Source: Deltaproteobacteria bacterium | GTDB lineage: Bacteria; SAR324; NAC60-12 | Assembly (NCBI GenBank): GCA_002683655.1 | Contig: NYTS01000093.1 | Location: 1-39,670 of the forward strand | Direction: 5' to 3' | Length of the DNA: 39,670 nucleotides | Shown here: positions 1 through 39,670 of the stretch, piece after piece | Position numbering within the stretch: position 1 is the stretch's first letter | Layout of the letters: each line of letters opens with the position of its first letter | Translations under genes and position numbers: made by a program | The notes under the pieces: model-generated | What the model saw: the letters and a program-made list of their open reading frames with translations, nothing else | Databases searched by the model: none | Told to the model about the DNA's origin: nothing

Positions 1-183
1 AATCCCAAGTTCAAGGTGCGAAGATGGGTCGTTAAGTTGACTCACTCCTGTTCAATCGTTTTCGAAAGTTGATTCCCAGGTATGAAAAAACGGATTGCTC
101 CTACCAAGCCTTGACTAGCTTAGCGGCAGCAATGATCACTTTGAATCAGGTAATGACTATTTATGGATAAGTTCTTAAAAGAA

Positions 184-1230
184 TCATTGGGGGGCTTGCC
201 CAAGGGTTCCTCTAAATTGAATAGTGGTTTGAAGTTTTTCGCTATTCTCAAATTTTTCACCGTTAATCAATGCAACAAGAATTTGGGCAGCTCGGGTACC
301 CATTCTACGGTGAGGCACATGTACAGTGGTTAGTGGTGGGTCAACCACTTGTGCTAATTCAATATCATCAAATCCTGTGACAGAGACATCATCGGGAATT
401 CTAAATCCCATCTCTATGGCTTTCCTCAGAGCCCCGACTGCCAAGACGTCATTACCTCCAATCACAACGGTTGGTCTCTGTTTTCCACCCATGATTTTCT
501 CGAAAGCCTTTGAACCATTTTCAATTGAGTAGCTGGTCTGCACCAATTGAAGATTCTTTTCTGGCAGATCAGCCTTTTTCATAGCCTCCTGAATTCCCTT
601 GAAGCGATTTCTTGCTCGATCATTATTTTGAAGCGACGCGGTAATAAAGCCAATTTGGCGATGACCAAGCTCTATTATCCTTTTGGTCAAGTTACTCATG
701 GCCTCAACGTTATTAAAGCCGATTGCTGGCCGAGATTCAGACGGATCGAAAGCCCAAGTTACCAAGACTGGAATTTTACGATTTCTCAAAAACTCATAAA
801 TAACTGGATTGCGGTCGTAACCAATCAGCAGTAATCCTTCCGCACCTCGGGCAATCAGGTTTTTGATCTCCTCCTCCTCTCTTGCTGGCTTATAAGAAGA
901 ACTAGCTACCAACAAGGTAAAGCCATGGTTGCTTAGCTCCTCTTGAAAAGCTTGGATGCCTCTAGCAAATATCGAATTCTCTATTGTAGGAATCACTGCA
1001 CCCACTGTTTGAGTTCTGCGTGCTGCCATAGCCCGGGCACCAAAATTTGGTGTGTAGGACAGAGCATCGATAGCTTTAAAAACTCTTTCTCTAGTGTTGG
1101 GGTCAACTCTTTCGGGACTATTCAGGCAACGTGAAACTGTCGCAGTCGAAACCTGAGCTTGTTCAGCAACATCTGCGAGTGTTGCGAGTTTCTCTAAGCT
1201 ATTGTTCGACTTTTTTTTGTTGGGATTCAA
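184..1230 (-). CDS. LacI-family transcriptional regulator, probable repressor of the DHPS locus
   Basis: This is a 348-residue protein of normal LacI/GalR length. Residues about 15-65 carry the helix-turn-helix and hinge, with the typical TLADVAEQAQVSTATVSRCL stretch, and the rest is the periplasmic-binding-protein-like effector domain. The start is a TTG with AGGA about nine bases upstream; no better in-frame ATG precedes the HTH. The gene is divergent from the TRAP/sulfonate operon, and two LacI-type palindromes lie in the shared upstream region, so control of the operon and of itself is the natural inference. The ligand is not readable from sequence; DHPS or a pathway intermediate is the best guess from context. 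Family assignment is firm, the target is inferred. Confidence 0.9.
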   Translation of the reverse strand: MNPNKKKSNNSLEKLATLADVAEQAQVSTATVSRCLNSPERVDPNTRERVFKAIDALSYTPNFGARAMAARRTQTVGAVIPTIENSIFARGIQAFQEELSNHGFTLLVASSSYKPAREEEEIKNLIARGAEGLLLIGYDRNPVIYEFLRNRKIPVLVTWAFDPSESRPAIGFNNVEAMSNLTKRIIELGHRQIGFITASLQNNDRARNRFKGIQEAMKKADLPEKNLQLVQTSYSIENGSKAFEKIMGGKQRPTVVIGGNDVLAVGALRKAIEMGFRIPDDVSVTGFDDIELAQVVDPPLTTVHVPHRRMGTRAAQILVALINGEKFENSEKLQTTIQFRGTLGQAPQ

Positions 1231-1307
1231 TTTTTTCTATCCTGAAGAAAATTTATCAATTCAAAGAGTTAATAATATATAGTCAAATTTTTCAAAAATA
1301 CTAGTCT

Positions 1308-1323
1308 ATGAAAGCGCTTGCAT
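1308..1323. promoter_or_regulatory. LacI-type operator candidate O1 (AAGCGCTT core)
   Basis: ATGAAAGCGCTTGCAT is a 16-base near-perfect palindrome with the AAGCGCTT core and central CG typical of LacI/PurR-family operators. It sits 78 bases upstream of the divergent lacI-type start codon and before the sulfonate operon. Binding is inferred. Confidence 0.6.
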
Positions 1324-1352
1324 CAAAATTTATATTCGGTTAATTGATTTTC

Positions 1353-1370
1353 CATGTAAGCCTTTACATG
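1353..1370. promoter_or_regulatory. Operator candidate O2 (CATGTAA-4-TTACATG)
   Basis: CATGTAAGCCTTTACATG has perfect 7-base arms around a 4-base centre. It lies 29 bases after O1 and about 50 bases before the first gene of the rightward operon. It may be a second site for the same repressor or a site for another regulator, since its core differs from O1. Confidence 0.5.
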
Positions 1371-1418
1371 ACGCTTACTGAAGCCATAATTGTGTGGTAA
1401 TTACGAATGAGAAGGTAG

Positions 1419-1616
1419 ATGTTTCTGGTGATCATTCTGCTCGTTATTTTCTTTACAAATGTTTTGATTGGAACTTTGGGAGGACAGCCTTTTTTGGGTG
1501 ATGTCGGTGAACTGTTTCTGTTATTAGTAGCCTCCATAATTTTCACAATCACCATATTGAAACACGAGCGGGTTGAGAGGATAGAACGAAACAAGTCCAA
1601 CGTAAATGGCGCTTAA
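1419..1616 (+). CDS. Small two-helix membrane protein at the head of the TRAP operon
   Basis: This 65-residue ORF is hydrophobic, with a first helix at about residues 2-18 and a second at about 31-47, followed by a charged, basic C-terminal tail. The ATG has GAAGG close upstream (a short spacing of about 3-4 bases). It ends 16 bases before the binding-protein start and follows the candidate operators, so it would be the first gene of the operon. I do not recognise a family. An accessory TRAP subunit or a leader-like membrane peptide are both possible. It is likely translated, given its position and clean hydrophobic pattern, but this is not proven. Confidence 0.55.
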   Translation: MFLVIILLVIFFTNVLIGTLGGQPFLGDVGELFLLLVASIIFTITILKHERVERIERNKSNVNGA

Positions 1617-1632
1617 TCAAAGGAGTCCAAAC

Positions 1633-2781
1633 ATGAGTGATGAAGCAAAAGAAATACAGTCAGTCAGTCGCCGGAATTTTCTGCAACTGGTAGGCAAGGG
1701 CAGTTTTACAGCAGCCATGGTGGCCGGAGCCGCGGGTGTTCTCTCTTCTAGTGAGGCTGCGGCGCAAACAGCAGCTGAAGAACGCAAACGTGAAAAGGAA
1801 GCTGCTCATGTAATGACAGTAGCAACCGCATACGTCTTAGGAGCATCTAGAAGCTACCCAATTCTACAGCTGGATCTCAAAGAAAATATTCAAAACTCTA
1901 CAAACGGCAAAATTTACGTAAAGCTGGCTCCAGGTGGGCAACTGGGAGCTGGAGGTGCGCTTGCTCAAAAAGTACAAGGTGGCACTATTCAGGCCGCCCA
2001 ACATTCCCTCTCAAACTTTGCCCCCTTCGCCTCTGCTGTTGACTTAATCAACATGCCATATTTTTGTGGATCGAATCAGCGCTTCACTAATCTGGTGACT
2101 TCGAACGCTTGGAAGAATGAGGTTCATCCTAAGGTAGAGGCCAGTGGATTCAAGGCACTTTTCTACATTGTCATTGATCCTAGAGTTGTTGCCATTCGTA
2201 AGGGTGGTCCTGGTCCGGTAATGACTCCAAAAGATCTTGATGGAGTGAAATTCCGTGTTCCTGGTTCAAAAATGCTGCAGCAGTATTACCGAATGGTAGG
2301 AGCCAATCCAACCCCCGTGGCATGGGGTGAAACACCATCAGCGATTAAACAAGGTGTTGCTGACGCTCTAGATCCTTCGGTGGGAGCACTCTACGTATTT
2401 GGCTTCAAGGATATCCTGAGCCATGTAACATTCACTCAGGCAGTTCCAGACAGCCAAGTGTATTCTTGTAATCTGGAATGGTTTAAATCCCTTCCATCCG
2501 ATGTTCAGGACGGAATTGAGTTTGCGAGTGAGGTTACCGCACAACAAAACCTGGCAAAGGTCCCTTCTGCCAGAAGCTATGCAATGGCTGAATTGGTCAA
2601 ATCTGGAGTAGAATTTCATTCTTTGACACAGGATCAACTAGCTGAGTGGAAAGCTGCTGGTGGATATCAACGATCTGAATGGGACCAATTCAAGGTTGAA
2701 TTGGCTGGGTCAATGGACGCCTTTAACAGATTAGAGGAGGCTGCTGGAACCATGAGTCGCTACTACGTTCATGATGCTTGA
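1633..2781 (+). CDS. TRAP transporter solute-binding protein (DctP family), Tat signal; likely DHPS-binding
   Basis: This is a periplasmic binding protein of the DctP family, 382 residues from the chosen start. I use the ATG at 1633 rather than the track start at 1606 because AGGAG lies seven bases upstream and the protein then begins just before the export signal. Residues 12-17 read SRRNFL, a twin-arginine motif, followed by a hydrophobic run and an Ala-rich cleavage region near residue 40. The mature part contains the family-typical KFRVPGS segment with its substrate-contacting arginine. It is followed by dctQ and dctM genes, completing a tripartite TRAP system. The linked sulfonate enzymes suggest the substrate is DHPS or sulfolactate (HpsK-like role). 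Family is certain, substrate is inferred. Confidence 0.9.
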   Translation: MSDEAKEIQSVSRRNFLQLVGKGSFTAAMVAGAAGVLSSSEAAAQTAAEERKREKEAAHVMTVATAYVLGASRSYPILQLDLKENIQNSTNGKIYVKLAPGGQLGAGGALAQKVQGGTIQAAQHSLSNFAPFASAVDLINMPYFCGSNQRFTNLVTSNAWKNEVHPKVEASGFKALFYIVIDPRVVAIRKGGPGPVMTPKDLDGVKFRVPGSKMLQQYYRMVGANPTPVAWGETPSAIKQGVADALDPSVGALYVFGFKDILSHVTFTQAVPDSQVYSCNLEWFKSLPSDVQDGIEFASEVTAQQNLAKVPSARSYAMAELVKSGVEFHSLTQDQLAEWKAAGGYQRSEWDQFKVELAGSMDAFNRLEEAAGTMSRYYVHDA

Positions 2782-2809
2782 TTCTCCCCCTTTGTTTTGA
2801 AGCTGAATT

Positions 2810-2860
2810 GGATCAAATCTTCAAATTCGATGCTTTTCTGAATTCTTGGAGGTTTGATCC
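2810..2860 (+). promoter_or_regulatory. Imperfect stem-loop in the dctP-dctQ spacer
   Basis: GGATCAAA at 2810-2817 pairs perfectly with TTTGATCC at 2853-2860, and inner AAATTC/GAATT segments can extend the stem across an internal loop. No T-run follows, so it does not look like a full terminator. It could protect the binding-protein transcript or reduce readthrough into the permease genes. Confidence 0.4.
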
Positions 2861-2966
2861 TTTCCAGAATGAGTCTGACTAAACATTTAAGTTCAGTAAA
2901 CTTTAAAGACTTGTACCGTCTAATATTTTAAAAAGAAATTAAAATTTTTGATTTAGTGAAATCTGC

Positions 2967-3482
2967 ATGCAGAACTTTTTAAAAGTCCTGAATAAAAATA
3001 TTGAGAAGTGGTTGCTGTTGGTTTTTTACATTATGTTAGTTTCAACAATGGCAATCGAAGTCTTGAGGCGCGAAGTTTTTTCTTATTCATCGATTTGGGG
3101 TGAAGAAATTGTTAGGTATTCTTTCATATATTTAGCTTGGATCGGAGCTGCAGCAGCATTTCGGGACAGAGCTCATATCAGAATCGATGTCATCATGCAC
3201 TACTTGGCTCCGAAGTGGAAATCCTTGCTATACATGTTGGGAGACTTGATCTCACTCGCTGTTGCTTGCATTGCCCTGTACTGGTCTTTTGAAACTGTTC
3301 TATTCTCGGCAAAGTTTGGCTCTGTGAGCCATGGTCTACGTATCTCAATGGTCTGGTTTCTTTGTGCGATTCCAATTGGCTTTAGCCTGATCACCATTCG
3401 CTTGATCCAGTCCCTGATTCATGATTTTAAAGCTTTCAGAGCAGGCCGTGAAGTCTTTGAGGGCTCGGCGTTGTTTGAGTAG
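2967..3482 (+). CDS. TRAP transporter small permease (DctQ family)
   Basis: The 171-residue product has four hydrophobic segments, at about residues 15-35, 50-65, 87-108 and 130-150, which is the usual DctQ topology. The WGEE-V-RY segment after helix 1 is typical of the family. It forms the membrane complex with the large permease encoded 13 bases downstream. A 185-base spacer containing a stem-loop separates it from the binding protein. The ribosome site is weak. It corresponds by position to HpsL of described DHPS transporters, but the substrate is inferred from context only. Confidence 0.88.
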   Translation: MQNFLKVLNKNIEKWLLLVFYIMLVSTMAIEVLRREVFSYSSIWGEEIVRYSFIYLAWIGAAAAFRDRAHIRIDVIMHYLAPKWKSLLYMLGDLISLAVACIALYWSFETVLFSAKFGSVSHGLRISMVWFLCAIPIGFSLITIRLIQSLIHDFKAFRAGREVFEGSALFE

Positions 3483-3495
3483 CTGAGGAATCATT

Positions 3496-4827
3496 ATGCT
3501 ATGGAGTCAATTACAGGATCAGGCTGTAACATTGGGTTGGGATTTTTACCTACCGGTGATCATGTTCGTGGTGCTCTGTGCCTTGGCAGTTCCTGTTTGG
3601 GTTTCTATCGGTGCAGCAGCGATCCTGATGCTGATCATGTCAGAAGCTCTGCCGCTGTCTTTGATCGGAGAAAGCCTGTTTGATGGAATTGACGCTTTCG
3701 CTCTAACAGCAGTCCCTTTGTTCATTTTAACCGGTGATGTCCTTGTTCGAACAGGCTTGAGTCGCAAGTTTCTGGATATTGCAGACGCTTTGACTTGTTG
3801 GACAAAGGGGGGATTCGGTTCTGCAACGGTTTTGGTTTGTGGGATGTTTTCCTCCATCTCTGGTTCAGATGCAGCGGGAGCAGCTGCTGTGGGCCGGATG
3901 ACTATCAGCCGTCTGGTCGAAAGTGGTTATCCCAGGCCTTATGCTTATGCACTTGTGGCCGCTGGTTCTTGTACAGGTATACTCATCCCACCATCGATCT
4001 CTTACATCATCATCGGACTTGTTCTCGGGATTTCAGCTTCCATTCTCTTCTTGGCAGCTGTTATTCCTGGTCTAACGATATTATTGTCAATTTTGATCAC
4101 AAATATTGTAATGAATCGTCTGAATTCCTATGAATCAGGTGGAAATATTACATTTATTGAGTGGTGGCAGAATCTTACCAAGGCTTTGAAATCTGGTTGG
4201 TACGCTTTTATTGTTCCCGGAATCATCTTCTATGGGATTTTCTCTGGTTCCTTGACGCCTACGGAAGCAGGTGCTACAGCCGTCGTCGTGACCATTATCA
4301 TCGGCTTTATTCTTGGCACCCTGAAATTGTCCAACTTCCCAGACATGTTGTTGAGTTCCGCCAAGGTCAATGGGGTGATCTTACCAATCATCGCATTTTC
4401 ACTACCTTTGGCTCAGGTTCTAGCGATTCTTGGAGTACCCCAAGGTTTTGTCTACTCGGTGACATCACTCACAGAGTCTCCCGCTATCCTGATTTTGATG
4501 ATGGTGGCAATTCTTGTGATTGCAGGGTGCGTGATGGAGGCCACCCCAAATATTGTTATTTTGGCTCCTATTCTGAAGCCCCTTGCTGACAATATCGGAA
4601 TGAATGAGATTCAGTTTTGCGTGATGATGATCTCAGCTCTTGGGGTAGGATTTATCACCCCACCGCTGGGGCTCAATCTCTTCGTCGTTTCAGGATTAAC
4701 AGGAGAATCAATCCTCAACATTGCCTGGTGCGCTATTCCATTTGTCTTCTTTATGATGCTCGTAGTTCTGTTGATCGCATTCGTGCCGGAAATTTCCACA
4801 ACGATGCTTCCTGAAATCTATAAGTAA
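3496..4827 (+). CDS. TRAP transporter large permease (DctM family)
   Basis: The 443-residue product is almost wholly hydrophobic, with about twelve membrane segments. It carries DctM-type stretches such as the SGSDAAGAAAVGR segment near residue 120 and an ILIPPSISYIIIG-like segment near residue 160. It drives sodium-coupled uptake together with DctQ and the periplasmic binding protein. It follows dctQ by 13 bases and precedes the HpsN-like gene by 9 bases, so the transporter and catabolic genes read as one operon. Length and topology are normal for the family. Confidence 0.93.
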   Translation: MLWSQLQDQAVTLGWDFYLPVIMFVVLCALAVPVWVSIGAAAILMLIMSEALPLSLIGESLFDGIDAFALTAVPLFILTGDVLVRTGLSRKFLDIADALTCWTKGGFGSATVLVCGMFSSISGSDAAGAAAVGRMTISRLVESGYPRPYAYALVAAGSCTGILIPPSISYIIIGLVLGISASILFLAAVIPGLTILLSILITNIVMNRLNSYESGGNITFIEWWQNLTKALKSGWYAFIVPGIIFYGIFSGSLTPTEAGATAVVVTIIIGFILGTLKLSNFPDMLLSSAKVNGVILPIIAFSLPLAQVLAILGVPQGFVYSVTSLTESPAILILMMVAILVIAGCVMEATPNIVILAPILKPLADNIGMNEIQFCVMMISALGVGFITPPLGLNLFVVSGLTGESILNIAWCAIPFVFFMMLVVLLIAFVPEISTTMLPEIYK

Positions 4828-4836
4828 ACTTAAGAG

Positions 4837-6144
4837 ATGTCGAAAATTTATTTGAAGAAAGCTAGCTTCACTGCTCAAACAGACGCCTCAAATGTCCACC
4901 AAACTGTCCAAAATATTCTCAGTGAAATTGAAGAAGGTGGAGACCAAAAAGCCCTCGAATTCGCTGCTAAGTTTGACAAGTACGAGGGGCGTATTCTGCT
5001 TGATCAGGAAGAAATAAATAAGGCTGCTACCCTTGTTCCTGAGAAGGTGAAGAAAGACATTATTTTCGCACACGATAATGTGAAACGATTCGCGGAAGCT
5101 CAACTATCAACTATGCAGGATGTTGAACTGGAGGTGGTGCCTGGCTTGATTGCAGGGCAAAAGAGTATTCCTGTCACCACCGCTGGTTGCTACATTCCAG
5201 GTGGGCGATACAGTCATATTGCTAGTGCGATCATGACTGTCACCACAGCAAAGGTTGCTGGGTGCCAGAACATCATTGCCTGCTCCCCACCTCGGCCAGG
5301 TGAAGGGATTGCTCCAGCAATTATTTTTGCGGCAGACCAATGTGGGGCGGATACTATTATTGCGATGGGTGGAGTACAAGGTGTGGCGGCAATGACTTTT
5401 GGTTTATTCGGTTTGCCAAAGGCTAATATTCTGGTAGGGCCTGGAAATCAGTTTGTTGCTGAAGCGAAGCGAATTCTTTTTGGAAGAGTCGGTATTGATA
5501 TGATTGCCGGCCCAACCAATAGCTTAATTCTAGCCGATGAGTTTGCTGATGCTGAAATTGCGGCAGCTGATCTTGTTGGGCAAGCAGAGCATGGTTATAA
5601 CTCACCTGTTTGGCTGGTGACCAATTCACGTGATCTTGCTGAACAGGTCATCCAAATTGTTCCAAAACTGATTGATTCCCTACCCAAGGTTAATCGTGTG
5701 AACGCAGAGGCTGCCTGGCGAGATTATGCTGAAGTCATTCTCTGCGAAGACCGCGAAGAGATGGCTATAACATCAGACGAATATGCTCCTGAGCACCTCA
5801 CCGTCCAGGCCAATGATTTAGATTGGTGGCTGGATCGTCTCAAGTGCTATGGGTCTCTCTTTCTAGGTGAAGAGACAACAGTGGCCTTTGGAGATAAAGC
5901 GTCTGGCCCAAACCATGTGTTGCCAACCTCAGGTGCCGCGACTTACACTGGGGGGCTTTCTGTGCACAAGTACATGAAAATTGTGACTTGGCAAAAGTCA
6001 ACCAGAGATGGAATGAAGGACATCGCCGAGGCTACAGCTAGAATCTCTCGTCTTGAAGGCATGGAAGCTCATGCCAGAACAGCAGACATTCGTTTGGCCA
6101 AGTATTTTCCAACAGAACAATTTGATCTGACAGCTGGAAACTGA
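4837..6144 (+). CDS. hpsN: HpsN-like sulfopropanediol (DHPS 3-) dehydrogenase, histidinol dehydrogenase family
   Basis: This 435-residue protein is a HisD-family dehydrogenase that in this context probably oxidises (R)-DHPS twice, via the aldehyde, to (R)-sulfolactate with NAD. The zinc ligands expected from HisD are all visible: Q249, H252, D353 and H412. The catalytic pair E319-H320 sits in YAPEHL. The HisD segment usually reading AGPSE is AGPTN here, consistent with a substrate other than histidinol. There are no histidine-biosynthesis neighbours; instead a TRAP system precedes it and HpsO/HpsP-like and SuyAB genes follow. The ATG at 4837 has only a weak GAG ribosome site. HisD proper is the alternative but is disfavoured by context. 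Confidence 0.85.
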   Translation: MSKIYLKKASFTAQTDASNVHQTVQNILSEIEEGGDQKALEFAAKFDKYEGRILLDQEEINKAATLVPEKVKKDIIFAHDNVKRFAEAQLSTMQDVELEVVPGLIAGQKSIPVTTAGCYIPGGRYSHIASAIMTVTTAKVAGCQNIIACSPPRPGEGIAPAIIFAADQCGADTIIAMGGVQGVAAMTFGLFGLPKANILVGPGNQFVAEAKRILFGRVGIDMIAGPTNSLILADEFADAEIAAADLVGQAEHGYNSPVWLVTNSRDLAEQVIQIVPKLIDSLPKVNRVNAEAAWRDYAEVILCEDREEMAITSDEYAPEHLTVQANDLDWWLDRLKCYGSLFLGEETTVAFGDKASGPNHVLPTSGAATYTGGLSVHKYMKIVTWQKSTRDGMKDIAEATARISRLEGMEAHARTADIRLAKYFPTEQFDLTAGN

Positions 6145-6147
6145 GGT

Positions 6148-6912
6148 ATGTTTGGGATTGCTAGTCAGCTTTTCGATGTGTCGGGTAAGGTCGCTTGTGT
6201 GACAGGTGCCAGTTCAGGCTTAGGCAAGCGGGCAGCTACAGTGTTGGCTCAAGCTGGAGCAACTGTAATTGGATTGGCTCGAAGAGAAGTAGAGCTACGA
6301 GATTGGCAGAGTTTAGCTGGGCCAAAAGCTGGATATATCGTTCATGATTTATCAGATAGAACGAAATTGCCCGCACTTGCTGAGGAAATTACCAAATCTT
6401 ATGGAAGTCCAGACATTTTGGTCCATGCAGCCGGAATAAACCCGCGTCAGACTGCAGACCAAGTCACTTTAGATCAATGGGAGTTAACCCTTTGGTTAAA
6501 CCTCTCTCTGCCTTTTTTCCTGAGTGAATTGTTTGTTGAATCTATGAAGCAGAAAGGTTGGGGTAGAATCGTTAATTTTGCTTCCCTACAGACCACCAGA
6601 GCCTTCCCAGCAGGGATTGCCTACGGTACTTCAAAGGGGGGAGTTGGACAATTGACGCGTGCAATGGCAGAAGCCTGGTCCAGAGATGGAATCAATGTCA
6701 ATGCAATCGGCCCCGGTTTTTTTCTTACTGAACTGACCAAGGCGGTTTTTGAAGATTCAGAAAGATCATCAAGAAACGCAAAGCAGACGTGCATTGGACG
6801 AAACGGCAACTTGGAAGATTTAGATGGCCCACTGTTATTCTTGTGTTCGGAAGCCTCTCGATACGTAACTGGCCAAATTCTAATGGTAGATGGAGGATTT
6901 ACCGCAAAATGA
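6148..6912 (+). CDS. hpsO: Short-chain dehydrogenase, HpsO-like DHPS 2-dehydrogenase
   Basis: This 254-residue classical SDR has a TGASSGLG nucleotide-binding motif near residue 20, a HAAGIN segment in place of NNAG, and the catalytic Ser and YxxxK in ASLQTTRAFPAGIAYGTSK. It starts three bases after the HpsN-like gene and its stop overlaps the next start (ATGA), indicating coupled translation. In described DHPS loci an SDR (HpsO) and a zinc alcohol dehydrogenase (HpsP) interconvert the enantiomers through the 2-keto compound. This pair matches that arrangement. The SDR assignment is certain; the substrate is inferred from the operon. Confidence 0.78.
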   Translation: MFGIASQLFDVSGKVACVTGASSGLGKRAATVLAQAGATVIGLARREVELRDWQSLAGPKAGYIVHDLSDRTKLPALAEEITKSYGSPDILVHAAGINPRQTADQVTLDQWELTLWLNLSLPFFLSELFVESMKQKGWGRIVNFASLQTTRAFPAGIAYGTSKGGVGQLTRAMAEAWSRDGINVNAIGPGFFLTELTKAVFEDSERSSRNAKQTCIGRNGNLEDLDGPLLFLCSEASRYVTGQILMVDGGFTAK

Positions 6913-7901
6913 AAGCTTTGATTTACACTGGTCCTGAAAAGGTGATCTACACGGACGCATCGGATCCAGAACCGCGACCAGAAGAAGCGCTTGTTCAAGT
7001 GGATAGTGTGGGGATTTGTGGTTCAGACATGCACGCATTTCTAGGTCATGATGAAAGAAGACCAGCCCCACTTATCCTGGGTCATGAGGCTGCCGGGGTT
7101 GTAGTGCAGGGGGAAATGGAAGGCAAACGTGTGACTTTTAACCCGCTTGCCACGTGTGGAAAATGCAAAGCTTGTCAACGTGGTCAAGATAATATTTGTC
7201 TAAGTCGTCAGATCATTTCGATGCAACCCCGACAAGGCGCGTTTGCAGAACTTGTAGCCATTCCTCATGTCAATTTGGTTGCAGTCCCTGATCAAATTGA
7301 TCTAAATAAGGCTGCTCTGGCAGAACCCATCGCTTGTGGCTGGCACGCTGCAAAATTAAGCCAAAGAAGTATTTCAATCAATTTGGGGTCAGCGAACGCG
7401 CTTGTAATTGGAGGCGGATCAATCGGAGTCAGTAGCGCCTTGAGTCTAAAAGCACTTGGAATTGCAGATGTTGTAGTTTGTGAGCCCAATGAGATTCGCA
7501 GAAATTATCTCACTGAAAAATGTGGACTTCAGATGGCCCCTTCAGATGAGCTGGATGTAAATACATATTTTGACGTGGTCATTGACGCAGCGGGCTTCGA
7601 GTCAAGCCGTGAACTTGCATCAGCGAAAGTCCAACCAGGTGGGACTATCGTTCACATTGGTTTAGGATCAGCCAAGGGAGGATTAGATATTCGCCGACTA
7701 ACGCTTCAAGAAATCACTTTCATTGGCAGTTACACCTACACCCACCAAGACTTCAGAGAGGCCGCTCAAGCAATGTTTGGTGGTAGGCTGGGCTCTCTGA
7801 ATTGGGCTGTCCAACGTCCTCTTTGTGAGGGACAGCAGGCTTTTGAAGAAATTCGATCCGGGAGCATTGCTGCTCCAAAAACCATTTTAAAACCTAACTA
7901 A
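6909..7901 (+). CDS. hpsP: Zinc-binding alcohol dehydrogenase, HpsP-like DHPS 2-dehydrogenase
   Basis: This is a 330-residue medium-chain dehydrogenase. The ORF track extends 40 codons upstream inside the SDR gene, but the real start is the ATG at 6909: it overlaps the SDR stop as ATGA and opens directly on the expected MKALIYTGPEKV beginning. Visible features are the catalytic zinc region GICGSD and LGHEAAG, the four-cysteine structural zinc loop CGKCKACQRGQDNIC, and a GGGSIG dinucleotide motif near residue 170. It is paired with the HpsO-like SDR in the sulfonate operon. Sorbitol or threonine dehydrogenase-like functions are alternatives from family alone. Confidence 0.78.
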   Translation: MKALIYTGPEKVIYTDASDPEPRPEEALVQVDSVGICGSDMHAFLGHDERRPAPLILGHEAAGVVVQGEMEGKRVTFNPLATCGKCKACQRGQDNICLSRQIISMQPRQGAFAELVAIPHVNLVAVPDQIDLNKAALAEPIACGWHAAKLSQRSISINLGSANALVIGGGSIGVSSALSLKALGIADVVVCEPNEIRRNYLTEKCGLQMAPSDELDVNTYFDVVIDAAGFESSRELASAKVQPGGTIVHIGLGSAKGGLDIRRLTLQEITFIGSYTYTHQDFREAAQAMFGGRLGSLNWAVQRPLCEGQQAFEEIRSGSIAAPKTILKPN

Positions 7902-7914
7902 AAAGGAGTAATCC

Positions 7915-8205
7915 GTGGCTGAAATTCCACATTTGTTGGTGCACAACCGCAGAGACAATGTTGGTGTGGTTGTAGTTGAGAACTTGGAAGCCAATACCAA
8001 CATGCTTTGTTGCATTACAGAAGATAATTCCACCTTTCGCTTGACCTCTAAGATGGACGTCCCAATTGGCCATAAAATCGCGCTCTTGGATCTGAAGAGT
8101 GGTGAAACTGCAACTAAATATGGAGAAGACATCGGTAAAATCGTGACTGACGTTGCTCAAGGCGACCATGTTCACACGCACAATTGCAAAACCAAGCGCT
8201 GGTAG
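7915..8205 (+). CDS. suyA: (R)-sulfolactate sulfo-lyase small subunit (SuyA), SAF domain
   Basis: The 96-residue product is a single SAF-like domain, matching the separate N-terminal part of altronate dehydratase-type enzymes. The start is GTG at 7915 with AAAGGAG just upstream. It ends in HVHTHNCKTKRW, and an H-x-HN segment at that position is typical of the UxaA N-terminal subunit family. It is followed 12 bases later by the large subunit. Together they eliminate sulfite from sulfolactate to give pyruvate in the cytoplasm. A sugar-acid dehydratase small subunit is the alternative; the HpsN-like neighbour favours SuyA. Confidence 0.85.
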   Translation: MAEIPHLLVHNRRDNVGVVVVENLEANTNMLCCITEDNSTFRLTSKMDVPIGHKIALLDLKSGETATKYGEDIGKIVTDVAQGDHVHTHNCKTKRW

Positions 8206-8217
8206 GGAGAATTGAAC

Positions 8218-9399
8218 ATGTCATTAGGTTATGAAGGCAGGAAAATAATGGGCTATCGCCGTGAAGAAGGCAGGGTTGGCGTCAGAAACCATGTGCTTAT
8301 TCTTCCTTTGGATGATATTTCCAACGCAGCTTGTGAGGCCGTTGCAAATAACATCAAGGGGACAATAGCGATACCTCATGCATATGGTCGACTCCAGTTC
8401 GGAGAAGATCTTGAGCTACACTTCAAAACAATCATTGGAACTGGATCAAACCCTAACATTGCTGCTTGTGTAGTCATTGGGATTGAGCCAGGTTGGACTC
8501 AAAGAGTGGTAGATGGAATTGCCGCAACAGGAAAACCAGTAGAAGGGTTCTCAATAGAGCAAAATGGTGATTTGAAAACCATTATGAATGCAAGCCGTGC
8601 TGCTAAAGAAATGGTTCATTATGCTACAGAAATTCAACGGGAGGAATGTGATATTTCTGAGTTGTGGATCTCAACAAAATGTGGCGAAAGCGACACGACA
8701 ACTGGGTTGGGTGCTAATCCCACTGTAGGGAACATGTATGACAAACTCCTACCTGTTGGAATAACTGGTTGCTTCGGTGAAACTTCTGAGATTACCGGAG
8801 CTGAGCACATCTGCCGGCGGCGTGCGGTCAATGAAGAAGTTGGAGATCGCTGGTATAAGATGTGGAAAACATACCAAGACGAAGTGATCTTTGCACATCA
8901 AACCGATGATCTTTCCGATAGCCAGCCAACTAAAGGCAATATCACAGGTGGTCTCACTACGATTGAAGAAAAAGCTCTAGGAAATCTTGAGAAAATTGGA
9001 CGTACTTCAATGTATAAGGAAATTCTTGGACCAGCTGAGACACCAAACTCAGGTGAGGGGCTTTACTTTATGGATTCTTCATCTGCTGCCGCTGAGTGTG
9101 TGACGATCATGGCGGCTGGTGGATTTGTGATCCACACCTTCCCAACTGGGCAAGGTAACGTGATTGGCCACCCAATAGTGCCTGTGATCAAAATTACAGC
9201 GAATCCGAGAACTATCCGGACAATGAGTGAACACATTGATGTCGATGTTTCAGGAATTCTAAGAAGGGAAATGACAATTGATCAGGCGGGTGACGTCTTG
9301 ATCGAAATGATCTGCCGAACTGCAAATGGTAGAAACACCGCAGCAGAAGCACTTGGACATCGAGAATTTTCAATGACAAAGCTTTATCGAAGCGCGTAA
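8218..9399 (+). CDS. suyB: (R)-sulfolactate sulfo-lyase large subunit (SuyB), UxaA family
   Basis: The large catalytic subunit has 393 residues. The track begins at a TTG (8212), but the ATG at 8218 has GGGAG eight bases upstream and gives [15 protein letters not shown], so I use it. It shows the UxaA-family opening [19 protein letters not shown], the [19 protein letters not shown] segment, and [14 protein letters not shown], which belong to the metal-dependent dehydratase or sulfo-lyase core. It is split from the SAF subunit, as in described SuyAB enzymes. It is the last gene of the rightward operon and ends head-on with the exporter gene. Confidence 0.86.
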
Positions 9400-9408
9400 A
9401 TGATGATT

Positions 9409-9441
9409 GGGTGATCAATCAATATTACGTGTTGATCACCC
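9409..9441. terminator. Hairpin between convergent suyB and yeiH-like genes
   Basis: GGGTGATCAA at 9409-9418 and TTGATCACCC at 9432-9441 form perfect 10-base arms. The right arm lies inside the last codons of the leftward exporter gene. It is placed to stop both transcripts, but neither side has a strong T-run, so the termination role is inferred. Confidence 0.4.
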
Positions 9442-10567
9442 CAACCAAAAGATAGCTCACTAGCCCAACTGTTGAAGCAGCAAAGCAACCAACTGCGAAA
9501 GGTTTTAAACCCAACTCTTTAAGATTTGCAAATCTGGTATTTAATCCAATTGCAGCCAAGGCAATAACTAATACCTGAACTGTAAACAACTTAACAATCC
9601 CACCAAATCCCTTCCAATCTTCTTTAGAAATCACTCCAACAACTTTCTCAGTAGATTCTAAACTAAAATCTCCTAGTGACCTAACAGTTGCCATCAATAA
9701 AAACCAAATTATAAATAGAGGGAAATACCTTTGAAGTTTGAGTTTCGGTTGTGATTCGATTGTATATTCATTCTCAAAATTATCTCCATAAATTGAAGAG
9801 AAATACGCAATTAAAGGTAAGACAAAAATCATGCATATATTTCTCAATAATTTTGTGATGACAGCAATTTCTAAAGTTAGAGGTTGATTAAAAAGATCCG
9901 CATAAAGTAAGGCTGAACCCGTCACTTGTGATGTGTCATGAACAGCTGTACCCAAGAAGTAACCAACTTTCGTGGGATCATTTTCAAAAAGATGATTTGC
10001 TAAATACGGATACCCAATAGTGGCTAATATCCCAAAGACTGTAATCACCGAAACAGCATAAGCAATCTCTTCCTTCTTGGCCCGAATGATTGGACCAGTT
10101 GCCACAATCGCTGTAACTCCGCAGATTGAAGTACCTACTGCTATCAAAATCCCCAGATTCGTTGGAAGACCAAGCATCCTAGATAGAAAAATCGTAAAAA
10201 TGATCCCGGTGATAATGCAGCCTAAAACAACTGGGATAGCCTCTAGGCCAGAATCAAAGATATTAGAAAGACTCAATTGAAATCCAAGAAGGACAATCCC
10301 AAAACTTAACACTTTTTTTCCAGAAAAAATCAATCCTGAATCACATGATTTTGGAATTGAGATTAGATTGCTGACTAAAATTCCAATGATGATAGCAAGC
10401 ATTACTGGAGAGATGGGTGATTTCTCAAAACTCAAAATATCTTCACCAATTATTTCACTGAGAAGGAAACTGAAGTAACCAACTAACACAGCAAGTAGAA
10501 AACCTGGTAAAATTTCTTTTAATTCTTTAATTTTTGAGTCTGCATATTTTATTGTTACCACTTTCAC
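9425..10567 (-). CDS. YeiH/UPF0324-family putative sulfate or sulfite exporter
   Basis: This 380-residue polytopic membrane protein has about ten hydrophobic segments and the family-typical stretches VLSFGIVLLGFQLS, GTSICGVTAIVA and FLGTAVHDTSQVTGSALLY. Members are found beside sulfonate-degradation genes and are proposed to export the sulfur anion released. Here it faces the SuyAB genes tail to tail. It carries its own upstream AT-rich region, so it is transcribed separately from the hps/suy operon. Sulfite from SuyAB is the likely cargo, but this is inference. The family call is strong. Confidence 0.85.
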   Translation of the reverse strand: MKVVTIKYADSKIKELKEILPGFLLAVLVGYFSFLLSEIIGEDILSFEKSPISPVMLAIIIGILVSNLISIPKSCDSGLIFSGKKVLSFGIVLLGFQLSLSNIFDSGLEAIPVVLGCIITGIIFTIFLSRMLGLPTNLGILIAVGTSICGVTAIVATGPIIRAKKEEIAYAVSVITVFGILATIGYPYLANHLFENDPTKVGYFLGTAVHDTSQVTGSALLYADLFNQPLTLEIAVITKLLRNICMIFVLPLIAYFSSIYGDNFENEYTIESQPKLKLQRYFPLFIIWFLLMATVRSLGDFSLESTEKVVGVISKEDWKGFGGIVKLFTVQVLVIALAAIGLNTRFANLKELGLKPFAVGCFAASTVGLVSYLLVGVINT

Positions 10568-10844
10568 AAGTCCTTTAATAAAATAGATAAAAGCTAGATT
10601 TAAAGCTTAAATTTTTAAAGTAAAAAACAAAATATTCAAGGAGAATAGAAAATAGTTTCTGAGGTTTTCTTTAAATCTAGAAAGGACTGGAGGATTTGAT
10701 TACTGGAGGGGAACTGGTACCGAGAAAACTAGAATTTGAGGAATTAATTTAGGCGAAGTTTGCCTAAGTCAATCAGATTTACTAGGGCAAAAATTTACGG
10801 GTTAGTATTCAACTGCAAACAACTGAGGTTGGAAAATCAGCACA

Positions 10845-11159
10845 TCATTTTGTCATTTTCTCGATCACTGCTTTTCCCTCAGGGCAACTTGCGGACATTG
10901 GGAACTGGAAGCAGAATGCGTTTTGTTCCTGAATGGCTGCTCTGCCGTCTGGACAGGTCACTGATGATGGAAATTCTGCGCAAAAGGTATGCTGCTTAGC
11001 GATTGCATTTTTTCCATCTGGACAACTTGCTGACAAAGGAAACTGTTTGCAAAAATCATCTAATGACGTCTGCCCAGGTTTAGCGGCCTGTTGTGTATAA
11101 CCAACAATGGACATTACTATGCTGAACACAACACCGCCGTAGAGACGTTTTTTCATCAT
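10845..11159 (-). CDS. Small secreted protein with three cysteine-pair repeats
   Basis: The 104-residue product begins with a short positive N-terminus and a hydrophobic signal-peptide-like stretch to about residue 24. The rest is three tandem copies of a roughly 23-residue unit: FC-x2-FP-x-S-x2-CP-[D/E]-G-[K/R]-x-[A/V]-I. Each copy holds exactly two cysteines, which suggests one disulfide per repeat or domain-swapped pairs in the periplasm or outside. GGAGC lies about eight bases before the ATG. I recognise no family. The gene is flanked by intergenic sequence and a strong inverted repeat upstream. Repeat conservation argues that it is a real gene; function is unknown. Confidence 0.7.
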   Translation of the reverse strand: MMKKRLYGGVVFSIVMSIVGYTQQAAKPGQTSLDDFCKQFPLSASCPDGKNAIAKQHTFCAEFPSSVTCPDGRAAIQEQNAFCFQFPMSASCPEGKAVIEKMTK

Positions 11160-11187
11160 TGGGGTGCTCCAAAGTGATTATCGGATC

Positions 11188-11213
11188 ATCAACTTTTTTC
11201 AAAAAAAGTTGAT
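11188..11213. repeat. Perfect 12-base inverted repeat with 2-base centre
   Basis: ATCAACTTTTTT and AAAAAAGTTGAT are perfect complements separated by CA. It lies about 30 bases before the start of the cysteine-repeat gene (leftward) and about 190 bases before uvrA (rightward). It could be an operator, or a hairpin in a 5' leader of the leftward gene. Confidence 0.6.
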
Positions 11214-11403
11214 ACTCTTGAAATACAGTAGCCCAGATCATATTTCAACTTTCTAACAAAACTTTAACAATTCAGTATTTTCCCCATGTAGAAGGCTATT
11301 TCAAAATTCAGCTTGAGGAAATACTTGCAGAGGTAAGCTAAAGATTTGAAACTGTTGGGAATGAAATTTTATTTTCCCTTCAATACCCACCAAAAAGCAC
11401 CTG

Positions 11404-14400
11404 ATGTCCGAAGAGCCAAACAGCAATTTAAATTCTGAACATAGTAATAAAATAAATGACATGATTCGGGTAACCGGTGCTTGTGAACACAATCTGAAGA
11501 ATCTGAGTCTTGATATTCCAAAAGACACTTTGACCGTTTTTACGGGTGTGAGTGGTTCTGGTAAATCATCACTTGCTTTTGACACAATTTTTCAAGAAGG
11601 ACAAAGAAGATTTGTCGAATCGCTATCAGCCTATGCCCGACAATTTCTGGGCCAGTTGGAAAAACCCAAGGTTGAACATATTGAAGGCTTGAGTCCAACC
11701 ATTTCAGTTGATCAGAAAACTGTTAACCGAAATCCCCGTTCGACAGTCGGAACGGTAACTGAAATCTATGACCATCTTCGACTACTTTTTGCCCGTTTAG
11801 GACAACCACATTGTCCTGAATGCAAAACGCCGATTTCCAGTCAAACCCCAGAACAGATTACGGATCATGTTTATGCAGTAGCTCTCGATGAGGCTTGCTC
11901 GCTTTTAGCTCCAATTGTTCGAGAGCGAAAAGGAGAGTATCGAAAGGAAATTCAACAGTGGGTACAAGATGGATTTGTCAGGGCCCGGATTGATGGAAAT
12001 ATTCGTAGGCTTGACGAGGAAATTGAACTTAAAAGATATGAAAAACACAGTATTGAGCTGGTTCTCGACCGACTTGTCTTAAGCTTAGATGAAAAAAGTC
12101 GCCTAACAGAAGGCATTGAAAAAGCGCTGAAAATGAGTGAGGGCTTAGTCATTTTGAACTTCAAGGGAGAAGATCATCTCTTCAGTCAATTGAGTGCTTG
12201 TCCAACTTGCCAGATTTCACTACCGGAACAGGAACCACGACTTTTCTCATTTAATGCTCCCCAAGGCGCGTGTCCAACCTGCAATGGCTTAGGCGAGACC
12301 CGACAGTTTTTGGAAGAGAGACTCTGTGATTCAGAAAAAACTCTTACAGACGGTGCGGTCCAATGTGTGACTGCTAACGGGAATATTCATTTCACAAAAA
12401 TTGATAAATCCCACCTACATGCAGCGGCCAAGATGCTCGGTCTCGATCTGAATTCATCTTGGGGTGAACTACCTGAGCAGCAGAGAGAACAGTTTCTCAA
12501 AGGAAATGCACAAGTTTCTCTTTATGTGGGCAACGTGTTTCGATTCCCTTCCCATCTAAAAAAACAAATCAAAGCAGGTAAGTGGGCTGGTGTGATTCCG
12601 ATTTTGGAATTTGTTTACAGGTTTGCAAAAGGACCCTTGGAGCGTTTTCAAATCCGGGCTGTTTGCCCGGATTGTAGTGGAAGCCGACTGAATGCTATGG
12701 CAAGGGCTGTAACTTTCCGAGATCAAAACATTGTTGACCTAGGTGATTGTTCAGTCACTGAAGCGCTCACTTTTTTTGAAGGTTTGGAACTGACGTACAG
12801 AGAGGAATTGATTGGTCGGGATCTTTTTCGGGAAATTAGTGCGCGCCTTTCTTTCTTAAGTGAGGTGGGACTCGGGTACCTCAGCCTTCAACGTTCGGCT
12901 GCTACGCTTTCTGGAGGGGAAGGCCAGCGTATTCGCTTAGCAAGTCAACTTGGTTCTGGTCTTCAGGGAGTGCTCTACGTCCTTGATGAACCAAGTATCG
13001 GTCTTCATCAAAGTGACAATCAGAGATTGATCAAAACTTTGGAAATGCTACGAGACCGTGGAAACACAGTTTTTGTGGTGGAACATGATGAAGAAACCAT
13101 CCGTGCTGCTGATCATATTATAGATATTGGACCAACAGCGGGCCGAGATGGGGGAAACATTACTGCACAAGGTGGCTATCAAAAGATTCTGGACTCTCGT
13201 GAATCTGTTACAGCCCAGTTCTTAGTAGGAAAAGAAAAAATGCCAGTTCCTACAGAACGAAGAACTCCAGATGGAAGATTTTTATCAATTAGAAATGCCC
13301 GTTTGCATAATCTGTTGGGCTTGGATGTCGAAATTCCCCTGGGACTATTTGTCGTTTTGGCTGGAGTCAGTGGCTCCGGAAAATCGAGCCTAGTGCATGG
13401 AATCCTGAGACCAGCCTTATTGCAACATCTGCAAGGAAACGGAAAAGATGACTCTAATGAACCGACCGAGGAGGAAACATCAAAAGAAATCAAAGGGAAG
13501 TGGGATCATGTTACTGGTCTGGAACATCTGGATCGACTGATTGAAATCAATCAGTCCCCCATTGGTCGAACTCCAAGAAGTAATCCGGCTACTTACACCA
13601 AAGTTTTTGACCTGATTCGTGATCTCTTCACCATGCTTCCAGAGTCAAGGATTCGTGGATACAACAAGGGGCGATTTTCCTTCAACGTCAAAGGAGGGCG
13701 ATGCGAAGACTGTAAGGGGGCTGGGTTGAAAACCATTGAAATGCAGTTTCTGAGTGATGTCCAAATTCCCTGTGAAACCTGCGACGGCAAGCGATTCAAT
13801 GCCGAAACTCTGCAGATCCGTTACAAGCATAAAACGATCTTTGAAATTCTTGAACTGACAATCTCAGAAGCTGCTGAACTTTTTGAAAACCAACCAAAAA
13901 TCCTTCACATCCTTCAGACTCTGCTAGATGTCGGCTTGGGGTATGTCAAGCTTGGGCAGCCATCTACGACCCTCAGTGGGGGCGAGGCTCAACGTGTAAA
14001 GTTAGCTTCAGAATTACGAAAAAAATCCACAGGTCGGACACTGTATCTCTTGGATGAACCTACGACAGGACTTCACTTTCAAGACATTCGCACGCTGCTA
14101 CAGACTTTGGATCGCTTGGCTGAACAGGGTAATAGTGTGTTGGTCATTGAACACAATCTCGATGTTTTGCGCTTTGCCGATCAAGTCATTGAATTGGGAC
14201 CAGGTGGGGGCAAATTTGGTGGTAAATTGGTGGGCAAGGGTACCCCAGAGGAATTGGCTGAATTAAATACTTTAACGGGCGGATTCTTAAAACCACTATT
14301 GGAGACGCAGTTAGGTGAAGAATCTTCCAGAGCTAGGGAAGTCAACGAACGCAATGCAATAAATGGTTTTCGGAGCGAAAGAAAAGAGCGAGATCTAGTT

Positions 14401-17046
14401 GTTCGGGGTGCTAGCAAAAACAATCTGCGCCATGTGGATGTTGAAATCCCAAAGCATCAGTTTACGGTCATTACAGGGGTCAGCGGATCGGGTAAGACTT
14501 CCCTTGCCTTTGATACCATCTTCGCGGAGGGGCAGGCTCGATATGTTGAATCCCTCTCCACTTATGCAAGAAGGTTTCTCGGCAGAATGGACAAGGCCCC
14601 TGTTGATAGCATTGATGGACTTGCTCCAGCGATTGCGATTAATCAGAAAGCTTCCAGTCGTAATCCCCGCTCCATTGTTGCAACTACCACCGAGATTTTT
14701 GACTATCTCCGTCTTTTATACGCAAGAATTGGAGTTGCTCATTGCCCAAAGACAGGGTTGCCTCTGGAAAGCTTCACGGCAACTCGGGCTGCCAAATTCC
14801 TTATAGATCATTATGATGGAGATCGGCTTGAAATTCTGGCTCCATTGTTTAGGTCTGATTCCAAGCATCCCACCTTACTAAAGCATCCAAAGGAATTTCC
14901 AGAACATCAGGCAGCGCTTCAACAATCTGGATTCCTGAGAGTTTACGTGGGGGATAAATTAATTTTGTTTGATGATTGGGAGTCCGAATCAAAAAAACTT
15001 AAACTTACCAAGTCTGTAGCGGTTTGGTTGGTGGTGGATAGGATCAGAGTGAGTGTCGATGAACAGCAAAGATTAGCCGAAAGCGCTAGCATCGCTTACG
15101 AACAGGGAATTGGCTTGTTCTGCGCTCGTCGTCCGGACGACCAAAAGATGATCTGGTTTTCTGAAGTCCCGGGCAATGTTCAAAGCGACTACTACTTGAC
15201 TCAAGATCTCAATCCAAGAATGTTTTCCTTCAATTCTCACGTTGGAGCATGTCCAGATTGTGATGGACTTGGTGAAATTGAACTGACTGGAAATTCGGAT
15301 TTTGATGAAGACGCAGATTTGGATTCACTAGTTTTTCGTTCTTGTAAAACATGTGATGGTGAAAGGTTAAAGCCCGAGTATCGATCTGTTCTGATTCGAC
15401 AGAGGAATATCCTCCAGTTGTGCAGATTGCGAGTAGACGAGGCCCTGCGAGAAGTGAGTACTTGGGAACTCAGCGCAACCGAACAGGCGATCGCTGAACA
15501 AGCGCTTCAGGAAATCCTCAGTCGTTTGAAATTCCTTCGCAATGTAGGTCTTGGATACCTCACATTAGATCAGCGATCCAACACGCTTTCAGGTGGCGAG
15601 GCTCAACGTATTCGTCTGGCATCTCAAATCGGCTCAGGGTTGACCGGGGTGCTGTATGTCTTGGATGAACCTACCATTGGCCTACACCCGAGAGATACCG
15701 AGCGATTATTGAAAACTTTGCTACAGCTACGTGACCTTGGAAACACGGTCCTGCTAGTTGAACATGATCTTGATGTTATCAATCGCGCGGATCATCTGAT
15801 TGATATTGGTCCAGGGGCTGGACACTATGGTGGAAAAATCATCGCATGTGGAACACCAGGAGACCTAGCCTTGGATTCAGAATCCCTCACAGGGCAATAC
15901 TTGAGTCATCGACAAAGAATTCCGATACCACACAGGAGACTTCCCAATCCAGCACGACAGATCACGATCTCAAACGCCAAGACAAATAACCTCAAGGACA
16001 TTTCCGTTGCCATCCCAAAGAGTTGTCTGACTGTTGTGACCGGCGTGAGCGGTTCAGGCAAATCTTCTTTGATCATTGATGTCCTGCAGAAAGCGGTCGC
16101 AAAGAAGCTTTCTGGGTATGTTGGTGAAATCGGAAAACACAAGACGATCAATGGACTAGAGCAATTAAAATATCTCAGAATCATTGATCAAGAGCCGATA
16201 GGGCGTACACCCAGAAGTAATCCCTCAACGTATACAGGCGCACTGTCGCCAATCCGGGATCTTTTTTCACAACTTCCTGCATCAAGGCAAAGAGGATTTG
16301 CTCCAAGGCGTTTTTCTTTTAATTCCGTCGAAGGAAGATGCGCGGCCTGTGATGGTCTGGGATATCATCTGATTGAAATGCACTTTCTCTCCGATGTTTG
16401 GGTAACTTGTGATCAATGTCAGGGCAAGAGATACAATCGAGAAACTTTGAGTGTAGAGTTCAAGGGACACACAATCGCAGATGTACTCAACCTTGAAATT
16501 GAACAGGCTTGTCAACTGTTTGCAGCCCAGCACAAGATCTTAAGAATTCTGCAAACCATGAGAGATGTGGGTCTTGGCTATATGAAATTGGGTCAGGCAG
16601 GGAATACTCTGTCAGGAGGGGAAGCACAGAGGCTGAAGCTCTCGGCTGAACTCTCTCGCAGATCAAAAGGAGAAACACTTTATATTCTTGATGAACCAAC
16701 CACGGGTCTGCACATTGATGATGTGAGGCGTTTATTAGAAGTACTGCATAGAATTGTGGATGATGGGGGAACAATGGTGATCATTGAGCACAATTTGGAA
16801 GTCATCAAATCAGCTGATTGGGTTATTGATCTTGGACCAGAAGGGGGTATTCACGGAGGGGAGGTGGTCGTCACTGGAACCCCTGAGCAAGTCATGGCTT
16901 GTGAATCGAGTCATACCGGAAGAGCACTTTGGCCTGTTCTTAGAAAGCAGATGTTTGAAGGGAAACGCACCAAAACCAGTTCATCAAAAAATAATTTGAT
17001 TTCTCAGCAGCAACCATCATGGAATTCCAGACTTACGGCTGACTAA
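11404..17046 (+). CDS. uvrA: Double-length excinuclease ABC subunit UvrA (tandem-fused)
   Basis: The 1880-residue protein is two UvrA copies in one uninterrupted frame; single UvrA is usually about 940 residues. Four ATPase modules are visible. Walker A motifs (GVSGSGK[S/T]S) are near residues 45, 652, 1024 and 1545. Signatures are LSGGEGQRIRLASQ, LSGGEAQRVKLASE, LSGGEAQRIRLASQ and LSGGEAQRLKLSAE, each followed by a Walker B of the LDEP type. Both copies keep the C-terminal zinc module (GRC-x2-C with later C-x2-C). The second copy has lost some cysteines elsewhere: HCPECKTP becomes HCPKTGLP, and the CPTC before LFSFN is absent. The protein recognises DNA damage with UvrB. Chlamydial UvrA has comparable length. 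The start at 11404 has a weak ribosome site; an ATG at 11461 is an alternative. Confidence 0.95.
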   Translation: MSEEPNSNLNSEHSNKINDMIRVTGACEHNLKNLSLDIPKDTLTVFTGVSGSGKSSLAFDTIFQEGQRRFVESLSAYARQFLGQLEKPKVEHIEGLSPTISVDQKTVNRNPRSTVGTVTEIYDHLRLLFARLGQPHCPECKTPISSQTPEQITDHVYAVALDEACSLLAPIVRERKGEYRKEIQQWVQDGFVRARIDGNIRRLDEEIELKRYEKHSIELVLDRLVLSLDEKSRLTEGIEKALKMSEGLVILNFKGEDHLFSQLSACPTCQISLPEQEPRLFSFNAPQGACPTCNGLGETRQFLEERLCDSEKTLTDGAVQCVTANGNIHFTKIDKSHLHAAAKMLGLDLNSSWGELPEQQREQFLKGNAQVSLYVGNVFRFPSHLKKQIKAGKWAGVIPILEFVYRFAKGPLERFQIRAVCPDCSGSRLNAMARAVTFRDQNIVDLGDCSVTEALTFFEGLELTYREELIGRDLFREISARLSFLSEVGLGYLSLQRSAATLSGGEGQRIRLASQLGSGLQGVLYVLDEPSIGLHQSDNQRLIKTLEMLRDRGNTVFVVEHDEETIRAADHIIDIGPTAGRDGGNITAQGGYQKILDSRESVTAQFLVGKEKMPVPTERRTPDGRFLSIRNARLHNLLGLDVEIPLGLFVVLAGVSGSGKSSLVHGILRPALLQHLQGNGKDDSNEPTEEETSKEIKGKWDHVTGLEHLDRLIEINQSPIGRTPRSNPATYTKVFDLIRDLFTMLPESRIRGYNKGRFSFNVKGGRCEDCKGAGLKTIEMQFLSDVQIPCETCDGKRFNAETLQIRYKHKTIFEILELTISEAAELFENQPKILHILQTLLDVGLGYVKLGQPSTTLSGGEAQRVKLASELRKKSTGRTLYLLDEPTTGLHFQDIRTLLQTLDRLAEQGNSVLVIEHNLDVLRFADQVIELGPGGGKFGGKLVGKGTPEELAELNTLTGGFLKPLLETQLGEESSRAREVNERNAINGFRSERKERDLVVRGASKNNLRHVDVEIPKHQFTVITGVSGSGKTSLAFDTIFAEGQARYVESLSTYARRFLGRMDKAPVDSIDGLAPAIAINQKASSRNPRSIVATTTEIFDYLRLLYARIGVAHCPKTGLPLESFTATRAAKFLIDHYDGDRLEILAPLFRSDSKHPTLLKHPKEFPEHQAALQQSGFLRVYVGDKLILFDDWESESKKLKLTKSVAVWLVVDRIRVSVDEQQRLAESASIAYEQGIGLFCARRPDDQKMIWFSEVPGNVQSDYYLTQDLNPRMFSFNSHVGACPDCDGLGEIELTGNSDFDEDADLDSLVFRSCKTCDGERLKPEYRSVLIRQRNILQLCRLRVDEALREVSTWELSATEQAIAEQALQEILSRLKFLRNVGLGYLTLDQRSNTLSGGEAQRIRLASQIGSGLTGVLYVLDEPTIGLHPRDTERLLKTLLQLRDLGNTVLLVEHDLDVINRADHLIDIGPGAGHYGGKIIACGTPGDLALDSESLTGQYLSHRQRIPIPHRRLPNPARQITISNAKTNNLKDISVAIPKSCLTVVTGVSGSGKSSLIIDVLQKAVAKKLSGYVGEIGKHKTINGLEQLKYLRIIDQEPIGRTPRSNPSTYTGALSPIRDLFSQLPASRQRGFAPRRFSFNSVEGRCAACDGLGYHLIEMHFLSDVWVTCDQCQGKRYNRETLSVEFKGHTIADVLNLEIEQACQLFAAQHKILRILQTMRDVGLGYMKLGQAGNTLSGGEAQRLKLSAELSRRSKGETLYILDEPTTGLHIDDVRRLLEVLHRIVDDGGTMVIIEHNLEVIKSADWVIDLGPEGGIHGGEVVVTGTPEQVMACESSHTGRALWPVLRKQMFEGKRTKTSSSKNNLISQQQPSWNSRLTAD

Positions 17047-18328
17047 CGAAGATAGCCCGAAAGTCATTCACATTTGTCATTGTGGGACCTGTCAATACAA
17101 GTTGCTCCAATTGCTGAAAGAACCCGTAGGTATCATTATCAGCGAGGAAATCATTTGGTTTGAGGTTCAACTGTTTTGCTTTTAGAAAGCTGTTCTGATC
17201 TATCCAAGCACCAGCGTTGTCCTCTGTGCCATCAATACCATCAGTGTCGACAGAAATTGCTGAAATTCCCTCTTCGCCTTGCAAGGCTTCAAGCAAAGAT
17301 AAGATAAACTCCGTATTCCTTCCTCCCTTACCTTTACCGCGAACCGTCACAGTGGTTTCACCCCCAGACAAAATCAATGCTGGGGAGTTGATTGGTTGAT
17401 CTCGATGCTTGATCTGCTTGGCAATCGCTGCATGAACCTTGGCTACCTCCCTGGCTTCACCCTCAATGCGATCGCTTAAGATGATTGGGGTAATCCCAAG
17501 CTGCTCAGCTTCTTTTGCAGCAGCTTCGAGCATCAATTGCGGGGTAGCAACCAACCTTACTTGATTCCTTGAAAAAATGTCTTCCCCAGGTTTTGGAGTT
17601 TCCTCCTGAGCTGCTTCTAAAAGCGCTTGAATTGCCGGGGTTGGTTGTATTCGATACCTTCTTAAAATCTCTAGTGCATCTGAAAAAGTAGTAGGGTCTG
17701 GAACAGTTGGGCCAGAAGCAATTACAGAGAGATCGTCTCCGGGAACATCTGAGATTGCGAGAGTCCAGAGTCTTGCAGGCTGAACTGCTCGAGCGAGACG
17801 CCCACCTTTGATTGCGGAAAGATGTTTGCGTACGCAATTCACTTCTCCAATCGTTGCCCCAGAATTGAGAAGAGATCTGTTGAGTGCTTGTTTGTCTTGC
17901 AGGGTAAGACCCTTACAAGGTAGAGCCAACAAAGCAGAACCACCACCAGATATCAGGCAGATTACCAAATCTTGATCAGTAGCAGATTTAGCTAGATTCA
18001 GAATTCTTTGAGCTGTGATTAGGCCAGTTTCGTCGGGTACTGGATGAGCTGCTTCGACAATTTCAATGGATTTACACGGCACCCCATAGCCATAGCGTGT
18101 CAGCACCAGACCACACAATTTTGCTCCCCAATCTTTTCCCTGCCAATGATCTTCCAACGAATTGGCCATCTCGGCTGATGCCTTTCCGGCTCCCAAAACT
18201 ATGATCCGCTCTGGCAATTTTTCTGTTTCTTGAATTTCTTTTAAGTACCCCGGTAGGCAAATTTTGGGTTGAGAGCGTTGAAGAGCTGCCCGTAACGTTT
18301 GATCTAGAATCTTAGGAAGAGAACTCAT
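17033..18328 (-). CDS. Glycerate 2-kinase (GckA/TtuD, MOFRL family)
   Basis: The 431-residue protein is of normal length for the DUF4147/MOFRL glycerate kinase family. Visible segments are IIVLGAGKASAEMA near residue 42, LICLISGGGSALL near 125, ISDVPGDDLSVIASGPTVPD near 210, LILSGGETTVTVRGKGKGGRN near 325 and the VDTDGIDGTEDNAGA segment near 375. It phosphorylates D-glycerate to 2-phosphoglycerate in the cytoplasm. The 3' end overlaps the 3' end of uvrA by 14 bases on the opposite strand. Hydroxypyruvate isomerase is encoded just upstream on the same strand, which supports a hydroxypyruvate/glycerate route. Older annotations call this family hydroxypyruvate reductase. Confidence 0.9.
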   Translation of the reverse strand: MSSLPKILDQTLRAALQRSQPKICLPGYLKEIQETEKLPERIIVLGAGKASAEMANSLEDHWQGKDWGAKLCGLVLTRYGYGVPCKSIEIVEAAHPVPDETGLITAQRILNLAKSATDQDLVICLISGGGSALLALPCKGLTLQDKQALNRSLLNSGATIGEVNCVRKHLSAIKGGRLARAVQPARLWTLAISDVPGDDLSVIASGPTVPDPTTFSDALEILRRYRIQPTPAIQALLEAAQEETPKPGEDIFSRNQVRLVATPQLMLEAAAKEAEQLGITPIILSDRIEGEAREVAKVHAAIAKQIKHRDQPINSPALILSGGETTVTVRGKGKGGRNTEFILSLLEALQGEEGISAISVDTDGIDGTEDNAGAWIDQNSFLKAKQLNLKPNDFLADNDTYGFFQQLEQLVLTGPTMTNVNDFRAIFVSQP

Positions 18329-18375
18329 TTTTCATCTCGTATAGATCAAGAAATCAGTTTAAACTTTGAAATTAT

Positions 18376-19158
18376 TCATTTGCTCAACCAACATGATAAC
18401 CAACTCAGTCCCTCAAGAGTTCCTGAGATCGGCCTATATTCGCAACCAACCCAACCTTTGTATCCCAGTTCATCAAGTTTTGAAAAGAGGAATGGGTAGT
18501 TGATTTCACCAGTGCCTGGTTCATGACGCCCTGGAGTATCAGCAATTTGAAAGTGAGCGATCCTGGGAAGGAGTTCAGTGATTGTGGGTGACAAATCTCC
18601 TTCCATGATTTGCATGTGGTAAATATCATACTGAAACCAAAGATTCGCAGACGCCACTTTCTCAATCACTGAGATTGCTTGAGCAGAATTGTTCAAGAAA
18701 TATCCAGGCATGTCTCGAGAATTGATTGCTTCAATCAGCAATCTAACATTATTTTGTTCACAAAGTTGAGAAGCGTATTTGAGATTTTCTGCATAGGTTT
18801 CTAAAAGAGCTTCCCAAGGAACATCTTTTGGCTTGATACCAGCCATAGCATGAATTTGCTGGCATCCAAGACCTTTAGCGTATTCAAGAGCGATCTCAAC
18901 ACTTTCACGAAATTCGTTTTGACGATTTGGATGACAACACATTCCTCTATCCCCTTTCTCCCAATCTCCTGGAGGAAGATTAAAGAGCACTTGAGTTAAT
19001 TGATTCGCTTCAAGGGCTTCTTTTAGATCAGAAGGTGAATATGCGTAGGGAAAGAGAAACTCAACTCCATGGAAACCTGCGTTTGCTGCAACTCCAAAAC
19101 GATCAAGAAAATCATGTTCATGGAACATCATTGACAAATTAGCATTAAAGCGGGGCAT
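18376..19158 (-). CDS. hyi: Hydroxypyruvate isomerase (Hyi/OtnI family)
   Basis: This 260-residue TIM-barrel isomerase has the family opening FNANLSMMFHE, the LLIEAINSRDMPGYF segment with its metal-ligand glutamate, AHFQIADTPGRHEPGTGEINY, and the GCEYRP segment near the end with the second glutamate. It interconverts hydroxypyruvate and tartronate semialdehyde. A 47-base gap separates it from the downstream glycerate kinase gene on the same strand, so both are likely co-transcribed and feed glycerate metabolism. OtnI-type 2-oxo-tetronate isomerase is a close alternative in the same family. The start codon has no strong ribosome site. Confidence 0.85.
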   Translation of the reverse strand: MPRFNANLSMMFHEHDFLDRFGVAANAGFHGVEFLFPYAYSPSDLKEALEANQLTQVLFNLPPGDWEKGDRGMCCHPNRQNEFRESVEIALEYAKGLGCQQIHAMAGIKPKDVPWEALLETYAENLKYASQLCEQNNVRLLIEAINSRDMPGYFLNNSAQAISVIEKVASANLWFQYDIYHMQIMEGDLSPTITELLPRIAHFQIADTPGRHEPGTGEINYPFLFSKLDELGYKGWVGCEYRPISGTLEGLSWLSCWLSK

Positions 19159-19298
19159 AGAGACTATGTATAAAATTATGATTGATAGACCGATTTAATT
19201 TTCAGGATCAATTATTCAGGTTTTTAAAGGTATGGATCCTTGATTTTCCAGAATTGAAATTATCTTTTTGATCCCACTGACCGTCACATATTCTGATT

Positions 19299-21440
19299 TT
19301 AGAAACTTGATCCAATGCCAAGCAAAAGTTTTTCTTCTTGGGTGCTGTACCAGACACGAGTTTGTACATTGACTCGGTTAGCGATGGTATTGCCAAACTT
19401 GAATCCAAAACGAAAATCACGTTGTTGGAGTTCAGCCTGTTCTTCGCGCTCCTTTAAATCTTTGTTGACAGTCGAGTCAGTGGGGCGAGGATCAATCTTG
19501 TAATCCTTGTATCTCCATTTAGCTTCCGAGATTAACGCAAAGCTTGGAGCTTTCAGGAAATACTGAACTGCTCCCTGAATTTGTGTTGAACCCAGAAAAA
19601 CATGGATGAAACTATTTCTGCTGGGAAATTTTACAATTCCAACTGCGTAGATCTCCCATTCATCAACGATTGGTGAAAATTTACTTTCACCATCTTTTTC
19701 AACTCCCTTGTCGGGACCTTCGCTCAGGAGTTCATAGTCTTCGGCATAGCTCAGGTAAGTTCCCCCAAGGGCTAGGCCCAATGGAGTACTTCGGTTTCCC
19801 CATGCCCTAAATTGACCACTGAATTGAAGCTCCCTGACTGGCTGCTTCCATGATGGGTCATAACGAAGGTCAATGAGGCCCCCAAATGCTCCCTCTTCTT
19901 GGCCCATTCCCAAGACCAGACGCCTCAGACTGAAGCGCTCTTCACGACCTTCGTCTGTTGCAATTCGTAATTCAGGATGAATGTAAAAACGCGGATTAGC
20001 CACGCTTCTCATTTCCAACACAAAGATGTCCTCAGCCAAAGGGTCGTCCAAAAGAATTGCTGTTAGTTCCTCAATTTCTCCGCTCAGACGGTTAATGGTG
20101 TCTTCAACTTTTTCGTTTAAAGTTGCACCCATCTGATACTCACGAAGTGCCATCAACTCTTTTTTCTTGAACTCCTTCTCTGCTAATTGATCTTCTACTA
20201 AGATAAGCTGTATCCTAGCCAACCCTTGAACTGCTTTAATCTGTTGAGGAGAATCAGGAAAACGCTTTAGGTAATTCTTCCATGCATCCATAGTATTGAT
20301 CCGAGCTGATTTATTGAATTCCAGCTTAGATAGGGGAACGCAATCTAGTTCAATGTTTGCTAACTCTAGCGGTGTTTGGGCCTCGGGTCCCAAATCTAAT
20401 TGGACATTCAACATAGATGGGCAGGTTTTATCCAATTGGGATTGTTGCTTAAGTCCTTTTCCGCCTTGAGTTACCTGAATAGGAATCTCACTGAAGCGAA
20501 GATTTCCACTTGTTGAAATAGTGTTCAGTTGTTCAAACTCTCTTTTTCTGGATGTGAATCTGAGTCTCAAAGGAACATCGGGAAGCGGTTCCTCTTTGAA
20601 AGTTAAATCTAATTGCAGAGGGCTCTCAAAGCGATAACTTGCATTACTGGAGGCTGGAATTAAGCGAACTGGATTAGGACTGTAGGTTAGATTCAATTTT
20701 GAAAGTAGCGGATCCAATTCACTGCGAATTTCACTGCTGGCGGGGATACTTTTTAATTTGGCTAGCTGCAGCGCAGCATCACTATACCGTGATCGCTGTT
20801 CAACCAGCAATGCGCTACGATATGCTCTTAAGAGTCGGCTGAAATCAACTGCATCAGGACCGGATTGGCCAAATAATCGTTCAAGTAGGGTTTGGCCGGA
20901 TGATGCTTTGGAAGCTTTGTCCATTAGAGCTGCTACATCCTTTGAGTATTGAACCGAAGGTTCGGCTAACTGGCCAATCGTCAGTGGGTAGATCACTAAA
21001 ATTGTTTCATCAGTGCAACGTAAGATCTCTGGTGGTGGAAGTGGTATATCGATTCTACTAGAGGTGCGGATTCGTTGAGTCGATTCTTCTATGAAATTCT
21101 CATCGCCATCGTTGAGCTTCAGTTTCATCTGATTGCTAGTTATTGACTCGACTCTGAGAAAAATAGCTTCGGCAATTCGTTCCTGTGCCCTTCGAATTGC
21201 CTCCTCAGTATCGGTACCTCTTCCCGCTATTTCCTGTGGCCACTCTTCCAAGGCATTTAACACCAAACGTTTTCCCCTTGGAGGCATCGATTGCTGCAAT
21301 TGTGATTGGCGGAAGTCACAGTCGGTTGACTTAGCAAATACATTTTCTTCAGCAAAGATGGTTGTTATGGCACAAGCAATAGCGATCGAAGGGATCACGG
21401 AATTTAAGATTTTTTTCAATAAATTAAATTGATTCTTCAT
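19299..21440 (-). CDS. Large exported protein of unknown function, possible outer-membrane barrel C-terminus
   Basis: This is 713 residues from the ATG at 21440; the track extends 16 codons further into the upstream gene. A basic N-terminus and hydrophobic stretch, IPSIAIACAITTIFAEENVFA, indicate a signal peptide. Residues about 45-140 resemble LPP20-like secreted domains (a helix with repeated Ala/Glu, then a strand-rich part). The middle, about 390-470, is a helical region that may be a coiled coil or TPR-like. The last 190 residues alternate polar and hydrophobic residues with many aromatics and end in phenylalanine, as outer-membrane beta strands do. The gene follows the hydroquinone reductase gene by ten bases. 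I do not recognise a named family. Confidence 0.6.
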   Translation of the reverse strand: MKNQFNLLKKILNSVIPSIAIACAITTIFAEENVFAKSTDCDFRQSQLQQSMPPRGKRLVLNALEEWPQEIAGRGTDTEEAIRRAQERIAEAIFLRVESITSNQMKLKLNDGDENFIEESTQRIRTSSRIDIPLPPPEILRCTDETILVIYPLTIGQLAEPSVQYSKDVAALMDKASKASSGQTLLERLFGQSGPDAVDFSRLLRAYRSALLVEQRSRYSDAALQLAKLKSIPASSEIRSELDPLLSKLNLTYSPNPVRLIPASSNASYRFESPLQLDLTFKEEPLPDVPLRLRFTSRKREFEQLNTISTSGNLRFSEIPIQVTQGGKGLKQQSQLDKTCPSMLNVQLDLGPEAQTPLELANIELDCVPLSKLEFNKSARINTMDAWKNYLKRFPDSPQQIKAVQGLARIQLILVEDQLAEKEFKKKELMALREYQMGATLNEKVEDTINRLSGEIEELTAILLDDPLAEDIFVLEMRSVANPRFYIHPELRIATDEGREERFSLRRLVLGMGQEEGAFGGLIDLRYDPSWKQPVRELQFSGQFRAWGNRSTPLGLALGGTYLSYAEDYELLSEGPDKGVEKDGESKFSPIVDEWEIYAVGIVKFPSRNSFIHVFLGSTQIQGAVQYFLKAPSFALISEAKWRYKDYKIDPRPTDSTVNKDLKEREEQAELQQRDFRFGFKFGNTIANRVNVQTRVWYSTQEEKLLLGIGSSF

Positions 21441-21450
21441 TTTGCAGAGA

Positions 21451-22461
21451 TTACTGGCTAGGGTTTCCTTCTGAAGCTGCAGACTCATCTACTGTGGGCT
21501 TAGCATAGGCTTGCATATCTGGACCGAGTGGTACTACTCGACTGGGATTGATTGTTTCATGACTGAAGTAATAGTGTTGTTGAATTTGCCAGAGGTCTAC
21601 TGTCTCAAGAATTCCAGGGTAATGTAATAATCTTCGAGTGTAGCCAAACAAACGTGGATAGTCTTTTATCCTGCGTTGGTTGCATTTGAAATGGCCGTGA
21701 TAGACAGGATCAAATCTGATCAGTGTAGGGAATAAGCGCCAGTCAGCTTCAGTTAGTTTGCTTCCACAAAGATAAGTATTGTCAGCCAAGTGCTCTTCAA
21801 TGCGGTCGAGTGTTTCAAAAAGTTCAACGAAGGACTCTGCATAAGCAGTCTGAGTGGTAGCAAATCCACACCTGTAGACTCCGTTATTTAAAGTTCTATA
21901 AATTAAATCATTCCACTCATCGATTTCTTGTTGATTCTCAATCGGGTAGTAGTCCTCATGATTTCCTGTCAACTCATTGAAAGAAGAGTTGAACATTCGA
22001 ATAATTTCAGAGGATTCGTTGCTGATAATCTGCTGGGTCTCTTTATCCCATAAAACTGGGACGGTGACCCGCCCGGTATATTCAGGATCACATTTCGTAT
22101 ATAGACTGTGCAAGTAAGGCAATCCATATAGATGATCCATAAATCTATAATCTTCAGCTGCTTTCCGAAACTCCCAACCACTTTGAAGCATATGTGGATG
22201 AACCACTGAAACCCCAATCAATTCCTCTAGGTGTTTTAATTGTCGAAAAATCAATGTTCGATGTGCCCAAGGACATGCACCTGAAACGTAAAGATGATAC
22301 CTTCCTGCCTGCGCTGAAAAACCTTTTGTTCTGTTGGGACTGGGTCTTCCATCACTAGTAACCCAGTTTCGAAATTGGGCATCCTCCCTAATGAAGTGAC
22401 CCTTGTTGGATTTTGTTTCGTACCATTGGTCATGCCATTGTCCATTTATCAGCAGCCCCAT
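21451..22461 (-). CDS. Glutathionyl-hydroquinone reductase (Xi-class GST, YqjG/EcM4 type)
   Basis: The 336-residue protein matches the Xi-class glutathione transferase layout. An N-terminal thioredoxin-like domain carries the catalytic cysteine in YVSGACPWAHRTLI near residue 63. A helical C-terminal domain includes the CGSKLTEADWRLFPTLIRFDPVY segment. These enzymes reduce glutathionyl-hydroquinones in the cytoplasm. AGGA precedes the ATG at a good distance. The next gene on the strand starts ten bases after its stop, so the two are probably co-transcribed, although no functional link to that exported protein is evident. Confidence 0.93.
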   Translation of the reverse strand: MGLLINGQWHDQWYETKSNKGHFIREDAQFRNWVTSDGRPSPNRTKGFSAQAGRYHLYVSGACPWAHRTLIFRQLKHLEELIGVSVVHPHMLQSGWEFRKAAEDYRFMDHLYGLPYLHSLYTKCDPEYTGRVTVPVLWDKETQQIISNESSEIIRMFNSSFNELTGNHEDYYPIENQQEIDEWNDLIYRTLNNGVYRCGFATTQTAYAESFVELFETLDRIEEHLADNTYLCGSKLTEADWRLFPTLIRFDPVYHGHFKCNQRRIKDYPRLFGYTRRLLHYPGILETVDLWQIQQHYYFSHETINPSRVVPLGPDMQAYAKPTVDESAASEGNPSQ

Positions 22462-22667
22462 TTTGTCCTAGCTTGAGATTGGGAAATTGTAAGTTGCTCT
22501 TTTTAAGCTCGATTAGTTCACGTTGCCAGATTGGCTTTATTGGGGCAAGTGCTTTGGCAGGGAAAAGGGTTACCTAAAAGAAATCCGTAGCGGTAGGGGC
22601 CTATCTAAATTAATCAATCCTGTAGAAGTTTGCTTGAAGTCATCACAAAAAATTAAGGTTTAAAAAA

Positions 22668-22892
22668 ATGGATCGATCAAAACTCTTCGAATGGTTTGGT
22701 GTGATCACCGCAATTTTGTATTCGCTTTTGGTGGCTTTGAATATTGGTGCTGAATTCGTTGGGTTTGCATTATTGTTGATTTCTTCATTCTTGATTGGCG
22801 TCTGGGCTTATTGGGGAGGCCATCGTGGGATCTTGATACTCCAATTATTTTACGCTTCAGCTGGAATAATTGGAATGTTTCGATGGTTCTGA
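22668..22892 (+). CDS. Small three-helix inner membrane protein
   Basis: This 74-residue, strongly hydrophobic ORF has three predicted helices at about residues 9-26, 29-47 and 52-70. A LFEWFGVITAILYSLLVALN opening and an FRWF end are visible. It resembles the short PnuC-like or half-SWEET-like proteins scattered in proteobacterial genomes, which I recall only as uncharacterised. AAGG lies upstream, somewhat far from the ATG. It is divergent from the hydroquinone reductase gene and stands alone. It is likely real, given its clean hydrophobic pattern; function is unknown. Confidence 0.6.
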   Translation: MDRSKLFEWFGVITAILYSLLVALNIGAEFVGFALLLISSFLIGVWAYWGGHRGILILQLFYASAGIIGMFRWF

Positions 22893-22947
22893 AAACCAAG
22901 GTGTGGAGGACTTTTGAGAGAAGGGATGATTCAACGGGGTGGTATGG

Positions 22948-24126
22948 TTAGCGCGCCACTTTCCAAGATATTTTTTCTGCTAAGCGTAATCTGATGGTGA
23001 AAGTGGTTCCCAACCCGAGTGAACTTTTAACAGATATTTGTCCATTGTGTTCTTCTATGATTTTCTTGGCGATTGAAAGGCCAAGTCCTGTTCCTTGACC
23101 TCGTTTTTTTGTTGTAAAGAATGGGCTGAAAATATTGGATATGGTGGTTTCATTCATGCCATGGCCATTATCTATGACTTCTATTTTTGCGAATTGTTCT
23201 TCGATATTGAAATTCAATACCAGACACGGCTTGGGTGCATGCTTCAGTGCGTCAACCGCATTGTTGCAGAGAATTAGAAGGACCTGCTCAAGTTGGCTCC
23301 TGTTTGTCCTGATCAATGGTAACTGCTCGGGCAAATCTACCATCATTTTGATTCCCCTGTCTTCTAGGGTAGGTCCAATCAAAGATTTAACACCCTTCAG
23401 AACTTCACTCGCACCACAAGGTCTCAATCCAGGTTTTCCAGCATGAGTCATTTCTTGCATCAGCCTCAACCTATTGAGTAATCCCTCAGTGACAGTTGTC
23501 ATTGATAAAATATGCTCATCAAGTTCCTTTTCTCCCAGTCTGTTAAGTTGTTGCAGGATATTCAGATTCTGCAGTTGTGTCATTAAAACACTCAATGGTG
23601 TCTTAAGTTCGTGCGCCAAGGATGCACTGGCTTCTCCAATCGTTGCTAATCTGTTTGATGATTTTATAGCTCTGCGCGCGCAGGTTAATTCTTCACGCAG
23701 TGAATCATTAACTTTAAGTACCTTTTCTTTCTGAGCAGTAATATCAGAAACAACCCCAAGGAATTTAAAGGGTTTTGCTTCCAGATCGAAGCTCAATTCA
23801 GCAACTGCACGGAGCCAGATGATTGATTTCTTAGGATGATAAATCTGAAAGTCCAACTCTCTCCTTGAAGATCCCTCTTCCGGTTGCATAAATTGCTTGA
23901 ATTGCTGGAGGTCGTCTGAATGAACCAGGTTCAGCCATACGTCCAAGGTTATCTGATGACTTTTCGGGAAGCCAAGGAGATCAAGAGTTTCAGGGGAACA
24001 AATGAGTTTTTTGGTGCGGAGGTTTAATTTCCAACTCCCCATTTGTAAGAGTTGAAACCAAGTTTCAATTGGAATATGTGAGACCGATTCATCAAATTTT
24101 TCTGGGCGATCAAATTTTGAATTCAT
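22948..24126 (-). CDS. PAS-domain sensor histidine kinase, orphan
   Basis: The 392-residue protein has no evident membrane segment, so it is probably cytoplasmic. Residues about 22-135 form a PAS domain ending in the FLGVVSDITAQKEK linker. A short coiled-coil region leads to the dimerisation and phosphoacceptor box SASLAHELKTPLSV with histidine 172. The ATPase domain shows the N box (LCNNAVDALK), the DNGHGMN G1 box and GQGTGLGLSIAKKI as G2. No response regulator is encoded within the window, so the partner is elsewhere. The input signal cannot be read from sequence. The neighbouring ModF-like gene is separated by 110 bases and need not be related. Confidence 0.9.
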   Translation of the reverse strand: MNSKFDRPEKFDESVSHIPIETWFQLLQMGSWKLNLRTKKLICSPETLDLLGFPKSHQITLDVWLNLVHSDDLQQFKQFMQPEEGSSRRELDFQIYHPKKSIIWLRAVAELSFDLEAKPFKFLGVVSDITAQKEKVLKVNDSLREELTCARRAIKSSNRLATIGEASASLAHELKTPLSVLMTQLQNLNILQQLNRLGEKELDEHILSMTTVTEGLLNRLRLMQEMTHAGKPGLRPCGASEVLKGVKSLIGPTLEDRGIKMMVDLPEQLPLIRTNRSQLEQVLLILCNNAVDALKHAPKPCLVLNFNIEEQFAKIEVIDNGHGMNETTISNIFSPFFTTKKRGQGTGLGLSIAKKIIEEHNGQISVKSSLGLGTTFTIRLRLAEKISWKVAR

Positions 24127-24236
24127 TTTTATGATTATGGCTAATTTAAATTATTAGGTCTCATTTTCTTAAGTTGTAGTAACGAGTCTGGCTGTCAGTC
24201 AAGACAAAATTAGATAAATTTGTCACTATTATGAAA

Positions 24237-25754
24237 CTAAAATTTCCGAAAAGCTGACAAATTCCTTTCGATTCTTCCATCAGGTAAAAAAATTGTTGCA
24301 CCAATACAGTCTAACTTGTCCTCAACCTGATGGCTGATGTAAAGAATTTGGGTAGTCTTTGATTTTCCCAATAAATTGATCTTATTAATTAATTCTGATC
24401 TTTGATAAGGATCAAGTCCTTGGCAGGGTTCATCAAGTAATAGAATTTCCGGGGATTTGACCATAGCACGGGCCAATAAAAACAACCGTTGTTGGCCATA
24501 GGACATGTTCAAAAAGGAATTTTCCGCAATTTCGAAAAGACCAAATTGGTTTAACCAATTCTCAGCTGTCTCTTTTTGTTGTTCCGAAATAGCTCCATAA
24601 TAGCCAATTGAGTCATTAAAACCCGAGTAAACAACTTTCCGGCCAGTAATTTTTTTACGATAGTTCATCTGTAGTTCGGGAGTGACCACCCCAATTCGTT
24701 TGCGCAGATCCCAAATGTTCTCCCCAGAACCCCTACGTTTCCCAAAAATCCAAACCTTGTTGCTGTAAGCTTGAAGGTGCTCCCCTACTATCAACTTCAC
24801 AATAGATGACTTCCCCGAACCATTTGTTCCAGCAACTTGCCAATGCTCTCCCGGTGGCCATGTCCAAGAAAAATCTTCAAAGACAGTGTGACCCTGAAAA
24901 TAGAGATGAACATTGTCCATTTTAACGGGTGGAATTAAGGAATCTTCAATATTTCTAAATTTAGAAACAATAATTTCGCTTTGGAATTTCCTGGTGTCTG
25001 AGGCCTTGGTTTCACTTCTGTAAAGTTTCTTCAAGTTTTGTTCAGTAAGAATAGAAGATCGCCTTCCTGAATATTCCATTTTCCCATTCCGCAAACCCAT
25101 CACATCAGTAATTTCTGGGATCAACTCATCTTGACGATGACTAACAAGAATAAGTGATAATTTGGAGTGTTGAACCAATTCTCTGAGCAATGATTTAAAA
25201 TCCTTGCTTGAAGTCTTGTCCAAACCATCAAATGGTTCATCCAGCATCAATAGCTTTGGGAATAGGATCAGGGATTGAAAGAGTAAGAGTTTCCGCCATT
25301 CCCCATTGGATAGTCCACGAATTGGACGATCTACTTTTGAGTCCAATTTCATAAGGCGAAGCAAGTCCTTACTTTCGTTTTCAGCGAGCATATACTCAGA
25401 GAACATGCTTCGAATGGTTTGTTGCTCTTGCACCCTACCACTATATTCTTCCCATCGATCCTTGAGTTTCTCCTGCGCAAGTAGCCCCAAAGGTTGATTG
25501 AGGTGAACCCATCCGAGGTGAGTAACTCCCTGCAATTCAGGATGTCTGCGCAATGTTCCCTTACAATAGGAGATTTGTTGCGCCAAAACCCGCAGGATTG
25601 TAGACTTCCCTGCCCCGTTTCCACCCAAGATTGCCCAGTGCTCTTTTTTCTCAAACGACCAATCAACTTTTTCCAAAACAATTCTGCCCTGTAATCGAAC
25701 AGCAATACCTTTCATCTCGAACCAATTGATGCTGTCCTCAGCTAAATCAGGCAT
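24237..25754 (-). CDS. Double-ATPase ABC protein, ModF-like
   Basis: This is 505 residues from the ATG at 25754. The track's GTG start (25769) lies within the GGAG ribosome site of that ATG, so I reject it. There are two ABC modules in one chain and no membrane part. The first has Walker A GGNGAGKST near residue 48, signature LSNGEWRK and LLMLDEPFDGLD; the second has GTNGSGKSS near 310, signature MSYGQQRLF and ILLLDEPCQGLD. This layout matches ModF (PhrA), an ATPase associated with molybdate genes in enterobacteria but of unsettled function. No mod transport genes are nearby. Confidence 0.8.
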   Translation of the reverse strand: MPDLAEDSINWFEMKGIAVRLQGRIVLEKVDWSFEKKEHWAILGGNGAGKSTILRVLAQQISYCKGTLRRHPELQGVTHLGWVHLNQPLGLLAQEKLKDRWEEYSGRVQEQQTIRSMFSEYMLAENESKDLLRLMKLDSKVDRPIRGLSNGEWRKLLLFQSLILFPKLLMLDEPFDGLDKTSSKDFKSLLRELVQHSKLSLILVSHRQDELIPEITDVMGLRNGKMEYSGRRSSILTEQNLKKLYRSETKASDTRKFQSEIIVSKFRNIEDSLIPPVKMDNVHLYFQGHTVFEDFSWTWPPGEHWQVAGTNGSGKSSIVKLIVGEHLQAYSNKVWIFGKRRGSGENIWDLRKRIGVVTPELQMNYRKKITGRKVVYSGFNDSIGYYGAISEQQKETAENWLNQFGLFEIAENSFLNMSYGQQRLFLLARAMVKSPEILLLDEPCQGLDPYQRSELINKINLLGKSKTTQILYISHQVEDKLDCIGATIFLPDGRIERNLSAFRKF

Positions 25755-26010
25755 GTTTAGACACTCCACAAAGAAGATTAATCAAGAATCTGTTTGAATT
25801 AGTTATTGCAAAATCCCTGGCACTCAAAATTCAGTGTTGATTTTTGGCAAGGCCCTGCACCATAATCACGCCGAATTTTTCAGGACGCAAATATTTTTGA
25901 AAATTTGATATCATCAGACGATCAGATCTTTAATATTTGCTCTTAATGAATTCAACACTTCACTTTGCACCGATACCTGTAGTCATCTAATAACACCAAG
26001 GGGGTAAGAT

Positions 26011-26982
26011 ATGAACTTAAACGAAGCACAACTACTTCAGGCGTATCGAAAGATGCGTCAAATCCGAGCCTTTGAGGACCGCGTCCACGACGAGTTTGCC
26101 ACGGGAGAGATTCCGGGCTTCGTCCACCTGTACGCTGGCGAGGAGGCTTCTGCCGTTGGCTTCTGCATGCACCTCAACGATGAAGACCGCATCGCCAGTA
26201 CCCACCGTGGTCACGGACACTGCATCGCCAAGGGTGTAGAGATCAAAGGGATGATGTCGGAGATCTACGGTCGCCGCAATGGCACCTGTGCTGGCAAAGG
26301 TGGATCGATGCACATTGCTGACTTGGAGAAAGGGATGATGGGGGCCAACGGGATCGTTGGCGCAGGGCCTCCACTGATCTGTGGTGCTGGCCTGGCTGCC
26401 AAGTTCCGCAAGAATGGCGGGGTGGCGATCGCTTTTGTTGGCGATGGTGGCTCCAACCAAGGGACAACGCTGGAGTCCTTGAACCTGGCTACTGTCTGGA
26501 ACCTGCCCTGCATCTTTGTGGCCGAGAACAATGGCTATGCCGAGTCAACCGGCAGCAAGTGGTCCGTCTCCTGTGAGAACATCGCTGACCGTGCGGCAGC
26601 CTTTGGGATGCCAGGGGTTGTGGTCGATGGTCACGACTTTTTTGCAGTCTATGAGGTGGCTGGTGAAGCGATCAAGCGGGCCCGTGAAGGGGGAGGTCCG
26701 ACGCTGATTGAGTGCAAGCTCAACCGCTACTATGGTCACTTTGAAGGGGATGCCCAGACCTACCGTGGGGTGGATGAGGTCAAGAAGGTCAAGGAGAGTA
26801 AGGACTGTCTGATGCTCTTCAGCAAGCGAGTGACCGAGCAGGGGCTATTGACCCAGGCGCAGCTGGATGCCATCGACAAGGAAGTGGCTGCAGAGATTGA
26901 AGCCTCGGTAGCGCATGCGAAGTCTTCAGCGAAGCCGACCTCGGCCGACCTGATGACCGACGTCTACGTAAGCTATCCCTGA
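26011..26982 (+). CDS. acoA: Thiamine-dependent dehydrogenase E1 alpha subunit, acetoin/pyruvate type (copy 1)
   Basis: The 323-residue E1 alpha subunit has the thiamine diphosphate motif GDGGSNQG followed by ENN about 25 residues later, and the KGGSMHIAD segment near residue 92 typical of the AcoA/PdhA family. GGGGG precedes the ATG. With the E1 beta gene 32 bases downstream it would decarboxylate or cleave a 2-keto or hydroxy-ketone substrate and pass the acyl group to a lipoyl E2. No E2 follows directly; the AcoC-like E2 at 34.2 kb is the nearest candidate. Codons strongly favour G or C in third position (one sampled 60-base line is 58% GC), unlike the paralog at 32.2 kb. Its 5' region is repeated exactly at 39580-39670. 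Substrate is inferred from the AcoX and AcoC-like neighbours. Confidence 0.85.
   Translation: MNLNEAQLLQAYRKMRQIRAFEDRVHDEFATGEIPGFVHLYAGEEASAVGFCMHLNDEDRIASTHRGHGHCIAKGVEIKGMMSEIYGRRNGTCAGKGGSMHIADLEKGMMGANGIVGAGPPLICGAGLAAKFRKNGGVAIAFVGDGGSNQGTTLESLNLATVWNLPCIFVAENNGYAESTGSKWSVSCENIADRAAAFGMPGVVVDGHDFFAVYEVAGEAIKRAREGGGPTLIECKLNRYYGHFEGDAQTYRGVDEVKKVKESKDCLMLFSKRVTEQGLLTQAQLDAIDKEVAAEIEASVAHAKSSAKPTSADLMTDVYVSYP
26033..26123 (+). repeat. Direct repeat, left copy (91 bases identical to 39580-39670)
   Basis: Every base from 26033 to 26123 matches 39580-39670, where the window ends, so the true repeat is probably longer. The identity starts inside the E1 alpha coding region; upstream sequences differ. 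Confidence 0.95.
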
Positions 26983-27014
26983 ACGATGAACGGCAATATA
27001 AAGGAGAACAAGAC

Positions 27015-28016
27015 ATGGCCAGAGAGTTAACATTCAAGGACGCAATCAACGAGGCGTTGGCCCAGGAGATGGCTCGCGATGAGACAGTGATTGCGATGGG
27101 TGAGGACAATGTTGGTGGGATGGGAGCCGAAGGAGAGATTGATGCCTGGGGTGGGGTGCTTGGGGTGACCAAGGGTCTGCATGCCCAGGTGGGGGATCGA
27201 ATCATGGACACGCCGATCACGGAGTCGGCCTTCATTGGGGCAGCAGCGGGAGCGGCGGCCTGTGGAATGCGGCCTGTGGCGGAGTTGATGTTCATCGACT
27301 TCATGGGGGTTTGTTTTGATCAGATCTTCAACCAGGCAGCGAAGTTCAAGTACATGTTTGGTGGCAAGGCGGAGACGCCGCTAGTGGTACGTACGATGAT
27401 TGGGGCAGGTTTACGAGCAGCTTCTCAGCACTCACAGTGCTTGTATCCGGTCTTCACGCATATTCCTGGTTTGAAGGTGGTGATTCCATCGAATCCGTAT
27501 GATGCCAAGGGGTTGATGATCCAGTCGATCCGGGACAATGACCCGGTGATTTTCTGTGAGCACAAGTCGCTCTATGGTCTCAAGGGAGATGTACCAGAGG
27601 GATCGTATGCGATTCCGTTCAATGAGGCCAACGTAGTGCGGGAAGGGGGAGATGTGACAGTAGTGGCGATGGGGATGATGGTCCACAAGGCGATGGAAGC
27701 AGCATCGGCGTTGGCCAAGGAAGGGATCCAGTGTGAGGTGATTGATCCAAGGACAACCTCACCGTTGGATTTGGAGACGATCATCGAGAGCGTGGAGAAC
27801 ACGGGTCGCTTGGTGGTGGTGGATGAGTCGAACCCACGCTGCAGCATGGCAGCGGACATTAGTGCTCAGGTGACGGAGCAGGCCTTTGGTTCGTTGAGGG
27901 GTCCAGTGAAGATGGTGACGGCACCGCACTGTCCGCCGCCGTTTTCGGATGTATTGGAGGATCTCTACATTCCAAGTCCAGAAAAGATCGCTGAGGCTGT
28001 CAGGGCTTTGAAGTGA
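27015..28016 (+). CDS. acoB: Thiamine-dependent dehydrogenase E1 beta subunit, acetoin/pyruvate type (copy 1)
   Basis: The 333-residue E1 beta subunit has the usual N-terminal pyrimidine-binding domain (REL-FKDAINEAL, DTPITESAFIGAAAGAA) and a C-terminal transketolase-C domain (VIDPRTTSPLDLETI). AAGGAG lies at an ideal distance before the ATG. It shares the high G/C third-position style of the E1 alpha gene in front, though with more G-ending than C-ending codons, and the style stops at its end. The stop overlaps the AcoX start. It is predicted to form the alpha2-beta2 heterotetramer with its partner. Confidence 0.87.
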   Translation: MARELTFKDAINEALAQEMARDETVIAMGEDNVGGMGAEGEIDAWGGVLGVTKGLHAQVGDRIMDTPITESAFIGAAAGAAACGMRPVAELMFIDFMGVCFDQIFNQAAKFKYMFGGKAETPLVVRTMIGAGLRAASQHSQCLYPVFTHIPGLKVVIPSNPYDAKGLMIQSIRDNDPVIFCEHKSLYGLKGDVPEGSYAIPFNEANVVREGGDVTVVAMGMMVHKAMEAASALAKEGIQCEVIDPRTTSPLDLETIIESVENTGRLVVVDESNPRCSMAADISAQVTEQAFGSLRGPVKMVTAPHCPPPFSDVLEDLYIPSPEKIAEAVRALK

Positions 28017-29059
28017 GACTTCAAGATCCGCCCAAAGAGGTGAGCCGGCCAATTCGTGTCGGAATTCTGGCAAACCCTGCCTCTGGGCGGGATATTCGAA
28101 GAGTCATCTCAAAAGCTTCTGTTTTCCCGACAGCTGAAAAGTGCAACATGATCCAACGATTGATGGGTGCACTGACAGTATGTGGGGTCGATGAAGCTTG
28201 GATGATGCCGGATAAGGGAGGTATAGCTACTGTCATTAAGCGATTCGGTCAGACTCCTGAAGGGAAGCGATTGCTGCCTGTTCAATTTACGGACACAGAC
28301 ATCATGGAGATCCCTGAGGACACCAGATTATCTGTCCGTGCAATGATAGCAGCTGGTATTCGCGCAATCATAGTCTTGGGGGGAGATGGCACTCATCGCC
28401 TAGTTGCTGAGGAATGTGGTGAGATCCCAATGGCAACACTCTCGACGGGGACAAACAACAGTTTTCCAGAATTGAGGGAAGCTACTCTCAGCGGTTTGGC
28501 AGCGGGTTTGGTTGCGACCGAAAGGTTAAACCTCGACGATGTTACCAGACGTGAGAAAAGACTGTTGGTTGAAGTTAATGGCGAAACAAGGGGTATGGCT
28601 CTCGTAGATGCTTGCATTAGTGCAGATATGTTTGTCGCTGCAAAAGCAGTTTGGCAAGTTGAGCAGCTTAGAGAACTGTATGTGACTTTTGCATCAAGCG
28701 AGGCAATCGGACTTTCTTCAATCGCTTCGTTGGTGAATCCCGTTGGGCGGGATGAAGATCATGGTCTAGGAGTGCAAATGGATCCAGAAGCCACCCAAAA
28801 GGTTATGGCTCCGATTGCACCTGGTTTGTTTGCTAAACTTGGAATTCAAAGATGGGACGAACTTCAACTTGGAAGCTCCTGGGCTCCAACCATCGACCGA
28901 GGAGTGATTGCTCTTGATGGGGAAAGAGAAATTGAGTTCAGAGCTGTTGATAACGTCCGATTAAGTATGGATCGTCTTGGCCCCAGGGTAATCGACGTCA
29001 GCAAGGCTTTAGGTGCGGCCGCTAAGCAGGGGATCATGCTATCTGATTCAAATGAGTAG
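28013..29059 (+). CDS. acoX: AcoX-like ATP-NAD kinase family protein
   Basis: The 348-residue protein starts at a GTG that overlaps the E1 beta stop (GTGA). It has an NAD-kinase-like core: GILANPASGRDIRR near residue 18 and VLGGDGTHRLVA near 122, with STGTNNSFPE near 143, corresponding to the GGDG and NTD-like sites of the superfamily. AcoX genes recur in acetoin-degradation operons, but their biochemical role is not settled to my knowledge. Its presence supports an acetoin-type reading of the E1 genes. It returns to the ordinary base composition of the region, so it was not part of the same compositional block as its upstream neighbours. Confidence 0.82.
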   Translation: MRLQDPPKEVSRPIRVGILANPASGRDIRRVISKASVFPTAEKCNMIQRLMGALTVCGVDEAWMMPDKGGIATVIKRFGQTPEGKRLLPVQFTDTDIMEIPEDTRLSVRAMIAAGIRAIIVLGGDGTHRLVAEECGEIPMATLSTGTNNSFPELREATLSGLAAGLVATERLNLDDVTRREKRLLVEVNGETRGMALVDACISADMFVAAKAVWQVEQLRELYVTFASSEAIGLSSIASLVNPVGRDEDHGLGVQMDPEATQKVMAPIAPGLFAKLGIQRWDELQLGSSWAPTIDRGVIALDGEREIEFRAVDNVRLSMDRLGPRVIDVSKALGAAAKQGIMLSDSNE

Positions 29060-29175
29060 TATTTGAGGGAAGGGGCTATCCAAATTGGAATTAACCCATG
29101 TGCGCAACCTTTCAAAATTTTTAAAGGTCATCTACTGAGATTTCATTCACTTCCGATCTTTACAGAGATAAGAAC

Positions 29176-29973
29176 ATGGATCTTCAATTAAAGGAAAAAG
29201 TTGCTTTAATCACAGGTGCCAGCAGAGGGTTAGGCAAAGCTTGTGCTGAAATGCTGGCCTCAGAGGGGTGTCATCTTTCACTTTGTGGGCGTAACAAAGC
29301 TAAACTGGAGGAAGTTGCTAGTAGATTGAGAAGTGATACGGTCAAGGTGTTGACTGTAGAAGCTGATCTTCGAAAGCGTGAAGAGAATGAAAAATTCGTA
29401 AATGAGTCAGTAGCTCACTTTGGGGGCATGGACATCCTGGTTAATAATGCTGGTGCGGGGCAATTGAGTGATCTTCTTGGTAACGATGAAGGGTTGATCA
29501 GAGAAAGTATGGACTTGATGTACTTTGGCCCTTTGCATTCTTCCAGAGCTGCAATTCCGCATTTAAGGAAAAGAGGTGGAGGAAGAATCATCAACATCTC
29601 TTCCATTTTTGGAAAGCAACCGGGAGGGTTGGTTGATTATGACTCAGTCAAGGCCGCACTGAACATGCTTACAAAGGACATGGCTAATTATCTCGCAGGA
29701 GATAAAATTCTGGTCAATGCTGTGTGTCCAGGTCCAATCAAAGGGCCACTTTGGGAAGAACCAGGTGGTTTGGGAGATCAATTGGGAGGTTTTCTTGGTA
29801 TGCCTGGTCCAGATGCGATTGAGGCATTTGCTAACCAAAACATTCCTCTGGGCCATTATGGAGATCCAGAAGATGTATCAACATTAGTTGCATACTTGGC
29901 ATCACCACATAGGAAGTTCATAACTGGTCAGGCAATCAACGTTGATGGCGGTATGGTCAAGACATTGATTTGA
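29176..29973 (+). CDS. Short-chain dehydrogenase/reductase in the aco-like cluster
   Basis: This 265-residue classical SDR shows TGASRGLG near residue 14, NNAGAG near 92, and the catalytic Ser with YDSVK (ISSIFGKQPGGLVDYDSVK). The C-terminal GQAINVDGGM is standard. An AGAGATAAG ribosome site precedes the ATG. It lies between acoX and dhaK on the same strand. In this setting it may interconvert a polyol or hydroxy-ketone with the substrate of the kinases or the E1 complex, for example acetoin/butanediol-like or alditol/ketose pairs. The substrate cannot be fixed from sequence. Confidence 0.85.
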   Translation: MDLQLKEKVALITGASRGLGKACAEMLASEGCHLSLCGRNKAKLEEVASRLRSDTVKVLTVEADLRKREENEKFVNESVAHFGGMDILVNNAGAGQLSDLLGNDEGLIRESMDLMYFGPLHSSRAAIPHLRKRGGGRIINISSIFGKQPGGLVDYDSVKAALNMLTKDMANYLAGDKILVNAVCPGPIKGPLWEEPGGLGDQLGGFLGMPGPDAIEAFANQNIPLGHYGDPEDVSTLVAYLASPHRKFITGQAINVDGGMVKTLI

Positions 29974-30036
29974 TATCTGATCTTTGAAAAAAATTAATAT
30001 TTAGGGTGCATCCCACTCAAGTAATAGAGGAATCTG

Positions 30037-31041
30037 ATGAAGAAATTGTTGAATGACCCATACAAGTACGTTGATGAAATGTTGGTGGGAATGTGTGCAG
30101 CTCACCCAGAGATTTACAGACAGACTGGCGAAGGTGGGAGAGTCATTGCCCGGGCTGGGTCTCAAAGACCAGATAAAGTTGGTATTGTCTCAGGGGGTGG
30201 TTCAGGACATCTACCTGTGTTTACAGGTTATGTGGGCCATGGGCTTTTAGATGCTTGTGCAATCGGAGATGTGTTCGCTTCTCCTTCCGTCGAGCAGATG
30301 GCTGAAGCGATGAAAGTTGCTCATGCGGGTGCTGGAGTGTTACGTCTCTACGGAAATTATGGGGGAGATGTGATGAACTTCGATATGGCTGGAGAGCAAC
30401 TGGAAATGGAGGAAGATATCCAGTCCACCACTGTTCTCCTGGCAGATGATGTTTCCTCTGCTCCACCAGAGGAAGGTGAGAAACGTAGAGGTGTTGCAGG
30501 AATGGTATACGCTTTCAAAATCGCAGGAGCCGCGGCCGAACAAATGCGATCGTTGGAGGAAGTGACGCGAATTGCCCAAGAAACCGCCGATTCCTGCCGT
30601 AGCGTTGGGGCCGCATTGACTCCTTGCACAATTCCACAAGCAGGTAAAGCGACCTTTGAGATTGCTGATGATGAGATGGAAATGGGAATGGGTATTCATG
30701 GGGAACCTGGAGTATGGAGAGACAAGCTCAAACCAGCAGATGACATTGCTCATGAGATGGTGGATCGGTTGATTGCAGATCGGGCGATTGACTCAGGTGA
30801 TCGGCTCTCAGTAATGGTTAATAGTTTGGGCGCTACTCCTCCTGAGGAACTCTACATCCTCTACAGAGTTGTCAAAAAGCGGGTTGAAGAACTGGGAGCC
30901 ACTATAGTGATGCCACTTGTCGGGCGTTACGCAACTTCAATGGAAATGTCAGGCGTTTCAATGACTTTTTGTTTCTTAAATCAGGAAAGAGAGGCATTAC
31001 TGCAGGCACCTGCGCGCTGTGCTTTTTGGCAGGTAGAATGA
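30037..31041 (+). CDS. dhaK: Dihydroxyacetone kinase-type subunit DhaK
   Basis: The 334-residue DhaK-domain protein has the substrate-binding segments GSGHLPVFTGYVGHG (histidine 58), NYGGDVMNFDMA with its aspartate, and MGMGIHGEPG with the histidine expected to bind the substrate carbonyl covalently. GAGGA precedes the ATG. It is followed with a 4-base overlap by DhaL. No DhaM phosphotransferase subunit is visible, so phosphate would come from ATP bound to DhaL or from a PTS protein encoded elsewhere. The substrate may be dihydroxyacetone or another short ketose; related split kinases act on other triose or tetrose ketones. It sits between two E1 gene sets. Confidence 0.9.
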   Translation: MKKLLNDPYKYVDEMLVGMCAAHPEIYRQTGEGGRVIARAGSQRPDKVGIVSGGGSGHLPVFTGYVGHGLLDACAIGDVFASPSVEQMAEAMKVAHAGAGVLRLYGNYGGDVMNFDMAGEQLEMEEDIQSTTVLLADDVSSAPPEEGEKRRGVAGMVYAFKIAGAAAEQMRSLEEVTRIAQETADSCRSVGAALTPCTIPQAGKATFEIADDEMEMGMGIHGEPGVWRDKLKPADDIAHEMVDRLIADRAIDSGDRLSVMVNSLGATPPEELYILYRVVKKRVEELGATIVMPLVGRYATSMEMSGVSMTFCFLNQEREALLQAPARCAFWQVE

Positions 31042-31637
31042 TGAAAGTTTCTTGGTTGCAAGACCAACTACCCCAGTTGGCTGAACATCTAGAGTCAAGT
31101 GCAGAGGAACTGAACGGCCTGGATGCCCAACTTGGTGATGGAGATCTCGGGGTGACAATGGTTCGTGGGAGCCGGCAACTTCTGGAGATTCGGGAAGAAC
31201 TGCCTGATGATTGGGGGATGGCGCTGCTAAAGTGTGCCCAGGCCTTTACCAAAACCAGTGGCTCCAGTTACGGGACCATCCTTGCTACAGGTTTGATGGC
31301 AATGGCTAAGCAGAAGAAGGGGCAGGCAGAAATGGATTCAAGTGAGTGGGCTGGTCTACTTAAAGTGGCACTGGAGGCAATGCAACATCGTGGAAAAGCA
31401 AAGTTGGGTCAGAAGACAGTCTTGGACCCAGTCTCGGCAGCACAGAAGAAATTGGAAAGTGATCCAGAAACAGGTCTCTTGGATCTGATCGAGGTGGTTC
31501 AGCAAACGATAGATGAATTTAGGGATAAGCCCTGCCAAATTGGCAGAGCCCGCATATTTCAGGACAAATCAATTGGATTAGATGACCCCGGAATGGTGGC
31601 ATTCAAACGGCTTTTAGAGGGCATTGTTCCCAATTAA
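31038..31637 (+). CDS. dhaL: Dihydroxyacetone kinase-type subunit DhaL
   Basis: This is 199 residues from the ATG at 31038, which overlaps the DhaK stop (ATGA); the track's earlier start at 30969 lies inside dhaK and lacks support. A second ATG follows immediately at 31041. The nucleotide-binding motif LGDGDLGVTM with its aspartates and the SGSSYGTILATGLMAMA helix are as expected. It supplies the nucleotide-binding domain for DhaK. The gene is followed by a 542-base stretch without a clear gene. Confidence 0.9.
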   Translation: MMKVSWLQDQLPQLAEHLESSAEELNGLDAQLGDGDLGVTMVRGSRQLLEIREELPDDWGMALLKCAQAFTKTSGSSYGTILATGLMAMAKQKKGQAEMDSSEWAGLLKVALEAMQHRGKAKLGQKTVLDPVSAAQKKLESDPETGLLDLIEVVQQTIDEFRDKPCQIGRARIFQDKSIGLDDPGMVAFKRLLEGIVPN

Positions 31638-31710
31638 GCAGTTTAGTTTTTTTAGAGCTAATTCCTGTAACGAATGTCTCACCCATCTATTTCAGAGGAG
31701 ATCTTAGCAG

Positions 31711-31890
31711 ATGAATAAGGGGGTTCAGGTCCTTTTGCCTGTTCATATTACACCGATGAATCGGCCTGGAACTAAACAATGGCTAGGCTTCAATGAGGAG
31801 CAGATAACGACATGTAGCCAACCAGCAGTGGAATCTTCAAAACTTCTGAAACGGCAAGATCTCACCTCGATGTTGGCCTGCGAAACGTAA
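31711..31890 (+). CDS. Possible small ORF, 59 residues, unknown
   Basis: This ORF was too short for the supplied track. The ATG follows AGGAG by ten bases and the frame runs 59 codons to TAA. The product starts MNKGVQVLLPVHITPMNRPG and has no signal peptide or membrane helix. I recognise no family. It could be a decayed fragment of a longer gene, a short real gene, or chance. Confidence 0.2.
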   Translation: MNKGVQVLLPVHITPMNRPGTKQWLGFNEEQITTCSQPAVESSKLLKRQDLTSMLACET

Positions 31891-32123
31891 AACCTGCTAT
31901 CCCCAATTTTAATGGGAAGGAACGCTACAATACGCCGATAATCTTGGCAGAAATACATTTAAAGCTGTTTCCGGGGGATTGACCTTATAGCAGACTTTAG
32001 ATGAATCTGCTGAAGTTTGCGTCAAGATTGTTCAGAAACTTTGAATCGATAACCAAAACGATGATACGAAAACTTTCTCGATGGGGTAACAAAACTTGGT
32101 TGGAAGATCTAACCCTTCTCCTG

Positions 32124-32145
32124 TCAGTACCCAAATGGGTACTGA
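32124..32145. promoter_or_regulatory. Perfect inverted repeat (9-base arms) before the second E1 alpha gene
   Basis: The core CAGTACCCAAATGGGTACTG is flanked by one more complementary pair, giving 9-base arms and a 4-base centre. It ends 34 bases before the preferred start of E1 alpha-2. It could be a regulator site, or an RNA hairpin in the leader. It also overlaps the alternative ATG at 32135, which argues against that start. Confidence 0.5.
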
Positions 32146-32179
32146 TACTTTCTTCTCTACTTCGTCTGCATCTGCACAT

Positions 32180-33211
32180 ATGATTTCTGAAAATAGCCGT
32201 CTCTTATATCTGCAACTCCTGCGGATTAGAACTTTTGAAGACCGAGTGGGTGAATTGTTTCTTCAGGGTGGAAGCGCAGGAACCATGCTTCATCTATCAA
32301 TTGGAGAAGAAGCACCAGCGGTTGGAGTTGCTGAAGCGATGGAGCCCAAGGACAGTTTTACTACTCATCATCGTGGCCATGGAATTTTTCTGGCTCGAGG
32401 CGCAGATCCAAAAAGAATGCTTGCTGAAATCGCTGGAAAAGAAGCAGGTTACTGTCGAGGTAAGGGCGGTTCGATGCACATTGCTGATCGAAAATTAGGT
32501 CATCTTGGGGCAAATGCGATCGTGGGTGGTGGAATTCCCCATGTAGTTGGTGCAGGGTTGAGTTACCAACTTCTTAAAGTTCCTGCGGTGTCTGTCGCAT
32601 TCTTTGGTGATGGCGCTATGCAGCAGGGAAATTTGTACGAAAGCATGAATCTGGCCGCACTCTGGAAACTTCCAGTCCTGTTTGTTTGTATCAACAATCA
32701 ATATGGAATGGGAACTAGACTCGACCAAGCGAGTGCCTCTCTTGAGTTTGTAAAGCGTGCCGAATCATTTGGGTTAGTTGGTAAAGAGGTTTCAGGACTT
32801 GATGTGGAAGAAGTAAAAAAAGAGGCAATGGAGATTTTGGCTTTGGCTCGTGAAGGGAAACCAGCTTTCATGAAAATTGACTGCTATCGCTTTCATGGGC
32901 ACGCCAGGAAAGATAAGAGCCCTTATCGAGATCAGAATGAGGAAGAGGAAGGTCGAAAAAAAGACCCCCTAAAATACCAGGCAGATCGCTTACTGGAGCA
33001 AGGAGTCTCCGTATCTGAGATGGATAGTTGGCATAAAAAAGTTGCTGATGAAATGGATGAAGCTTTGAATTTTGCCTTAGAAACTCAGGAACCTGTGTTG
33101 AATTCAATGTTCGAGGATGTCTATGCCCCTAATTTGACGCATCCAGAATCTGTGGGATCAAGGATCGATCGTGCATTGTACTCTGATATCCTGTTGGGGG
33201 ACTCTCGATGA
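32180..33211 (+). CDS. acoA: Thiamine-dependent dehydrogenase E1 alpha subunit, acetoin type (copy 2)
   Basis: This is 343 residues from the ATG at 32180. I prefer it to the track start at 32096 and to the ATG at 32135 because alignment by eye with copy 1 (LLQAYRKMRQIRAFEDRV versus LLYLQLLRIRTFEDRV) begins just after it; none of the three has a good ribosome site. The thiamine motif GDGAMQQG followed by INN is complete and KGGSMHIAD is conserved. It overlaps the E1 beta-2 start (ATGA). Codon use is like the background, unlike copy 1, so the two are old paralogs. It is expected to work with the E1 beta-2 and AcoC-like E2 that follow. Confidence 0.88.
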   Translation: MISENSRLLYLQLLRIRTFEDRVGELFLQGGSAGTMLHLSIGEEAPAVGVAEAMEPKDSFTTHHRGHGIFLARGADPKRMLAEIAGKEAGYCRGKGGSMHIADRKLGHLGANAIVGGGIPHVVGAGLSYQLLKVPAVSVAFFGDGAMQQGNLYESMNLAALWKLPVLFVCINNQYGMGTRLDQASASLEFVKRAESFGLVGKEVSGLDVEEVKKEAMEILALAREGKPAFMKIDCYRFHGHARKDKSPYRDQNEEEEGRKKDPLKYQADRLLEQGVSVSEMDSWHKKVADEMDEALNFALETQEPVLNSMFEDVYAPNLTHPESVGSRIDRALYSDILLGDSR

Positions 33212-34185
33212 AAGAAATGACCTATCGGGATGCACTGCGTTTGGGTCTCCAGGAATCAATGCAGTCTGATCCAACTATCGTGATCTTGGGAGAGGAGGTT
33301 GGACGATATGGAGGAGCATATGGGGTTACCAAGGGGCTCCTTCATGAATTTGGAGAAGACTGGGTAAGAGATACTCCAATCTCTGAGGAAATATTAGTGG
33401 GTGCGGCGGTCGGAGCAGCAATGACTGGGTTGCGGCCTGTAGCCGAGTTGATGTATGTCGATTTTATAACACTTGCGATGGATCAGCTAGTGAACCAGGC
33501 TGCCAAGATTCGCTACATGTTTGGTGGACAAATCAGTGTTCCGATGATGTTGCGAAGTCAAGGCGGAACAGGCAGATCTGCAGCAGCTCAACATTCACAA
33601 AGTTTAGAAGCCTGGGTAATGCACACTCCAGGATTGCACTTGGCAATGCCAGCCGATGCGACAGATGCCTACGTCTTGATCAAACATGCACTGACACTTG
33701 CTGATCCAGTTATATTTCTAGAGCACAAAGGTTTGTACGCTCAAAGCTTTCCCTTTAATCCTGAATCCGCTCCCCCTTGGGGTAGAGCTAAGATCAGTCG
33801 ATCAGGAAATGACTGTTCGATTATCTGTTACTCTAGAATGGTTCAACGCTCCCTAGAGGCAGCGGCCCAACTGGCTGAGTTGGGAGTGCGGGTGGAAGTT
33901 GTTGACCTCAGGACTTTACATCCTCTGGATATGGAAACAGTCACAAAATCTGTTCGAAAGACAGGGCGAGTTCTTGTGGTCACGGAGGACTGCCTGACAG
34001 CGGGCGTAAGTGCCGAGTTGTCAGCAAGAATTACGGAAGAAAACTTTGAGTATCTGGAAGAACCTGTCCTTCGAATGGCTGGAGAGGATATCCCGATTCC
34101 TGTTGCTCCTGCTTTGGAAGCTGCTTCGGTGCCCACGAATGAAAGCATCAAACAAAGTATTCTCAAATTGATGCGAAAAAAATGA
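33208..34185 (+). CDS. acoB: Thiamine-dependent dehydrogenase E1 beta subunit, acetoin type (copy 2)
   Basis: The 325-residue E1 beta subunit has MTYRDALRLGLQESM at its start, DTPISEEILVGAAVGAAM, and the C-terminal VEVVDLRTLHPLDMETV domain. It overlaps both neighbours by four bases (ATGA on each side), so E1 alpha-2, E1 beta-2 and E2 are translationally coupled. Differences from the 27 kb copy run along the whole length, so this is not a recent duplicate. It pairs with E1 alpha-2. Confidence 0.9.
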   Translation: MKEMTYRDALRLGLQESMQSDPTIVILGEEVGRYGGAYGVTKGLLHEFGEDWVRDTPISEEILVGAAVGAAMTGLRPVAELMYVDFITLAMDQLVNQAAKIRYMFGGQISVPMMLRSQGGTGRSAAAQHSQSLEAWVMHTPGLHLAMPADATDAYVLIKHALTLADPVIFLEHKGLYAQSFPFNPESAPPWGRAKISRSGNDCSIICYSRMVQRSLEAAAQLAELGVRVEVVDLRTLHPLDMETVTKSVRKTGRVLVVTEDCLTAGVSAELSARITEENFEYLEEPVLRMAGEDIPIPVAPALEAASVPTNESIKQSILKLMRKK

Positions 34186-35480
34186 GTACTGAACTAAGAC
34201 TTCCTCGGCTTGGAGAGACAATGGAGGAGGGGATTGTTGTTACTTGGAATCTTTCGGAGGGTGAGGGTTTTGAGCGGGGGGATACCTTGCTGGAAGTGGA
34301 AACTGATAAAATGGTTGCCGAAGTTCCAGCTCTGGAGTCTGGAACCCTGATGGAAATTTTGGTCGAAGAGCAGGCAAAAGTAAAAGTGGGTGACATCCTA
34401 GCGCTAATTGATCCCTCAGAGAAAAGTTCCAGAAAAATTGAGATTCCGGCTAAGACGGAACAGGCTCCCTCACAAAAAAAACCTAAATCTCCCCCTGCCT
34501 CATACGACCCAACGCATTCCTTTGTACATGATGAAAAAGATCAGGACCATATCCGAGCAGTTCCCGGTGCAAGAAGAATAGCCAAACGTGATGGCATCGA
34601 ATTAAAGGCAGTCATGGGAACTGGGCCTGCTGGTAGAATTGAGAGATCTGATGTTGATAAATTCTTTAAAAAAGAACCTGAAGGAGCTTCATTTGAACAA
34701 CCTTTCGGGCCACAAATGGGGCCAGGAGGAGTTCGTTTTCTGAGACGAGGAAACCAAAGCGGTACTCCTCTTGTCTTATTGCACGGCTTTGCCGCGGATC
34801 TGCATTCCTGGAGACTGATCCATGGTCCCTTATCCCGTAATAGAGATGTCATTGCTTTTGAACTCCCTGGGCATGGTGAGTCCAAAGTTTGGCAAGAAAA
34901 TGGGGGATTACAGGCTCTGGCTGAACACCTTGAACAGGTTATAATCGAACTGGAACTAGGGACAGTAGATATTGTTGGTCACTCCCTTGGAGGGGCGATT
35001 GCTGTTTATCTAGCTTCTCAGCAAACCAATATGGTTCGCCGATTGACACTTTTGGCTCCAGTCGGATTTGGCACTGAAATAAATTTGTCTGCTGTCGAGC
35101 CATTTACAGAAGAACTCTCAGAGTCAGAAATCAAGCTTGCTCTGTCTCGCCTTTTTTATGATCTCCGATGGATTAGTAAGGATTTGATTGAAGCAACCAA
35201 GAAAAATTTTGGCAGCTCAAATAGGAGGGCTCAAGCAAAGGATCTATTAAAGAGTATTTTCCCATCCGGAACTCAGGAATGGGATGGCCACAGTTTATTA
35301 TGCAAATTGAATCAACCAGTTCGCATACTCTGGGGAGAAGAAGACTTGATCCTTCCTGTAAGACACCTCAATGGATTACCTGGCTGGGTTGCCCAACACC
35401 GTCTTTCAAAAGTTGGACATGTGCCTCAAATTGAAGCTGCGCCACTACTGTTGAGAATTTTACAGGCTGACCCGGCTTAA
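34182..35480 (+). CDS. acoC: AcoC-like E2: lipoyl, E3-binding and alpha/beta-hydrolase domains
   Basis: The 432-residue E2 differs from pyruvate dehydrogenase E2 by its C-terminal domain. Residues 1-78 are a lipoyl domain with lysine 43 in VETDKMV. About 125-165 is a peripheral subunit-binding domain (VPGARRIAKRDGIELKAVMG). From about 185 an alpha/beta hydrolase fold follows, with LLHGFAADLHSW, nucleophile serine 268 in GHSLGG, an aspartate in WGEEDLILP, and a histidine in KVGHVPQIE. AcoC of acetoin dehydrogenase systems has the lipoyl plus hydrolase-fold combination, which is why I name the cluster acetoin-like. No E3 (dihydrolipoamide dehydrogenase) gene is in the window. Confidence 0.88.
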   Translation: MSTELRLPRLGETMEEGIVVTWNLSEGEGFERGDTLLEVETDKMVAEVPALESGTLMEILVEEQAKVKVGDILALIDPSEKSSRKIEIPAKTEQAPSQKKPKSPPASYDPTHSFVHDEKDQDHIRAVPGARRIAKRDGIELKAVMGTGPAGRIERSDVDKFFKKEPEGASFEQPFGPQMGPGGVRFLRRGNQSGTPLVLLHGFAADLHSWRLIHGPLSRNRDVIAFELPGHGESKVWQENGGLQALAEHLEQVIIELELGTVDIVGHSLGGAIAVYLASQQTNMVRRLTLLAPVGFGTEINLSAVEPFTEELSESEIKLALSRLFYDLRWISKDLIEATKKNFGSSNRRAQAKDLLKSIFPSGTQEWDGHSLLCKLNQPVRILWGEEDLILPVRHLNGLPGWVAQHRLSKVGHVPQIEAAPLLLRILQADPA

Positions 35481-35513
35481 AATTTTTTTGATTCTGACAA
35501 TTCAGGGGAACAC

Positions 35514-37013
35514 ATGCAGAAAAAATATGTCATTGGGGTAGACGGTGGAACTGAGTCGATTCGTGCTGGAGTCTTCGATCTTTTGGGTAACCCCCAAGCC
35601 TTTGCATCTGTCTCTTATCCGACTAATTTTCCAGTTCCCGGTTGGGCAGAACAAGATCCAGAAGACTGGTGGGATGCTCTCGGTGGAGCGGTCCGCCAAG
35701 CAGTGATCGATGCCAAAGTGGGCAAGCAGGAAGTCTTAGGTCTATGTCTGGATACGACTTGTTGCAGTGTTGTGGCCCTAGATGGTGATGGAAAGCCACT
35801 GAGAAACGCCTTGATTTGGATGGACATGCGCTCTGCTCCGCAGACAGAGCAAGTCTTGGCAACGGGTGATCCAGCGCTACAAGTGAATAGTAGTGGAAGT
35901 GGCCCGGTCAGTGCTGAGTGGATGATTCCAAAGTCATTATGGATTCATCAAAATGAGCCTGAAATTTTCCGGAAAGCAGAGACTGTTTGCGAGTTTCAAG
36001 ACTACTTAAATCTTCACCTGACAGGCAAGCGAGTTGCCAGCATCAACAATGTCTCAGTAAGATGGCACTATGGGCCTGGCTGGGGTGGATGGGCGAGTAG
36101 CATGGTTGAAAATTTAGGGATGCCGGAGTTGTTGAAGAAATGGCCAGACACAGTTCTTCGATTGGGCGAAGAAATTGGAGGCTTGACATCAAATGCAGCC
36201 ACGCATTTAGATCTCCAAGAGGGCTTGCCTGTCCTTCAAGGTGGTGCTGATGCTTTTATTGGAATGATTGGTCTTGGTGTCGTAGATCCAGGAAGTCTGG
36301 CATTTATTACAGGTTCTTCTCATCTCCATTTAGGGTTGAGTTCGCGGGCTTTCCACGGTCAGGGAATCTGGGGAACATATGCTGATGCAGTAATCCCTGG
36401 ACTGCATGTGGTTGAGGGTGGTCAAACCTCAACAGGTTCTGTGGTCAGCTGGATTCGCAGAACTTTAGGCAACCCATCCTTCGAAGAATTGAACCAAGAG
36501 GCGGCTCAATTGGAACCTGGATCAGAAGGCGTTATTATTCAGGAGCATTTTCAGGGAAATCGAACTCCTCATACAGATCCCCTTTCGCGGGGCGTCATTA
36601 GTGGACTAACGTTGAAACATGGACGCAGCCATCTATTTCGAGCCACCCTAGAGGGGATTGCGTTTGGAACTGAATTGATCCTTGAAACAATGAGGAATAA
36701 TGGTTTCGCAGCAGAAACTGTTGTCTTGGCGGGAGGGGCCACAAGATCGAGTCTGTGGCCACAAATTCACGCGGATGTTTCCAATTTGCCATTGACTTTG
36801 ACTAAGGTTCCTGACGCACCAGCTTTAGGCTCAGCTATCTTGGCAGCAGTTGGTTCAGGAGCTTACAGTGATATTGGAAGCGCATCTCGGAAAATGGTGC
36901 AGATTGATAGGGTGATCGAGCCAAACCCTGAAACTCATGGTCTTTATCAATCTTTTTATCAAAGTTATCGAGATCACTATCTAGCTATGAAAAACGCCCG
37001 ATCTGGTTTGTGA
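35514..37013 (+). CDS. FGGY-family carbohydrate kinase
   Basis: The 499-residue sugar kinase has the N-terminal phosphate motif GVDGGTESIRAGVFD, the likely catalytic aspartate in LQGGADAFIGMIGLG near residue 245, and the adenosine motif VLAGGATRSSLWPQ near 405. AGGGGA lies well placed before the ATG. It follows the E2 gene by 33 bases. Its motifs are closer to ribulokinase-like or pentulose kinase groups than to glycerol kinase, but I cannot assign the sugar. It would phosphorylate a ketose or polyol in the cytoplasm. Together with DhaKL it gives the cluster two independent kinases. Confidence 0.88.
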   Translation: MQKKYVIGVDGGTESIRAGVFDLLGNPQAFASVSYPTNFPVPGWAEQDPEDWWDALGGAVRQAVIDAKVGKQEVLGLCLDTTCCSVVALDGDGKPLRNALIWMDMRSAPQTEQVLATGDPALQVNSSGSGPVSAEWMIPKSLWIHQNEPEIFRKAETVCEFQDYLNLHLTGKRVASINNVSVRWHYGPGWGGWASSMVENLGMPELLKKWPDTVLRLGEEIGGLTSNAATHLDLQEGLPVLQGGADAFIGMIGLGVVDPGSLAFITGSSHLHLGLSSRAFHGQGIWGTYADAVIPGLHVVEGGQTSTGSVVSWIRRTLGNPSFEELNQEAAQLEPGSEGVIIQEHFQGNRTPHTDPLSRGVISGLTLKHGRSHLFRATLEGIAFGTELILETMRNNGFAAETVVLAGGATRSSLWPQIHADVSNLPLTLTKVPDAPALGSAILAAVGSGAYSDIGSASRKMVQIDRVIEPNPETHGLYQSFYQSYRDHYLAMKNARSGL

Positions 37014-37022
37014 GCACCAGGC

Positions 37023-38972
37023 CTAGTTCATATGTTCAGTCCACTGTTGACTGAGGCGTTTTACAGAAATCCCTGCTTTTTTCATATGTCGATAAATTGT
37101 TTTCCGATCACATCCCATTCGCTTGGAGACTGCTGAGATATTCCAATTCATTTCCTCCAGCAAATCGTAGAGTGAGATTGATTCAGAATCCTGTTCAGAA
37201 GTTGTCGTAAAAGTTCTTGATGGATCAGATTGGCTTTTTCCTCCAAATTGAATTTCTTCGGGCAAGTCTGACACATTGATATGTCCTTCACCAAGAAGTT
37301 TTGCCAATTCAAGAACGTTTTCAAGCTGCCGAATATTACCGGGCCACTCATACTGAAGCAATACCTCTTCAGCTTCCTCCGAGATAGTGGTTACTGATTC
37401 TTTTTGCCCTTTGTGTTGTTTTGCCAGAATTCGATTGATCAACCATTTAAGGTCCTCACGCTCTCTAAGAGCGGGCATCGTGAAAGTAATGCCTGCCACA
37501 CGATAGTATAAATCTTCTCTAAATTCACCAGCTTCTACCAACTCTCTCAAGTTGCGGTGCGAAGCACAAATCACTCTAATATCAATCTGCTTGGTCTTTG
37601 ATGAACCAATTCGCATCACCTCCTTTTCAGCAAGCACTCTAAGCAGTCTAGCCTGCAGATTCAGTGGCATATCCCCAATTTCATCCAAGAAAAGAATTCC
37701 ACCATTCGCCTGTTCGATAAGACCGATTTTGCCTTTTGCCCTGGCTCCTGTGAAGGCACCATTCTCGTAACCAAACAGCTCACTTTCAATTAAGTTTTCA
37801 GGAATGGCTGCACAGTTAATCGCTATGAAAGGACCTGGGACTCTGCGCAATCCGTGAATATACTTTGCGAGAAATTCTTTGCCCGTTCCGGTTTCACCTT
37901 GAAGCAGAATATTAACCTCAGCTTCCACAAGTTTGTCGAGCTTGCGCGCGATGCTCTCCATCCTTTTATCATCTCCATGCAGCACGCCATAAGCTTTGTA
38001 AGGTGTATCTCCAAGAGTGTTTCTGACTGGTTGTCTAGTTTGTATTGCACTGATAAAGTAAGTTTCTCCTTTATGCATACGGACTAACCTTTTATGGACA
38101 GGCATGTTCCGATTCATCATTGGTAGTTCTTCCATTCGCAATTCAAAGTAATCAGACAATAGTTCATTGAGAACTTCATTTCCGTGATGATTGCCCTTTT
38201 CGGGATTTAGCAGAGCCAATGCTTTACTTGTCATCCCAGTGATCCTTCCACTCGAATTTAATGAAATTGCGTAGTCAGGGGCAATCTCCAGGAAGACTGA
38301 GGATTTGCTGAATGTAACAAGCCACTCCGATTTGTAATTGTTTATCAAGGCCGCCATTTCAATTCGGGAGGCCCAGATACTTACTAGTTGTTGGGCAAAC
38401 GATTGAGAGTTTTTAGATCTAGGGGCTTGTAGAGCTGAGACGTCAAGTACAGCTGCCAAATTGCCAAAAGGATCATAGATTGGTGCGGCTGTACAGGTTA
38501 GTGAGATGTGGGAGGCATGAAAGTGATCGGTTTTGTGAACTGTGATCGGTTTCCCAGTGTAGATGCAGGCACCAATGCCATTAGTTCCGACTTTTTCCTC
38601 CAACCATTCTGCTCCAAGGTAAAGACCCGCTTTGCGAAAGTCTGATTCTTTATCAGGATCACAGAGATAATCCAAAGTGACTCCCTGGGAATTTGTTAGC
38701 AAAACCACATAATTATGCCCAACAATTTCCTGGTAGAGAGTTTCGAGGCCGAATCTGGCTGTTCTTAACAAATCTTCAGCTTCATCTACATGTTCACGAA
38801 GATGCTCTTCTGGGAGGATGTAGGCAGATCTCTTCTCAAATGGATTAAGTTCATGGACATTTATGCATCGACGCCAAGAATCAAGAATTTCTTGGTCTCG
38901 ATCCCCTTGGTGGGTCTCATTAATGACACTTTGAATCTCCTCAACGTGGAGCACGTCTTGACGCTGATTCAT
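37023..38972 (-). CDS. acoR: AcoR-like sigma-54-dependent transcriptional activator
   Basis: The 649-residue enhancer-binding protein is built as in AcoR. An N-terminal GAF-like sensor region covers about residues 70-200, with a linker or PAS-like part to about 315. The AAA+ domain has Walker A GETGTGKE and the sigma-54 contact motif GAFTGA, with LFLDEIGDMPL as Walker B. A C-terminal Fis-type HTH (NISAVSKRMGCDRKTIYRHM) ends the protein. GGGGGAGG precedes the ATG. The gene ends ten bases from the FGGY kinase gene, tail to tail, and its upstream region is shared with the third E1 alpha gene. The inducer could be acetoin or the cluster's substrate. Confidence 0.9.
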   Translation of the reverse strand: MNQRQDVLHVEEIQSVINETHQGDRDQEILDSWRRCINVHELNPFEKRSAYILPEEHLREHVDEAEDLLRTARFGLETLYQEIVGHNYVVLLTNSQGVTLDYLCDPDKESDFRKAGLYLGAEWLEEKVGTNGIGACIYTGKPITVHKTDHFHASHISLTCTAAPIYDPFGNLAAVLDVSALQAPRSKNSQSFAQQLVSIWASRIEMAALINNYKSEWLVTFSKSSVFLEIAPDYAISLNSSGRITGMTSKALALLNPEKGNHHGNEVLNELLSDYFELRMEELPMMNRNMPVHKRLVRMHKGETYFISAIQTRQPVRNTLGDTPYKAYGVLHGDDKRMESIARKLDKLVEAEVNILLQGETGTGKEFLAKYIHGLRRVPGPFIAINCAAIPENLIESELFGYENGAFTGARAKGKIGLIEQANGGILFLDEIGDMPLNLQARLLRVLAEKEVMRIGSSKTKQIDIRVICASHRNLRELVEAGEFREDLYYRVAGITFTMPALREREDLKWLINRILAKQHKGQKESVTTISEEAEEVLLQYEWPGNIRQLENVLELAKLLGEGHINVSDLPEEIQFGGKSQSDPSRTFTTTSEQDSESISLYDLLEEMNWNISAVSKRMGCDRKTIYRHMKKAGISVKRLSQQWTEHMN

Positions 38973-39094
38973 TTTTCCTCCCCCAATTGCTTCTAAACCA
39001 GAGTTAATTCTCAGATTCTTCAGTGTAGCTGGCTTAATTTAGATTAAAAAATTAAATTCTTAAATAAAATTTTTTTGAAAGTTTGTTCACAAAT

Positions 39095-39109
39095 CATCAT
39101 TTAATGATG
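39095..39109. promoter_or_regulatory. Palindrome CATCATT-T-AATGATG upstream of acoR-like gene
   Basis: CATCATTTAATGATG has perfect 7-base arms around one base, about 125 bases before the leftward activator start. It may be a regulatory site; its AT content means chance is not excluded. Confidence 0.35.
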
Positions 39110-39367
39110 CGATCATCTAACAGAATTCAATGGTTTTTTCAATGATTTTATTAATTGGTTGCTTAGGAAGTTTAAATTTAGAAAACTTCACTAAAAGTAT
39201 GAAAATCAGAATCAATTTTTGTATCAAGATGTTTTCCAATACTTAGATCTTAAATATGGATTTAACCGAAGATTGTCATTGCGAGTAGTTCAAACTTTGC
39301 GATGATCTCTGGAAAATTGAGCTTATAAAAAGTTGGTTCTAGTCTTCAAAATCTTATTCATCAGAAT

Positions 39368-39412
39368 GGGGCAAATACCCCAAACGCCCCAAAATATATT
39401 CTGTGTTGCCCC
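39368..39412. promoter_or_regulatory. GC-rich inverted repeat GGGGCAA...TTGCCCC, candidate activator site
   Basis: GGGGCAA at 39368-39374 and TTGCCCC at 39406-39412 are complementary and stand out in very AT-rich surroundings. A nested TGGGGC/GCCCCA pair also exists. It lies roughly 55-115 bases before the sigma-54-like element, a normal enhancer distance. Confidence 0.45.
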
Positions 39413-39414
39413 GC

Positions 39415-39440
39415 TTTCTAGTTACTAGAAATTATTCTAG
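39415..39440. promoter_or_regulatory. Iterated TTTCTAG/CTAGAAA palindromes
   Basis: TTTCTAG-TTA-CTAGAAA is a perfect 7-base-arm palindrome and shares its right arm with CTAGAAATTATTCTAG, so three alternating half-sites follow each other. This looks like a clustered protein-binding site upstream of the third E1 alpha gene. Confidence 0.45.
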
Positions 39441-39467
39441 GTTACTGAAATAAATATTGAAAAATAA

Positions 39468-39485
39468 TTGGCATAGAATCTGTCT
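39468..39485 (+). promoter_or_regulatory. Sigma-54-like -24/-12 element before third E1 alpha
   Basis: TTGGCATAGAATCTGTCT has the -24 GG and a -12-like element at the right spacing of ten bases, but GT instead of the usual GC at -12. It is about 75 bases before the ATG. The adjacent sigma-54 activator gene raises its likelihood; the mismatch lowers it. Confidence 0.4.
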
Positions 39486-39557
39486 AAAGAGCACATGACA
39501 AAAAGTCATTTTTTCAAAACTCTGTCACACTCAACATTCAGATTTAGGGAGTAGTAC

Positions 39558-39670
39558 ATGAGCCTAAGTGAATCTAAGTTACTTCAGGCGTATCGAAAGA
39601 TGCGTCAAATCCGAGCCTTTGAGGACCGCGTCCACGACGAGTTTGCCACGGGAGAGATTCCGGGCTTCGT
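39558..39670 (+). CDS. acoA: Third E1 alpha subunit gene, 5' part only (cut by window end)
   Basis: The first 37 codons are visible, beginning MSLSESKLLQAYRKMRQIRAFEDRV. GGGAG lies six bases before the ATG. The first eight codons differ from copy 1 at 26011, then 91 bases are identical to the window edge, including the same G/C-ending codons. It is probably a near-identical duplicate of copy 1 placed under a different, AcoR-adjacent promoter. Whether an E1 beta gene follows cannot be seen. Confidence 0.85.
   Translation, partial: MSLSESKLLQAYRKMRQIRAFEDRVHDEFATGEIPGF
39580..39670 (+). repeat. Direct repeat, right copy (91 bases identical to 26033-26123)
   Basis: This is the right copy of the exact repeat, running into the window edge. 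The offset between copies is 13547 bases, which brackets the whole aco/dha/FGGY/acoR cluster. Confidence 0.95.

Follow-up and report, generated by a model that had tools for sequence, protein, structure and literature searches.

The window analysed here, a stretch of 39,670 nucleotides of contig NYTS01000093.1 from Deltaproteobacteria bacterium (SAR324), carries the genes listed in Table 1. All the genes named in the first-pass annotation were recovered as intact open reading frames (the E1 alpha at the contig edge is partial). Its description of the cluster as fused holds in the sense that the genes adjoin and in no other, and the E1 alpha that it saw starting at the right edge is a second copy of the acoA at 26011. 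Judged from sequence, these genes form two systems side by side, a canonical acetoin set and a DhaK-DhaL-E1a2-E1b2-E2-FGGY unit.

Table 1. Features of the window with coordinates, strand and supporting evidence
Feature	Position	Strand	Evidence
acoA (E1a1, E1 alpha 1), canonical acetoin dehydrogenase clade	26011..26982	+	PF00676 326 bits; 65-69% to AcoA of AcoX/AcoABC clusters; AcoX-linked clade 100/99
acoB (E1b1, E1 beta 1)	27015..28016	+	NF006667 above cut-off
AcoX-type NAD-kinase-fold protein	28013..29059	+	PF01513 and DAGK_cat; 95-97% in same-genus genomes
SDR oxidoreductase, genus-level DhaKL partner	29176..29973	+	PF00106 170 bits; no NCBIfam cut-off reached; 28-35% to other SDRs of such operons
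DhaK subunit	30037..31041	+	Dak1 386 bits; GSGH, GDxxNF, GIHGEPG motifs; 77-79% within same family
DhaL subunit	31041..31637	+	Dak2 114 bits
Pseudogene remnant, 3' end of lost ABC sugar solute-binding protein	31658..32110	+	79.6% over 539 bp to L139:2674-3210; several stops, frame changes
E1a2 (E1 alpha 2), FGGY-linked clade	32180..33211	+	PF00676 219 bits; clade support 100/100; start codon
E1b2 (E1 beta 2)	33208..34185	+	NF006667 above cut-off
E2, AcoC type: lipoyl, E3-binding and alpha/beta-hydrolase domain with GHSLG	34182..35480	+	NF011457 321.7 bits, cut-off 307
FGGY carbohydrate kinase, rare subfamily	35514..37013	+	FGGY_N and FGGY_C; under every NCBIfam FGGY cut-off
AcoR/DhaR-like sigma-54 activator, divergent from second acoA copy	37023..38972	-	arrangement as in relative L137
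Second acoA copy, 5' start, runs off contig	39558..39670	+	89.6% over 125 bp to 25999-26123

Acetoin genes and their neighbours

Clade and layout assign acoA-acoB-acoX (26-29 kb), together with the right-edge acoA copy and the AcoR-like regulator, to a canonical acetoin system. In the E1 alpha tree E1a1 falls inside the AcoX-linked clade and E1a2 outside it; AcoX is encoded alongside E1a1, whereas the loci homologous to that of E1a2 outside the genus lack it. In relative L137, the corresponding second acoA start leads into a complete acoA-acoB-acoC. A search for acoC across the rest of the genome, which is 81% complete, returned the window's own E2 as the sole match. Control of the FGGY unit by AcoR through sigma-54 promoters was considered and rejected, as pattern matches (15 found, 24 expected) did not rise above chance.

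Both DhaK and DhaL score below the NCBIfam equivalog cut-offs (TIGR02363, 357.3 against 406.25; TIGR02365, 95.3 against 138.3). DhaK carries GSGH at position 55, GDVMNF at 110 and GIHGEPG at 219, which we take to be the motifs with its substrate-binding histidine and aspartate. The 0.55 kb that separate DhaL from E1a2 hold a gene for an ABC solute-binding protein, reduced to its decayed 3' end, in which tblastn reveals many in-frame stops. In the ancestral arrangement five genes for a sugar ABC transporter stood between DhaL and E1a2, and of these just the degraded part of the binding-protein gene survives here; this lineage has lost its dedicated importer. Among solved structures, neither the FGGY kinase nor the lost binding protein has a close relative that is informative about ligand.

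Conservation of the FGGY-linked unit

Comparison of loci and trees sets DhaK-DhaL-E1a2-E1b2-E2-FGGY apart as a distinct unit, which is conserved among SAR324 relatives and in Alphaproteobacteria and, in part, in Chloroflexota. E1a2 belongs to a clade of its own, apart from acetoin and pyruvate E1s. The unit was defined as an E1 alpha of this clade with a kinase of the FGGY subfamily within 5 kb, a pair that the window contains. An FGGY homologue lies 2.7-3.0 kb from the E1a2 homologue in all nine plasmid records with E1a2 identity of at least 60%, below which there is a gap in identity down to 45%. When loci were picked by FGGY alone, E1a-E1b-E2 adjoined the kinase in 10 of 11 alphaproteobacterial cases. 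Kinases of this FGGY subfamily are rare, with 3 of 240 alphaproteobacterial genomes carrying one, and in Skermanella and g7, the sister genus within SAR324, they are present without E1/E2.

Rhizobial and Tritonibacter operons follow the plan SorC / RbsBAC-E1a-E1b-E2-AhpD-like-FGGY-SDR-SDR and lack DhaKL; in Rhodobacterales operons a TIM-barrel epimerase/isomerase occupies the place of the SDRs. In L017 the order is ABC-DhaK-DhaL-E1a-E1b-E2-FGGY-mutarotase. On this distribution, DhaKL often accompanies the FGGY-linked E1/E2 unit but is not obligatory for it. A mutarotase homologue has been reported in a cluster for the DHAP shunt (PMC6079011), a route for 5-deoxypentoses comprising MtnK, MtnA and a class II aldolase. 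Genes of that shunt adjoin FGGY/DhaKL/E1 units in several relatives; they are absent from the window, and their chemistry differs, being aldol cleavage.

Conserved co-occurrence, proposed earlier as a check, was borne out for FGGY, E1ab-E2 and often DhaKL, but not for AcoX and E1ab1, which the homologous loci elsewhere lack, nor for the SDR; at just 28-35% identity, the window's SDR was rejected as a direct homologue of either the SDRs in the rhizobial operons or the one in the acetoin cluster. No description of this gene set turned up in the literature that we searched, and the first-pass annotation likewise named no characterised pathway with the full set; the combination of FGGY, DhaKL and E1ab-E2 is probably undescribed.

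A proposed ketose-phosphate-cleaving complex

We propose that the unit is a distinct sugar-catabolic system in which a ketose phosphate made by the FGGY kinase would be cleaved by an E1/E2/E3 complex, with a substrate of the 1-deoxy-D-xylulose 5-phosphate (DXP) type favoured and DhaKL as a companion; to this proposal as a whole we assign a probability of about 0.4. We infer the reaction, the order of its steps and the substrate as follows. The kinase would act on a short ketose, adding phosphate to its terminal hydroxyl. With thiamine diphosphate, E1 would then cut the chain between the keto carbon and the hydroxylated carbon next to it, as in acetoin dehydrogenase. The acyl piece would pass to the lipoyl arm of E2 and on to CoA, and the other piece would be released as an aldose phosphate. 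Reoxidation of the lipoyl arm would fall to an E3 encoded elsewhere in the genome, where an E3 gene is present. A 1-deoxyketose phosphate such as DXP, which may be viewed as the sugar homologue of acetoin, would yield acetyl-CoA and glyceraldehyde 3-phosphate. DhaKL would act outside these core steps on dihydroxyacetone or a tetrulose.

DXP is favoured because of a third E1 clade (99/94), found on rhizobial plasmids, which adjoins genes for the type II DXP reductoisomerase (DXR-II, or DRL, an isoprenoid enzyme) in 32 of 34 plasmid records. This adjacency points to DXP as a substrate of those E1s. Their operons carry a sorbitol-type PTS or an ABC transporter plus a PfkB kinase, and in Priestia a relative of the FGGY kinase (44%) sits beside a DXR-II-type gene. 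Three basic E1-alpha columns are common to the FGGY and DXR-II clades and absent from the acetoin and PDH rows; two of the three fall within the loop that follows the GH motif. The excess is weak, with 0-2 such columns in E1 alpha for the remaining pairs of clades. Precedent for the favoured model comes from two reports cited in PMC3424233, one that 1-deoxyketoses are formed by pyruvate and acetoin dehydrogenases, the other that 1-deoxyxylulose is phosphorylated by XylB of E. coli, which is itself an FGGY kinase. More tentatively, bacteria may have lipoyl-dependent ketose-phosphate dehydrogenase complexes with E1s of two or more clades, among them the FGGY-linked and the DXR-II-linked, that serve deoxysugar catabolism through DXP, with acetyl-CoA and glyceraldehyde 3-phosphate as the products; in effect, the start of the MEP pathway would then run backwards as a carbon source.

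Several observations count against the favoured model. DhaKL is unexplained by the core reaction, the kinase subfamily also occurs without E1/E2 (in g7 and Skermanella, as above), and no DXR-II-like gene was matched at E 1e-30 in the 81% of the window's genome that is represented. FGGY-clade E1s have invariant histidines at 63 and 108, absent from DXR-II-linked and acetoin E1s, and these could indicate a more hydroxylated substrate.

Such a substrate is the basis of a rival reading, which we consider unlikely. The FGGY kinase would phosphorylate a pentulose, a tetrulose or a branched ketose such as apulose; the complex would produce glycoloyl-CoA and triose phosphate or glycolaldehyde phosphate, and an unphosphorylated branched ketose would supply dihydroxyacetone to DhaKL. 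The clade-specific histidines, the presence of DhaKL in many loci and the epimerase/isomerase of the Rhodobacterales operons all fit this reading. So does the D-apiose operon of E. coli SE15, which shares SorC, an Rbs-type ABC importer, FGGY, a pair of SDRs and a thiamine enzyme of two subunits; there the latter is the apulose-4-phosphate transketolase AptAB, whereas here it is replaced by the E1/E2 lipoyl complex. AptA and AptB were not found in the locus, where the TPP genes are E1_dh/Transket_pyr E1 subunits, and AptB matches the window's E1b1 and rhizobial E1b at 22-27% over short stretches only. The two FGGY kinases are just 25% identical, which argues against the reading and led us to reject apulose as a substrate by orthology. 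In addition, acetyl groups are a known cargo of AcoC-type E2s, and no gene using glycoloyl-CoA was seen among the loci examined.

Improbable, in our assessment, is that E1a2-E1b2-E2 forms a second dehydrogenase for acetoin, or another small acyloin, with the sugar kinases as chance neighbours. The unit does resemble the acetoin dehydrogenase system (AcoR, AcoX, AcoABC) in its E1 alpha and beta, its AcoC-type E2 with an alpha/beta-hydrolase domain and the proposed cleavage of an acyloin to acyl-CoA; the E2 passes the acetoin-dehydrogenase E2 model and true acoABX genes adjoin. However, E1a2 is set apart by its separate clade and AcoX-free homologous loci, the FGGY linkage is near-invariant in distant taxa, and sugar transporters and SorC regulators share the operons. 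The first-pass annotation had joined all the genes, including AcoX, E1ab1 and the SDR, in one pathway for the oxidation, phosphorylation and cleavage of a hydroxyketone, and its link between kinases and thiamine-lipoyl genes stands, since FGGY, DhaKL and the second E1ab-E2 recur in distant genomes; the full version is very improbable despite tight packing on one strand and an AcoX-SDR-DhaK order kept in the window's genome (G000), G002 and G003 (AcoX-SDR also in G005), as AcoX and E1ab1 group with canonical acetoin genes, in the company of the AcoX and AcoR usual for that clade, and are neighbours here.

Implications for sugar catabolism

The favoured model, a lipoyl complex acting on a DXP-type ketose phosphate, can be tested in cultured strains. 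If true, it would add a third route for splitting ketose phosphates besides aldolases and transketolase/phosphoketolase, one in which a PDH-type complex proceeds oxidatively and straight to acyl-CoA. It would also suggest a reason for the persistence of DXR-II where it is perhaps not needed for isoprenoids, namely a catabolic role with 2-C-methylerythritol or deoxyxylulose. Functions would also follow for genes that at present carry a pyruvate dehydrogenase annotation in SAR324 and on many plasmids of rhizobia and roseobacters.

Gene content and the second acoA copy

Contig NYTS01000093.1 derives from a 3.15-Mb metagenome-assembled genome that is 81% complete. Every gene listed in the first-pass annotation is present, and the third E1 alpha proposed there does begin at the right edge, where acoA is duplicated. 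The DhaK sequence shares 97% identity with its counterpart in Deltaproteobacteria bacterium PL36313bin_19, and the same family includes SAR324 cluster bacterium lautmerah10, which places the host in the SAR324 clade.

Features of the cluster (ORF and domain confirmed unless otherwise noted)
Feature	Position	Strand	Remark
acoA (E1a1)	26011-26982	+	
acoB (E1b1)	27015-28016	+	
AcoX-type protein	28013-29059	+	
SDR	29176-29973	+	
DhaK	30037-31041	+	
DhaL	31041-31637	+	
E1a2	32180-33211	+	
E1b2	33208-34185	+	
E2	34182-35480	+	
FGGY	35514-37013	+	
Sigma-54 activator	37023-38972	-	opposite strand
Partial E1 alpha, right edge	from 39558	+	second acoA copy, 89.6% over 125 bp

In same-genus genome G002 the second copy extends to acoA-acoB-acoC, divergent from the regulator, just as acetoin operons are arranged. 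The acoAB repeat is the contig break point in G002 and same-genus G003, as expected of two very similar copies.

The stretch annotated as intergenic (31658-32110) is the 3' end of a degraded binding-protein gene (79.6% over 539 bp, frame interrupted by many stops), flanked by enzyme genes that are still intact. Between DhaL and E1a2, same-genus G004 and G005 (where the genes are divided across contig ends) and SAR324 genus g3 (G007, G013) have a five-gene sugar ABC transporter, which has been lost from the window, G002 and G003.

Elsewhere, one 1880-aa ORF (11404-17046, +) reads like two UvrA proteins head to tail. Genes at 1606-9399 (+) encode a TRAP transporter, a HisD-like dehydrogenase (TIGR00069 score above cut-off), an SDR, an alcohol dehydrogenase and a galactarate-dehydratase-like lyase, presumably resembling a dihydroxypropanesulfonate/sulfolactate degradation cluster.

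A conserved FGGY-E1/E2 unit beside acetoin genes

Homologous loci were compared in 80 genomes via DhaK, in alphaproteobacterial genomes via FGGY, and on annotated plasmids. Across these loci the genes of the cluster fall into separate modules, two systems in all: (i) E1a1, E1b1 and AcoX have relatives of their own, E1a1 matching AcoA proteins from clusters with AcoX and AcoC (65-69% identity), two of the three read having a sigma-54 regulator; (ii) in the E1 alpha tree, E1a1 groups with the AcoX-linked acetoin proteins (support 100/99), E1a2 belongs to a separate clade (100/100), and presumed housekeeping PDH rows lie outside both; (iii) E1a2-E1b2-E2-FGGY recurs at loci without any acetoin genes. 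The earlier proposal, one pathway in which a hydroxy-ketone is oxidised, phosphorylated and cleaved to acyl-CoA, is partly supported: its kinase and thiamine-lipoyl part holds for this conserved unit, to which the acetoin genes are only neighbours. FGGY and E1/E2 occur together: all nine plasmid E1a2 homologues of at least 60% identity sit 2.7-3.0 kb from an FGGY homologue (the next-best E1 falls to 45%), and E1a-E1b-E2 is present at 10 of 11 loci found by FGGY alone. No description of the unit was found in the literature searched.

The FGGY subfamily is rare (3/240 alphaproteobacterial genomes; 9/296 in the order of a Roseobacter). It occurs without E1/E2 in Skermanella and SAR324 genus g7, which implies that its product can also be used in other ways. 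At four loci of SAR324 relatives (L108, L141, L142, L144) its companions are BtpA/SgcQ-family and M29-peptidase-like genes and, in g7, a FucU/RbsD-type mutarotase.

Architectures vary. Rhizobia and Tritonibacter have SorC divergent from RbsB-RbsA-RbsC-E1a-E1b-E2-AhpD-like protein-FGGY-SDR-SDR; many Rhodobacterales, SorC-TIM-barrel isomerase-E1a-E1b-E2-FGGY adjoining RbsBACC-DhaKL and an aldo-keto reductase; Pelagibius (L017), ABC-DhaK-DhaL-E1a-E1b-E2-FGGY-FucU/RbsD mutarotase; and g3, MtnK-MtnA-FGGY-BtpA-DhaK-DhaL-M29-ABC-E1a-E1b-E2. DhaKL is therefore a common, not an obligatory, partner. The window SDR, at 28-35% identity to those of other FGGY/E1 operons, is a different SDR. The small AhpD/carboxymuconolactone-decarboxylase-like protein encoded between lipoyl E2 and FGGY (rhizobial and roseobacter loci L152, L153, L157, L158) could serve the lipoyl domain as redox partner.

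A DXR-II-linked E1 clade

Collection of relatives revealed a third E1 clade (99/94), whose gene lies within 300 bases of one for type II 1-deoxy-D-xylulose 5-phosphate (DXP) reductoisomerase (DXR-II, or DRL) in 32 of 34 plasmid records. The DXR-II products score 368-685 bits against the Brucella DRL structures 3upl/3upy. Either a sorbitol-type PTS or else an ABC importer plus PfkB kinase is encoded in these operons. Read simply, they would convert 2-C-methylerythritol through MEP and DXP to acetyl-CoA and glyceraldehyde 3-phosphate. On rhizobial plasmids of S. americanum, N. thuwali and A. tumefaciens, among others (e.g. L160, L163, L164, L166), DXR-II is immediately upstream of E1a-E1b-E2(-E3), putatively an operon for 2-C-methylerythritol catabolism. 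Both PMC3847144 and PMC3424233 describe the DXR-II family; no mention of pyruvate dehydrogenase, transporter or catabolism was found in the former. A distant DXR-II-like oxidoreductase (33-36%) lies near SDR genes, remote from the FGGY unit, in G003 and G005 (L210, L211); it was not found in the 81%-complete genome of the window.

Proposed reaction and substrate

Acetoin-dehydrogenase-type E1 splits an acyloin at the bond between keto and hydroxyl carbons, the acyl group passes via lipoyl-E2 to CoA, and the reduced lipoyl group is oxidised again by E3. The known substrates of FGGY kinases are ketoses. That FGGY, E1 and E2 are linked almost without exception suggests a ketose phosphate as the E1/E2 substrate, whose identity we infer from comparison. 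Three basic E1-alpha columns common to the FGGY and DXR-II clades alone, two of them (Arg243, Lys246) in the loop after GH, are compatible with a phosphorylated substrate, at a small excess over other clade pairs. DXP is a sugar homologue of acetoin. In Priestia, an FGGY relative (44%) adjoins a DXR-II-type gene on a plasmid that also has an E1-E2-E3 set and a PTS. Of the enzyme precedents, aceE mutants are shown to make DXP in PMC3424233, which also cites formation of 1-deoxyketoses by pyruvate and acetoin dehydrogenases (Yokota and Sasajima 1986) and phosphorylation of 1-deoxyxylulose by XylB (Wungsintaweekul 2001). Together with the Priestia neighbourhood and the DXR-II-linked E1, these make a DX kinase with a DXP-cleaving complex a coherent reading of the FGGY-linked unit.

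The substrate may instead be a hydroxymethyl ketone, cleaved to glycoloyl-CoA: His63 and His108, specific to the FGGY-clade E1 alpha (30/30 rows), may mark preference for hydroxymethyl over methyl ketone. Brucella grignonensis (G072) carries the FGGY- and DXR-II-linked systems on one contig, so the two are probably not fully redundant. For the FGGY-linked E1/E2 unit, the enzyme families are already known; their combination and likely reaction are not, in the literature searched.
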